A DNA stretch of 64,000 nucleotides from Sweltsa coloradensis (taxonomy: Eukaryota > Arthropoda > Insecta > Plecoptera > Chloroperlidae). Position 1 is the stretch's first letter; each line of letters begins with the position of its first letter. Both the position numbers and the translations under genes were made by a program. Under the pieces are notes generated by a model. The model was not told where the DNA came from and did no database searches. It saw nothing but the letters and a program-made list of their open reading frames with translations. Of this stretch, positions 1 through 64,000 are shown piece by piece. The DNA lies in the NCBI GenBank assembly GCA_024449915.1, contig JAMZAV010000105.1:620001-684000 (forward strand). Direction: 5' to 3'.

Positions 1-402
1 ATATTTTCGTGAACTCGCGCAAAACTTAAAAGAGAGAGACTGCCGCCACTGGGTCGATTGTATACCTCACTCGTTCTTTCAAACTGTGTGGGTAAGTCAT
101 CGTATCGTATGAAGAAAACAATACATTTTAGAGCATAAACTGAGAGAAAGTTTGTGTTTAAGCACACCAGCATGTGAAAATGAAAACAGGGAATTACAAC
201 TGAAGAGATTTTACTAAACGGACGATAGAACCGCGACAAAAAAGAGACGTCTGATAAATAATTATAGTGAAATGAACATCCTAAATAGTACATATAGACA
301 ACCCAGTACTTAAAACGAACACGGTAATTAACTCCATATGGATATACGGTGTTCTGGTTACTTTAAAGTTTGGTCTTGAAACCATACTCTCATACTTTGC
401 TA

Positions 403-1129
403 CAGGGGCGGATCCAGGACCTCTCAAAGGGGGGACGACTCAGCTCGCACCACACGGGGGGTCTGGGGGGCACACCTCCCCAGCTTAGCCCCGCAGGTAA
501 AATTTTGTTGAGGCCTTTTTTTTCAAAAACGAGTTTTAATGGCTTTAGAGAGGGTATACACGTGTATTTCAATATATTTTATATGCAGTTGCTTACTAAA
601 ATAGACCCTGGAGGAAGGTAAAACCGGCAAAAAAAAACAAAAAAAAACAAGGCCCAAGCCCAACAACAAACTGAATTAAGTCCCTTTATAATCGCTATCG
701 CTCATGTGTTTCTATACTTGGTCCTCACATTTTCAAAATCAGTGTTTAAATTAATGTTATTGGATGAGAGTAGTTTCAAATTTAATTTTGCTCCCCTGAG
801 AAAAATAGCCGAAGTGTTTTTTTCTGTCTGCTCGCGCTCTACGGGTCAAATGGCTACTCTGATCGTGCTGAAATTTTCATGGGACATTCAAAACCTATGA
901 AGTTATAGATGTGTTGCGATTTTGGGTAAAACCGAAGAAAATAATATCGTGTAACTGTGAGGAATTGACTAAAAACAACAAACTTTAAAAAAAAAATCAT
1001 AATCGCAAGAAAACATTGATATTTCTGGTGTGTGAACATATTCATTACGGTATAGATAAAATTTAGCTTTTCGAGGATCAAGGGGGGGGGGGGCGATCGC
1101 CCCTACCGCCCCCCCTGGATCCTCCACTG
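403..1129. mobile_element. Non-autonomous hAT-type DNA transposon
   Basis: The element begins CAGGGGCGGATCCAGGA and ends with the inverse of CAGTGGAGGATCCAGG. It is flanked by an exact 8-bp direct duplication, ctttgcta (395-402 and 1130-1137). CAG termini plus an 8-bp duplication are the hallmark of the hAT superfamily. No transposase is seen inside. The interior holds G- and C-runs near both ends and, from about 755 to 960, a stretch resembling the start of the GGATGAGCGAAGCG repeat family found elsewhere in the window. It is probably a MITE-like derivative mobilised in trans. Confidence 0.9.
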
Positions 1130-1137
1130 CTTTGCTA

Positions 1138-2330
1138 TCTCATTCACCTTCATCTATTCTATACTATAAAGGCGCAATATTGACGAATTATAAATTGTGG
1201 GGCCTTCAAAGTCCAACTCGCTACCTTCCCGTGGTTTGGCCTGTGAGTAGGAGAGTAGTTTATTCCCCAAAACTAAGGGCGAGCTCTGGCCGGTTGGGGT
1301 GCGTGTTGCAAAGAGAGCTTTCGCGCAACTTTTTATCACACCTTTCTTCATTCAAACAGCCTTACTCATATTTATTTTCTTCTTTCACTTTTTTCGTCTC
1401 CATACTTGCCGGCCCTCTCTGCAACGAGCACTCCTCCGTTCCCACCCAGTTTAACCCATCCTATCCAACATCCTCACTCCTTCCCATTAACTCCCCTCGT
1501 CTTCCCTTACGTTCCTCCCATTGGAAAGAAGAAAACATGGTGGTAATCCACAATTATGGAAAAAGAAAATTTGGAAGATTCCAATACAATTAACATGGGC
1601 ACTGATAACTCTACTGTTGAGTGCCCTAAAACAACATTAACTAACTATAAATTGTGATTTAGACAAATCAATGCGGATGGACAGTGACAATCGTTAAGCT
1701 TCCCACGTTACATCACGGTACAAAAATTGTCATGACATGACATTTGTTTTGTGTAGGTTCGCTGGGCAAGTCCCACAAACAAATATGGGTTGTATGACTA
1801 TTTTCGTTTCAATTTTTTGTCTATTTCAGACAATTTGAACATATTTTCCCTCATATCGGGCAATCAATATTTTTTTTATTATAGATCGGTACAAATACTA
1901 TCTTCGTGGTGGAGTAGGACAAATCCACAAGAATGCCCTGCCCGTTGGCGTTTCGAAAATGGCTTTTTGTGCATTTTTTCGGTTAGACCCCATGTCAAGT
2001 AGAAAAAGCGCAATTTAAACGTGATTAACATTTTTCAAATTCTACACAAGCACAAAAAAACACCAACCCACGTGAGAAACAAGTTACTTTTTGGCAAACT
2101 CCTATGCTCGTCATGGATTCTAACAGATTATTTATAGTCGATTTGACAAAATTAACTGTGTAAAAATAAAAACATCCAATCCCAACCTGAACATTGTTAG
2201 AAGGAATGGGCTAGAAAAAGTCGTATGAAATTCACTATAACGTAGCCTGAATATGACTCGGCCATGCACAAAACAAATAATTAGTATTCGTCATATCAGA
2301 GGATCATAATTGACGTAGTATCTACCAAAA
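1138..2330. other. Non-coding stretch, no gene seen
   Basis: A 153-codon open frame on the plus strand (1132-1593) starts at the hAT target-site copy. Its second half is pyrimidine-rich low-complexity sequence, and it matches no family I know. The rest is AT-rich with no supported gene, RNA or repeat boundary. Confidence 0.5.
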
Positions 2331-2550
2331 CTGGTGAGGATACTTAGTGAGCAGGCGCGTCGGAAGCAGATTGTTTTAATTTTCCAGGAAGGTGAACTTC
2401 ACAGCTTACGTTGGAGGGGGGGGGGGAGGAGCCGGGAGGGGGGCTGGCTGTATTTGTCGTTGGATATACTAAGCTTCACAAAAGCTATGTCTATGACACA
2501 CAAACGTAAAATGCATTTGACTTGGTAAATTGACCCATTTTTAGAGAGGG

Positions 2551-2889
2551 GTGGGGGGGGGGGGGGGGGGGGGTGGGGAGAGGCGAGAATATATTTATCC
2601 CTTTATACCTAGTTATACACAATGGGACTTAATGGAGCGAATTGGAGAGCAAAGTTCAAAGTGGTTCGGACATTTCAAAAAGATGGAAAGAGCGAGATTG
2701 CCGATAAGCATGATGGAATTGTTAATTCCAGTTGGAAGACCAAGGGGCATACCACGAGAACGATGGCGGGCTAGGAGAGATGTGGAACAGTTCGAGGAGG
2801 AAACTGGAATATATAGTGGAAAGGGAAGAGTGGTGGCAGGAGAGAAGAAGATGCATGAGATGCTGACCCAGCGCAGATTTGGACGATGA
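2551..2889 (+). pseudogene. C-terminal fragment of a LINE reverse transcriptase ORF
   Basis: From about 2630 the frame reads SKWFGHFKKMERARLPISMM, then GRPRGIPRERWRARRD. The arrangement 'WFGH..RM...RLP' followed by 'GRPRG.PR.RW' is the usual tail downstream of the reverse transcriptase in RTE-like and related non-LTR retrotransposons. The frame begins in a G-rich run (2549-2574) that is not part of the coding sequence. No upstream RT motifs are visible, so this is a 5'-truncated relic. Confidence 0.6.
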
Positions 2890-4975
2890 TTCATGGTACC
2901 ACAGCAAGTTTTTCTTGAGCACCCAAGTCTTGTAGTGGTAGCGCAGTCACATCGTCCCCAAATAATCGTCAGTTTACCCCGATTTTGACCATTGGGCTAG
3001 TAGAATGTCTTCGAGTGCATACACCATGGCTTGGTACCGTAATGCTCCAAGGACGCACTAGACCACTCATTATGCTAACTGTATTATTGTTTATAAGAGC
3101 ATGAGAAAATAGCTTGCGTTTCCGCATGAAAGTAGGCCTAGACCTCCGTACATTACGTCACACCTACAGAGGCTAGCTTCCACTTTCAAATTGTTTTTTC
3201 CAGATCCAAGTGTTGCCAGAAGAATACCCATGCATGCATACATGGCCATATTCATGCTGACCCATATTCACAAAAATATATTGTGGTCCCAAAGGTTTGA
3301 GCCATGATCCAATGATATTCTTCCTAGTAAGATAAATATAAATAAAGATAAAGATATCCTTGTACCATGGGTTTGAGCTTGGACAAACCAGGATTTCGTA
3401 CAAAATGCAGGGGTTTATTCTGGATCAGTACACTTCTATCGATGGTCCAATGGGGTTGTGGTTTTCACCAGTGTCAAGTTAAAATGTGTATAATATCGGA
3501 GCATGTTTTCAAAATATTGTTGTATGTTATTAATATTTTTATTAGTTGACTGTAGATAAACTATAGGCCTACAAAAGAATTTTTTTAATTTTTTTTTCTT
3601 CAAAGCTTGTGTGAAATGTTCTCTGGTGGCGACATGTACATATCTTTTGCAAACACATTCTCAAAGGTTAATTTTTTTTGTGAAAATTGGAGATAGAAAA
3701 ATGGTCCAGAATGATTCTGAAATTCGCGTAATTTGGTGATCAAGCAAATTTTTTAAATGGACACTCAACACTCTCAAACAAAATTGGCCCACGCTCATCC
3801 AACCGTCGTAAGGTTGATCTATTATTTAACGTCTATCCTATTCAGTTATAAAAACCTGATTTACAAAGGAGGACGACTAAATAAATCTAATTACATAGAT
3901 GCAGACACAACAATGAACTAGGCCTACAGTTAAGTAAATATTTGAAGTAGTAATATTACAACAATAATGTATTAAAACACAACAATTTTGGTAACTAATA
4001 AAAAGGATATTAAATGCAATTAATTAATGAATCAAATATAGGCCAAAAAGTGGTGGGAAAAAAAGAAAAAAGAAAATAAATGAAAGGAAAAAAGAAAAGA
4101 AAATGAAAGAAAAAAAGAAAGAAAGAAAGAAAAAATAATAATAAAAAAAGAAAAACGAAAAGATAAAACTGATCTATTAGACGATCCCACTCAAACGAAG
4201 ATGAGGTTTGCCAAAAATCAGGAACAGCAAATCAGGGAGTAATCAAACTTTTTTTCTTTAATTTGTATCAAGACGGCCAACCAACTGCAGGCCAACCTAA
4301 CAAAATTTGATCAGTTGGTTCACCACTGTTCTTTAATTCATTCCCTAACGACCAATCACCAACGATGGATGAAAAAATCGAAATACCAGTATACCTGTAC
4401 TAAAGAGAAAAGAAGTTGGCTAAATTTAAAGTTGGTCATCACAGATAAAAGTTAAATAACTTTTTTTTGACAAAGAATTAGGCCTACAACTAAATGCCAT
4501 AGCAAAACTTAAATTTATAATTTAAAGTACAACACCCTACATCTGTAATACTGCCAAGTTGTTAGTGAAGGCATAAGGTGAAATCTGTTTGCTAAATAGT
4601 CTAAGAGTAATTTTGATTTTTATCACTGGATTAAAAACAATTTGGCATTTTTACAAAGCATTTAGGTATTTAAATAGAAACAAAATATACATTTTCAAAA
4701 GCATTATTCTTCACCTTGGACTATTCAGAAAGAGCCCTTATTTTCATTTGAAGTAACAAACACATGTTTCTCATATGTGAGGTTTTCTTTAAAAATAAAA
4801 AGCAAATTTTTCTGAAAAGTATTTGGAAACTCATTGTATTTTTGAACAACTGCTATTACCTATCTAAAAGATTTGATAAACACAGTACAATTTAGAAATT
4901 GGGTATTCATCATAAAACTAAGATTTATTTTAAATCTAAATTTTGAATACAAATGCCCTAAACATTAGGCCCTAC
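2890..4975. other. Non-coding, with A/G-rich simple sequence
   Basis: No supported gene. 4055-4165 is a purine-rich block of AAAG and AAGAAA motifs. 3828-3893 is one copy of a dispersed repeat whose second copy is at 23453-23525 (both contain 'acgtctatcct' and 'cagttataaaaac'). Confidence 0.6.
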
Positions 4976-4995
4976 CTACCCCGGTAAAGGCATAC

Positions 4996-5187
4996 CTGGA
5001 TCATTGCGTTGAATGGTTCTTGCAACGATGTTCAGCTCGGAACTTCTGGAATTCTGGAACCACCTTACACTTGGTAAAATGCTTTGATACTGTAGCCTAT
5101 GTGTAATGGAAATAAAACTCTTCTCACCTAATCTGAAAGAGCAGTCTCGGTAAATTTGCTCTGCTCTTTCGATGTAGGCACGGGCAA
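4996..5187 (-). CDS. Candidate internal exon of an unidentified spliced gene
   Basis: The open frame reads ARAYIERAEQIYRDCSFRLG and continues to RTIQRNDP. At its 3' side the minus strand reads CCAG|gtatgc, a good splice donor. At the 5' side CCTAG precedes TTGCCCG, a usable acceptor with a weak pyrimidine tract. The exon would start and end in phase 1. The candidate exon at 5731-5794 also ends in phase 1, so the two join in frame. The amino-acid composition looks like an ordinary soluble protein with a basic/amphipathic helix. I do not recognise the family. An alternative start is an ATG at 5195-5197 with an in-frame stop just upstream, which would make this a first coding exon. The next exon downstream was not found. 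Confidence 0.4.
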
Positions 5188-5730
5188 CTAGGCTCATTAT
5201 GGAGAAATATCAAGCCAACAATTTTCCTTTCCTATGCCTATGATAAATTATTATGAACATAATTTACATAACCTTATACCTTAACCACAAATAACAAATC
5301 TGTAATCTGTGCTTCAACTGTTATCCACAAAGTTATGTACCCGGGGCTAGACATGTAAAACCATGAAAAACAAATAGGTATCTCGATTGACTGTAAAAAT
5401 AGTAGTGTATGGTAAAAATCTTTTAAAAAAAAACTCTGTGCTATGCTAACAAACGTGCTTTTGAAGATCACTATCAGAATGTATCCTCCTGGCCCTTGCA
5501 AATATTACAATATTTTCTTTCTCTCATTGACTAATTTCTACCGGTACATACATACAACCAGGGGTTGAAAAATACTTGAAAATGCAGCAAACATAAGAAG
5601 GGAATGCAGAAAGGATAGGGTCCAGGTGTCGGAAGAAAAACCGCCCAAAGCAAATTTTGCTTTGGTCTATAACTAACATTGGATCTCAGTGAATGGAAAA
5701 TAAGTTGAGATATTATAATAACAAAGGTAC

Positions 5731-5794
5731 CTGAGTAACTGAAACTCAAAAGATGTGCATCCATCTTCTGCAATTCACTCGATATCACAGTCAT
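5731..5794 (-). CDS. Candidate short exon upstream of 4996-5187
   Basis: An ATG at 5792-5794 opens a frame reading MTVISSELQKMDAHLL, ending TACTCAG|gtacct (a splice donor). Its phase (one base into a codon) matches the acceptor side of 4996-5187. I saw no convincing acceptor upstream, so it could be a first coding exon or extend further. The function is unknown. Support is only the splice signals and the phase match, which chance could produce. Confidence 0.3.
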
Positions 5795-5799
5795 GATTT

Positions 5800-8180
5800 G
5801 ATATCGATTGGGGATTATATTAAATATTTGACATCACTACAACATTAAGTAACACAAACATTTAGTCTCACATAAAACATACAAAGGACTACAGCTTCCA
5901 AAAACAAAAACAAGAAAATTTGTATCTAGTTTTATTGATATGCGGTATGCCTATGTAATAACATCACATAGGCCTAGCATTGCTGAAATAAGGCTATTGT
6001 AGGAATCAAAAGAAGATGACTAAAACCTTAACTAAATGAATGAGAGTCATAACCATTACAGAAAAATATATTAGGGGGGAGGTGCGTAACGTCCCAGTCA
6101 GCCATTATATGCAAATTTTGTGACTAAAGTGTAAACAATGAGCCAGGTAGGCAGGCCTACACTTAATTTCAAATGACAATTTTTTACATATTTGCTTTCA
6201 TCATCATTGCCTCCCCCCCCCCCATAGGCCTATAAGGATTTTTTTTAAAATAACATTCAACGTAGGCCTACAATTTTTCTAATATCAGATAACCAGATGA
6301 TACAAATGTAAGAGTTTTGGACCCGCGGACGAAAAAAATTGTACTTAGAACGATATGACTAATTAATATTATTAATATTAATATATTACTGATTAAAATA
6401 TTTGGATCCATTTCTGCAGACTATGGGTATAATTCTAACAAAACCACACCAGGCCTACCGGTGGCATATAAATCACTTTTTCAATGTTATGTAGGGCCTA
6501 ATGTTTTCAAAATAAGACAAAACACCTATTTTGATTAGATTTAATATTAGTATAGGTCTGAGCCTAGTTCCTTCAATTGGCAGAGCTAGATTATCAGGAG
6601 GAATTTTGTAGATTAAAAATTATCATTAGTGCTATTTTTCATTGTGCTGCTCTAAAACAAAGATTTGCACGAAAATGATCCTGGAAGTTGAAACATCTCC
6701 TGTAGGCCTACTTATTCGTGGAGGGGGGTGGGGGGTTGCAGAGCTGTCCCATTTTAGGGTTCAACATGCTACTGAGTAGGTTTACATATCCTCCTTGTCA
6801 ACTCTCAACTCACCTAATAATCAATGGTTTATCTTCCCTGATCCTCCTTATTAGTTCACCTTCCAGCACTATCTGTTTCCCTGATCCTCCTTGTCAATAT
6901 CAAGAATTAAACTTTGCACTGCATGACTGCACTGTGAGCACACAGGTTATCAAAAGAAAATTTCAAGACAAAATAATCATGTGAGTTTTAATTAGGAAAA
7001 TGCACAAGGTTATCGATATTCAATAAAATGTTGATGATCGATAAAGAGTAATCGCTGAGGTTGGCTAAACTAAAATACATGCACTCAGCTAATATCATTA
7101 CCTAATCTTGCATGAATGTTAATGAACAACTTTTCTATTAAACAACTTTTCTATTAATACCTATCAATCCACGTGACACTTTGTTGCAAAGAATTAGCCT
7201 TACAAAATCATTACAAGACACATTTCTAAAAAGTTTAAAAAAGGAAAAACCAAAACATGGATTTCCATCCAAAAAATTCTGCTCAGACAGTTAATCTTAC
7301 AATTGAAGAAATAAACCTGCGCATTCACATTGATTTAAAGGTTGATATTTAGTATGAAAATTTGCAGGGCAAAAATCTAGATGGGTGGAATAAATTACGG
7401 AGATTTCACTACAGTAATTTTTATTCAAAATCGATGTTGATTAATCGAGGAATGCGCATACTGGATATATCGGAGTGATTCTTTATTAACGTTCACGTGA
7501 AATGATGATGATGTTAATAACTATTTACCTAAAAATAGCAGAATCAGGCCACAAACTCGTCTCCGCACTAGCCACAGCGACTCCTCGTAATGAAAGTATG
7601 TCCCGGTATCGAATTACAAGTTTTGTGAAAAACTAAACTAAAACGCATCTTGTAACATTTCCCACACTTAGGCTACTGCCAACCGTCATAGGATTTCCAA
7701 CACTAGGCCTAAATCAACTTGCGTTTAGTGTGAATGATAACAATTTCACATGTCACGACCACAACATTTCAAACAATTTTTGAATGAAAAAAGTGGTGGT
7801 GACTTAAAAGGAATTCAATCTTGGTCGCGCCTATCAGCCGGTAAAAGTGGCTCTGTTTTTTATTGACATGGTGATGTAGTCACCTTTTTGATTACCGGTA
7901 TCGATAATTGATATACATAATTGTTGTGTATCTCTTGTTTCTGTGTCAAGGTTTCTACCGGTTCATCAAATCGTATCATACATCGGCCAAAACAAAACAG
8001 TCCCAATTGCAACAAGTTTGCACACATAATAATTAAGAATACCTAAGCAAGCAAACCCCTTTTTTTCTTTTTGGTCTGAGTCAACAACATTCCATTACTC
8101 GAAATTATTTTGTACTTTCTTTTTTTTTTCTCGATTTGGTTAATCGGGAAACACTCCCGTGGGTGTAATTGTTTTTATTT
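5800..8180. other. Non-coding AT-rich stretch
   Basis: No supported gene. It contains scattered TAGGCCTA-type motifs, a C-run at 6212-6223 and a G-rich patch at 6721-6733. An 88-codon frame at 6718-6984 begins in that G-run and is judged spurious. Confidence 0.5.
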
Positions 8181-8181
8181 A

Positions 8182-8295
8182 CTACAATTCAGAAATTAAA
8201 AAAGTCCGGGAATCGAACCACGGATCTCCCACATTCCAGGAGGACGTCTTAACCACTAGACCATCAGGACGGGTACATTTAATCTCTGAATTGTA
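8182..8295 (-). repeat. tRNA-like element enclosed by 19-bp inverted repeats (copy 1)
   Basis: The left end CTACAATTCAGAAATTAAA and the right end TTTAATCTCTGAATTGTAG are inverted repeats of 19 bp with one mismatch. Between them the minus strand carries a tRNA-like body (about 8270 to 8205). Its A-box-like sequence is TGGTCTAGTGGTTAAGA and its B box is GGTTCGATTCC, like Glu/Asp-type tRNAs. The acceptor stem does not pair, so this is not a functional tRNA gene. A second copy is at 34749-34873. Confidence 0.8.
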
Positions 8296-8414
8296 GTTGC
8301 ATTATACATCTGAATGGATGTACGTAGTAGGGCTATGTCAAGAGCTCTCACTTGTCAGACAATGCGATGTAGCAATGTAAAAGTTGGCCTATGGTATAGT
8401 AGTATGTACAATGC

Positions 8415-8771
8415 CAAGGGCGACGCTAGGATCTTACAAAAGGGGGGTGAGTACAATGGTTGTGGGGGGGGGGCAATTCTTAACCTCAATGTTGGCATGT
8501 AAATCTTACCCCCCCCCTCAAACATCGTGATCTTGGGTTTCGGATACAATCGCCATGATCTTCAACTGCAAATAATATTTAATGAAATCATATTATTGAC
8601 CTGAGAATAATACTCGAGTTTTGGTGCCCAGTATCAAACCACGTCATTGTCTATGAAACTCAAGCCACTAAGTCCACAGAAAACAAAGGAGTGGACACAT
8701 TGGTTGGGGGAGGGGCAGAGGAGGAGTTGATTCTGTGGGGGGGCAGTCACCCCCCTTTAGCGTCGCCCCTG
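8415..8771. mobile_element. Non-autonomous hAT-type element with perfect 8-bp duplication
   Basis: The left end is CAAGGGCGACGCTAGGAT and the right end is the inverse of CAGGGGCGACGCTAAAGG. The flanks carry an exact duplication tacaatgc (8407-8414 and 8772-8779). G-runs lie close to both ends, as in the 403-1129 element. At 357 bp it has no coding capacity. It lies just downstream of the candidate exon at 8816-8933, so it may sit in an intron. Confidence 0.92.
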
Positions 8772-8815
8772 TACAATGCACAACCACAGAGAATTAGAGA
8801 GACGGGTCCAATCTT

Positions 8816-8933
8816 ACCAGACCAGAAGTCATACAGTCCTACTTGATTGCTAACATTCCACAAAGTCTGCCCACATGTCTGGTTGCAAAGATAAAGAATG
8901 TTTTTGGAAAGAGCAAACCAGCAACTAGGGATG
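8816..8933 (-). CDS. Candidate exon of an unidentified gene
   Basis: The minus strand reads TTTGCCATTTTTAG (a pyrimidine-rich acceptor), then an open frame containing CWFALSKNILYLCNQTCGQ and NQVGLYDFWS, then TCTG|gtaaga, a strong donor. The frame is rich in Cys, Trp and Asn and does not look like a repeat. It may belong to the same minus-strand gene as 4996-5187, but its exit phase does not join directly to 5731-5794, so an intermediate exon would be needed. The family is not recognised. Confidence 0.35.
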
Positions 8934-9401
8934 CCTAAAAATGGCAAACGGCTATTTACATTTTGCCACGAGCGCGTTGCACACATCTGCTGAAACTTTG
9001 ACCAGCAAAGGCAGTTGTTTGGTTAAGATGTGTTCTCTACACTTGCAAGAGAACTACATTTATTACCATTGGCCGAGACATATCCATTTAGATTGGTGGT
9101 TTTATAAAATGTTGAGCTGTTTCTCATGAATTCCTATTCAGAGGATATGGGTCGGGGTGAACAAACGTTCTAAATTTAAAAATCAAACCGAACTTACGAT
9201 CTAGTCACAACCAAGTTTGAGATATCAAAAAATTGTATGCCAAATTTATAATTTTGTTACTAATTTGACATTTAAATGATGTTATGTTTATCAAACACAC
9301 CATTAGGCCTACTCTACTAAGTTTCCCTAAAGTTGGTCATTGACAAAAACAGATTCATTATAATAGGGCAGCTTAAGTTTTCCTGGAATAGTAGGCTACA
9401 C

Positions 9402-10060
9402 TTGACTAAAGTCTATCTATCCATGAAGTACAAAGTGACCATCGACGGACGCGTCGGGTATGGGTATGAGGCAGCTGGTAAGGGTTGTCGCATGTAGTCG
9501 TAAAATAGACCATCTTAGAAGCTGAGGGTTTTATACCTGCTGTATTCTCTTCCTGTCCTATTATTCAATTTATTTATTGATATTTTTTTGTTCAATTGCA
9601 AATATCTAATAACGTTGTTAAAATATTAAGCGTGCGTCTTGAATTTCATTTTTTTGGACGAAATTCTACGATAAAAACTGACTGAGTTACGGATAATGCT
9701 TCTATAATATATTTTGATAATATTATTTAATAATATAATAATAATATTTATATATTTCAGTCAGTTTTGATCGTAGACACTAGGGAAAAAAACGCATTTT
9801 ATAACTCAAGCTACACATTTGAACCACGTTATTAAATATTTGCAATTATAAAAAAAAATATTTCGCTGAATAAATTATTTTTATCACAATAGATTTGAAA
9901 TGGGCAAAGGCAGGTAGAAAAAAAAACATGTTCGCTCCCAAGTTCGGTCACGCCAAAAAAGGTGGAAAGGGAAAAATGCAGACAATAGACGGGACGACCG
10001 ATCCCGGTCTCGTCCGCCGATGGTCACTTTGTACCTCAAGGATGGATAGACTTTAGACAA
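9402..10060. mobile_element. TIR element with long imperfect inverted termini
   Basis: The left end (TTGACTAAAGTCTATCTATCC..., 9402-9450) and right end (10012-10060) are inverted repeats of about 48 bp with a few mismatches. They share AAAGTGACCATCG and GGACG cores. The interior is AT-rich with its own partial palindrome: 'aaactgactgag' near 9676 against 'cagtcagtttt' near 9760. No transposase is present and no clear target-site duplication could be read, so the superfamily is unassigned. Confidence 0.75.
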
Positions 10061-10242
10061 GAGTAAATAATGAAAAAATTACACCTACACAGGAGAAATA
10101 AGACGGCTTGTTCTTTTCCCCCTAAAATTTTCCGAAATCATTATAACTTTATTAATATTTTATTGCGTACCTACCGGAAATAATATAGGTACCTAGAGGC
10201 TAATTTAGGACAAATTGTTATAAGGCTTACCTAATTAATTAA

Positions 10243-11021
10243 CTAGGAAAACGCTTAAGTCCCGCCGCGTTGTTAGATGAGCGTAATTGGTGCATTAAGT
10301 AGCCAAGTGTTATGCGGATTTTCTTTTGTTCTGTTAAAAAATCATTACTTAGTTGATGATTTTTTTAAAATTTAAATTAAATTAAATTAAAAATAAACTT
10401 TAATTTTTAATTTTTTTAATTAATCGTAATTTTAAAAAAAGAAAAAAATCGTAAAATTTTGATTTTGATTTGAAATAATTATTCGATTGTACTCAAATTT
10501 CAAACGAATATATTAATTCAAAAAATTAAGGTTCTGTGAAAAAATCATTACAATCGGATAAAGCATGTTGGTGTTATAAGGCAAAGAATTGATTTAAAAA
10601 AGAAAAAAAACGTAAAATTTCGATTTTCATGAGAAATAATTTTTTGATTGCGCTCAAATTTCACACAAATACCTAAATTCATAAAATTAAGGTTCTGTGA
10701 AAAAATCATTAAAATCGGATAAAGCATGTAGGTGTTATAAATCGAAGAAATTTTTAAAAAATAAAAAAAAAAAAATCGTAAAATTGCGATTTTCATGAGA
10801 AATAATTTTTCGATTACGCTCAAAAACGTGGCAGTTCTAAGTTCAGAAATTTCGAAGGCCTCCATAAAATTTCATCGCAATCGGAGTATCGGTTTAGCCG
10901 GAATCGTGTGGACAAACAGACAAAAATACAAAAAAAAGAAAGAAAGAAAAAAAAACATTCCGGAATTTTTTCTCCAGTGTAGTAGAATGGAATCTTCGCT
11001 TCGCTCGCTACGCTCATCCAA
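10243..11021 (-). mobile_element. Helitron-like repeat, copy C
   Basis: On the minus strand it begins TTGGATGAGCG and GAGCGAAGCGAAG, and ends AACGC-loop-GCGTTTTCCTAG. These are the same ends as the copies at 20601, 29711, 35434 and 53141. Internally it holds a tandem of about 158 bp ('ggttctgtgaaaaaatcatt' at 10531 and 10689) and A-runs. No protein-coding capacity is supported. Confidence 0.65.
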
Positions 11022-11029
11022 TTAATCAA

Positions 11030-14000
11030 AATATAATTCCAATTTAAAATGCTGTAGGCAGATACAAATTAGAAAGTTATAAATAATATACCCTAGACCT
11101 ATGGTAAGTGGGAAAAAATAAAATGTGAAATTTGTATGTTTGTATCTGTAGAAAAATAAAATGGTCAAATTAAAAATAAATCATTGGAGGTCTCTCAAGT
11201 TCACGCCCAACAGAAGTTCCAAGTTTGGTTCGAAGTCCGCACGTTTTCTACCGGTAGGCCTAATTACAAATTTGGGTTCGGTTGGATCCTTAAAATGTGA
11301 CGTTTGCCCACCCCTAGCAGTGGGTTGTTCAAATAAATAGAGCTAAAGGTTTTTTTTAAAAACCATGTATTAAAACATATTTTTCAGATTTTTACACATG
11401 GATATACATCTGAATTCTGGTTTATCATTATGATACTTACTATAATACACATATTTTAACCATCGGGCTTAACATGAAGGAAACAGGCTAGGCAGTTATT
11501 ATAGTTTACAATACCTACTCATGAAAAACGGGCATTACTTCTTAAAAAGGTTTACATAAAATTATTTACTGGAACACAGGCCTGGAAATGTACGGCTGTT
11601 GGGAAAAGTGTTGAAGACTATAGCGTAGGTAGATTGGCTAGCCATTTACTTCATTTCTCATTTTTATGTCAAATTACTCTGAGGTCATAAGACATTAGAC
11701 TTGCACAATCTTTGCCTTCAGTTTGCAATCAACATAATTATGAGAGAACAAAAGGGATTTTTAAGATAATGTTAAAATGTTCAATTGATATGGATGGATG
11801 GTCTTCACATAGGCCTAGGTAGGCTATAGGCTTTAAATATGGCCTACAAAACAAAATGAGTAGGGTTTAGGCCAAATATGGTAGGTAACAAAAAACAAGG
11901 AGGTTATTCAGCGCAACTAGTGACTAAGGGAGCAAACTAAAACAATCTCAGCACATGAACTAGATAGCCTTCATTAGGTAAATACTTTACACTTGGATGA
12001 TATGGGCTAGGACAAACAATCTCGATGAATGGCCCATAATAAGTGTAAAAAATAAAAAGAGCACTTTGGCCTAAGCAGTCAATAGCCTGTATTGGTAGGC
12101 CTTTGGCTATTATCAGCAGTGGACCCAATATTATTAGTACCATTAACTGGTTTAGGTAATAAATAGGCGTAAGCCTATAGTAACTTCCTAGATACAAAAT
12201 GCAAAACAGGGTTATAGGCCTAAGTAAGTATAAGGATAATTACATGTATTACAGTACCTGTGCATACTTTTGAAAATCCCAAAAATATCCATTACATTAT
12301 TCTTATCACAAACTTTCGTAGATTCTTCAAACTGCACTTGTTGCACACTCGCAATGTACGTTGCATTTTCCACTTTGCACACAATCCATTATCACCACCA
12401 ACAGACTGTTTAGGCGCTTGAAATAATTTGACTTTTTTTGACCACCGATTTCTCTTGAACTTTCGTAGCCGAGATAATATTACAAATCTTATCACTGCAG
12501 CCACCTAGAAGTATTATACTGTGTGGCAAAAGAGGCAGAATCACTGTCGCAAATAAACCAACATGGGTTAATTGATTGTTTGTTTGTTTCTACCGTACTT
12601 TATGTGACGGCTTCAAATCGTAAATGAACTTGGCCTAGACAGACCTAGTGGGTACTGTACTGAACTAGATTAAAGTTAATACATTATATATGCAGTTCAA
12701 AGGAAATGGATCATCCACGGTTAAAGAATGATACTAATAATAATAATAACAATACCTACCTAATTTAATAATTTATAATAAAAATAAAATAGGTATGCTT
12801 CTAGATGGGTACTAAGACAGTATTAATCATACATAGTTATGGCAAATTAATAATCATAATATTATGTGTGTGTATATATATATATATGTATATCTCTCTC
12901 TCTCTCTTAATTTACGTACATCGAGCACCGACTAAAACGTAAGATTCCTTTGACATGCCTGAATAAAATTCAGCATAACATGTTAAAAGTTGTTTTCCCC
13001 CTCAAAACTCGGTTAAAACTCATCTGCTATCGTAGTGATTCACATTAAAATGGGAAGAAAGACTTTAGGCCAACAACAGGCTGCAGTTACCGAGACATGA
13101 CACTGGCACTAGGTGCTTGGTAGAAAACTAAAACCCTAAATTTTGGTAAACAGAAAATGCTTCGATTGAAGCACTGGGCATCCAAAGAAAACGACCCTTT
13201 TAGTGATATGTTACAATGGCTTCGAGACATATTACGCACAGGCCTTTAATAACTGACAGCCTGGGCGTGGCTTAAAATATTTAACAGGCCTTACTACAGT
13301 CCGTAAAGTTGACAGTTTAAAGCTTCTTCATTAAATTCACAAAGAACGTTAGATAGGCCTAGGCCTATGCCTGGACTTGAAATGCAACCCCTCCAGACAT
13401 TTACCATTTAAAACAACATTATGTGGTATATATAGTAATATATGTGTGTAGGGTACTTGACTTGTAGTATTTACTGCTCAGAAAGTACGTATGGAAAACC
13501 TGATGTTTGTTAAATCGAGATAAAATAATATTAAAATACAGGTAGGCCTACTTAGCACACATGGTAGGCCTACAGACAGACTGACACTTGCAATGCCAGT
13601 CCTGACCACATACACACTATCACATTCATACAAGCACCCACACAATGAAATAAGTGAACCGATACTTATTGTATTGACCTAGGTATGGTGCATGTTAGAT
13701 ATATTTGGGTGTAAGCCTATTAATTTCAACAAAGTAGGCCTACTACCGGTATTCTAAAAATAAATAGGCCAATGCAGGCTATTTGACCATGAAGTGAATC
13801 ACTTGTAGGCATAGCAATAGCATGGATCCATCCATGACTTTTCACCATCCTGCCCCAGTGACTTGAATTTCTTTACTGTGTAGGCCTACCTCAAGTTTGA
13901 GCAAGTTGAAATCAACTGGACAGTTTGGCAGTCATAGGTGTGTCTAGAGATATCGGTCGGAAAATTTTACGAATTGGAAAATTTCCATGTTGTCAAATAA

Positions 14001-17000
14001 AATAATCATACAGGCTACCGATATTTTTTTCAAAAATTACTTGTCAATAACAACTAAGATATAGGCCTATGTTCTTGTGCTGGTCAACTTGATTAGTTTG
14101 AAAAATTATAATTACAGAAGGCCTAGCCTCGTTGATTTTAATTTGTTTTGTATTTCATTGTTGATTAATTTTCCATTGATAACATTAATAATCGATGAAT
14201 AAATTTTCCAAATTGAATATTTCCGGAAAACACACATAACTAGAAGTAGTAGGCCTACCCTAATTAAGTAACTTACCTAAGTTTTACCGGTTACTGAAGT
14301 ATAGGTAGGCCTATCCTATTCCTGCAGTACCACCAAGCATATGCCTAATGAAGAATTAATACATAAAATTAAGCCAGAAGGATCTCCCTCATGTCCAAAC
14401 TGCATGGCAATAAATCTGTTAATCATTGCCATAACTTTACTCCACCATAAAAACTATCAAATTTGTGGCATGTGGGGAACTTGAAACGTCCTATTTCAGT
14501 TGGTACAGTACAAAAGATGGGTCTATAGATTTCCTTGCGTGAAATGATGTGAATTGTAACATGACATTTTAGGTCTCTACTCTTAAAATGTTTCGAGTCA
14601 CTGCAGACATAGGCCTACATATTTGTAGGTAGACTGAATCAAAACTCTTACCACAAACTAGGGATGTCATAGAGTAGGCCTACCCCAATCCATTTTAAGG
14701 GTTCAAATCTTTCTCATGTAGGCCTAGTACCAAGTAATTTGAAAAAGACCCTAGTCATACACGCAACAAGGTTGGGGATTCAGGTTACCCGGTTCCCACA
14801 ATGTTTGCAACCGAATCCAGATTGTGTTACCCTGTGACATCCCAGATCCCTACCACAAACCCAAATAGGCATATATAAAGTTACCTAGGGGGACAAACAA
14901 TTATAAAAGTAGCAATTTAATTGAATTTAGAATGCAAACAAATTTTGGGGGGCAAGTAGGGCCTACTAGGACCCCTTTTTGTGTGCATAGCTAGGCCTTT
15001 GCATAAACCACACCACCTAGTAATGTTTGGGAAATAGCCACTGAAAATATTTTTCTGGGAGGAACACTTGGGCCTACTTGGAATAAGGTTAGGTCAGGTA
15101 AGCCTAATTGTTATTATAAAATCGATAGGCAGGCCCTATGTATTTTTCATTATTGGTGGATACGGTAGGCTACCCAGATCTTCTATGGAGTTGTAGGTTA
15201 AATCTTAATTTTATGTCTTATTATTTTAATTCAACTATAAAAATAAATGATAGTAATAATAATAGGCCTAGTGTCTTTTGTTGACTAGGCCAAAATGGTA
15301 CCGGCCGTAAAAACGTATATATTGGTCTTGAAGAATATTTGCCCAACTTCTAATTGGTTTGAGATGTCTCTAATCAATTTATTTTTTGCTAGCCTAACCT
15401 AGTTAGGCCTAATGCTAACTTTACTCATTCATGCTAAAATGCTGCTAATGGGACAGTTGTCCATTTTTGCTATCAATAATGTAGTAGGTAGCCGATTTAG
15501 CTACATGTCTGCAATTCGGTAGAATTTCTACAAGTTTTTTCATTAAAAATGAAAAATGCAAGGTGAATGTGTAGGCTAACAAGTAATGGACATTTGACGA
15601 TAATTAATCAAATTAAAAAGAAATTAATGCTACAAAACAGAAATGTTGAGACTAGGTAGGTAATGTTACATTCTAAATCTAAATTGCTACTAGCCTATGT
15701 CACAAGCCTCTATTAATAACAAAGCCTAGCCTACATATTATGCAGAGTTTGAAACACTAAGGTGGCCAAGAAATATCAAGTCGTGTCAAAACCACTCCCG
15801 TGTCCAGTTCAAACGGAAGGTAGGCTATGGATTAGGCATCCAAGCTTGAGACAGAACTGAATAAAGAATCCATAATAACTGAGAAACCAAGATGATTGGG
15901 ATTTTGAGTTAGGTAATTTAATATTGCCTAGACTTCCTGGCCTACAGTGTGATATGTGATTTCTTTACTTAAAGGCCTATTTGATATAGCTTTCAGTTTG
16001 ATATGGTCTAGCCAACTGGCATGGTATGGGTATCTTACTACCCGTAGGCCATTTAACACAAAAACATTATGCTAGTGTCAGTAGTTTAAAATTTGTACCG
16101 AAAATAAAAAAATCATGCCACAAACGAGCCACAGTTAACACGGATTTATGCGCCATATAAAAGCCTAAGGATTTGAGTCTTGCCGTGTTGGACCTTGAAA
16201 TTAAACGGTGTTCCGATTGTTCGAATCATTAAACGTAGAATAATGTACGGTAGGCCTACCTACGAGCCTATCAAGCATTGGAGAAAAACAGGATTATACA
16301 ATTCAATGCAATTGTCTGTAACGTAGCCTATGTTTGCAATCCTAAATAAACATCTAATCCAGTAATCCACAAGATGTAGGGTAATTAAATGACAACTAGG
16401 CCTACAAGTCAAAATAGGCACAGGCTTACTTGTAGGCCTAGATTAAGTAGCCTACACTCTTCATTGGGCATAGGCATAGGCATAGGCATACTTCTTGCAG
16501 CAAAAAGGTATAAAGTTATAGGTGTTGTTTTCCCACTTATAAAGTAATGTGTGTACCAGTAAGAAAAACATCATTTCTTGTCAGTTGGTGCCTGGTGGTA
16601 CCAAATGACTAGAGTATCCCTAGGCCCTAACAATTGCATAACCACCGAGTCACTGACACAATAATAATTTTGTAATTCAAGTCAAGAATTAAGGTCGGCA
16701 GCACAAGAACAAGGTCCACAACGGTCAAATGTTGGCTCCCCAACTATAACGTCAACAGGCAGGTAATGCCGGGCTATCGTAGAGCAGCCTTTAGGCCTAG
16801 ATGAGTAGGTAGGTAGGCTAAAATATGTTTGCTGGGCTGATTAACGACTAGGGCAACCAAGCTAGCAAAAAATGCTGAATCCAACAACTCTATGAATGAA
16901 CTATGTCGGAATTCATACGTGTAACGTAGGCCAACTATCGCACCAAACCTAGGTCAATAAAGCAAGCATTACTTGTGGGTAGGCTACAGCAGATTGTTTT

Positions 17001-17470
17001 TAAAAAACATGTTGGCCTAGGCCAGGGGATGGACCAATCGGCCCAAATGACAAAATAACTTTTGTCTAGGGCCTAGCCCTAACTCAGGTAAAAGGCCCAT
17101 GTGACCAAGGACCTACACTTTCAACACACGAGGGCTAGGGCCTAGCCTAGGTAGGGCCTACTAGGGCCTACCCAAGCCTAGCCCTACCTAGGCCTAGCCC
17201 TAGCCCTAGGTCCCAAATCTATTCTTGATTTTATCATTCATCAGACTCTTGGGCTAGACAAAGCAAAGTCCTGGCCTAGGCCATTCCAAAACTCATTAGC
17301 CATTTAAAATTTAAGGCCATAGTAAAACAATTATTCTTTGTTTGGAAACTTGAACTACCAGCCTAGGGCTTGGGCCTAGGCCTAAGACCCGCTTACCATG
17401 GGGTCGAGTAGACCTTCTCTAGTAGGGGGCCCTAGGCCTAGGCTATGAAAGTAAAACATTTACGTTCGTG
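11030..17470. other. Long non-coding interval downstream of Rap2
   Basis: No gene could be supported in 6.4 kb. The region is AT-rich with very frequent TAGGCCTA, GTAGGCCTAC and related palindromes. It has a (TA)n-(TC)n microsatellite at about 12870-12907. An open frame at 12292-12504 (minus) lacks an ATG start and was dismissed. Part of it may hold the Rap2 3' untranslated region; no clear AATAAA signal was located near the Rap2 stop. Confidence 0.6.
16230..17455. repeat. Dense cluster of AGGCCTA / CTAGGCC palindromic motifs
   Basis: The motif reaches its highest density here. 17070-17200 and 17360-17450 are almost continuous runs of 'cctaggcctagccctag'-like sequence, immediately downstream of the Rap2 stop codon. 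The copies are not a regular tandem. Spacing varies, which suggests many independent short palindromic units rather than one satellite. Confidence 0.7.
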
Positions 17471-17476
17471 TGTTGG

Positions 17477-18028
17477 TTATAGCACCGTACAGCAACAATA
17501 ACTTTTTTTCTCCTTTTCAGGCGAAAAATTCATCTCTCTAACAATTTCGGCAAACATTTCGTTGACGTTCGTCCTGTTTTTTGCACTTGCCTCCACAAAT
17601 GGGCAAGACCAAGTTTGAGCTAGACCACTTCCCTCAATAGTAGAAACTTCACGTTGATGTTCCAAATCCACTTTGTTGGCAACTAGCAGTATAGGCACCC
17701 TTTCCGATCCCTTTACCCTTGTAATGAGCTCTTTCATTGTCTTTATGTCTTGAAATGTCTGGTGGTTTGTCAAACTATAGACGACCACAAAACCCTGTCC
17801 ATTCTTGATGTATAAATCTCGCATACTTGCAAATTGTTCAGTGCCCGCAGTATCCAATATTTCTAGCACGCATGGCGAATTGTCTACCTCGATTTCTTTT
17901 CGATAGAAATCTTCTATTGTGGGATCGTATTTTTCCATGAAGCAACCGGAAACAAATTGAACTGTAAGTGCACTTTTGCCTACCCCACCCGACCCAAGCA
18001 CTACGACTTTAAACTCGCGCATTTTCAC
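17477..18028 (-). CDS. Rap2-type Ras-family small GTPase, intronless
   Basis: Membrane-attached GTP/GDP switch of the Rap2 branch, known in animals for acting on TNIK/MINK-type kinases and cell adhesion. Numbering from the second Met (Rap2 proteins begin MRE-K-VV), the P-loop is GSGGVGKS at 10-17, switch I is [12 protein letters not shown] with Phe39, the residue that separates Rap2 from Rap1, and switch II is DTAGTEQ with the Rap-specific Thr61. NKVD (116-119) and the SAK motif (about 146-148) are intact. The tail ends SYCCCTVL: upstream cysteines suited to palmitoylation and a CTVL box whose final Leu predicts geranylgeranylation. The track start adds two residues (MKM...); the second ATG at 18020-18022 is equally likely. 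The length (181-183 residues) is normal. The single-exon structure could reflect an old retrocopy or simply intron loss; no decay is visible. Confidence 0.96.
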
Positions 18029-18290
18029 TTGTTACACTTGATGAAACTGTAACGTATTGACTCTAGCACAAAGATTTATACTTTTGAAACCGAATATATT
18101 GTTTGTTCACTTGATTAAAGCGAAATGTTCCACGTACATTGTGTCACCCATAACTTCATTCACTTCCTTACTCCAGCAGCCATTTTCCAAGACTGTACTG
18201 AGTCAACTGACTGATGAATGATTGAGGTCTTCTGTGTGGCGATTGGTTCGCTCTCTAGCACTGATTCGTCGAACTACAAAGTGAGTAGGT
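18029..18290 (-). promoter_or_regulatory. Probable Rap2 upstream region
   Basis: This is the sequence immediately 5' of the Rap2 start. It has no obvious TATA box at a sensible distance and is less AT-rich than its surroundings. The transcription start cannot be placed; the assignment rests only on position. Confidence 0.3.
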
Positions 18291-18499
18291 GTGACTGTTG
18301 ATGACGTACAGAGAGAGCAACAGTGCAGCAAAACAGGTTTGTTGTGCACAAGTATGCAAATGATGACGTCATTTTATTTTCGCCGTGATATTGCGAAAAT
18401 TTGGAAACTGTGTGGAAACATAATATTACACATTTGGCATTTGCATCTGAAAGGCTATATTTTGGGTTTTTGCAACAAATTTTTACTGATTGGATGAGC

Positions 18500-19500
18500 G
18501 TAGCAATTGAGAATTAGAAACCATAAAATTATAGCAAAATTTTAATAATAATATAAATATATATATTTTATATATTTTTTTTCTGTAACATGAAATGAAG
18601 ATGCAAAAAGGTTAACAAAGCTAGGCCTACATGTGTTTTGTTTAATAAATAAACAGTTTTTTGAAAAAGTGGGGTGCAATCTCCACGAAACGTCAAAATG
18701 TGTTATGATTTTAATTAATTATTGTTATTTGTACGTGGTCTATACCTAAAAATGTCTTGTTATTCATCATACGATCATGAAAGCTTTCATAAATACACAT
18801 ATATATATATATATAAATAAGTTTCTTCTTGGCGCAGCATTCTTATCTCGTTGTTGGTGGAGGTGCCGTGTATAAAGAGGGTAACAAATGAGACACGCAG
18901 AACTCTATGGTACATTTAAAAAACAGATGTCAAGTCCAACAATCGGTTGAAACAGAAGTTATCTGCCAGTACATCCATTTTTATTTCATTTTTTTGTGTT
19001 CATTCAATTCTCTCATCTGATTTTTTATGATCTTGGACCCATAGAGTTCTGCGTGCTTCAAATATTTATCATTATTACTCGTTTGCTCCAGCCTTCACTG
19101 ATGGTGGAAATGCTGGATAGCGGCGGGGCCTACGTAGTAGGCCTTGTATAATCTTTGGCGGCGGGTACTGGGGGGGGGGGGGGCGGATGGGCAATCGTCC
19201 TCCTTCCCCCACCCACCCCATGAGATTCCGATTTTGATTGCGCAGCCAATTAATACCATCACCTATTATGCCATGTTCGATTAATTTTTAACGTGTTTTT
19301 ACGCCTTTGAAAGTTGTAAATTTGCAAATTTTCTCTCTTCGGCAATCAGGGACACAGACACTAATGGCTGGAGCGTTCAAACAGACCCTGTTTTTTAAAC
19401 CTATCTCCCTCTTCCCCCCCCCCCCCTCGAGGGCGCTCGACCCCCCAGATAAGTAAACAAGTTTTCATTTTATAATATGATTCCCCCCCCCCCATGAATC
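18500..19500. other. Non-coding with simple repeats
   Basis: AT microsatellites lie at 18541-18580 and 18799-18815. G-rich runs (about 19169-19184) and C-rich runs (about 19416-19427 and 19484-19493) flank a segment whose right edge is ccgccactg at 19511-19519. That resembles the CAGTGGCGGAT terminus of the hAT-like elements, but I could not find a matching left end with the same 8-bp flank. Confidence 0.45.
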
Positions 19501-19993
19501 AGGGCTAGATCCGCCACTGGGTGCAGAGTACAGAAATATTGAAATTTCTTTTCATTGGGGGGCTGAAAACGCCCCTTCACCCCTTGTCCTTGGGTTACCC
19601 AAAACATTCTGTCTCGACTCGCTTTCTTGTTGACGGTCAATGTAAAAAAAAAAAACATGCCAATCGAAGGTCATGTTCAGTTTTCAACGTGAGATGTGTC
19701 ACAGAAAAGTGATGCATATTATATTAAAGCTTTAGCTTGAACAGACTGTACCAGACAAACGGGCAGTGTCTTCAGTATAAGACACCTTTCTATAAAGTAC
19801 CTTCGGCACTAAACGAAATGTTTCTAAAGATGAAGATAGACGTCGGGACGAGGGCTGACGCATCGGCACACCCACTCTATTTCCTGGGTTTACACCGTCC
19901 ACTGTCCACCTACATAAAATTTACTTGTTGAAATGTCACAAGTTTGATCTTCAACAATAAAAAGTCATCACTTTTCTGTCCATCTGTCCGTCT

Positions 19994-20178
19994 GTGCGTG
20001 TGTCACGTCCGTGCGTGTGTCACGTCCGTGCGTGTGTCACGTCCGTGCGTGTGTCACGTCCGTGCGTGTGTCACGTCCGTGCGTGTGTCACGTCCGTGCG
20101 TGTGTCACGTCGTGCGTGTGTCACGTCCGTGCGTGTGTCACGTCCGTGCGTGTGTCACGTCTGTGCGTGTGTCACGTC
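19994..20178. repeat. 17-bp minisatellite, about 11 copies
   Basis: The unit is GTGCGTGTGTCACGTCC, repeated head to tail about eleven times. One unit has lost a base near 20110 and the last units differ slightly. It is preceded by 'ctgtccatctgtccgtctgt' and followed by 'acgataaaaaccgaacacg'. A related flanking sequence without the minisatellite occurs at 26140-26260, so the array expanded inside one copy of a dispersed repeat. Overlapping open frames are a by-product of the repeat. Confidence 0.95.
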
Positions 20179-20600
20179 TCACGATAAAAACCGAACACGA
20201 CGTCCAATGGACATTTATAAGCAGTTTTTTGTTGGCATCATCCTTCATTTAAACAATGATACAAAATGTTTTTGGTGGCCCCAGGGGTTAGGAGGAAGAG
20301 GCTATAGCCCCCCATCCCGCAAACAGAAAGTTTGAACATTCCTGACACGTCACAAACACTGTTGCAGAATAATGCTAAGCTAACCCGGCGCAGCCACCAA
20401 GAACATCAAAGCACGGCGATTTGTTTTGAATTCTTCTTTTAAATTTAGTAGCTTCGTTCCGTCTTTTGGGGCCTCCCGAACCCGTGCTTTTTGTAAAAAT
20501 GCGATGTATGAGTACATATTTTTTACTTTCAAAGACAAGAAACCTCGTGTCTCCCCCCCCCCCCCCCCGAGGAACATAGTCGACTGTCGACCACATATTA

Positions 20601-21344
20601 TTGGATGAGCGAAGCGAAGACTTCAATTTCACTGACCCCCCAAAAAATTTAGCTCGGGTGTTTTTTGTTTGTTTTTTTGTCTGTTTGTTCGCTCTCTACT
20701 GGGAAAACGGCATATTATGCGATCTTGATGAAAATTTGAGGGGACCTTCGAAATCTCTGAACTTAGAGGTGTATTGTTTTTGGGTACAATCGAAGAAATA
20801 TTTCTCATGAATATCGTACTTTTTCGATTTTTTCGATTTTTAGTGCGATATTTTCGTGACATTTGGTCCGATTCTGACCAAACGGGTAGGGCTACAACGT
20901 TCATATTTCACATGGACATTAAGGTTATGGTGATGTAGTACCTTTTGAAAGAAAAAGTTGAAAAAGTTAGTCAGAATCCATAGAAATAAAGGTTTTAACA
21001 TAAGTTTTTCAATTTTTAGTGCGATATTTTCGTCACATTTGGTCCGATTCTGACCAAACGGGTGGGACTATTCAGATTTCACATGGGCATTAAGGTTATG
21101 GTGATGTAGTACCTTTTGAAAGAAAAAGTTAAAAAAGTTAGCCAGAATCCATAGAAGTAAAGGTTTTAATATGAGTTTTTGTTTAGGTTTATAATACAAA
21201 TTAACAAGGAACAATCGAAACTTGACAACAATCACCTACAATGCATTCAAAAAGCACTTATAAAGGAAAAGTGGTCCTACGACAACTAAAAACTTACAAA
21301 AATAGCTCATCTATCAACGCGGCGAGACTTAAGCGTTTTCCTAG
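20601..21344 (+). mobile_element. Helitron-like repeat, copy A
   Basis: It starts TTGGATGAGCGAAGCGAAG and ends AACGCGGCGAGACTTAAGCG followed by TTTTCCTAG. The end holds a five-base stem AACGC/GCGTT a few bases before CTAG. The core has two tandem copies of about 178 bp starting 'tttttagtgcgatattttcg' (20838 and 21015). The same ends with other cores occur at 10243, 29711, 35434 and 53141. Confidence 0.65.
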
Positions 21345-21435
21345 TTTTAGCAATTAACCTCTGCCTAGGTACTATGAGCACAAACAATTATTTTGGGTAT
21401 TTAGGTACATCTTGCTAATGAAATTTACGGATATG

Positions 21436-21900
21436 AAGATTGAAAGAAAAAGTTGAAAAAGGTTTACAAATCCATAGAATAAGTTTTCGATAAGTTTTCA
21501 ATTTTTATGCGAAGTTTCGTCATTATTGGCCCGATTCCGCACCCAAACCGGGCCTGGGGCTATGAATTCACCTTTATTAATTAATGTAGTCAATCTTTGA
21601 AGAAAATTGAAAATTAGTCCAGAATCCATAGTAAGTAGTTTTAATTTTTCGATTTAGGTTTATAAAAAATTAACAAGGATCACGAACTTGACAACAATCA
21701 CGTTACAATGCATTCAAAAGCACTTTCAAGGAAAGTGGTCCTACGAAACTAAAAACTACAAAAATAGTACAATCTATCAAACCGGCGAGACTTAAGCGTT
21801 TTCCATAGTTTAGCAATACCTCTAGCTAAGGTTATGAGCACAAATTATTTTGGGTATTTAGGTACATTGCTATGTAAATTTTACGATCATTAGCTAGACG
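21436..21900 (+). repeat. Indel-riddled second copy of 20940-21435
   Basis: The segment repeats the preceding 500 bases in the same order ('ccgattc', 'aatccatag', 'acaacaatcac', 'ggcgagacttaagcgttttcc', 'ttttgggtatttaggtaca'). It has dozens of single-base losses and few substitutions. That error profile fits unpolished long-read sequence or a badly collapsed tandem better than natural decay. Confidence 0.75.
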
Positions 21901-22119
21901 AGAAGGTTTAGCGATGTATTTTACTTTAAAATTATTATTTCATCGGGCGGATAGCAGTTTAAACGTTGAAGGCAAGTTTCATGGTACCTACCCCCCCCCC
22001 CACCCATCATAGGTAATTAACTTTATTCAAATACAAATGCATGGCATATATTGTATGAACTTATATATTATTATTGTATTTGCTAATAGAGTATTTAGAT
22101 TGCCAATTCCACACCCACA

Positions 22120-22345
22120 CCGACTTACCAACGACGATTCAAGGCTTTCCTCGCTTTCCTGTTAGCAAATTCGTCGATAATCTCCTCAAACGATAGGTAG
22201 ATTTGAGCGAAGGTCGTTTTTTACCCGCGTCAACGCCGAAAATGACCGTTCACCACTGCAGTTAGATGTTGCTGTGCACACAAACATCCGTAATCGCATT
22301 CCAATTCTCGGCTTCTTTGCCTGTTGACTCAAAGTACCTCTTAAA
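22120..22345 (-). pseudogene. hAT transposase C-terminal dimerisation region, remnant
   Basis: The minus strand encodes SNCSGERSFSALTRVKNDLR, and after a frame break a stretch reading FANRKARK. Both are typical of the last part of hAT transposases, where a '(S)(C/T)S.ERSFSAL.R.K..LRS' block is followed by 'I..FA..KARK'. Several stops and frameshifts are present and the N-terminal BED and catalytic parts are not visible nearby, so this is a dead fragment. Confidence 0.65.
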
Positions 22346-23190
22346 TGAATACATTAATCGGAAAGCCACTTGTCCAAATCTCCAGCGTATGTGGTCATTA
22401 CCGAACTCAATTTATTTCTATAACATCCGGTTCTTCTTTTACAAGACTTACGAAAAAGCCGAATTTATCATATAGGTTTTTATACACTTTTTTTCTTCGT
22501 AATTCAGTTCACTTATCAATTTAATTATCATGACCAAAAAAAGTGTTTCGTTTCCACTCTTCTCTGCCCGATAGTTCCGAATCGCCATTTTCAGTTGTTG
22601 TTCTTCGATTTTCATATTTATATGAATTTATACCACGTTGACGTGACTTCTTCCACCGAATCAAAATCTGGAGATTTCTTCTCATAGAATCCTCGTTTTC
22701 CACCTGTTTTTCTATTGCGCGTTTTCGACCCTGTGCCCCACAAAGTTTTTTTATACACTAGACATTATCGTTAATAGTCTAAGTACCGGTAATAATCACT
22801 AACACGAAAAATATAATACACTAAAATGTGTTGGTGTATTCTCTAATAATACAAAGTCCACAAATTGTCAACAGCACAGCACGAAAATACACTCACTTCA
22901 CTTGTATAAACACTCCACGCACTTGACTTGTCGAATTGCCTACAAAGTACGAACGATCTGCACACATTGCAGTCTCAACAGCTACTAAACTTGCTACTGG
23001 TCAAACTGACAAAAAGTTGAAAATATTTGCGGACTTACGCCTGATTAGCTTGTTGCCTTGCCCTGTGTATCCCAATTACCAATTTTACCCATCACCGCCC
23101 TCAATCAAGATAATCCTTTCATCACTCAACATGAGTCACCTACCCTACTATTCTAATAGAAGAGAAGACCCTATAGCTAGCTACAAAGGC

Positions 23191-23262
23191 TATTCCAGGA
23201 AATCCTAATCTCGCTAACAATAACAAGTAAAATTCCAATCGCTCCGACCAACCATAGGTGAA
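23191..23262 (+). repeat. Dispersed repeat, copy 1 of 2
   Basis: It reads 'tattccaggaaatcctaatc' through 'accaaccataggtgaaattt', nearly identical to 25306-25380. The two copies are direct and about 2.1 kb apart. The sequence between them shows no LTR-element protein motifs. Confidence 0.7.
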
Positions 23263-24497
23263 ATTTTCGAGAAAAGGTACTGAATTCAACCATGCATATG
23301 CCATTGCATTATAACAATCGTTATTTTAACGTTTTCATAATTATAACGTATATTAATCAATTCCTTGTCAAAAGATGGTTCTGTGGGTGTTTTTAATTTT
23401 AATTTTAACCAAATATTAAGATTTGTTAGCAAAATAACTTGACAATGTATTTACTTATTTTACGTCTATCCTATGCAGTTATAAAAACTTATTTACAAAG
23501 GACAACTAAATTAAATTAATTATATACCTCCTACGCATGGATAACTGTGTAAACAAGAGTGAAGGAACATCCTGGATTCGAACGTGGAACGCAGGACAAC
23601 AGTAATCTGAAATCAACCCATGGGTTCTCCATTGGCTTAATAAACTATTTAAGGGTACTTAATTATTCGAGTGGCATGCCGCTACTCCTCTAGACGAGTT
23701 AATAATTAGTTATTATTATGTAATTCGTCGAATATTCAATACACACTTTTGAATTATCTAATGCTAATATCGCCTTTCAAAAACTCAAATAACCGGAAAG
23801 GGCAGGCTAGACAGCGTGTGTAGTATAATTTTTACTGGACTCGTCAATAAAATGATAAGATTGAAATTAGTTACATTACTGGCCAGTGATTGAGTTTTAC
23901 ACGATACATTAATTTATACAGTCTGCGAACCTTTTACAAATGCCAAAAACCCAACCCATTCAAAAAGAATTTGTCTTGAAGTTGAAAGGACGGAGAGGCG
24001 CATGACGAATTTTTACAACCATTTACCCAGGTTTACAATTTAAAATCCAAGATGAAATGGGATGACAGGTGTGGGGTCTCTTGTATAAGTGATAGTTAAA
24101 TCGTTTAATTTTTTCATTTAGTGATTATTATATTATTTATTATTATTTTTATTATTATTTCTTTATTCATAATCAAAATATACATTTCCATTCCAATTAA
24201 AAAAGGTTGTAGAAAGCGAGTCTTAGGCTCGTTCACACTGTTGTGCGTTCTGCAACCGATAATAACACTAAGAACTATAACTAAGACATAAGATTCATAA
24301 CACTCACTCAACTTCTATGAACTTTGATACAGACAATATAAGAGCATGAAGATTCGATAAAAAGAAAAGAGAAGAAAGCATGGTGATGTATGGCAGTGTT
24401 ATATCTAACAAGGCGTAGTATACAGATAATAATCCATAATCAAGTCCATTTGATGCAGGGTCGTCGTAAAAGGGCATGCAGTCACTGGGACTTGATG

Positions 24498-24767
24498 TTA
24501 TCGGAATTTGCTGTTAATTTTGTGCTTGAACTCCTTGTAAGGCAGAGACCTCACTTCACAACTTAGCGAATTCCAAACCGATGCACATCTGAAGAACAGG
24601 GACATTAATTGATAAGCTGTGGTGCGTGCCCGCGGAGGTCTAAGCGTAAGTCCTTTCTGGTTTCTGCGTCCCAACGTAGGCGCTCCAGTGGGTCGAGATC
24701 GATGCAACCACTGAGGCATCCCTCCCTTGAGAAAGATTGCGTCACATCTTCTGAAGTAGTAGTCCAA
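24498..24767 (-). pseudogene. C-terminal fragment of a CR1/L2/Jockey-like LINE
   Basis: The frame ends RTTAYQLMSLFFRCASVWNS, then LPYKEFKHKINSKF. The pattern 'R....FF.R....WNSL...V.....FK.KL' is the conserved tail after the reverse transcriptase of many LINEs (CR1, L2, Jockey groups). No reverse transcriptase core is seen upstream, so the insertion is 5'-truncated or decayed. Confidence 0.6.
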
Positions 24768-25305
24768 ACTTGGAATGTTTAGCTTTTTTCTACGATAGAC
24801 GATTTATATATATAGTTTATTCAATTCATCAAGTCAAAACAAGGCCAACAATGTTTTTAAATATTTCCTTAAAACTAAGATAAACACTTCGCCAAAAAAC
24901 GAAAATGCTTAGAAAAATGTAAATAAGACAATGAACTTATTATAATCGAGAAAAGGCTTATCTACTACACTTTTAGTTTAGAGATGGTAATTGTCTTTTG
25001 CACAATGGGGTTCACTTTTCTATGGCTATACCTATACCAAGCACTCCGAAGCATTGTTCAGTTGGAACCCTTTCAAAGGGTCGTACAAAATGTGAATTTG
25101 TTGCCCACTGAACAGCCGATTCTTGAGCATGAGCATTCTCCAATTCACTACAATTTTTTATTTATTATTTATTTATTTATTTTCATTTATTTATCTGTGT
25201 TTTTAGCTTTTAAGCTATCTGTAATGTGTCTGCAATGTAAAAAATTAATTTGAAGAGTAAAAGTGACATTATTTATTTATTTATTATTTACTTTATACAA
25301 AGAAT

Positions 25306-25380
25306 ATTCCAGGAAATCCTAATCTCGCTAACAATAACAAGTAAAATTCCAATCGCTCAGACCAACCATAAGTGAAATTT
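25306..25380 (+). repeat. Dispersed repeat, copy 2 of 2
   Basis: Partner of 23191-23262, identical over about 70 bases except for one or two substitutions. Both copies are followed shortly by 'aaaaggtac', so similarity may continue patchily. Confidence 0.7.
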
Positions 25381-26124
25381 GAAAATTAATTAAAAAAGGT
25401 ACACTATTGAGTATTACAAGTGTTCGCTATGCACGATCAGGGGGGCGCCCATACGACGGCCCTGTAACATTATGCATGTATCAGTAACAGAAACAGCACA
25501 GTTTCTTCCGAGCCCAAACGACAAATATATTAGACCTATATCAGCAATAAGAACACCTCTCACCATCACCTCGTCATCTCCACCGAAAGCGACCTCCGAT
25601 GTTCCTAGGAGGTCTTCCACCGCCCTCCAAGAAGAGACGGGAAAAAACAAAACCGTTTATATAAACTCATTTTTGCCCCCACCCACACTACACTGAACAA
25701 TTATCTGGCGGATGATCCGCTATTCCCCAAATTAAACCCCCCATTTCCGATCAAACAGACTGGAAAAATCCACGACTCTGCATTCTCATCATCAGGCACC
25801 CCCATCAAACCGTAATTTATGGCCATCAGAGGCCGGGATTTACATTTACAACTCACGGACAAGGCGTTCCGATGAGAAGATAGATAGATAGATAGAATGT
25901 CCTTAGATAAAAACAGGGTCGACGGCGCGACTACACAACCCCCGGACCCTTGCTGCCCCCCCCCCCCCCCCACAAAAAAAACTTCCTCTTTACTGGGATC
26001 GTCCCACTTTTCTCTTCTGCCTCGCTAGTGTGTCGCATATTATTTTCAGATAGGTACATGTTGGGTTTAAGTCTATATGTTTTTTATATTTTTATTTAGG
26101 GGGGGGGGGGGGATCTCCCATATA

Positions 26125-26285
26125 TTCAATAATTTTCTATCCGTCCGTCCATCCGTCTGTTCGTCTGTGGTTTTCATCGTGTGACGATCAAAACCGAACA
26201 CAGCGTCGATTGACATGCGTTTTTTCGTTGGTATTGACCTTCAACATGGATGGTACAGAATGTGTATGTTAATCCGGGGGGGGGG
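26125..26285 (+). repeat. Relative of the sequence around the 17-bp minisatellite
   Basis: 'ccgtccgtccatccgtctgt', 'gatcaaaaccgaacac', 'cgttttttcgttgg' and 'gatggtacagaatgt' occur in the same order as at 19975-20275 but without the minisatellite. A G-run follows at 26276-26288. Confidence 0.6.
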
Positions 26286-27033
26286 GGAGAAGAGGGCGTG
26301 TCCATCCCCTTAGAAAGTTGTAATATTTATGTACCAGACACCCCCACCATAATAAAGACTGGAACAAGCGAGGTATCCCAGAAGGCAGAAAGTTTGTATA
26401 CCATGTGCCAGGCTGCCCAGGCACCTCCACCATTAATGACACAAAGTTTCACTTTGGTCCCTATTTTGGGGACTCCCGTACCCAGGGTTGAGAAATTTTG
26501 TCCAGACCCAAAAAGATCCAATGGGTTAACCAAAACCCCACACGGAGAAAAAATAGTACACGAAGTGTATTTTTTATTTTTTTTAAATACTGTATTTTGT
26601 AGTTATTGACTAAACTCTCTAGGATAATGGTGTTTGTATGTTGTGTATTTATAATGTTAATATCAATATTTTAGTCATCTTCATTATTATGTTAGGGTGT
26701 AAATCATTATTTTAGCTATCAATATTATTATAGTTTCCAGATTCCAGGTAATGCTATAATGCTATTTAAACTTATTTTACAAAACTGAAATGTTATGCTA
26801 TTTTTACGTGGTTAAATAATGAATGAATAACCATGAAGGTAGTCAGCCCACGAAAAATAATATACCAATATAACAAACAATAATAATAATAATAATAATG
26901 AAAAAAGGAAAGGAAAATAACTATGAGGATAGCAACGCAAAGGTAGAGAAACCCTACATTCAGTAGCTTATCCTGATACCAGCATATTATATCATGGCAA
27001 TTTATTAATTTGACACCATTCAGCCGACAGTGT

Positions 27034-27200
27034 TGGCTCGAGCGCTAAGCGCTCGATTATGATTCGGGAGGTCCTGGGTTCGAATCCCGTAGAGACCGGC
27101 AATCCTGACTGAAGGTTTTTTCTAGCCCTCGGACATCCCTTCACAAAAGAGGGTCACATTGGTTATATCTGATGTGTATACCCTACAGCGGGCATCCTCC
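27034..27200 (+). repeat. tRNA-derived SINE-like repeat, copy 1
   Basis: A tRNA-like head (27034-27100) has a B box GGTTCGAATCC. It is followed by a body shared with 30663-30838: 'gagaccggcaatcctg', 'ctgaaggttttttc', 'agccctcgg', 'acatcccttcaca'. Conservation beyond the tRNA head is what marks a SINE rather than a tRNA pseudogene. Confidence 0.7.
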
Positions 27201-28079
27201 AAAAATTGATTTATTTATATACCATTTTATACATAGTGCAGTAGATAGAGCGATTTATTCACCATTGAGAACCAACGATGGTGGCTCATGCATAACTGAA
27301 TCCCGCCACCGGTAATAAATGTTTGCGGACATTCCTTTCACAAATTTTCCTGCATCCAAAATACCTAATTAGACACGTGGAGAGGGGTATGTTTACATGC
27401 ACACTGGGCAGGCGTCCCACGAGAAATTTTATTTCATCAATATACAAATACTTAATACTATATAAGTTCCATTCCAGTTTTGATGTGAAAAATAAATACA
27501 TAAATAATAGTGATAATAAATAATACATTTAAAATTAAACACACACAAAGAAAAGAATATGTATGAGTGGGGAAAATTTAGGAAGCTTCTATGTACTTAT
27601 ACGTATTTCAAGTATTTCCTGCTCCATGCTGAGAAACAGTTTTGCAAAATACATTACTACAGTTGAACGACAACTAAGCCCAAAAATTCCCTCCCCCACT
27701 TCAAATTTGGCATAAAGCGCTCTCACCTCTGGATTGTGATTCATGGGGGGGGGGGGCGATGATTTTTTAAAAAGATTTTCAGATATAATACGAAAACTAA
27801 CTTGGAAGCAGTTGCGTAGACTTATCTAGAGGGGGGAGGGAGTTTGGTTTTCCAAACCCAGTACAGGGTATATGTCTAGAAGTTCCAGCCGCCAGTGCGG
27901 CAGTGCCCCTTATCGCCGAAGCAGACAAAATTTGCAAATTTTGCAACTTTCAAAGGTCTAAAAACACGTTAAAAATCGAAAATGGCATATAATCTAGGTG
28001 ATGGCAATATTGGCTACACAATCGGTGTCATGGGAGGGGCGATCGCCCCTGTATCCGCCACTGGTTAATTTTGCTTTTA

Positions 28080-29100
28080 AGAGTAAATATAACTTATTGG
28101 ATTAAAACTTTAACGGTATGTACTAATTAATTAATTTATAGAATAGAACCTTTGGTTTAGGAAGTACACCTTTATTTTTTCGAGGGAAACCTGCCCAGGG
28201 TGCAATGCATGCCCCTCTTTAGGTGGTAAGTAGCGAACGCGTTCGCCCACTTACTTTTCGAAATTTTATAATAATTGTAAAGTCAATATGTTGGGAGTTG
28301 GGACACACAATACTATTTACAAGAATGGTATGTACTATGTATATGAGTTTTAGAAGTTTCTTCCATATTAAAAGAAAACATTTTTAAACGTGTTTTTAGG
28401 AAGAGCATTTGAATGTTTTCGCCTTCAGCCATAATAAACATTGGCAGAAAGAACTGGAACTTTACTCGAACACACCCGTATTAGTTTTGAATGGCCGGCC
28501 CCACACCTTACTCCAGACAAATGTCAATTCCTGGATACCCTACTGCTTGCATTTTTTGTTTTTTTTAAATTAGGGTATGATAAAATAAACTCGCAATTTT
28601 TTGGGGGTTCATTAATTTCTTATTTTAATCGGCTATAAAATACAAAACGAAAAAAACACCTTCCCCCCACCCTAAATAGGGATAGTGCTGTTACTTGTGT
28701 CGTCTTGCCCCCCATCCCCCTGGAAAATATCCTGCCGGCACCCATGAACAACACAAAATGGACAGTTCTGGCTTGTTTGAATAGTCCTGGAAATTTTGAA
28801 GTGACAAGATACAAGATATTGTAAACTGACAATAAGTCGATCTTCACAATTTTTAAAATTATCGACCAAAGCACGCTAAAAACTAGTAAAATGCCACAAT
28901 TTGGAATGGTAAAAATCCAAAAATTTCTGAGGTTATGCGAATGCAAGTCATCACGCGCATTAGCTGGGGGAGCTGGGGACATACCCCCAGCCCCCACCCC
29001 ATTGTGCCTAGTAACATACTTTTCCCGAAACAATTGTTTAATGGGAATAAGTTCTAAAAATTTCTTCATAATATAGACCCAGCTTCGAGCGTCTACCCAC
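28080..29100. other. Non-coding with C/G-run-bearing repeat pieces
   Basis: 28021-28063 ends in gtatccgccactg, a hAT-like right terminus without an identified partner. 28675-28755 and 28970-29002 carry C-runs next to 'cctgccggcacccatg' and 'ccccagcccccacc', which are pieces of another TIR family. No gene is supported; the 149-codon frame on the minus strand (28620-29069) crosses these repeats. Confidence 0.45.
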
Positions 29101-29155
29101 TCATTATTTTAGAAATGAATTAACCACTGATAACTAGGTATACGACCTATATTGG

Positions 29156-29708
29156 AATTGAGGGGTTGATTTCAAAAACAGCCAATGTCCAAAATTACCG
29201 ATTTCGAGCCCATACCATCAAAAAATTCGTATTTTCACTGGGAATAATACTAAAATAAAAGTTCTGGCAAAAACAACCTATGTCACACGTTTAAGCTTGA
29301 AAAACAACAGATTTCTCACAAAAACAACCAATGTCCATTATTTTTTAATTTTTTTTCGGCATTAAAGGTGGTTCAAGTAGGTGACAGCTATCCAGCTGTT
29401 ATGTTGGAACTATAGATATATCATATATAATATCGTATTGAACTTTCTGGAAAATAACCTCAACAAAAATGTATACATTTTAAAAATATTCTACAAAAAC
29501 AACCAATGTCCAAACGTTTTTTTTTGTCTTTCTGGGAAGTACTATGGCAAAATGTCATAGCAGAAATAAAAACTATTATCAAGATTCACAGTTAAAACCA
29601 AAAATTGGAAATTTAATACAACTTTTACGGATGGTATGAAGTTTAATTGATCTCTTGCAAAAATGTGCTTTTTGGACATAGACAGTTTTTGAAATCAACC
29701 CCTCAATT
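29156..29708. mobile_element. TIR element next to Helitron-like copy D
   Basis: The left end AATTGAGGGGTTGATTTC is the inverse of the right end at 29690-29708. Similarity continues through 'aaaaaca.ccaatgtccaaaa' for about 38 bp. The interior repeats 'aaaaacaaccaatgtcc' three to four times. No duplication or transposase was seen. The element abuts the start of the repeat at 29711. Confidence 0.65.
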
Positions 29709-29710
29709 TG

Positions 29711-30662
29711 TTGAGCGAGCGAAGCGAGCGTCTCCACTTGACTCTTATGGCTCGAATGTCTGTTTTTTTTTTGTTTTTTTTTCTTTTCTGTTACTGCTTC
29801 GATACAGGTCGCACCGTTTCTCTGATCGACCTGAAATTTTGCACACATGTACATACCACCTAGGCGGGTTGCTGTATAGTTTTGTGGCAAAATCGTTCAA
29901 AAAGTTAAAAAGTTACATTAAAGTTAATCGAAAGTTTTTTTTTCAAACTAAACGGCGACAAAATCTGAGGTGGCCAAATCATTTAGAATGTCCGTCCGAT
30001 CACGAATATGTTATTTTTATTTTGATCCGATAAGTAGTGTAGATGGAAATTACATTATAACAAAGTCCCGTTACCATGGCAACGGAAAGTCGCACAGCTT
30101 TTTGGCTCATGATAACGGTCGAACGGAGGCTCGGATCGAGTTGATAATTTGACCATCCGCAAGTTTCGTTCCCGATTGAATGCCATTAGTTTTGTGGCAA
30201 AATCGTTCAAAAAGTTATAAAGTTACATTAAAGCTGTTAATCTAAAGTTTTTTTTAAAAACTAAACGGCGACAAAATCTGAGGTAGCCAAATCATTTAGA
30301 ATGTCCGTCCGGTCACGAATATGTTAATTTTATTTTGATCCGATAAGTAGTGTAGATAGAAATTACATTTTAACAAAAGTAACGTTACCATGGCAACGAA
30401 AAGTCGCCACAAGAATTCTGGTCACTATGTACTGCCACCTAGAAGAAATCAAGAGTAAAATAGTTTTCCCAAAGAAATGATGTGAAGGTCCTCTAGATGG
30501 CGGTGGATTTTATCCATTCTCTCCTATTTTACAAATTTTCAGCTAAATCGGTCAAGACCTTAAAGACTTATTGGTATGTAACATTATGGGAATGTCGTAC
30601 TCGGGTCGTGTTGCACGTACCGGTGCTCGCTCAACAACGCGTCCAACTGAGCGTTTTCCTAG
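29711..30662 (+). mobile_element. Helitron-like repeat, copy D, with 311-bp tandem core
   Basis: It begins TTGAGCGAGCGAAGCGAGCG and ends AACGCGTCCAACTGAGCG then TTTTCCTAG. The end again holds an AACGC/GCGTT hairpin just before CTAG, although the loop sequence differs from copies A, B and C. The core is a tandem of about 311 bp ('ttttgtggcaaaatcgttca' at 29879 and 30190). The same core is shared with 35434-36246. Confidence 0.65.
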
Positions 30663-30838
30663 TAAAGGACCATTGTGAAGGGATGTCCAAGACTCCGAGG
30701 GCTGTTTAAAAGGACTCTATCCCTTGCATTCGCATTAACGACTTAAGAAAACCCCGAAAAAAAACCTTCAGCCAGGATTGCCGGTCTCGACGGGATTTGA
30801 ATCCGCGAGACCTCCCGAATCAGAGCCTCGCTCGGGGG
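30663..30838 (-). repeat. tRNA-derived SINE-like repeat, copy 2
   Basis: Reverse-orientation relative of 27034-27200, sharing the tRNA-like B-box region (here GGATTCAAATCC), 'gaccggcaatcctg' and 'ctgaaggtttttt'. It sits against the 3' end of the repeat at 29711-30662 and is followed by a G-run. Confidence 0.65.
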
Positions 30839-30971
30839 GGGGGGGGGGTCAAAACCAGAAAGAAGTGTCCCAAGCCGCCGGAGGCCCACTGCCAAGTGCG
30901 AGATTTTGAAAATCGAGATGGCGAGGGGTAAAAACGCGTCTTGGACAAATTATAAAGATGAACAGTTCAGG

Positions 30972-31230
30972 ACATGGTAATTGGGTACTTATTCGGCTAG
31001 GGGGGTCCAACTTTTATATACACTGTAACGAAAAGGATTTCGGGTGCGCTCTTATCGATTATATCCTAGATAGTGCGGCGCACTGTAGCCAGCGGAAAGT
31101 TCGGCTAACCTAAACCTATATAGTATTAGCACAGATAACAGAGTACACTACTCTATTATCTGTGGTATTAGTGTTAACAAGCTGTACAAAAGTTGGACCC
31201 CCCTAGCCAAATAAGTGCCGGTAATTGTCA
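30972..31230. mobile_element. Fold-back (hairpin) element, about 260 bp
   Basis: The arms of about 48 bp match with few mismatches; both contain CTAGGGGGGTCCAACTTTT. Inside lies a second hairpin, acagataacagagta-cac-tactctattatctgt (about 31132-31165). No coding capacity was seen and no target duplication was resolved. Confidence 0.75.
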
Positions 31231-31249
31231 TGGAATGTCTTTTCTATGT

Positions 31250-32277
31250 GGATTGAATTATAAAATACTAGCATACTGCTGCTTGACATAGAGCTTGAGA
31301 CAGCTTGAATGAATGAATGAATGAATGATCGAAAGTGGCGAGCCAATTAATTGTACAAAATGTTGAGGATGGGGCTGCCAGCGTGGAAAGTAGTGACAGG
31401 GGGGGGAGAGTTAATGTGTGTGTTGTCTGTTGTGCTGCTGCTGCAGAACATGGTAGCTGGAAGGATGACGTGAGCTTGGGTTTGAGCAGGTTTGAGCTAT
31501 CAGAAAATTGACACTCTAAGCTAGAAAAATTCTAATGAAAGCAAAAGTACACCTGCCAATCACCATATTAGATCGCAATTATATCATAAATTCGGTTTCT
31601 GCGTAGCCCGTGCAATAAAATTACTAAGGTCCAGTTTGCGATACGATTCAAAATAAATCCAATCCAAACGATATCGAGCGGGAACCAGCTGGCAATGCAC
31701 CACGTGACTCTCCGGCAGGCAGCGTCTCTGCGAGTTGATGTGGAAGTAACCGAACAGATGGCAGCCGTTTTCCCGTTTCGCCAAGGAAATAATTGACGTG
31801 CAGCTAAAGCTTATGTAAGTCTTTTAATGTGTCTGTATTAGGGTTAATATAATCTGGCTCTACGTTGGGCACATAAAATACATTTTGTATGATATCGGCC
31901 TAGGCCATACAGCTTAACTTTTGCGTAGTAGGCTAGGGCTACGCCCAGTTATAAGCATAGGACTAGGGCCTAAGCCTAGCCAACTCTTGAGTATTTGGCC
32001 TAGGTCCCTAGCTCTTAGCCCAATGATGCAATTAATGACTGTACTGTCTGCCTACTAGGCAGTGGGCACTGGCACACGTGTAACGTTAAATGAACTTATT
32101 GGGGTTTGACTGTGACGAGGCCTAGCCCTGTTTCATCCTTATTTTAGAACTTTGCAAAAAAAAAACTACAAGGTCATCTCCAATCTCCAGTGTTGGGAGA
32201 AGGAGGCTATCTTTGGATACAATGTGTGTAGGCCTACCTTTACCTATAGCCTACCTCGATACAAATAATAAATAGTA
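31250..32277. other. No supported gene; possible promoter-like patch
   Basis: 31670-31800 is locally GC-richer, with a CACGTG-containing segment and an ATG frame of only 12 codons starting at 31757. A possible splice donor (atgtaagt) follows at about 31813. No downstream coding exon could be tied to it. A (GAAT)n microsatellite is at 31307-31328. Confidence 0.35.
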
Positions 32278-32285
32278 CCTGTAGG

Positions 32286-34055
32286 CAGGAGCGTCGGCAG
32301 GATTTTTTGCAGGGGAGGGCATGGAGGTTATTACATAAACAATAAAAATGTATAGGCCTAGGGCCTAGGCCTATGCAATAGATGTGGTAAAGTTAAAGTG
32401 TTTGTAGGAAATTCGATGACTTTTTAACAGATTCTTTATGCCAGTCGGTTTGAACATGATGTTTGGCGGTATTGTTCAAGTCATTAAATTTCATACAAGA
32501 GCGAGTTGCAAAAAAAAGCACCTTGAACTCCTCTTGAAACCTTTGGTCTGACTGACAGTACACAGTTTTAACAAAGTGGTCCGCGAGCAGGTAAGGTAAC
32601 AACAATATTGGGGTTAACATAGATGAAACCTTACATGGAATGACCACGTTGAGTTCATTGCAAAGAAGAATCAGTTCAGGATATTTGTTAAAACAACTAA
32701 ACAATACTGCAACATGGTTACTAAAATCTGCAAACCATACATTATTGAATCATATATAAATATGGCATACTCATCTGGGGAAATAGCAGCAAGAAAAACA
32801 CTCTCAAAATTTTCAGACTTCAAAAGAAAGCAATACGTATATATTAAACCTTAAAACAACTGACTCATGTAAAAATATTTTAAATCACTAGGATATCCTT
32901 ACTGTCCCATCCAATTACATTTATGCAACCATAATATGTGTGTGAACACCATCATGACACATTTTTGAAAAACTCTGATACTCATCAGTATAATACAAGA
33001 AACAAGGACAACCTACATATGACAACTACTAAATTAAAGATTATAGATAAAGCTCCTGTTTATGCAGGAAAAATGCTATTCAACTACCTGCCAGATGAAA
33101 TAAAAAATGTCACAAACCTGGTAATATTTAAAAGAAAATTGAGAAGTTACCTAATAGAAAAATGTTTGCACAATATACAGATGACTTCAAGAAAGCAGCT
33201 TAGCATGAGCATACCCTTGCTGTAGCTATGTAGTGAATAGAAATGTTTAGATGTATGAAATTGTAGATACATAAAAGTAGGTAACATTAAGGCATATTGC
33301 TGCCAAATAAATGAATGTACTAATGTTAACGGATTAGTTAAGTAGGACAAGTCAAAATAGCCTACAGATGTAGTATATAGTATGTATATAAAATCTTAAC
33401 TATACCTAGCCTGTAAGTATAACTCAATGTATATTCTATTGAAAAACTTGACAATGCCTATGTTACGATGCCCGTAATTGTTACGGCATCACCAATGTAA
33501 TCTAACAGCTGCAAATAAAATACAATACAATACATCACCCGAGTAGGCTATAACCATGGATTGTGATAACCAAGCTAGCCGAAAATTCCTCTTGCGTACA
33601 TCGTCTCATGAAAAGTCTTAAGTAGCTGGTGGTGTCCATGGTTTCTCAAGGTCTTTTTTTATTTTTATTTGTTAATTTATTAAAATTGTGACCATTTAAA
33701 CAATTGCCTACATCGAGGGGGACGAAGGACTGAGACTGAAACGGTGTTGCACTTGTAGATGTCAAATCTAAAAGCGAAATAATACTTTATTACCTAACAA
33801 CATTGGCAAATCTTGAAACGAACAAACCCAAACACTGCATTTAAATTACATTAAGATACGAATTAAAACAACAAAGTAGGCATAATCAATCCAACTTTCA
33901 GCTATTAGCTAGAAGCAGAAAACATTGCCTGTGTACTTGCCGTTAAATTTAAAAGTAGGGTAGGCCCTAAATTACGTAAATTGAATTCCTGTTTGGAAAT
34001 TCCAGGGGGGGGGGGGGCAAGTGTCACCCCTTACCCCCATGTGCCGACGCCCCTG
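32286..34055. mobile_element. hAT-type element (1.77 kb) carrying a nested LINE
   Basis: The left terminus CAGGAGCGTCGGCAGGATTTT and right terminus (inverse of CAGGGGCGTCGGCAC) are flanked by an exact 8-bp duplication, cctgtagg (32278-32285 and 34056-34063). No transposase is visible. A 3' LINE fragment (about 32625-33530) lies inside, so that LINE inserted into the hAT element or was carried with it. Confidence 0.9.
32625..33530 (+). pseudogene. 3' fragment of a CR1-like LINE
   Basis: Broken frames give NIDETLTWNDHVEF-type and then YNTRNKDNLHMTTTKLKI and NYLPDEIKNVTNLVIFKRKL. This is the C-terminal part after the reverse transcriptase ('..NTR....L......FN.LP..IK......FK..L..YL'). The last clean frame is 32938-33225. 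The 3' end is marked by short tandem ACAAT repeats at about 33517-33532, as CR1-group elements often end. It is 5'-truncated and has several frameshifts. Confidence 0.75.
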
Positions 34056-34080
34056 CCTGTAGGCCTACCATCCATAGATC

Positions 34081-34740
34081 TAGTCCTTTTTATTGTGTGT
34101 CTCCTGCATGTTTAGATACAAAGATATGCCTACAAGGTAGTATTCTGTCAAATTAGTAAAATTTTCTAGATATTGGTTTATTGGGTCATAGTGTGCCACT
34201 GTAGCTTATGGGACATGTGGTCACAGGTCAGAATCATAGCTTAGTGGGCAGAGGGATGGAAAGGAGGAAGTTCGTCACCTCGCCGGCCAGATCTTGCCTC
34301 TGCATGGTTTCGGGGAGTAAAATACTCCCAGATGGACTTTCCTCTTTTCTCGCCTATAACGATCAGCAGAGCCATGCCTCTCTCTCTCTCTCTCTCTGGT
34401 CCAAATACTATCCCGGATCCAGACTGGGTAGTAAAATTGTAAATCAATTCTTCTAAATTAATAAATCTTCAATTTAACGTAATTATTTCTCGTATAATGT
34501 CATTTTGAAATCCTTGGCACTACCTAGTAGAAAAGGCATTCAATACGAGCAAAGATACGAGGGGGGGGGGAGGGAGGAGGGTATTCTTACTCCTCGTTGG
34601 AACAGGCAAACTGACAACATGCTGAAAATATTGCTGGTATTGAAGAACCAAAATGTGAATGAAATACAAAAAAATTGATTCTCCAAAATTTACAGGAGAG
34701 TACTTGAAACAAATTATACGTATTAAACTTGAAAGTTGTT
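34081..34740. other. Non-coding stretch with a TC microsatellite
   Basis: (TC)n lies at 34379-34398 and a G-run at 34560-34570. Two overlapping open frames through the microsatellite, one per strand, are not supported as genes. Confidence 0.5.
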
Positions 34741-34748
34741 ATTATTTA

Positions 34749-34873
34749 CTACAATTCAGAAATTAAAAAAGTCCACCCCAACCGGGAATCGAACCACGGA
34801 TTTCCCACATTCCAGGTGAACGTCTTAACCACTAGACCATCAGGACGGGTACATTTCAATCTCTGAATTGTAG
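34749..34873 (-). repeat. tRNA-like element enclosed by inverted repeats (copy 2)
   Basis: It has the same inverted termini as 8182-8295 (CTACAATTCAGA at both ends, 19 bp with two mismatches). The tRNA-like body is also the same (A-box TGGTCTAGTGG, B box GGTTCGATTCC). It contains 10-11 extra bases between the B box and the terminus. Confidence 0.8.
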
Positions 34874-35433
34874 CTGCATTATACATCTTGTATTGTAACT
34901 TAGGCCTAAAATGTTGTAAGTCAAAGACCAATGTTAGGCTTAGGCCTATATTCTTCCATTTGGTCACAAAATTACCTTTGTGATGATGGAAACTGCATGT
35001 CAAATTTGGAAAACATCTGTACTTGTCAAGCGTGGGTCTACAATCAAAAGAGCATATAGGGCCTAGGCCTATGCTAGTGCAGTAACAAGAGCCTAATTAT
35101 TATTTTATCTTCCCCCTGCTTTCAAGCCTCTGCAGTAAGGTGGTACTTGTCCTTGTGATGTGCTGGTACTAGGTACTTGTGTGTTGTTGGTTGACTTGTG
35201 GTATTGTAACTTTATTGCCTTGCCACGCCAGGATTTCTGGTATGAGTCCGCGCATGCAGTGATGCAACTCTTCCAGGGTGAACTCGTGCTGTCATTCAAG
35301 TAGTAGAATTTATGGCTGCATAATAGTCCTGTAGCATTTTGTTTGTCCATGGTGTGTGTACATACTAATCTCGTCTTCTTCTTTTCATGAGGCCAAAAAT
35401 CGGCCTACCCGGCCATCATGTGTTGTCGTATTA

Positions 35434-36246
35434 TTGAGCGAGCATTTCCATTTGACTCTGCCGGAAAAAATAGTCACAGTTTTTTTTTTTTTTTTTTTTG
35501 TCTCGCCATAACGTTCGAACGGAGGCTCGGAACGAGTTGAAATTTGGGCCATCAGCAAGCTTCGTTCTCGATTGAATGCCATTAATTTTGTGGCAAAATC
35601 GTTCAGAAAGTTAAAAAGTTACATTAAAGTTAATCAAAAGGTTTTTTAAAAACTAAACGGCGACAAAATCTGAGGTGGCCAAATCATTTAGAATGTCCGT
35701 CCGGTCACAAATATGTTAATTTTTTTTGATCCGATAAGTAGTGTAGATGGAAATTACATTATACCTAACAAAGTACCGTTACCATGGCAACGGAAAGTCG
35801 CGCAGCTTTTTTGGCTCATGATAGCGGTCAAACGGAGGTTCGAATCGAGTTGAAATTTGGACCATCCGCAAGCTTCGATCTGGATTGAATGCCATTAGTT
35901 TTGTGGCAAAATCGTTCAAAAAGTTATAAAGTTAAATTAAAGTTAATCGAAAGTTTTTTTTTAAAACTATACGGCGACAAAATCCAGGGTGCCTAATCAT
36001 TTAGAATGTCCGTCCGGTCACAAATATGTTAATTTTATTTTGATCCGATAAGTACTAGTGTAGATGGAAATTACATTTTAACAAAATTAACGTAACCATG
36101 GCAACAAAAAGTCGCACGAAGCTGGAGCTTTTTTGGCTCATGATAGCGGTTGCACAAAGATTCAGATCAGGTTTAAAATTTGGCCCCATAAACAAATTTA
36201 TAGCACGTGTTTCCTTATAAACGCGTCCAACAAAGGGCGTTTTCCT
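35434..36246 (+). mobile_element. Helitron-like repeat, copy E, with 312-bp tandem core
   Basis: It starts TTGAGCGAGC and ends AAACGCGTCCAACAAAGGGC then GTTTTCCTG, again a hairpin close to the end. The core is the same approximately 311-bp tandem as copy D ('ttttgtggcaaaatcgttca' at 35587 and 35899). A T-run of 23 bases interrupts the start (about 35477-35500). Confidence 0.6.
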
Positions 36247-36299
36247 GTTTATCAAATAGGCCAATAGCCCAATTTTAAATTTTAGTACATGTGTCATGC

Positions 36300-38480
36300 C
36301 TTTGGGGCTTTGGGTTTCGAGGTTAAACCCCATAGTTTTTCAAAACCCCTTCCCACAACTGAAAAGGGTTTCGATTTTTTTCCCCCACCTTAAACCCACA
36401 GGGCGCACAGGCTTGACTCCCCCAATCCCTACTTTGTGAAAATGTTGACCCAGCGGTCATCCCCCCGGTATCAAATTTCTGAATGGGGCAGATGAAAACC
36501 TTTTTTTTTATATCTGGGTATTTTTGTTTCCTTTTTAAACTATACTCTCCCAATTCCCCTTTGCCCTTTGCACCCTTCTCCTACTTCCCCCACGCAAACT
36601 TTTTTAGCAGAGATCTTAGATGAGTTTTGGGACCCCCTTATAAAAAAATGCCTTCTCATTTTGGTGTCATCTTGCTCCCCCTCTTTGCCAAAAAGGTCTC
36701 CCCTTCTCTTACAAGGCAGATTGCAGTTTTCCCACTGCCCCTACAAACTTTTTTTCTTTTCCCTAAATTCGGGAAAATTTCGGGTCCAGCTTTCCCGGAA
36801 ACAAGTTGGGGGAAAGTCTATTGGTAAGAACTTGAAGACTGTTTTAAGGGAGTTTTTTTCAAGTTTGGCTCCCTTTTGGGTTTTACCACCAAAATCTAAA
36901 AGTGGGGCCATTACCGATTTGTTGTTTTGTGAGTGACTTCCATCCAATTTTAAAAAGTCTTGTCTATTACTTGTATATCAAAATTATTAAAATATTTTAT
37001 TTTAAACTTTTAAAAGCTTTTGTCTACTTCATGTAAAATTTAAATAATCTTTCTTACTAATTATTTATCTTTTTATTTCTTGTTTTTGCTTTTCTAGTAG
37101 TTTATAAAATTAAAATTGTGTGGGCCCCTAGATCATATTTGGCCCTACTATAGGGTTTTTCTCTATTATACTGTAACAGGAGCAGCGAAACTCTTATATA
37201 AAAATTAGTATTTAAGTTTTTTTGTAAAATTCCCAAATGTAAAAGCAAAAAGTCTTTTTGGGGTAAAAACACTTTAAACATTACATTAAAATGAAAACAT
37301 GTTGCAGATTGTAAAAACTGGAACTAAAACTGTGGCGTATCCTAAACCGGACAGGCCACACAATGCCCAGCCAGGGTTTTAATCCTCAGTAAGCCCCCGG
37401 CTACCCACCTCCCCGGGCCCCCAGCAAGGTTTCCAACCCCCGAATCAAAAGTAGCCCCCGGGTACCCACCTGCAGGCCAGGCAAGGAAAACCAGCCCCCA
37501 AAACCAAAAGACGCCCCTCCAGGGTACCCCCCGGGGGCCCCCAAAAGGGTATCAAAACCCCCAAAACCCAAAAGTATGCCCCGGGTTTGCACCCCCGGCC
37601 AACAGTATGCTCCTGGGTTCCCATCCTCCGGGGCAGCCCAAAGGGGGTACGCTCCAATATCCCCAGCAACCCCGGGGGCCTACAGGGGGAGTACCCATGC
37701 TGAAAAGAAGTCACTGCTTTTTTCAAAGTCTACAAAAGCCCTACAAATTTTTAAAAACTTTCTGGTGGGGAGGGCCAAAACAAACCCCAAACAAGAAGGT
37801 AAAAAATAGATGTGCATTTTTTAGGGAAACCCACTGTGCAACCCTTTTTCGTGTGATTTTTTTAAAAAAACATATTTATTAATTAAACCTTGCTGTTTCC
37901 CACTTCTGTCAGTTTTCTTGGGTTTTGAAACAAAAAGGGTTTTTCCATCCCCTCACAAACATATTTTTCTTCCCCCAAACCGCCAAAATCCTCCCCTTTT
38001 TTGCCCTAAATCTCCTGTTTTCTTCTTTATCTCTCCTCCTAGCCCTTCCCCATTTTTTTTGTGCTGGATTCTTTTGAGTCCCCAAACCAAAAAACTTTTG
38101 TAGTAAACGGCCCCCGTTGAACTGTAAACCCGAGTCCCCTTACACCGGGGAAAGTCAAAAAAAAATTTTCGTAACCTTTTGTACCCGGGTTTTCTGCGGG
38201 AGACACAGGGACAAAATTTAAAATTTCCCCCGTTTAAATCCGCATCCTGTGGATCCTTAGAAAAGAAAGGGGGATTGGGTTACCAAAAAAAAAGATCAAA
38301 AATTCCGGAAAAATTTCTAGTAGTTAACCGGGATTTAAAAATTATTATTTCTTTTAAAAAATTAAATTCCCAAAAACCCTTGAATTTGAAAAAATTTAAA
38401 AAGGGCCCAACTTAAGAGTTCTGGCCCGGGGGCCTTAAAATATAGGGGGCCCATGGGGGGATGTCTATGGGAAAAATTTT
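36300..38480. other. Low-quality, homopolymer-rich segment
   Basis: Runs of three to eight identical bases follow each other almost continuously and no frame survives. The transition at both ends is abrupt. Within it, 37390-37690 shows about five units of a roughly 60-bp minisatellite ('gcccccgggtacccacc ... caaaag'). I infer poor consensus rather than biology; no gene can be read here. Confidence 0.65.
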
Positions 38481-38837
38481 AAATTGCCTGTTATTTTTCT
38501 TTGATTCTAGGGAGGTGGCTTTTTAAATTGTAATAGGCTTTCTGATGATTTAAGCAAAAATGATGTCAGCCTGTGCAGTGTAAAGTAGAGTAGTGGACAT
38601 GAAGATTGCTGTAATGAAACTAGTTCACAGTAAATTTATTTGACTTTGTCTATTTTTATCCCTGCCCTGTCGCCTCATACTTCCGGCACACACTGAACAA
38701 TGATTTCATAGACTCATAGTCCTCCAGTGTTCTCCCCAGAGCCGATGAGCTGGGTGGCCTGCCCGATGAAAATTCATTTCCGCCCGGCAAAGCTTGACTA
38801 CGTGTAAAGATAAACTTGTATGATAAGTTTTTTCAAT

Positions 38838-39854
38838 ACTTGTTCATTACAGAGACCCCCCAAAAAGGAAAGTAGGTTACCTAATGGGGTTGGGGGGGCT
38901 CAAAGCGCCGTGGGGGGGAGCATGAATTGGGTTGCCATATTTCCTAGATTGAAATTCGGGACATTTAGGAACTGAGGATACAGCAAGGGGTCTGGGGCAA
39001 AGCCCCAGCCGCCAGATGCGAAAAAATTTCTGGGACTTTTTCGACGTAAGTGCCCAGAAAACAACGTTTAAGCATTACATTTTTCATGTTTGAAGTGATG
39101 ATAGAATACACAATTTCATAAAATTAAGGTGATGTTGGGTTGGGTTGGGTACTAGGAACTAGAGGTACCGGTACCATAAAGTTCAAAACAAACTACAGTG
39201 TTCTATTCGTTTTTAAACAGAAAAACAATTTATTCTATTCAGTCACTTCCATTTCCATAGGCCTAACTTCAAGAATCGAGCTGATTAGCTTCATCACCCT
39301 TTTTTTTCTTAGCCCAGTCATATGTTTGTGAGGAACTTATTCCAGCCAACAACTTAAAATTACTTTTCACATAGGTAATCATAAGACACACCCTTAAAGT
39401 TATATTGCACTAGGAGGATTGACCTCACAGAACTAATGAGGTCTGTTTCTTTCATCTGTCCACTGACAGTTCATCAGTGAAAATAATATCAGTGAAAATA
39501 TTATTTTCACATTAGCATTTTGGTGCGTGACCCAAGCGGTGACGACTTGGAGAGTGCTGCGCCACATTTTAACGGCCATTCTTTCAAAAACAACAATTTT
39601 GAAACAATTATAAGTATGAGTAAGACTAGGATTTGGAAATGGGGACATTCCCGAATTTCCGGGATACGTAAAACGGAGAGCTAAAAATCGGGACAATCCT
39701 GATTTTTTTCGGCACGTATGGCAACCCTAAGCATGAAGTGCATTGCCATGGTCACCTAGGCACCCCCCCACGGCGCTTTGCCCCCCCCCCCCCCAACCTC
39801 ACTAACCTACTTTCCTTTTCGGAGGAGGGGAGGGAGTCCCTATAATGAACAAGT
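38838..39854. mobile_element. Fold-back element split by a younger insertion
   Basis: The outer arms (38838-38918 and 39738-39854) are inverted copies sharing ACTTGTTCATTA, GGAAAGTAGGTTA, GCGCCGTGGGGGGG and G-runs. Removing the inserted 803-bp element and one target copy leaves a hairpin element of about 206 bp. Confidence 0.75.
38927..39729. mobile_element. hAT-like element nested in the fold-back element
   Basis: The ends TTGGGTTGCCATAT and the inverse of TAGGGTTGCCATAC are flanked by an exact 8-bp duplication, agcatgaa (38919-38926 and 39730-39737). The subterminal regions mention each other weakly ('gggacatt' and 'cgggac'). No transposase was seen; superfamily assignment rests on the 8-bp duplication. 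Confidence 0.8.
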
Positions 39855-40414
39855 GCTAATTTTTCAAAAACATGTTGTTTCTGTTTTTTGGTGGTGGTGC
39901 CGAGCTGGCAGCAGAGAATTATTTGATTTTAATGAAGACATTCATCTATTGTTTTGCATTTAGGCCTACCTATTGTTTATTTTATATACTTAGGCTAACC
40001 ATGCATGGAAAACGATCCATAAGGGTTCTGGGTTTTACTGTAGGCCCTATCCAACCAAATACAAAAATTTGTAAAAAAAAAACGGCAGCCACGCTCTCCT
40101 TCAAAAGTCTTCAGCTGTGAATGCTGTGAGATTTATTTTATTTATTTATTTAAGTAAGCCTTCTACAGTGTTCACTCATATGCATGTCCATATAGACATG
40201 CGAGTATATGAAGTTGTCTGTACAATTGTTAAGAAAACAAACATAAACAACAACATAAAACAGTTTACAATGTTAACAAAGTTCAATTCGATAAAAGAGT
40301 GCAATTGGTCAATTAAAATAGTTTCAATGTAGATACAATATATCAGTCTTAGATTAAAAATAAAATTAAAACTAAGATATTTGGGTTCACACAACATATG
40401 TACTGATACTATCG

Positions 40415-41060
40415 TTAGCTTAAGCTAGTCCTATACAATACAAGTCTCAAATATTCACTTACTGAATAAAAGCTGTGTTCCAAAAGGAATGATTTAATCC
40501 TAGCCTTAAACTCCTTCCTAGAGCTTGTAACACCAACATTCCGTAATTCTTCAGGCAATTTGTTATATACTTTAATTCCCATGTTCACGGGATCATTATC
40601 CAGCAGCTTCAATCTATGGCTAGTCTGGTACAATTTTCCCTTCCCCTCTCGTGTTTATATTATGGACATTTGCATTCAATTGAAATAAGTTAGGAAATTT
40701 ATTTACAAACATGATAACCTCAAGCAGATACAGACAAGCTACAGTTAATATATTTGCATTCTTAAAAGCCTGTCTGCATGATTCTCTAGAGCCTAAATGG
40801 AGCATATTACCGCAATGCTCTCTTCTGAAGGCAAAAAATCTTACTTACACTCGTTGAGTTCCCCAAAACAATATCCCATAGTTTATCAGAGACTGAGTGT
40901 TGGCATGAAAAACTATTTTCCTTGTATCCAAATTACATTGGGTGGACAAGGCTTTCATTGTAAAACAAGAAGAGCTTAGTCTCTTGCCCAGGTCTTCAAT
41001 ATGAGATGACCACTTTAGTTTAAAATCCAGTTTAAGGCCTAGGAATTTGGCTACCTCCAC
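40415..41060 (-). pseudogene. LINE: thumb and C-terminal tail after reverse transcriptase
   Basis: Three successive frames give KFLGLKLDFKLKWSSHI (the '(Y/F)LG..(L/I)D..L.W..HI' motif after the YADD box), then ANTQSLINYGILFWG ('...Y.SLI.YGI..WG'), ACLYLLEVIMFV and IKVYNKLPEELRN...FKARIKSFL. These motifs, in this order, are standard for CR1/L2/Jockey reverse transcriptase ORFs. Two frameshifts separate them (near 40850 and 40625). Confidence 0.85.
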
Positions 41061-41072
41061 TATATCAATTGA

Positions 41073-41580
41073 TTAGTTGTTATGCTCTACTGTTAAATGT
41101 TGACCCTTAACTTGGTAGGTAATTATTTGGGTTTTTGAACAGTTTAGCTTCAATTTGTTAGCCTTGAACCATGCTTCTAATTCTCTAAGAATAACTCCCA
41201 ATTTGTAAATTAACTCGTCTATGCCCTGTGCCGTAATTATCACGGTAGTATCATCTGCGAAAGAATTGCTTTGCAATGACGCGCTAAATAAGGTGGTAAA
41301 TCGTTGATATAAAGGCTAAGAAACTGGACCAATATTAGAACCCTGCGGAACCCCACTATTAACCTGTTTCCAACCTGATGAACACTCAACACCATTGCTG
41401 TTAATATCTACGCGTTGCTTTCGGTCAGTAAGATAGGATCTGACCCATGAACCTGCTGTACCCCTTAGTCCGTATGTTTTAATTTATCATAAGGATAGAA
41501 TGGTGAAGTGTATCGAATGCTTTAGACAGATCGCACATAATAGATCCACCACTAGTTTCTTATCTAAGGCGTTATTGATC
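41073..41580 (-). pseudogene. LINE: reverse transcriptase core
   Basis: In different frames the minus strand encodes DLSKAFDTLHH (about 41552-41495), the fingers/palm motif. It continues with WVRSYLTDRKQRVDI and VNSGVPQGSNIGPV (about 41440-41330), then SFADDTTVII (41273-41241) with the catalytic Asp pair. Stops and frameshifts break it at least three times. The next motif, TYQVKGQHL, leads directly into the segment ending at 41060. Confidence 0.85.
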
Positions 41581-41749
41581 TCATGTTTAGTTGGAATGCT
41601 GCCGTAAAGGTAGAGTGTCCCTCTCCCTTTACCCATGTTTATTCTCGCATAGTATATTATTGTCATTGAGAACACGGGTTTCCCCGCTAAGAAATATTTT
41701 TTTGAACACCTTTGCAAAGTCGGCAGCAATGCAACTGGCTAATTTGAAT

Positions 41750-43310
<1,561 letters not shown>

Positions 43311-43329
43311 AACTTTTAATATTGCCCAA

Positions 43330-43710
43330 TTGGCGGACGATAAATAGTGATAAAATATGGGAGTGGAAGAAAACAACTTCCAATGCCACATACTTTAAGG
43401 ACTCTCTCAAAACAGACTTGCATGTAATGTCGGATCTTGGTTAATAATTAGATTCCTAAGTTTCTAAATGTAGATACACACCCCCCCTCCTTTTGCACTG
43501 GTCTGGTAAAATATGAAGCTAATGTAAAATCATTAATAATAACTGAATGTTCTTGGAGAAGGTAACATCCAATGCTCTCCAAAACACAGAATGTCAATTA
43601 CCTCTGGAACAGAATCTAAAAAAAAATTCCACCTGTTCGGTTTTATACATAAGCTTCTAATGTTTTGATGGAAGACATTAACTTTTATAGGCCTATCTTT
43701 CCCGTCCCCT
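43330..43710 (-). pseudogene. LINE: start of APE-type endonuclease
   Basis: The minus strand reads VNVFHQNIRSLCIKPNRW, then VPEVIDILCFGEHWM, and after a frame change ALEVVFFHSHILSLFIV followed by a PPIGQY-like stretch. This matches the N-terminal half of apurinic-type LINE endonucleases: 'hhN(I/V)RS', the catalytic Glu in 'hlchhsE.(W/H)', and 'h.hh.hYRPP'. The remaining catalytic half falls in the damaged region. Confidence 0.8.
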
Positions 43711-44034
43711 TTGTTTAGTGGGCCCTTCCGCTTATAGAATTTATATTTTTATCATCTGAGACTTCCCCAAACTTTGGTCCCTCCAGAATTAAATTTGAAT
43801 TAGTAATAGTTCCTCTAGGCCTAGTTCCTAATTCAACTTTCTTCTCTTTTCAAATTATACTTTTTTTACTTTCCCCTTTTCCCATCTTGCAAAAATTTAG
43901 TGCCTCATCACCCAAAATGTTAAAATTGTTCCATCTACCTGGTTAATCAGTTTATCCATAATAGAGGTAATTCCCCCATTTTAAACATAAAAACCAATCT
44001 TCTGAGTGTTTGCCGGGCCCTGTTTTATGGCACT

Positions 44035-44430
44035 GGATTTTTTCAGTGTTGGTGTCTGAAACTTTGGTGTCTTTGGTGAGTTGGGCTCGGCAACATCCTT
44101 GGTTATCAAGGTGGGCTCGGCATCACCCTTGGTCGTCCGAGTGGGCTCAGGGGCAGTCTCGGTTGTCGAGTGGGCTCGGCATTGTCCTTGATATTTCGGG
44201 GTGAGCTCTGGGGCCAGTCTGGGTTATCGAGGTGGGTCGGCGTCATCCTTGCTTATCGAGGTGGGCTCAGGGGCCGTTTCGGTTATCGAGGTGGGCTAGG
44301 CATCGTCCTTGATTGTCGAGGTGAGCTCAGGGAAGTCTTGGTTATCGAGGTGGGCCCGCATCGTCCTTGATTGTCGGGGTGAGCTCACGGGCCAGTCTCG
44401 GTTATCGAGATGGCTCGGCGTCGTCCTCAG
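44035..44430 (-). repeat. 30-bp tandem encoding a 10-residue Pro/Glu/Thr repeat
   Basis: Units of about 30 bp ('tggttatcgaggtgggctcg' + 'gcatcgtcct') run for some 390 bases. On the minus strand the best frame reads EPTRTTKGDA, EPTLITKDVA and TTETAP-EPT, an acidic, Pro/Thr-rich repeat. It continues into KTPKFQTPTLKKSSAIKQ. The position between the esterase-like domain and the endonuclease suggests a disordered tail of the LINE first ORF. Indels between units break the frame. Confidence 0.75.
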
Positions 44431-44779
44431 CAAGTTCAGGCCCCCCAAGGCTCAGCGAGAGTAGGCCTAATTCTTTTGCGACATTGTAACTGTGAGACTG
44501 GTGTTTTCCTCCTCGGACAACTTCACGGCTGAGGTGGAGATACTGGTACAGGCTATGGCCTCAGGTGATGTCATCCAGATTTCGCTCTCGATGAGTTCCG
44601 TCAGATAACTATTTGGCCTAGGCATATCTTTGGTTATAGTGTTAGTGTGGCCATCTAGATCAATCAGATGAACCTCATTTTTGTATTCGTCTCCGATGCT
44701 AGGTTTCCGGCAAAGCTTTAGGGTTTGGTAGCAACTCAGAGTCATTGATTGATTTAGCAATCGAGCTCACACAGCTTCA

Positions 44780-45133
44780 CTTTTCCTCTATGATTTAAAT
44801 GGAGGCCATGTCTGGTGTAATTCTCCTTGCTCATGGCCTTCGACAGATTAATGAAATTTATGTTGTCGGTTTTTGATAATGCTGTTTCTAAAGCCCGGTT
44901 TGCTTCATGGATTGTATTATTCAAGTAGGTTTATCGTACCTATTTAAGATGGAAGTCATGAAGATTTTGTCCCTGATGCTGCGTTTTTTAGCTTCTAATA
45001 GAATTGGGTTGATCACATTCTCTGAGATGTACCCTTCTTGAACATTGCCTTCAACATGAATGGCCCCTACACCATCTGTTGGCTGTAGGTTTATATCATT
45101 TGTGCCTCCAATTATCACTGTTATTTCTTTCAT
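44780..45133 (-). pseudogene. SGNH esterase-like domain of LINE ORF1
   Basis: The frame 44921-45133 starts MKEITVIIGGTNDINLQPTD; GGTND is the block III signature of SGNH hydrolases. After a frameshift (near 44925) come NNTIHEANRALETAL, INFINLSKAM and TRHGLHLNHRGK. The HGLHLN stretch fits block V, although the catalytic Asp of 'DGLHLN' is His here. ORF1 proteins of CR1-like LINEs are known to carry such an esterase domain, which supports its assignment to the LINE. The N-terminal Ser block was not found. It is decayed and probably inactive. Confidence 0.75.
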
Positions 45134-45559
45134 AGGCCTACCTTTGTTGACCTCTATTCCCTTTACTATTTCATTTACCCCTGCGTTCGGTTTTCAGGTT
45201 AGCGGTAACTTTGTACTTGTCTCCAAGTTTATACTGGAGATGATTTCGACACAATCTACCATGACTGTCAGTTAACAACCGAGACTAAGATTTTTGCTCT
45301 AGTAGGTTCCTTTTGGTTTGATGTTTTTGCTTTTGGTTGGATCTGGTATTGTGAATTGGTTAAGTTCTCACTATACACAGATCTAGGCCTAGAACTATGA
45401 TTCTGCTGTTGCTTTTTCCTTTTCCTTTGACTTGCTCGTGCAGGTTAGCAGAATGTCAAACCGGTTTCGCGTGGAAACTGGCACCTGACCTTCCAGAGCT
45501 TGTGTCTCATTAATTTTATTACAGGCCTACTATGCCTAGACCTAAAATCATTGTTGTCA

Positions 45560-46130
45560 TTAGTCCTCCCGTTTCTTGTGGTAAACAACAATATCTATAT
45601 CTGCAAATATAAAAAACTGCTTCTATGAGCAGTTTAACTTGTTGCCATTCCATCCGTCCCGCCCACATCCAGTTTAGGGATGGCCAGCTTCCTGATTCTA
45701 TAATTTTCGCATTGCAACTTGAGCTCGAGTAGACTCTGTAGAAGTGAGACAAGTGTGGGCTTGCTGTTCGATTGGTTTTTTGTTATCAAGTAAAAAATGA
45801 ACCGCCTGCCATTAGTCAGTGAGGCCACTTCTCCTACACCTTTATTCTGTCTTAAAAGAGCAGCATCATTGCTGCATATTTGCCTTAGTTCTGCGGCAAC
45901 TCCTTGGCTCATCTGCATATCAGCAGCTACACAATGTGCTATGGAAGTGTCCGAAGGGGCATCCAATATATTCCCAATTATTTCCTTTAGCATACTAGGC
46001 CTAGACTTTGGCTTAGAACTACCATTATTATCAGCTGTGATAGTACTTACATGAAGAGGCCTAAGCCTATTTGTTTCATATGAGCTAACTACTGTTTCAG
46101 TAGACCATATTATTATATATATTATTAGAC
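45560..46130 (-). pseudogene. Macrodomain of OARD1/TARG1 type upstream of the esterase
   Basis: Macrodomains bind or hydrolyse ADP-ribose; the OARD1 group removes ADP-ribose from glutamate and deacylates O-acetyl-ADP-ribose. The frame 45634-45993 reads IIGNILDAPSDTSIAHCVAA, then MSQGVAAELRQ, GVGEVASLTNGRRFIFYLIT and KPTLVSLLQSLLEL. These match in order the family pattern 'GD(L/I)(F/L).(A/C)P..(D/S)S(L/I)AHC(V/I)(S/A).D..M..G(I/V)A', 'GEVA.L...R.(I/V)(F/Y)YL(I/V)TK', 'KPT...L..SL..(L/M)'. Two frame changes at homopolymers lead to DGMEWQQVKLLIEAVF and DIDIVVYHKK, the usual end. The Gly of 'MG.G(I/V)A' is Gln-Gly here, so activity is doubtful. The frame stays open upstream (ETVVSSYETNRLRPLHV) to the gypsy LTR. 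Confidence 0.8.
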
Positions 46131-46132
46131 CA

Positions 46133-46365
46133 TATTATATTTCTTATTACGTTTTTCTAGTCAGGATGGATTAATAGTTTACAAATAACGACGGACTACA
46201 TTTTTAGTTGACTGTTTATTGATACAATGACAATACAGTAAAGTGCGGGAGTCCTACTTTTTAGGTCCCACCAAACAACTTAGAAATCTTCTACCTAGTA
46301 CCAACCTAACAACATGATACATGTAGTTGTTGTTGTTGTCAGTTTTCAAATACCTTTATATAACA
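46133..46365 (-). repeat. Gypsy 3' LTR
   Basis: It is nearly identical to 50666-50897. In sense orientation it starts TGTTATATAAAGG and ends TATATAATA, imperfect inverted ends. The partial duplicate 'agaccatattat' just outside (46103-46114) blurs the outer boundary. Confidence 0.93.
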
Positions 46366-46378
46366 TCCCCTTTTCTAA
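46366..46378 (-). other. Gypsy polypurine tract
   Basis: AGAAAAGGGGA on the minus strand directly precedes the 3' LTR, the expected plus-strand DNA primer position. Confidence 0.8.
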
Positions 46379-46516
46379 ACTGAAACATTACTATTCAACA
46401 ACATAATGAGAAGTACAATTATTTGTTTTACAATTCTAAAGATAGGGTTACAAAGATAGAATTGCTTACTTAAATTACAAACTATTTATAAGTCATAAAT
46501 CATAATCAAAAGTTGC

Positions 46517-47659
46517 TTAGCGCTGATAGTCTAACAGATAACGAGGCAGTTGTTTCTTTCGAGTTGGCCTAGTTATCGTTTGAGACAAAGGAGGTTCTAA
46601 AACTAAAGGATCAATCGGAATCACTGGTTCTGGAAGGTGATTTGGTTCTTGGAACAACTCTTCCGGAAGTGGCTGTGTTACTATGGGAGGAGGGTTTACA
46701 GACTGGTGCAAATCTCTTCGGTTCCTACGGAAATCTGCGTTGTTGGCCGTAGTAACGATGTACGACCTAGGCGATTCATGTATTCCCTTTACGATGGCTT
46801 TCTCCCATGTATCTCCACGTCTAATTCTGCAACTCTCTCCTATTTTTAGTTCTGGTAGAGGACGAGCCGATCTATCATAAAACTTCTTCTGACGACATTG
46901 TTTTAGACGAAGGGCGTCCGTAACCTGTGTTTCTACTCTAGGTTCTAATAGAGACTTGGATATCGGCAACTTTGTGCGAAGATTTCTGCTCATTAGCAAT
47001 TGTGCTGGAGATCTGTTTATGTCCTTAACTGGAGTTGATCTGTATTCTAAAAGAGCTGTATAGATATCTGTCCCTTCTGCATGTGCTTTACGGAGCATTG
47101 TTTTACCAATCTTAACTGCACTCTCTGCCATCCCATTAGATTGGGCATATGTTGGGCTTGATGTGATTATTTGGAAATCCCATTCTCTTGCAAATTGTTT
47201 GTATTCGTAGCTCATGAATGGCATATTGTCGGAAACTACGCACTCTGGGATACCATTATGTGAGAACACCATTTTCATATTTTGGATCACATCTTTAGCT
47301 GTTTTGCCTTTGCACTTAATGATTTCTAACCATTTTGAATAGTAATCAATTATCGCCAGGTATGTCACTCCACTATACTCTAGGAAATCGGCAGCAATCT
47401 TCTGCCATGGCCGATCAGGAATTTTATGAGGAAGTAATGGCTCTTTTGAGTTGTTTCTCTGAAACTTCTCACAGATCCAGCACTTGGACACTGTGTCCTC
47501 GATTTGCTGGGTCATGCCAGGCCAATAAAGAATTCCTCGTGCTCTCGCCTTACATTTTTCCATGCCCTGATGGCCCTCATGAATTGAATTTAACATTTTC
47601 TCACGCATTGTTTGAGGTACAAGTAACTTATTTCCTACAAACACTAAACCTTCCGACAC
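46517..47659 (-). CDS. Gypsy integrase region of pol
   Basis: Integrase inserts the retrotransposon cDNA. The zinc-binding domain shows HEGHQGMEKC and KCWICEKF (residues about 28-65; HHCC pattern). The core has the acidic triad at ADFLEY, VVSDNMPFMS and NGMAESAVK, though the usual 'DNGPQF' is changed to DNMPFM. The C-terminal part has RRGDTWEKAIVKGI (a GPY/F-like module), then a Pro-rich tail ending RYLLDYQR, a form common in Ty3/gypsy elements of invertebrates. The start given is just the first Met; the coding sequence belongs to one pol polyprotein with 47769-49271, separated by a single frameshift near 47780. The frame is otherwise intact for 380 codons. Confidence 0.93.
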   Translation of the reverse strand: MSEGLVFVGNKLLVPQTMREKMLNSIHEGHQGMEKCKARARGILYWPGMTQQIEDTVSKCWICEKFQRNNSKEPLLPHKIPDRPWQKIAADFLEYSGVTYLAIIDYYSKWLEIIKCKGKTAKDVIQNMKMVFSHNGIPECVVSDNMPFMSYEYKQFAREWDFQIITSSPTYAQSNGMAESAVKIGKTMLRKAHAEGTDIYTALLEYRSTPVKDINRSPAQLLMSRNLRTKLPISKSLLEPRVETQVTDALRLKQCRQKKFYDRSARPLPELKIGESCRIRRGDTWEKAIVKGIHESPRSYIVTTANNADFRRNRRDLHQSVNPPPIVTQPLPEELFQEPNHLPEPVIPIDPLVLEPPLSQTITRPTRKKQLPRYLLDYQR

Positions 47660-47768
47660 AGAGATCTGTTCCTGCAGTTTCCAATAAGGCTTTACACCTG
47701 GTTCAACCTCGGAAACTCGTCTTGGCCATCCTTCTGTGTGGTAGTGAATTATTTGCTGAAGGACTGTG

Positions 47769-49271
47769 TCAGCTAAAGTTGCTTTTTGAGTTTTCCTCCC
47801 TCTTTGCAGGACTAATGGCTAAATGTTTTTCTACTGTATGTACAATGACGTTAAGTTCTGGATCATCCTCAACCGGGTCCATTAGATAGGCCCTTGATAG
47901 TGTATCAGCCAAGAACAACTCTTTGCCAGGGACATACGACACATTTAAATCATATCTTAACAATTTAAGCAACATTCGCTGAAGCCTAAATGACACTAGA
48001 TTTAGCTCCTTCTTCACGATAACGACAAGTGGTTTATGATCAGTATGTACATTTACGTTTCTACCGTACACGTATTGGTGAAATTTTTGTACACCGTAAA
48101 CTATTCCAAGCATTTCCTTTTCAATTTGAGCATAATTTTTCTCTGCTGCAGTGAGACTGCGAGATGCATATGCAATTGGAAGAGAATCTTGCATCAAGCA
48201 TGCACCTAACCCGTCTTTCGAGGCATCGTTCTGTAAAACTAGGGGTTTGGCTTGATCATAATATTGCAAAACAGGTGCATTGCACAGTTTCTCTTTTAAA
48301 CTAGCCAATGCTTTCTCATGTTGAGGCTGCCATTGCCAATCAACATCATTTTTTAACAATTCCCTTAATGGGGCAGTGGTATGTGAAAGTTTGGGTACAA
48401 ACTGAGCTACATACGTGACCATGCCTAGAAATCGGCGTAAATCTTCCTTACTTGTTGGGCGAGGCATCTCAACCATTGCTCGAATTCTGTCCTTGTCTGG
48501 TTTGAGTCCTTCCGATGTTACCAGATGTCCTACGTATTTGACAGAATCCACTCGTAGTTGCATCTTCTCCTTGTTGAACTTCACTCCATACTGCTTGGCT
48601 CTCTCTAGCACTGCAAGAAGTATCTGATCATGTTCCTCTACAGTTGTGCCTGCAATTATTAAGTCATCAAACACAATCCACACTCCCTGAATATCACCAA
48701 ATATTTTCATGACCTTCTTTTGAAATATTTCTGGTGCCGAGCTGACACCAAATGGAAGCCTTTCAAAGCGATATCTACCGAAAGGGGTCTGAAAAGTACA
48801 GTAGTCAGCACTAGAATTGTTTAATTGTATATGCCAAAAACCGTCCTTCATGTCCAGTATTGTGAACACTTTTTTTCCGTTCATACGAATCGCGACATCT
48901 TCGGCAGTCGGAATTGCAAAATGTTCCCGCTTAATCGCCATATTTAAATCTCTAGGATCAAGACAGAGACGTAGACGTCCATCTTGTTTCTCCACTATAA
49001 CGAGACTACTGACCCAGTCAGTAGGGTGATCTACTTTGGATACGACTCCTTGTTTTTCAAGAGTGTTTAAGGTTTCTTTCAGTTTGGGTTGGAGCTGAAA
49101 TGGGACCTTTCGAGGGGCATGAATAACAGGATCTACCTTATCGTTTAAAACCATGTTATGCTCACCTGGGATTTTCCCTAATCCTTCAAACAACTCACTG
49201 TATTGAGCTACAATACCCTCTTTAGTCTGAATCCACTGTCCAAGGTTTCTAGCTACATTAACCTTGTCCAC
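47769..49271 (-). CDS. Gypsy reverse transcriptase and RNase H
   Basis: Copies the element RNA into DNA and degrades the RNA strand. Visible in order: PVIHAPRKVPFQL, then WVSSLVIVEKQDGRLRLCLD (fingers), MKDGFWHIQL (first catalytic Asp), FGRYRFERLPFGVSSAPEIF, and WIVFDDLIIAG, where the catalytic pair is VFDD instead of the usual Y-x-DD. Then come the thumb (KYVGHLVTSEGLKPD), the connection, and RNase H with VLQNDASKDGLGACL, EKEMLGIVYG and HTDHKPL. The tail motif VPGKELFLADTLSRAYL ends the domain. The listed start is a GTG; the true polyprotein comes from upstream through a frameshift near 49303. The frame ends by a frameshift into the integrase. Confidence 0.94.
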   Translation of the reverse strand: MDKVNVARNLGQWIQTKEGIVAQYSELFEGLGKIPGEHNMVLNDKVDPVIHAPRKVPFQLQPKLKETLNTLEKQGVVSKVDHPTDWVSSLVIVEKQDGRLRLCLDPRDLNMAIKREHFAIPTAEDVAIRMNGKKVFTILDMKDGFWHIQLNNSSADYCTFQTPFGRYRFERLPFGVSSAPEIFQKKVMKIFGDIQGVWIVFDDLIIAGTTVEEHDQILLAVLERAKQYGVKFNKEKMQLRVDSVKYVGHLVTSEGLKPDKDRIRAMVEMPRPTSKEDLRRFLGMVTYVAQFVPKLSHTTAPLRELLKNDVDWQWQPQHEKALASLKEKLCNAPVLQYYDQAKPLVLQNDASKDGLGACLMQDSLPIAYASRSLTAAEKNYAQIEKEMLGIVYGVQKFHQYVYGRNVNVHTDHKPLVVIVKKELNLVSFRLQRMLLKLLRYDLNVSYVPGKELFLADTLSRAYLMDPVEDDPELNVIVHTVEKHLAISPAKREENSKSNFS

Positions 49272-49303
49272 TTTTCTAATAAGGTTCAGTTTCTGACATC
49301 CTA

Positions 49304-50113
49304 CTAGGCTAGCAATGGTTGTGACTCTATGTCAGCAACAATAAAATCTAATTTCATAGGTTCATTGCTACCCTTGGTACAAGCTAACTCTACTACACCT
49401 CTAGGCTTGATTCTATGATTCCCGAAGGTGACCAATATTGTGTTGGTATCTCTTACCTTGTTTTTAGAAAATAGGCCTAGGCTGTCAAAAATTTTACCTG
49501 GTAGGACATTCACCTGAGCACCTGTATCTAGCTTGAAAGTTACATTTTTATCACACAGTTTTAAATTAGTAAGCCACACATCCTTCTCAACTTGTGATAC
49601 AGACTGTTCTTCTAGTAAGTGAACTACATACTCATTTTCTTCAAGTGTCACTTCTTTAACCTGTTTAGGGTTAGGTTTCTTGTTGAAACACATTGAACTA
49701 TAATGATTATTTTTATGACACACATAACACTCTTTACCAAAAGCAGGACAAGCCCTTGGTAGATGTTTATTACCGCAACTGCGACAGTCAAAAGCTTTGG
49801 TCCCAGTTTTAGTTGTGGTCGGTTCACTGTAGTATTTATCAGTTTTTGGTTCGCTAGTACTGGCTGATTTTTTCTTAGGGTTGCGATTGCGCTTTGTCTT
49901 CACAATGTTTATTTCACTTGGAACTAGGCCTACCTGTGGGTCTCGGAGCTGCTCGAGTTGTTGTTTTGATACCTCAGCCGCCCGGCAAATAGTGATGGCT
50001 TTTGTCCAAGGATAGGGCACCGTCTCGGAGTAACTTTTCTTGTAGCGAGAAATCCCGGATCCCAAACACGATTCTAGCTCGGAGTAGGTTGTCCAACTGA
50101 TCTCCAAAATCAC
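49304..50113 (-). CDS. Gypsy gag C-terminus with zinc knuckles, and protease
   Basis: The nucleic-acid-binding part has two zinc knuckles: CRSCGNKHLPRAC (C-x2-C-x3-H-x4-C) and CYVCHKNNHYSSMC (C-x2-C-x4-H-x4-C), about residues 110-145. It is preceded by a Lys/Arg/Ser-rich segment. The aspartic protease begins NVTFKLDTGAQVNVLP with the catalytic DTG. Its second loop is near GVVELACTKG, and it ends at SQPLLA, where a stop appears through a frameshift before the reverse transcriptase. The upstream gag frame joins by another frameshift near 50000. It functions as part of a gag-pol polyprotein in intact relatives. Confidence 0.9.
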   Translation of the reverse strand: MILEISWTTYSELESCLGSGISRYKKSYSETVPYPWTKAITICRAAEVSKQQLEQLRDPQVGLVPSEINIVKTKRNRNPKKKSASTSEPKTDKYYSEPTTTKTGTKAFDCRSCGNKHLPRACPAFGKECYVCHKNNHYSSMCFNKKPNPKQVKEVTLEENEYVVHLLEEQSVSQVEKDVWLTNLKLCDKNVTFKLDTGAQVNVLPGKIFDSLGLFSKNKVRDTNTILVTFGNHRIKPRGVVELACTKGSNEPMKLDFIVADIESQPLLA

Positions 50114-50478
50114 ACGTGCCTGATTTGGTACGGAGTTCCGTCAAGAAGCTATCAAACGGCTGTCCTTCTTTCTGTTTTACATTGAAGAAATTAAACTGTT
50201 CCATTATTATATTCACCTGCGGCAAGCAGTGTTCTTCGAATTTTCTTAGTACTACCTCGTACTTCTTCTTGTCTTCTGGGGTTTCAAAACGAAGTTGTTA
50301 AAATGGGTTGAGCGTCGGGTCCAATTAAGTTTATCAACATAGCTATTTTTCGAGGATCTGGCTTTGTATCCAAACCTGTGGCAGAGATGTAGGTCTCAAA
50401 CTCTTGCCTCCAAGCCTTCCATTCTACACGTGGATTATCTTTAATTCTCAACACGGGCGGAACACGAAACCCTTCCAT
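49974..50478 (-). pseudogene. Gypsy gag N-terminal region
   Basis: The frame 50284-50478 starts MEGFRVPPVLRIKDNPRVEW and continues KAWRQEFETYISATGL, the typical opening of gag in mag/SURL-like gypsy elements. The next frame (49974-50225) contains NFFNVKQKEGQPFDSFLTEL and DNLLRARIVFGIRD, the capsid region. At least two frameshifts (near 50260 and 50000-50110) break it. Confidence 0.85.
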
Positions 50479-50648
50479 TATTATTCTTGTAATATATAAT
50501 GGTAGGCCTAGGCTAGGCTATGCGCGGAATGAATATTCACTCGTTTTTATATTTTTTTCAACATGTGGTCGGCCCCGCCTAACCTCACTTTTTATAAAAA
50601 CATTTTTATAATCGCGCTCTACGAGATAAACTTGTAAATAAACTTAAA

Positions 50649-50665
50649 TCCCACTTCTGACACCA
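50649..50665 (-). other. Gypsy primer-binding site, tRNA-Leu type
   Basis: TGGTGTCAGAAGTGGGA on the minus strand directly follows the 5' LTR. It is complementary to a tRNA 3' end TCCCACTTCTGACACCA, close to animal tRNA-Leu. Confidence 0.8.
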
Positions 50666-50897
50666 TATTATATATTCTTATTACGTTTTCTAGTCAGGAT
50701 GGATTAATAGTTTACAAATAACGACGGACTACATTTTTAGTTGACTGTTTATTGATACAATGACAATACAGTAAAGTGCGGGAGTCCTACTTTTTAGGTC
50801 CCACCAAACAACTTAGAAATCTTCTACCTAGTACCAACCTAACAACATGATACATGTAGTTGTTGTTGTTGTCAGTTTTCAAATACCTTTATATACA
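50666..50897 (-). repeat. Gypsy 5' LTR
   Basis: Near-identical to the 3' LTR; differences are a few indels near the two ends (for example TATATTC against TATTTC). A TATATAAAGG stretch at the start could serve as a promoter element but lies at the very edge of the LTR. Confidence 0.93.
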
Positions 50898-51376
50898 CTT
50901 GCTGCCAACCCCATCGGTCCTTGTGTATTCATAGGCCTAGGCCAAGTTGGGCCTAGTCCTACCACATGGCTTCCATGGACCTGCCTTGGGTTTTTTGGGG
51001 ATTTGGGTTCACCTACAGTTGATTTCTGCCCCGCAGATAGGCCTAGTGTTCCTACTTCTATAGGCCCATACAATCTTCGTATTTCTGTAGTCACTGATTG
51101 AACTTGTTCACTGTAAGTAGGCCTAGGTAGGCCTAGCCCTACCACTCCTTTGTTGCCACCCAGTCCTGGGCCTAGGCCTAGACTAGGCCTATGCCTCGTA
51201 TTCCCGCACGTTTTTGCCGATTTCGGACAAGTATTCGTTTTATTCTTGTCGCCAGCACTTTACTGTATAATCTATTGCTTTTTTCGTTCATTTATAACCG
51301 CATGTTCCACATTTTTAGACTGTTTACTATAAAATATCCGGGAACCTTTTACTTGCCCATCAACACCGTCCGCCAT
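50898..51376 (-). pseudogene. Probable 5' part of the LINE ORF1
   Basis: It begins MADGVDGQVKGSRIFYSKQ at 51376 in a strong start context (AAGATGG). A stop appears after about 35 codons, and a second frame (from about 51145) reads TYSEQVQSVTTEIRRLYGPI, then Gly/Pro-rich sequence up to the gypsy LTR. The second frame is dense in TAGGCCTA motifs, so its Gly-Leu-Pro-Arg content is partly imposed by that motif. The link to the macrodomain rests on co-orientation and position. Confidence 0.4.
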
Positions 51377-51395
51377 CTTGATGTGCGAGAGAGAA

Positions 51396-51726
51396 ATATA
51401 GAAGTTAAGCCAAGCTTTTTATTCTTTCTCTCCTAGTTTCGCTTTGAAAATAAGTAAGATCATTTCGCCTGTTGACGAGCGCCAAGCCAACGATTTTTGT
51501 GGTAAAAAAGTAAAATTTTTTAAACTCGAAATCATAAAAAAAAGTTCTTGGCCACGAACCAAATTCAATGGCCAAGCCATTTTTTTTATGATTTCGAGTT
51601 CAAAATTTTTTACTTTTTTACCACAAAAATCGTTGGCTTGGCGCTCGTCAACAGGCGAAATGATCTTACTTATTTTCAAAGCGAAACTAGGGAGAAAGAA
51701 TAAAAAGCTTGGCTTAACTTCTATAT
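51396..51726. mobile_element. Near-perfect palindromic fold-back element, 331 bp
   Basis: Arms of about 145 bp (51396-51544 and 51583-51726) are almost exact inverted copies around a short loop. The loop itself carries cttggcca/tggccaag. Both arms encode the same open-frame start, ISKIISPVDERQANDF, in opposite directions, a simple result of the palindrome. A TA on each side of TAGAAG/CTTCTA could be a two-base target duplication. Confidence 0.85.
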
Positions 51727-51861
51727 CTCACAGCATTCACAGCCGAAGACTTTTGAAGGAGAGCTTGGCTGCCGTTTTTTTTTTTTTACAAATTTTTGTA
51801 TTTGGTTGGATATTACATCTTTTTGTTGTTCGTTTGCTATCAAGGTGTGAATGATGGACTT

Positions 51862-52600
51862 TGAATGATTAAATTTGTTAAGTTCAAAGTTGTTTTTTTG
51901 ACATTTTTGGGCCCACGGTCCCCCCAAAGATACCCCTTTCTTTTAAGCACTAGATATTTATAATGGTTAAGAGCATGTTTAATTTAAAGCTTGTACAAAT
52001 TACTACGCCTGAGTAATTACGCATTTTGATTTGATTTTCCCAGGTCCCCGATTGCCCGGTTTTGGTTATATGAGGTACATCTGAGTGTGGCCCAAGTTTC
52101 AAAGTTCTAAGATGAACCATTTTCTCAGTATAGGGTATTATTCATAAGAGTACGGAATTACCTACTTTTGATAATTTTGATTTTTTCCGGTACCCGTTAC
52201 CCAATTTTGCTTTCCGTATTCAAAAGTGATAAAGAATGAGAGATATCAAAATGTATTCCACGTTTGAAACATCTCAGTTGTAGCGTTTTCTTTGAATGAT
52301 TCATTTCTTAAAGTTCAGATATGTTTTTTGTCATTTTTGGGCCCATGGTCATCCCCAAATTTAGCCCCTTGTGTTTTGGACACAAGATATTTATAATGGT
52401 TAATAGCATGTTTAATTTCAAGTTTGTACAAATTACCACGCCTTGGTAATTACGCGTTTTGATTATCATCCAAATTTTGATTTTCTCCGGTCCCTGTTAC
52501 CCGATTTTGGTTTTGAAAGCAAAAGTCACTGCGTCTGAAGTACATCTAAGTGTGGTCCAAGTTTCATAGTTCTAAGATTTACCGTTTTCTCTGTAGGCTA
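51862..52600 (+). repeat. Two tandem units of about 430 bp
   Basis: 'catttttgggccca.ggtc' at 51902 recurs at 52332. Order and spacing are kept through 'agatatttataatggttaa', 'gcatgttta', 'acaaattac.acgcct', and 'catct.agtgtgg.ccaagtttca'. Divergence is perhaps 15-20 percent. No coding function. Confidence 0.75.
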
Positions 52601-53140
52601 AATTAATCTCCGCAGAGAACTAACCAGCCACCCACCCACCAGCCAGCCGAAAGGAATTTGACGATGTTGAGAGCCTTTTTTAACACAGAACGAGTTGTCG
52701 GATCGGGTTGATTTTTTTTTTGGTATGTCATGGACCACATACCAGGTCATATACCGAGTTTCAAGATTGTAACTCTTTCGGGGCGGCGTGTGCAGATAGC
52801 TGAAAACCCCCCAACTCTGGTAGCTGTATACAGGGCTGGAGTTCGTGTCGCCTAAGCAGTCGCATGCGCTTGTCTGCCGGGCGACGACCGTCGCCCTAGA
52901 TAATGAATAGGCCTGTACATATTTTTTGTATTTTTATCATTTTTTATTGATTTTTATGACAAATAATTTCAATTAGTTAAAATAAAGTCATGTTGCCCTA
53001 CAACAATGTTTCAAGTTGGAGGGCCTAGTAATTGTAAACCTAAAGCCTACTACAAATCCTAGATAATAACCACTCAGAAGAAATAGCATCATCACCTTTA
53101 TAAAGGTCTATTACAACACATATTTATGTTGTAGGTCTAA

Positions 53141-53698
53141 TTGGATGAGCGAAGCGAAGACTTTAATTTCATTGAACGCCCAAAAAATTTAGCTCGGGTG
53201 TGTTTTTTTTGTCTGTTCGTTTGCGCTCTCCGGACAAACGGCATATGCGATCTTGCTGAAAATTTGAGGGGACCTTCGAAATCTCTGAACTTAGACTTGC
53301 CACGTTTTTGGGTACAATCAAAGAAATATTTCTCATAAATATCGTACTTTTACGATTTTTTTCAATTTTTAGTGCAATATTTTTGTGACGTTTGGGTCGA
53401 TTCTGACCAAACGGGTGGGGCTACAACGTTCATATTTTACATGGACATTAAGGTAATGGTGATGTATTGCTTTCTGAAAGTAAAAGTTGAAAAAATTAGC
53501 CAGAATCCATAGAATAAAGGTTTTAATATGAGATTTTTGAGGTTTATAATAACAATTAACAAGTAACAATAGAAACTTGACAACAATCACCTACAATACA
53601 TTCAAAAAGCACTTGCAAAGGAAAAGTGTTCCTTCGCAAACTAAAAACTTACAAAGAAGCTCATCCATCAACGCGGCGGGACTTAAGCGTTTTCCTAG
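53141..53698 (+). mobile_element. Helitron-like repeat, copy B
   Basis: It has the same start (TTGGATGAGCGAAGCGAAG) and end (AACGCGGCGGGACTTAAGCG + TTTTCCTAG) as copy A at 20601-21344. It carries one copy of the roughly 178-bp core unit where A has two. Confidence 0.65.
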
Positions 53699-54186
53699 TA
53701 ATAATTGTAGCAATAGGACTACAGTAATTTGCAAAGCCCACATAGGCCTACAACGGAGAAATAATGTAGGCCTAAGGCTATAATTTCTATCAAATTAGAA
53801 ATGCTCTTCCACAAATCCAACTAATGGAAGTTACTTTAAGACGGCTTCTAAAACCTTTAAAACTCACCAAATCGGACCCCCGGGCCCCCATTTCTGTCCC
53901 TGCCATGTGATTACAGTACCTGGCAATGTTTTTTAGAATAACCATTGAATTTTATTTCCTGGGGAGAACACTGACTCCTACCATGAGTTTGACCAGCCTT
54001 TCCTAAACTGTGGGTCGCGAGAACTTTTGAAAATCCAAAAATCTTGACTTTTTTTACTAGTAGGCCTATAAGCCTAGGGGCTTATGCCATGAAAAAAGTG
54101 AAAATATGGTGCATAATAATTACTTTCCTGTTGCGCCTTCCAGTGAAAGGTAGACAACCTGCTGAAGCATTGCGTAATAAATATTT

Positions 54187-55539
54187 GTTCTGAAGCTCAC
54201 GTATAATTGGCCGATATGTTCGAAATTAAACAAACTGAATTTGTTGTTGAACAACAAACTAAAGTATGAAGGAACCGATACAACATTACATTGCCATGTT
54301 GAATACACTGGTTCTCAATTGATCACCGAAGTTAAGACACATTGGGTGTGGTCAGTACTTGGATGTGAGACCGGTTGGGTTGGTCTTTCGGGTGATAAAG
54401 ATCACCAAAGTGGGGCCCCGCTAGAAAACGATTCTTAAATTGTCGCCTTTATTACCAAAATGGGGAGAAGAGGGTGAATGGGTTGAGAAAATGTTGATCA
54501 TTATTTCCTTGAAGAGATGGAAATCTGTCAGCAAAATAAGTGGGTTGCAAATCCATTACAGAGCGACGCAATGACTGGGTCATCAACAGAGGCTGATGAA
54601 TAACTCATTGACATGTGTGAAAACTCAGCATTAAAAATTAATTATATTATTATATTATTTTGACATTGTTCTGGCTGACTGTTCAACAAACCTAGGCCTA
54701 TTCAACTATTTTTTCTGATATTTGAAAGAGTATACTAATTTCCACATCTTACATCTCACTTCATAATTTGATTTTCATTTCAAATTTCGAAACAAGTTGT
54801 TATTATCCAAGTATTTTCGCGTGGAAATCACTCGCATCTATGTGGACGTCAATGACTCAATGAATATTGTTCTGAAGCTCACGTATAATTGGCCGATATG
54901 TTCGAAATTAAACAAACTGAATTTGTTGTTGAACAACAAACTAAAGTATGAAGGAACCGATACAACATTACATTGCCATGTTGAATACACTGGTTCTCAA
55001 TTGATCACCGAAGTTAAGACACATTGGGTGTGGTCAGTACTTGGATGTGAGACCGGTTGGGTTGGTCTTTCGGGTGATAAAGATCACCAAAGTGGGCCCC
55101 GTTAGAAAACGATTCTTAAATTGTCGCCTTTATTACCAAAATGGGGAGAAGAGGGTGAATGGGTTGAGAAAATGTTGATCATTATTTCCTTGAAGAGATG
55201 GAAATCTGTCAGCAAAATAAGTGGGTTGCAAATCCATTACAGAGCGACGCAATGACTGGGTCATCAACAGAGGCTGATGAATAACTCATTGACATGTGTG
55301 AAAACTCAGCATTAAAAATTAATTATATTATTATATTATTTTGACATTGTTCTGGCTGACTGTTCAACAAGCGTAGGCCTATTCAACTATTTTTTTCTGA
55401 TATTTGAAAGAGTATACTAATTTCCACATCTTACATCTCACTTCATAATTTGATTTTCATTTCAAATTTCGAAACAAGTTGTTATTATCCAAGTATTTTC
55501 GCGTGGAAATCACTCGCATCTATGTGGACGTCAATGACG
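54187..55539 (+). repeat. Tandem duplication, two about 671-bp copies offset by 682
   Basis: 54187-54857 and 54869-55539 are nearly identical; differences are single bases and one or two homopolymer lengths. Eleven bases (tcaatgaatat-like) separate them. The near identity points to a recent duplication or an assembly duplication. The content may be a decayed hAT-type sequence: a plus-strand frame contains KWVANPLQSDAMTG and, after a stop, LIDMCENSALKINY, resembling the 'L(I/L)DL..DS.LK' stretch before the hAT dimerisation domain. That reading is weak. Confidence 0.85.
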
Positions 55540-55654
55540 TCCTCAACAGAACCCAAAAACAAGCGCACCCTCCTCATTATCATAAGTTGTGTAGGGCCTA
55601 TGTTAAATTATATTCAATGTCTTCTCCTCTTCTTCTCATATGCCCACATTTGGC

Positions 55655-57580
55655 CTATGATGCCATCATGCTTGATCTAGTCAACCAATAGAGACGAGCC
55701 TCCCTTTCCTCCTTCTTCATGCCGTTGGGCATTGCGTCACGCTCATTTGCCAGACTGGCACAGGTATATAGATGTCGTCTGTCATGTTCACCATTTCCGC
55801 ATAATCTGCAGGTACTGGTTTCAAACACGCCTATTCGGTGCAGATGCTTCCCTAGAAGGTCATGTTGAGTCTTCAACCTGAACTGTGCTGTTTCTGTTCG
55901 TCTATCATATATTCTTTTGGGTTTACTTGGCTGCGTGGTGTACACCTGCCATGGTTTGTCTTGTCCCTTTTTGACCCATTCTTGTCTAATTTTCTTAGAA
56001 ACTGCAGCATTTACATGGGCTTTAACTGAGCTGTAAGTTATCGGTTTGCTCTGTTGTAGCATTTTGCTCCCTTTCTTAGCTAAGAAGTCCGCTTTATCAT
56101 TGCCATATACATTGCAGTGTGATGGTATCCATTGTAGCTTAATTATCTTGTTTGCATTGTGCAGTCTTAGGATTTGTAATTTGCACTGCCTTACCGCAGA
56201 ATCTGCCACTTCCTTGTTGACTATGGCTTGTATTGCTGCTTTTGAGTCTGTTAAAATTACAATTTTATCACTGCGGCAGTCTTTAACTTTGTACAGGGGC
56301 TTTAAGAATAGCAGTCAATTCTCCGTCAAAGCAGCTACCATTTTCCCCTGCAGGGTGAGATTCCTCAAACTCTCTGCAATATATGCCTGCCCCAGCTTGT
56401 CCCTCACCTGGGGTAGCCGATCCATCCATGTAAATGTGTAGCCAATCCTTTTCCGGGTAGTTCTTGTGTATGTGAGTTATTGTTAGTTTTCTCAACTCCT
56501 CGTCTATGTAGGATGCCTTTGTCTTGCCCAGTCCATCCACTGTCAATTCATGTAGTACGTCTAGTATGGCAATGTTTATATTTGGTAGGGGGATGTTTTC
56601 TCTCTCTGTGTGTTTCAATTGCCCGATGAGACCTTCCTTCACCTCTTTTACTGCTGTAATGAATGTTTTTTGTGTCTTGAGATGTTCATAGGGTTCTCTG
56701 TCCCATTCAAGCCGGTCTAGTCTTATCAGCTTCTCATGCAGGCAAACTGCTGAACTGTTTCTTCTGGCCTCCAGGGGTGGTATGTTAGTTTTGGCTTCCA
56801 TGGCAACAATTGGGGTTGATTTAACACCTCCCGTGATTATTCTGAGAGCTTGATTTTGTATCCTGTCCAGTGCATCTGTGGCTCCTTTGGTTGACGTTAT
56901 AAGTAGAGAACTGCCATACTCTAGGAGAGGTCGCACATATGTTTTATATGTAGTTTTTAGGGTATCCTCGTTGGCCCCCCATTGTACACCAGCAACTCTC
57001 TTCATCAACCTCAGTCGTCTCTTCCCTGCTGCACACATCTTTTCGATGTGTTCTTTTCCTGTCATTTTTGATCCATGATCATACCAAGATAAGCGGGGTT
57101 ATTTTCCTTGTTCAGTACTGTCCCTGCAAACTTCAGTTGGAAATCGGGGATGAGCTGCCTGGTTGTGTGATAGTTGTATACAGTTTTTTCTTTGTTCACC
57201 ATCATACCGTTCATGTGTTGACCATTCTTCTAGCGCCTTCAGTGCTTTATTCATCTCTTCCTCCATTTCTTCTGCATCCCCTCCACAGTACCACATAACT
57301 ACATCATCTGCAAATATCTTCAGTTTCACTTTACTCCTTGCTTGTATGTATTCTGCCAGGTCATTGATTAAAATAATAAAAAGGATTGGGCTCATTACTG
57401 CTCCTTGAGGCACCCCTGCTTTTGTTTGTCTGTACCGTGATCTCTTGTTGTTGTATCTGACTCGTATAAACCGTTGACTTAAAAAGGTTTTTACCCACCT
57501 ATATATGTTTTCGGGTACTTTCAATTTGTGCATTTTCTGTAGCAGTTTGCCTCTCCAAACTTTGTCAAATGCCGCTCTTC
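55655..57580 (-). pseudogene. 5'-truncated I-clade LINE: reverse transcriptase and RNase H
   Basis: The minus strand opens abruptly at AFDKVWRGKLLQKM (about 57575) inside the reverse transcriptase. Then come TKAGVPQGAVMSPILFIILI and KLKIFADDVVMWY (catalytic Asp pair), in the frame 57099-57533. After a frameshift come MTGKEHIEKMC...RVAGVQWG and YKTYVRPLLEYGSSL. The frame 56283-57065 ends in RNase H, LHIYMDGSATPGEGQAGAGI with its first Asp and FDGELTAIL. A frameshift leads to 55655-56209 with LQWIPSHCNVYGNDKADFLA, the RNase H end. A zinc-like CRLCGNGEHDRRHLYTC near the C-terminus follows. An RNase H domain downstream of the reverse transcriptase marks the I superfamily. Two frameshifts make it inactive. 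Confidence 0.9.
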
Positions 57581-57844
57581 AATTCAATTCAATGTGGATA
57601 GCACATAATTATAAATAAACATTAAGTAATAAAAAAGTAATCTCCTTGTATAATTATAGCTATAGGTGGGTTTCAAAAGTTTGGCATTCTAAAAAATGGG
57701 TTGTTCTAAAAGTTTGGAAACCACTGAGCTAGCTAGGCAGATGACTTTGTATGCTTTGTCCGGACCCAGGCAAGGCTGGGCCTGAGTTTTGCTTGGGTTA
57801 CCCAATAGTATTAATTCCAGCCACATAAAAGTTTTGTGTTGGAG

Positions 57845-57905
57845 TAGTAGTTAGCCTACCTGCTTCCAATACAGAAGGTCACGGGTTCGAATCCCGCTTC
57901 AGGAG
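57845..57905 (+). repeat. tRNA-like sequence (SINE head or tRNA pseudogene)
   Basis: 'agtagttagcctacc' followed by 'ggtcacgggttcgaatcccg' shows A- and B-box-like blocks at tRNA spacing. The acceptor stem is not complementary. No second copy of the downstream body was found here. Confidence 0.5.
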
Positions 57906-58608
57906 GAAGTTTTTTACTTCTAATATGGTTCCAAGTCCATCACTTTTTGTCTTTAGATTTAGTAAACGGGGACTTTAGAGCCGTCCTAGCAACGAGGCAC
58001 TCAACAAACTCAGTTGTTCTGAATCAGCCTTGTTGATTCTGGCGTTGATCCGTGGGTGTTCGCACTGTCCATACCACTGATTGCTATATTTCATATTAAA
58101 AATATCGATCTTTGGTTGGTTATCGCTCGCTCGTCGATTGCATCGGGGCCTGCAGGGTTGGCTTGGTTGCTTTGGTTTAAAGTCCCCCACTGAAAATCAG
58201 TTATGCCTATGACTTAGTGGGTAGACTCTAAATGCAAATTTATTTATTTATTTAAATAAGCTTTAAATGCATATCCAAAGATTTTGGTATTTATTTATAA
58301 TTTCATGTTGAAACAAAATTGACTAAGCCCTCTATGATTGACTCTTATATTAAGGCCAAATCTTAAATACATCAGTAAATATCATAACTGTGTCTAATTA
58401 TAGGCCTATCTCTAATTGCTTGGAACTATGTCAACACTCTGTAGATAATGACAGTCAGAGGAGATGTTTTGAGTTTAAACAGATAATAACTACCTACTTC
58501 AAAGGTCATTAGATAATAAAGCAAACATGATAACTTGAATTGAGGCCTAAAGATTGTTAGACAACGTCTGGAGAAGGAAGTGTGAAGGCATGTAGTAGTG
58601 TTTCTAAG

Positions 58609-58844
58609 ATGTTTGAATCCCATGAGAGTATACAATGTACAAAAGTGCCTTGGAGATTCAGAAGTTTTCGACAGTGTTGTAGAGATTTGAACTACAAGTT
58701 GCATAAAAGTGGTAAAACAATTAAGAAGTATTTGTTTAGTAGATCTTGGCATAAAGTGAGCCGACTGTTTCACATCTCCGAAGATGCAGATGGCTTGCCA
58801 ACTGAACTTGAGTATAAAACATTTATAACAGATGAAGAACGAAG
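58609..58844 (+). CDS. Candidate first coding exon of an unidentified gene
   Basis: ATG at 58609 opens MFESHESIQCTKVPWRFRSF, continues with many basic and aromatic residues (SGKTIKKYLFSRSWHKVSRL), and ends TEFLEYKTF-like acidic sequence ...ITDEER before a good donor, CGAAG|gtaggc. There is an in-frame stop upstream near 58558, so the ATG is a reasonable start. The composition and donor support a real host exon. It lies 1.9 kb upstream of the first visible scramblase exon on the same strand, but its end phase (two bases into a codon) does not fit that exon. It is either a separate gene or joined through an unseen exon. The family is not recognised. Confidence 0.45.
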
Positions 58845-58849
58845 GTAGG

Positions 58850-60740
58850 CCTATGAACTGAAAATATGTTTTTATTCAATTGTATTGAACCCATTGTTAG
58901 TGATCAATGGTATTGGTTGGTAATATTTCTTCTTGTTTGGTTAATATGATACCCTGTAGTTGCTTAAAATATGATGTTAGTTAGTTAGTATAACATTAAA
59001 TATTTAAAAGAGCAATGAGTGTGTGTTGTTATAATTAGTGGATTTTTAACTGTAGGCCCTACAACCATCCACGTACATAGGCTTATGTGGAATTAAATCA
59101 AAATGAATGGTGCCAACTTGTTGCTGAAATGAAGTAACATCAAATATTGTTCACTTCTTTATTTTAAAATTGTCTACTGTACTGGAGTCATTAAAATTTA
59201 AAATGTACCTAATAGCCTCCTCATTTTCTGTCTGGTTTTGTGCTTCAAATTCTATACCATTGGATATGTTTTTAATTGTTTTGTACTTGTTAAATGTAGT
59301 CATTCAATTCAGCTATGAGCTCCTACAAACCAGATTTTAAAGCGCGATGCAGAGGTTTATTCTGGATTACTTTGAATTGAAGCTCTGTTTTTGCAATAAA
59401 TGACCATTAAATAGGCCACCAAAGAAAGTTTTGGTAGGAATTTCCCACGCTTGAGTATGAGACAATTGGTTGCAAAGTTAAAATGTTCTGATTGCGACAT
59501 GCATATATTCTTAGAAGGCCTACATAATTTTTAAAGTTTAAAAAAATTTGAGTTGAGGTTAAAATGTGGTTCAGAATGTATGGAAATTCATTGGATTAGG
59601 TGATGGACATTTTAACCTTCTAAAAAAAATCCATCCATCTAGCTCATCCAACGATCTAAATAATGACAGGTTCACTATTTTTTAAATCAAGTTTGATCTG
59701 CCAGGTATAGCCTGGTGATTAGCATTTAAATGAAGCCAAGTGGGTGCTGTGTTTTAATTTGTGTGCTTTCTTAAAATTCTTCTACCTGGGGCCTACATTT
59801 TATTTTTGTTTTAAAGGAAATATTACTCATATTGGCAGTCGACAAATAGCTATTTGCTCGACCAGGAAACATCTGACGTGTACGAAACTTTATGTAGGCC
59901 TAGTTGTGAAGGAAGCTTACAATGTATATCTACTATCTAGTAGTACACAGTATTATATACAGTATTGTCAGTATTATATTATGTAGTAGAAGTCTATAAA
60001 TAGTACAATACGGTATAGTAGATTATCAATATTTTTTGTTAATCAAATCACGGATAATGTCAATTCTCGACTTTTTACCTAAATCCAAAATTGTAAAAAA
60101 AATAAAAAAAATAAAATAATATAATAAAAAAAGTATGACCCTAGAGCCCTTCATTTCCACTTCCGTGTGTAAAGTTTCAAACAACTGTGATGTCAGTCAG
60201 CCGAGCAAACTGGAATTTGCGTAAAACACATGTCCTATAATATTATCTTCTTAACTTACAACATTATATGTACCCATGGATTGATGTATCATGTTCATGT
60301 TTAGGCCTACACATTTTAAGGTGTTAACACGTTTACTATGTCTTACACAAAATTAAACGTTTGATACCCGCGGACTGTCCATTTTCGATAATAGCCACCA
60401 AGGGTGACGCCCTCCTCAATTCAACCCGTCAGATACAAATAACATTTCAGAAAACGCATTGAACGATGTGTGTTTATCGTGTTATGGAAAGATAGACTAA
60501 AATAATAGTTGTCAATTGTCTAGGTCCAATATAGCTTTTCTTTGTCTAAATGAAAAAATCATAGAAACGGAAACAATGGGCTTGTATATACTGTCACGAG
60601 AGCTTACAAGTTTACTAAACACATCCATATTAGGACCTTAGGAAACAACATACTGCAAATTGTTTGCATGCCTTGTTCTAAAACAGCTACTTTAATATCA
60701 TGTTGATGATATCTCTTATTAATTTGTCCCAACCTCTTAA
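58850..60740. other. Non-coding, possible intron and intergenic sequence
   Basis: AT-rich, with scattered AGGCCTA motifs and A-runs at about 60095-60130. I searched for the Pro-rich N-terminal exon expected for scramblases and did not find one. Confidence 0.5.
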
Positions 60741-60750
60741 TTGAATTCAG

Positions 60751-60870
60751 CATTCGTTATAGGTGGATGGATGAGTATACCGCAAGGTGTCTCGAACGTG
60801 CCACCAGGGTTGGAATACCTTACTACGATTGACCAGCTGTTGGTACATCAGAAGGTCGAGTTGTTGGAAG
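60751..60870 (+). CDS. Phospholipid scramblase, first visible exon
   Basis: Scramblases move phospholipids between membrane leaflets in response to calcium and also act in the nucleus in vertebrates. This exon encodes [20 protein letters not shown] and [16 protein letters not shown], the conserved start of the scramblase core. The donor is GGAAG|gtaagg at 60871. The acceptor could be at 60750 (ttgaattcag) or at 60762 (cgttatag); the first has the better context. The Pro-rich N-terminal segment of many family members should be further upstream and was not found. All four exons are in compatible phase, which makes this gene model robust. Confidence 0.93.
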
Positions 60871-61008
60871 GTAAGGCTCATCACATGACTTCCTGTTGGC
60901 TCCCCCTTTCCCCCTCCTCTTTCCCGCCAGTATATCTTACATTCTTCTGTCTGGAGTAGTGTAAGCCTCTCTCACCCTCACCATTCCGCATTGGTAAACT
61001 TAAACTAA

Positions 61009-61501
61009 AGCCGCTTTCGTTTACCTCGCCAGAGTAACCCGTCCGGTCAGTTATGTCACGTGATTTTACGTCACCAGGTTAGCATTTTCAACCCAAGTAA
61101 ACGAAAGCGACTCAGAGGTGGATTTGTTTGCAAATGGATGCCGTGACAGCAGGAGTTAAACGTAAATATATAAACAACGTTATTAAAGTTTACCATGTTA
61201 ATGTTAATTGTTAAAATGGCAGCACAAGGCCTAGGCCTACTCAATAACAATGTTTTGCGCCAAAATATCCACGTATCACCCATAGCAACTTATAAACACC
61301 ACCTATCGAATTCACATCGTTTCGTATTTTCCGCCATAACCTGAACTAACCCTGCTCCCGAGGCAGGTCACTTTTTTGGTGATCGGGTTATAAAACCGGG
61401 TTACTTTGGCATAGTTGCCGAACGAACCTGAGTAACCTGCTACTGACCGGGTTTACTATCCGGACTAACAGGTTGCTCTGGCGAGGTAAACGAAAGCGGC
61501 T
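61009..61501. mobile_element. Harbinger/ISL2EU-like non-autonomous element in scramblase intron
   Basis: Inverted ends of about 33 bp, AGCCGCTTTCGTTTACCTCG at the left and its inverse at the right, are flanked by TAA on both sides (61006-61008 and 61502-61504). A 3-bp TAA duplication is typical of the PIF/Harbinger superfamily. The interior has a CACGTG-containing stretch and repeated 'gggtta/taaccc' motifs but no ORF. Confidence 0.75.
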
Positions 61502-61653
61502 TAAGATGCCCATTCAAGACGTTACAATTGAGTCCTGCATGATCTGTCAATTACATTCTTGGTGGTCCATTACACTGTTAATTATTAATTTAATAACAAC
61601 ACAAACTGCAAATCAGAAATCTGAATCACCATCTTATTTTTGTTTTTTCCCAG

Positions 61654-61871
61654 CGTTTACGGGATTCGAGACGAAGAATAAGTTTACGGTGAAAAACAGT
61701 TTGGGTCAGAAAGTATTCTATGCCGTAGAAGACAGTGATTGCTGCACAAGAAATTGCTGTGGACCAATGAGGCCATTCGACATGAAAATCATGGACAACT
61801 ACAAAACCGAGTTGATTCACCTTAATCGCCCTCTTGCGTGCGACTCTTGTTGCTTTCCATGCTGCCTGCAG
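61654..61871 (+). CDS. Phospholipid scramblase exon 2 (visible)
   Basis: Acceptor ttttttcccag|, donor CTGCAG|gtacac. It encodes [20 protein letters not shown], then [20 protein letters not shown] and [13 protein letters not shown]. The two Cys clusters are the palmitoylation and metal-type clusters typical of animal scramblases; palmitoylation directs the protein to the plasma membrane rather than the nucleus. The junction with the preceding exon (GAAG/CG) restores an Ala codon, as in other family members. A 167-codon antisense frame across this exon and the next is a shadow. Confidence 0.96.
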
Positions 61872-61944
61872 GTACACACAGCTTTGTTGGTGTTGCCTAG
61901 AGTTGATTGCTGAGTGGTAGGCTAAGTGATTGTTTAATCTGCAG

Positions 61945-62109
61945 ACGATGGAGGTATCGGCTCCTCCGGGCACTGTCATCGGATCCATCGAGCAGGAGTG
62001 GAGTATCATCACTCCGCAGTTTCGTATCAAGAACGCTGCGGGTGATGTTGTGCTCAGAATAGAGGGCCCCTTCTGTACATACAACATTTGTGGTGACGTG
62101 GAGTTCAAG
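61945..62109 (+). CDS. Phospholipid scramblase exon 3 (visible)
   Basis: Acceptor aatctgcag|, donor TTCAAG|gtatgt. It encodes TMEVSAPPGTVIGSIEQEWS, FRIKNAAGDVVLRIEGPFCT and NICGDVEFK, the central beta-rich tubby-like fold of scramblases, including the Pro-Pro-Gly and I-E-Q-E-W signature. It is of the length and phase expected for this exon. Confidence 0.96.
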
Positions 62110-62784
62110 GTATGTTTCATTGTCGGCAAGATAGGGTAGGCTTACCGCTCGATACCCAATATACCATACTTGGGGATGGAACTTTTTAAGGAACTTGATC
62201 TCTTTTAGTGTTGAGGAACTTTTAAGTGATCAAGTTAATATTTTCAAGGGACTTTTTTAGAAAGTTCCTTAAAACGTTCCAGTTGCAATTAAGTAGTCAA
62301 TTTTGTACTTAACACCACTTTTCAGCATTCGTTAGCTAACAACCTTGCCGCTACATATCATTTATAATTTCATATCATGTATCATCATGATTCATGACCC
62401 TACCGCTCACCGTGCTCTTTAACAGCCATATGCATGCTTGCAAGTTGCATGTCAGTCACTCTGCAGTCACATTAAACACACTTAAAAATAAAAGGGAACT
62501 TGTAAAGGAACTTCAGTTCCTTTTTAGAGGTAAGGATGTAAAAAGGAACTCGGACTTTATAAAAGTTCTTTTTTTTAATTGATGAACTGAATCTTTTGAA
62601 AGTTCCTTAAAGGAACTTCCCCAAGTATGCCCAATACTTCCAACACAAGCTTATTTCATAATAAATTGATCGGGGACATTTTATAGACTCTTACCATGGC
62701 ATCAACATATTAGAATGTGTTGTTTGCATATAGTAGTATAAATTACCATAATTTTAAAAAACTTTTATTGTATCTTGTTTTCAG

Positions 62785-62946
62785 CTCATGTCTAAAGATG
62801 GTGGAACTCAGGTGGGCAAGATTTCGAAACAATGGGCCGGCATGTTGAGAGAAATGTTCACTGACGCTGATTATTTCGGCATCACCTTCCCAATGGACCT
62901 GGATGTCCGGATGAAGGCTGTCATGCTGGGAGCTTGTTTCCTTATA
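62785..62946 (+). CDS. Phospholipid scramblase exon 4 (visible)
   Basis: Acceptor cttgttttcag|, donor CTTATA|gtgagt. It encodes [40 protein letters not shown] (the EF-hand-like calcium-binding loop, with Asp residues at DAD and DLD) and [13 protein letters not shown], the start of the C-terminal membrane helix. The remaining codons (normally beginning D-F-M-F-F) and the stop are not found before the window end, so the last exon lies beyond 64000. Confidence 0.96.
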
Positions 62947-63274
62947 GTGAGTATGGTAGAACATTATGGGACCGATGTTTGGAGAATTTTTTAAAGTGCA
63001 CACCATCAAATTAAACAAGTTTTGTTCTTTATCAAACTATTTCTAAACATATTACTTCATGTTGAGAACATTGTTCTTCTGTATTTTTTTAAATGCTATT
63101 ATAAATAGCTAGTAGTAGTAGTATTAACCGCATAATCTACAATCTACATTAATAAAGCATTAACAGAGGAAATAACTAATTGGCCGTGTAAGATAATATA
63201 TTTTGGGGATATATAATATTAATATATATTAAACAGGATGTTCAGGGATTTTGTCATCTTGTTGTGGTCTAGAT

Positions 63275-64000
63275 CAGGGGTGCCCAACTATATTTACAGT
63301 TGGGCCACATGGCATAAATTTCAATGTTGGCGGGCCACATCATAAAATGCCCGAATATCACCTAAAATTTAACGTAATTTGAATATGCTATAGATTGTGG
63401 AATAATAATGCAATCCTCCCCTGTTCTTGTCATTGTATTGCGTGACAAGCTGATAGCATCAATGATATTTCAATAACAGCTTGCATACTTTTCTTTACTA
63501 ATTCAATATCATTTCAATTCAATAATAATACATAATTAGAGAATGGTCTTCCTCCCGACGCTAATAAGTGGGCAACCTGATAACTAGCACGGACAGATAC
63601 TTGGTTCTCGAGTTATCAACATACATTCGACGACGACGACGTGAGAAACTAGGGCGCTTCAACCGGTTGCGGAGATACAAGGTTTTGGTTCAGTTTGACC
63701 CTTTGTATTTCTCATATCCACTTCTGTGTTTCGAGTCGTAATGCCGTTTTAAATTGTACTCTTTGAACACTGCGATGACATCTCTGCATATTAAGCACAC
63801 AGTTTTATCGTTATGTGGCACACAAAATTAAAGATCGGTCCACTTTTCGTTTAATACGCAGAACTCGCTATCTATTTTACAATTTTATTTTAAAATCTTT
63901 TGATGTCGACTTTTTTTAAACCAAACAAATAAATGTTACACTACAACAAAACTACCCTTAGTACACTCAGTCTCATATCATTGTGGGACACACAGGGAGT
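63275..64000 (-). pseudogene. hAT (GTF2IRD2/ZBED5-like) element piece with BED zinc finger
   Basis: 63275 starts CAGGGGTGCCCAACTAT, a hAT-type terminus. On the minus strand about 63860-63690 encodes, across a stop, KTVCLICRDVIAVFKEYNLK and RHYDSKHRSGYEKYKG. This is the C2H2/BED-like finger 'CL.C....AVFKEYNLKRHY..KH' of the domesticated-hAT group. The finger lies only about 400 bp from the terminus, so most of the transposase is deleted. The other terminus is beyond the window. Confidence 0.75.

Follow-up and report, generated by a model that had tools for sequence, protein, structure and literature searches.

The window copy of the LINE and its macrodomain

The window analysed here is a stretch of 64,000 nucleotides of Sweltsa coloradensis DNA (C105:620001-684000), and the assembly from which it derives (1.449 Gb) served as the genome searched. 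Its minus strand carries a LINE copy at 40131-51379, a gypsy insertion included, as delimited by blastn with the copy on C1041 (L004, L031), which aligned to window positions 51379-50898, 46106-44219, 44125-43298 and 42557-40131 at 92-99% identity. The 5' part of ORF1 (50898-51376) was recognised from its translation and from an ATG placed by eye at 51376 (MADGVDGQVKGSRIFYSK...); positions 1021-1502 of L004 correspond to window 51379-50898 at 99.0% identity. Further along ORF1 lies an OARD1/TARG1-type macrodomain (45576-46002), read in one frame from 46002 to about 45650 and, past a single frame break near 45650, in the next frame from 45653 to 45576. It is followed by an SGNH/GDSL esterase domain (44757-45278) in broken frames (L001 matches of 8.4e-11, 3.4e-26 and 2.7e-22), with SGNH blocks distributed across frames (LLTDSHGR from 45278, GGTNDI in 45118-45086 and TRHGLHLNHRGK in 44819-44757), and by a Pro/Glu/Thr tail of tandem repeats (44098-44427; 81-83% in self-alignment), identified in translation. 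The apurinic-type endonuclease of ORF2 starts at 43685 (43298-43685; Exo_endo_phos at 9.8e-06 in the intact copy L031), and the reverse transcriptase (RT) motifs and ORF2 3' end occupy 40448-41540, again in broken frames (RVT_1 at 2.1e-34 in intact L031; window match of the genome RT search at C105:660860-661939). Between the two, an unstranded homopolymer-rich stretch (42558-43297) fills a gap between blastn matches and is unaligned to the other copy (L004/L031). A sequence-only reading of the locus had proposed a one-strand LINE order of macrodomain, SGNH domain, Pro/Glu/Thr tail, endonuclease and RT, and all of these were located on the minus strand.

Unmentioned in that reading, the window ORF1 is split by a Ty3/gypsy LTR element (46107-50897, minus strand) with an LTR pair 99.1% identical (46129-46362 and 50662-50895) and element frames of 278, 520 and 433 aa. 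In L004 the sequences on either side of the insertion meet at position 1502, with 1021-1502 aligning to 51379-50898 and 1502-3424 to 46106-44219; inspection by eye revealed no target-site duplication of more than about 1 base. The broken frames of the window leave the linkage of the domains unweakened, because ORF1 is a long open frame in other copies of this family.

Several other features share the window. A long palindrome (51393-51729; 92.6%, blastn) lies immediately 5' of the LINE start, two direct repeats of ~680 bp at 54176-55538 each contain a weak 5S rRNA match, and broken frames at 55655-57578 (minus strand) resemble a second LINE-like RT and RNase H by eye. An intronless 184-aa open frame of a Ras/Rap-like GTPase (17477-18031, minus strand, by eye) is possibly a retrocopy. 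The parts of the window beyond the element (1-39000 and 52001-64000, 51 kb) gave no match to the esterase or the macrodomain profile.

As a single sequence, the 166-aa open frame at 45634-46134 matched human C6orf130/OARD1 at 1.6e-16, and residues 10-163 of the window macrodomain frame are 97% identical to L002-L004. A profile search of solved-structure macrodomains ranked OARD1 best (7.1e-52) and the DarG macrodomain next (3.5e-12). An AlphaFold2 model of the L004 macrodomain (13 sequences, pLDDT 88.5) aligned with TARG1 bound to ADP-ribose (4j5s) at TM 0.96, 1.1 Å and 37% identity, compared with TM 0.87 for DarG and 0.72-0.78 for viral macrodomains among the best 50 structure matches; the predicted fold is that of the TARG1 class. 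The macrodomain signature noticed from the letters of the sequence is thus genuine, and a chance resemblance is ruled out by the OARD1 match, the family profile match and the predicted fold together. The profile comparison suggested at that time gave a divided answer: L038, L040 and L043 exceed the Pfam cut-off for Macro, but the window family stays below it (18.0 bits in L003, cut-off 22), and Pfam-A recognised no family in the window macrodomain piece (45634-46134) or in three more window ORF1 pieces.

Macrodomain and esterase in one ORF1 protein

Placement of the macrodomain inside a LINE ORF1 had been proposed from order and strand, and is borne out by single ORFs that hold both Macro and GDSL esterase domains with endonuclease or RT frames adjoining; a false link from gene order alone was rejected on these grounds (L038, L040). 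The 638-aa ORF of L038 (C950) scores 37.5 bits for Macro (cut-off 22) and 33.9 for Lipase_GDSL_2 (cut-off 32.9), and behind it are ORFs with Exo_endo_phos_2 and RVT_1. The 1106-aa ORF of L040 scores 45.4 bits for GDSL and 22.8 for Macro, both above cut-off; it is followed by an Exo_endo_phos ORF and by an RT frame that shares 54% identity with the L039 RT. ORF1 of L039 (1210 aa) is below both Pfam cut-offs (esterase 31.6/32.9, macrodomain 16.8/22 bits) and its ORF2 carries endonuclease and RVT_1. The window family is likewise below cut-off for GDSL as well as for Macro (23.1/32.9 in L004), despite which the SGNH motifs of L004 align, and the endonuclease and RVT_1 of its copy L031 pass the Pfam cut-offs. 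Lipase_GDSL_2 is above cut-off in L037, L038 and L040, and an ORF2 with both endonuclease and RT was found in L031, L033, L038 and L039. Provisional assignment to the esterase-type LINEs (CR1/L2 group) is made from the ORF1 esterase and the ORF2 layout. In ORF1 of L040 (L040:699-4016), the macrodomain is followed by what looks, by eye, like another esterase stretch.

Our own macrodomain and esterase profiles were built from six seed sequences each, and the loci tested include four of the esterase and five of the macrodomain seeds. Of 38 loci, 35 have a same-strand SGNH domain adjoining the macrodomain at E 1e-4 and 34 have one at 1e-6; counted as distinct places, with the window included and L017 and L018 taken as one, the figure is 34 of 37. 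In L010 and L024 no esterase was detected in the stretch examined around the macrodomain, and one locus of the 38 (L036) has the esterase on the opposite strand. The macrodomain body of L036 (C8:1156300-1158700) is inverted between a PHD-like finger (23.7 bits, cut-off 24) and the esterase.

Two RT searches of the genome (96 of 35411 and 120 of 30665 candidates scored) placed a macrodomain 2.3-5.0 kb upstream of the RT, on the same strand, at 6 of 96 places (the query's own and the window counted) and at 13 of 120 (the query's own counted). Chance expectations for this spacing were ~0.04 and ~0.05, respectively, with ~200 distinct macrodomain places assumed. With macrodomains taken as the best 150 matches, none was listed near the RT in 90 of 96 and 107 of 120 places, which may be explained by 5' truncation, by other ORF1s and by macrodomains ranking beyond the best 150.

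Genome-wide, the window macrodomain query produced at least 150 matches at E <= 4.4e-14 (150 of 534 candidates scored, all 150 matching), and by eye 125 of these best 150 contain no internal stop. Human OARD1 as query also gave at least 150 matches (best 150 of 643 candidates), 138 of which are stop-free by eye. Near copies were found at eight places beyond the window (L002-L009); with L004 as the reference, the macrodomain-esterase junction aligned at 95.8-98.9% in the seven other near copies and at 95.3% in the window. A search for independent copies with common junctions, advised in the sequence-only reading, accordingly yielded eight other insertions sharing this junction. L002-L006 have the same start (ATGGCGGACGG) and different flanks, and are therefore independent insertions. 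The module is not unique in the genome, and in the copies read it forms a single uninterrupted stretch within ORF1, with none of the host-type exon structure that had been named as a sign against capture.

Eight further places opened among the best 150 of 643 OARD1-query matches (L036-L043) carry an esterase-type ORF1 in every case, and the host OARD1 gene was not among these eight. A host OARD1 gene or retrocopy adjoining a LINE by chance would suit the clearly OARD1-like sequence, but given at least 150 macrodomain matches, an identical macrodomain-esterase junction at eight further places and the esterase-type ORF1 at all eight places just described, its probability is negligible, and it is refuted for the window copy, whose macrodomain is multicopy, devoid of exon structure and tied to the LINE.

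Domain order, ORF1 exchange and selection

Two domain orders were observed. The macrodomain precedes the esterase in the window family, L011-L016, L019, L021, L022, L026, L037, L038 and L041-L043, and follows it in L020, L023, L027-L030, L039 and L040; L043 combines a PHD finger (27.7 bits, cut-off 24) and a macrodomain (34.9, cut-off 22) with esterase motifs. RTs of macrodomain families share ~30-45% identity between groups, and the macrodomain is present in at least four RT lineages. In a 31-row tree, macrodomain-first rows formed one group and esterase-first rows another, while a 38-row tree had two macrodomain-first groups and L039 outside the esterase-first group. Neither a single clade of all LINE rows (AU p = 0.679 with 10 rows, 0.544 with 17 rows) nor a clade of LINE and LTR rows (p = 0.37 and 0.222, respectively) was rejected.

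Four RT places without a listed macrodomain, picked for long ORF2 frames and 98.2-99.7% identical in ORF2 DNA, were opened. L045 and L046 are 5'-truncated, L047 retains the ORF1 tail only, and L044 (C2395:162000-166600) has a different ORF1 joined to an ORF2 98.4% identical in DNA to that of L031, with identity beginning abruptly near the ORF1-ORF2 boundary. In the L044 ORF1 no macrodomain was detected with our own profile (best 3 bits) and no Pfam family in its two frames; it matches our esterase profile (1.8e-13 and 1.8e-10), and its N-terminal part, partly proline-rich and with soft alignment ends, resembles L012, L014 and L016 at 38-44%. The same ORF2 with a macrodomain-less ORF1 means that ORF1 modules were swapped and that not every copy needs the macrodomain. 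ORF1s of both kinds, those with the macrodomain and those lacking it, have therefore been exchanged between LINEs in recent times, and the module is both gained and lost. Capture by a retrotransposon, the central proposal of the earlier reading, therefore holds as a macrodomain module in a LINE ORF1, though an exchangeable one: the contrary outcome it had named, that other copies lack the domain, applies to L044 but not to the eight near copies.

The catalytic Lys and Asp, which on the alignment mapping we take to be human K84 and D125, are kept in 38 of 38 and 34 of 38 loci, respectively; the Asp is out of register in the window (at its frame break), L005, L008 and L025. The K84A mutant of TARG1 is described as hydrolysis-defective in the portion of PMC11102865 consulted. 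Among ten macrodomains, pS was 0.66-0.93 (near saturation) and pN 0.19-0.47 in 43 of 45 pairs; dN/dS was 0.32 and 0.58 in the two closest pairs (L012/L016 and, with few changes, L004/L006, respectively) and 0.14 in L020/L027. Macrodomain identity was 33-68% over 43 pairs, and esterase identity 24-37% between families. Divergence between families shows purifying selection on the macrodomain. A neutral passenger, a chance acquisition transported with the LINE, would be consistent with L044, in which the same ORF2 is paired with an ORF1 lacking the domain. Such a passenger is very improbable, however, when nearly saturated silent differences accompany much lower amino-acid-changing ones in those 43 pairs, the domain is stop-free in 125 of the 150 best matches and it occurs in RT lineages as distant as those described above.

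Relatives of the module and its putative function

In those parts of PMC3905857 and PMC4120745 that were available, zebrafish ZfL2-1 and Type IV CR1/L2 elements have the same SGNH ORF1 and endonuclease-RT ORF2, and the esterase-type ORF1 of CR1/L2 LINEs shows a variable N-terminal part and reticulate exchange, as here; PMC4120745 reports that ORF1 evolves reticulately, and the L044 swap agrees with this. The ORF1 modules named in these excerpts are esterase, coiled coil, PHD, RRM, CCHC and zinc finger/leucine zipper, unlike which the present ORF1s add a TARG1-type macrodomain, before or after the esterase. The string 'macro' is absent from the text of PMC4120745 and occurs in that of PMC3905857 solely as 'macromolecular' within a reference. 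No description of a LINE macrodomain was found among the open-licence PMC papers listed by the literature searches, in agreement with the earlier impression that none had been reported.

Human OARD1/TARG1 (4j5s) and bacterial DarG have in common with the LINE domain the fold, the ADP-ribose pocket class and the catalytic Lys and Asp, whereas here the domain is a multicopy module of a retrotransposon protein. Viral macrodomains (coronavirus nsp3, alphavirus nsP3) are, like it, modules of a parasite that would strip host ADP-ribosylation, but they belong to another class by the structure comparison above (TM 0.72-0.78 versus 0.96 for TARG1, best 50 matches), and the parasite here is a LINE, not a virus.

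Among 7999 candidates scored from a public protein set, a profile search yielded 19 macrodomain proteins. P0004, P0005 and P0007 resemble host OARD1 and carry the source names of a mosquito, an ostracod and a thrips, respectively. The macrodomain directly precedes Integrase_H2C2 in P0006 and P0011 and stands behind an integrase C-terminal SH3 in P0009; in P0009 and P0011 it was identified by our own profile comparisons, Pfam listing none there. Given these fusions, LTR-type elements seem to have acquired a TARG1-type macrodomain as well, known from proteins alone. These seemingly LTR-element proteins share the domain with the LINE ORF1 and differ from it in the integrase context. When proteins of ORF1 length were searched with the macrodomain region, none of the 642 candidates reached E 1. 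Neither the LINE macrodomain nor P0009 had relatives among viral contigs, and a PDB search with the LINE esterase returned a single match (E 1.1).

To our knowledge, esterase-type LINE ORF1 proteins have no settled function. We consider it an evenly balanced proposition that the TARG1-type macrodomain beside the SGNH esterase is a hydrolase, which would clear host-laid ADP-ribose from the RNA and single-stranded cDNA of the element. Carried by an ORF1p that would accompany the RNA of its own element, the eraser would act in cis; its targets would be base-linked ADP-ribose, on uracil in RNA and on thymine in single-stranded DNA, and removal would keep translation, reverse transcription and integration unblocked. 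TARG1-type enzymes take uracil-linked ADP-ribose off RNA and thymine-linked ADP-ribose off single-stranded DNA (excerpts of PMC13036486 and PMC11102865), and ORF1ps are presumed particle proteins (excerpt of PMC3905857), from which we infer a clearing of the element's own RNA and cDNA. RNA binding by an esterase-type ORF1p is unproven: in vitro, the individual domains of ZfL2-1 showed no binding to oligo(A) RNA (PMC3905857), and one of three Drosophila TARG1 paralogues is inactive on U-ADPr (PMC13036486, in part), so the fold alone is no guarantee of activity.

This nucleic-acid eraser has a serious alternative, albeit one we regard as unlikely, in which the macrodomain would act on proteins and clear their ADP-ribose where integration nicks the target. 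The enzyme would then remove Glu/Asp-linked ADP-ribose, placed by PARP1/2, at the nick of target-primed reverse transcription, aiding integration instead of countering a defence. TARG1 is described as reversing glutamate- and aspartate-linked ADP-ribose on proteins, as well as the DNA ADP-ribose that PARP1 makes at single-stranded DNA (both from part of PMC11102865). The kept catalytic residues fit this reading too, but the domain sits in ORF1 and not in the endonuclease-RT ORF. Some macrodomains bind ADP-ribose without further action, and the LINE domain could in the same way be a reader that binds ADP-ribosylated chromatin or RNA and docks the particle without catalysis. This is decidedly improbable, both residues of TARG1 catalysis being kept across families with 33-68% identity, and a pure reader is not expected to need the Lys.

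With the nucleic-acid eraser as the preferred reading, a wider proposal can be made, tentatively and with confidence somewhat short of even: LINEs and LTR elements may both be armed with a TARG1-type eraser, traded by LINEs as an ORF1 cassette, in which case ADP-ribosylation of retroelements would be a host defence and the eraser its antidote. If true, ADP-ribosylation would constitute a genome defence against retrotransposons, parallel to what has been proposed for viral macrodomains. A selected and swapped module with a known substrate class makes host ADP-ribose marking of LINE RNA and cDNA a question for the bench.

A further public protein, P0001 (source lgn), resembles an esterase ORF1 whose N-terminal position is occupied by a Ulp1-type protease (Peptidase_C48 51.8 bits, cut-off 20.7; esterase 23.4/23.6). 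This protease is putatively another remover of host modification.
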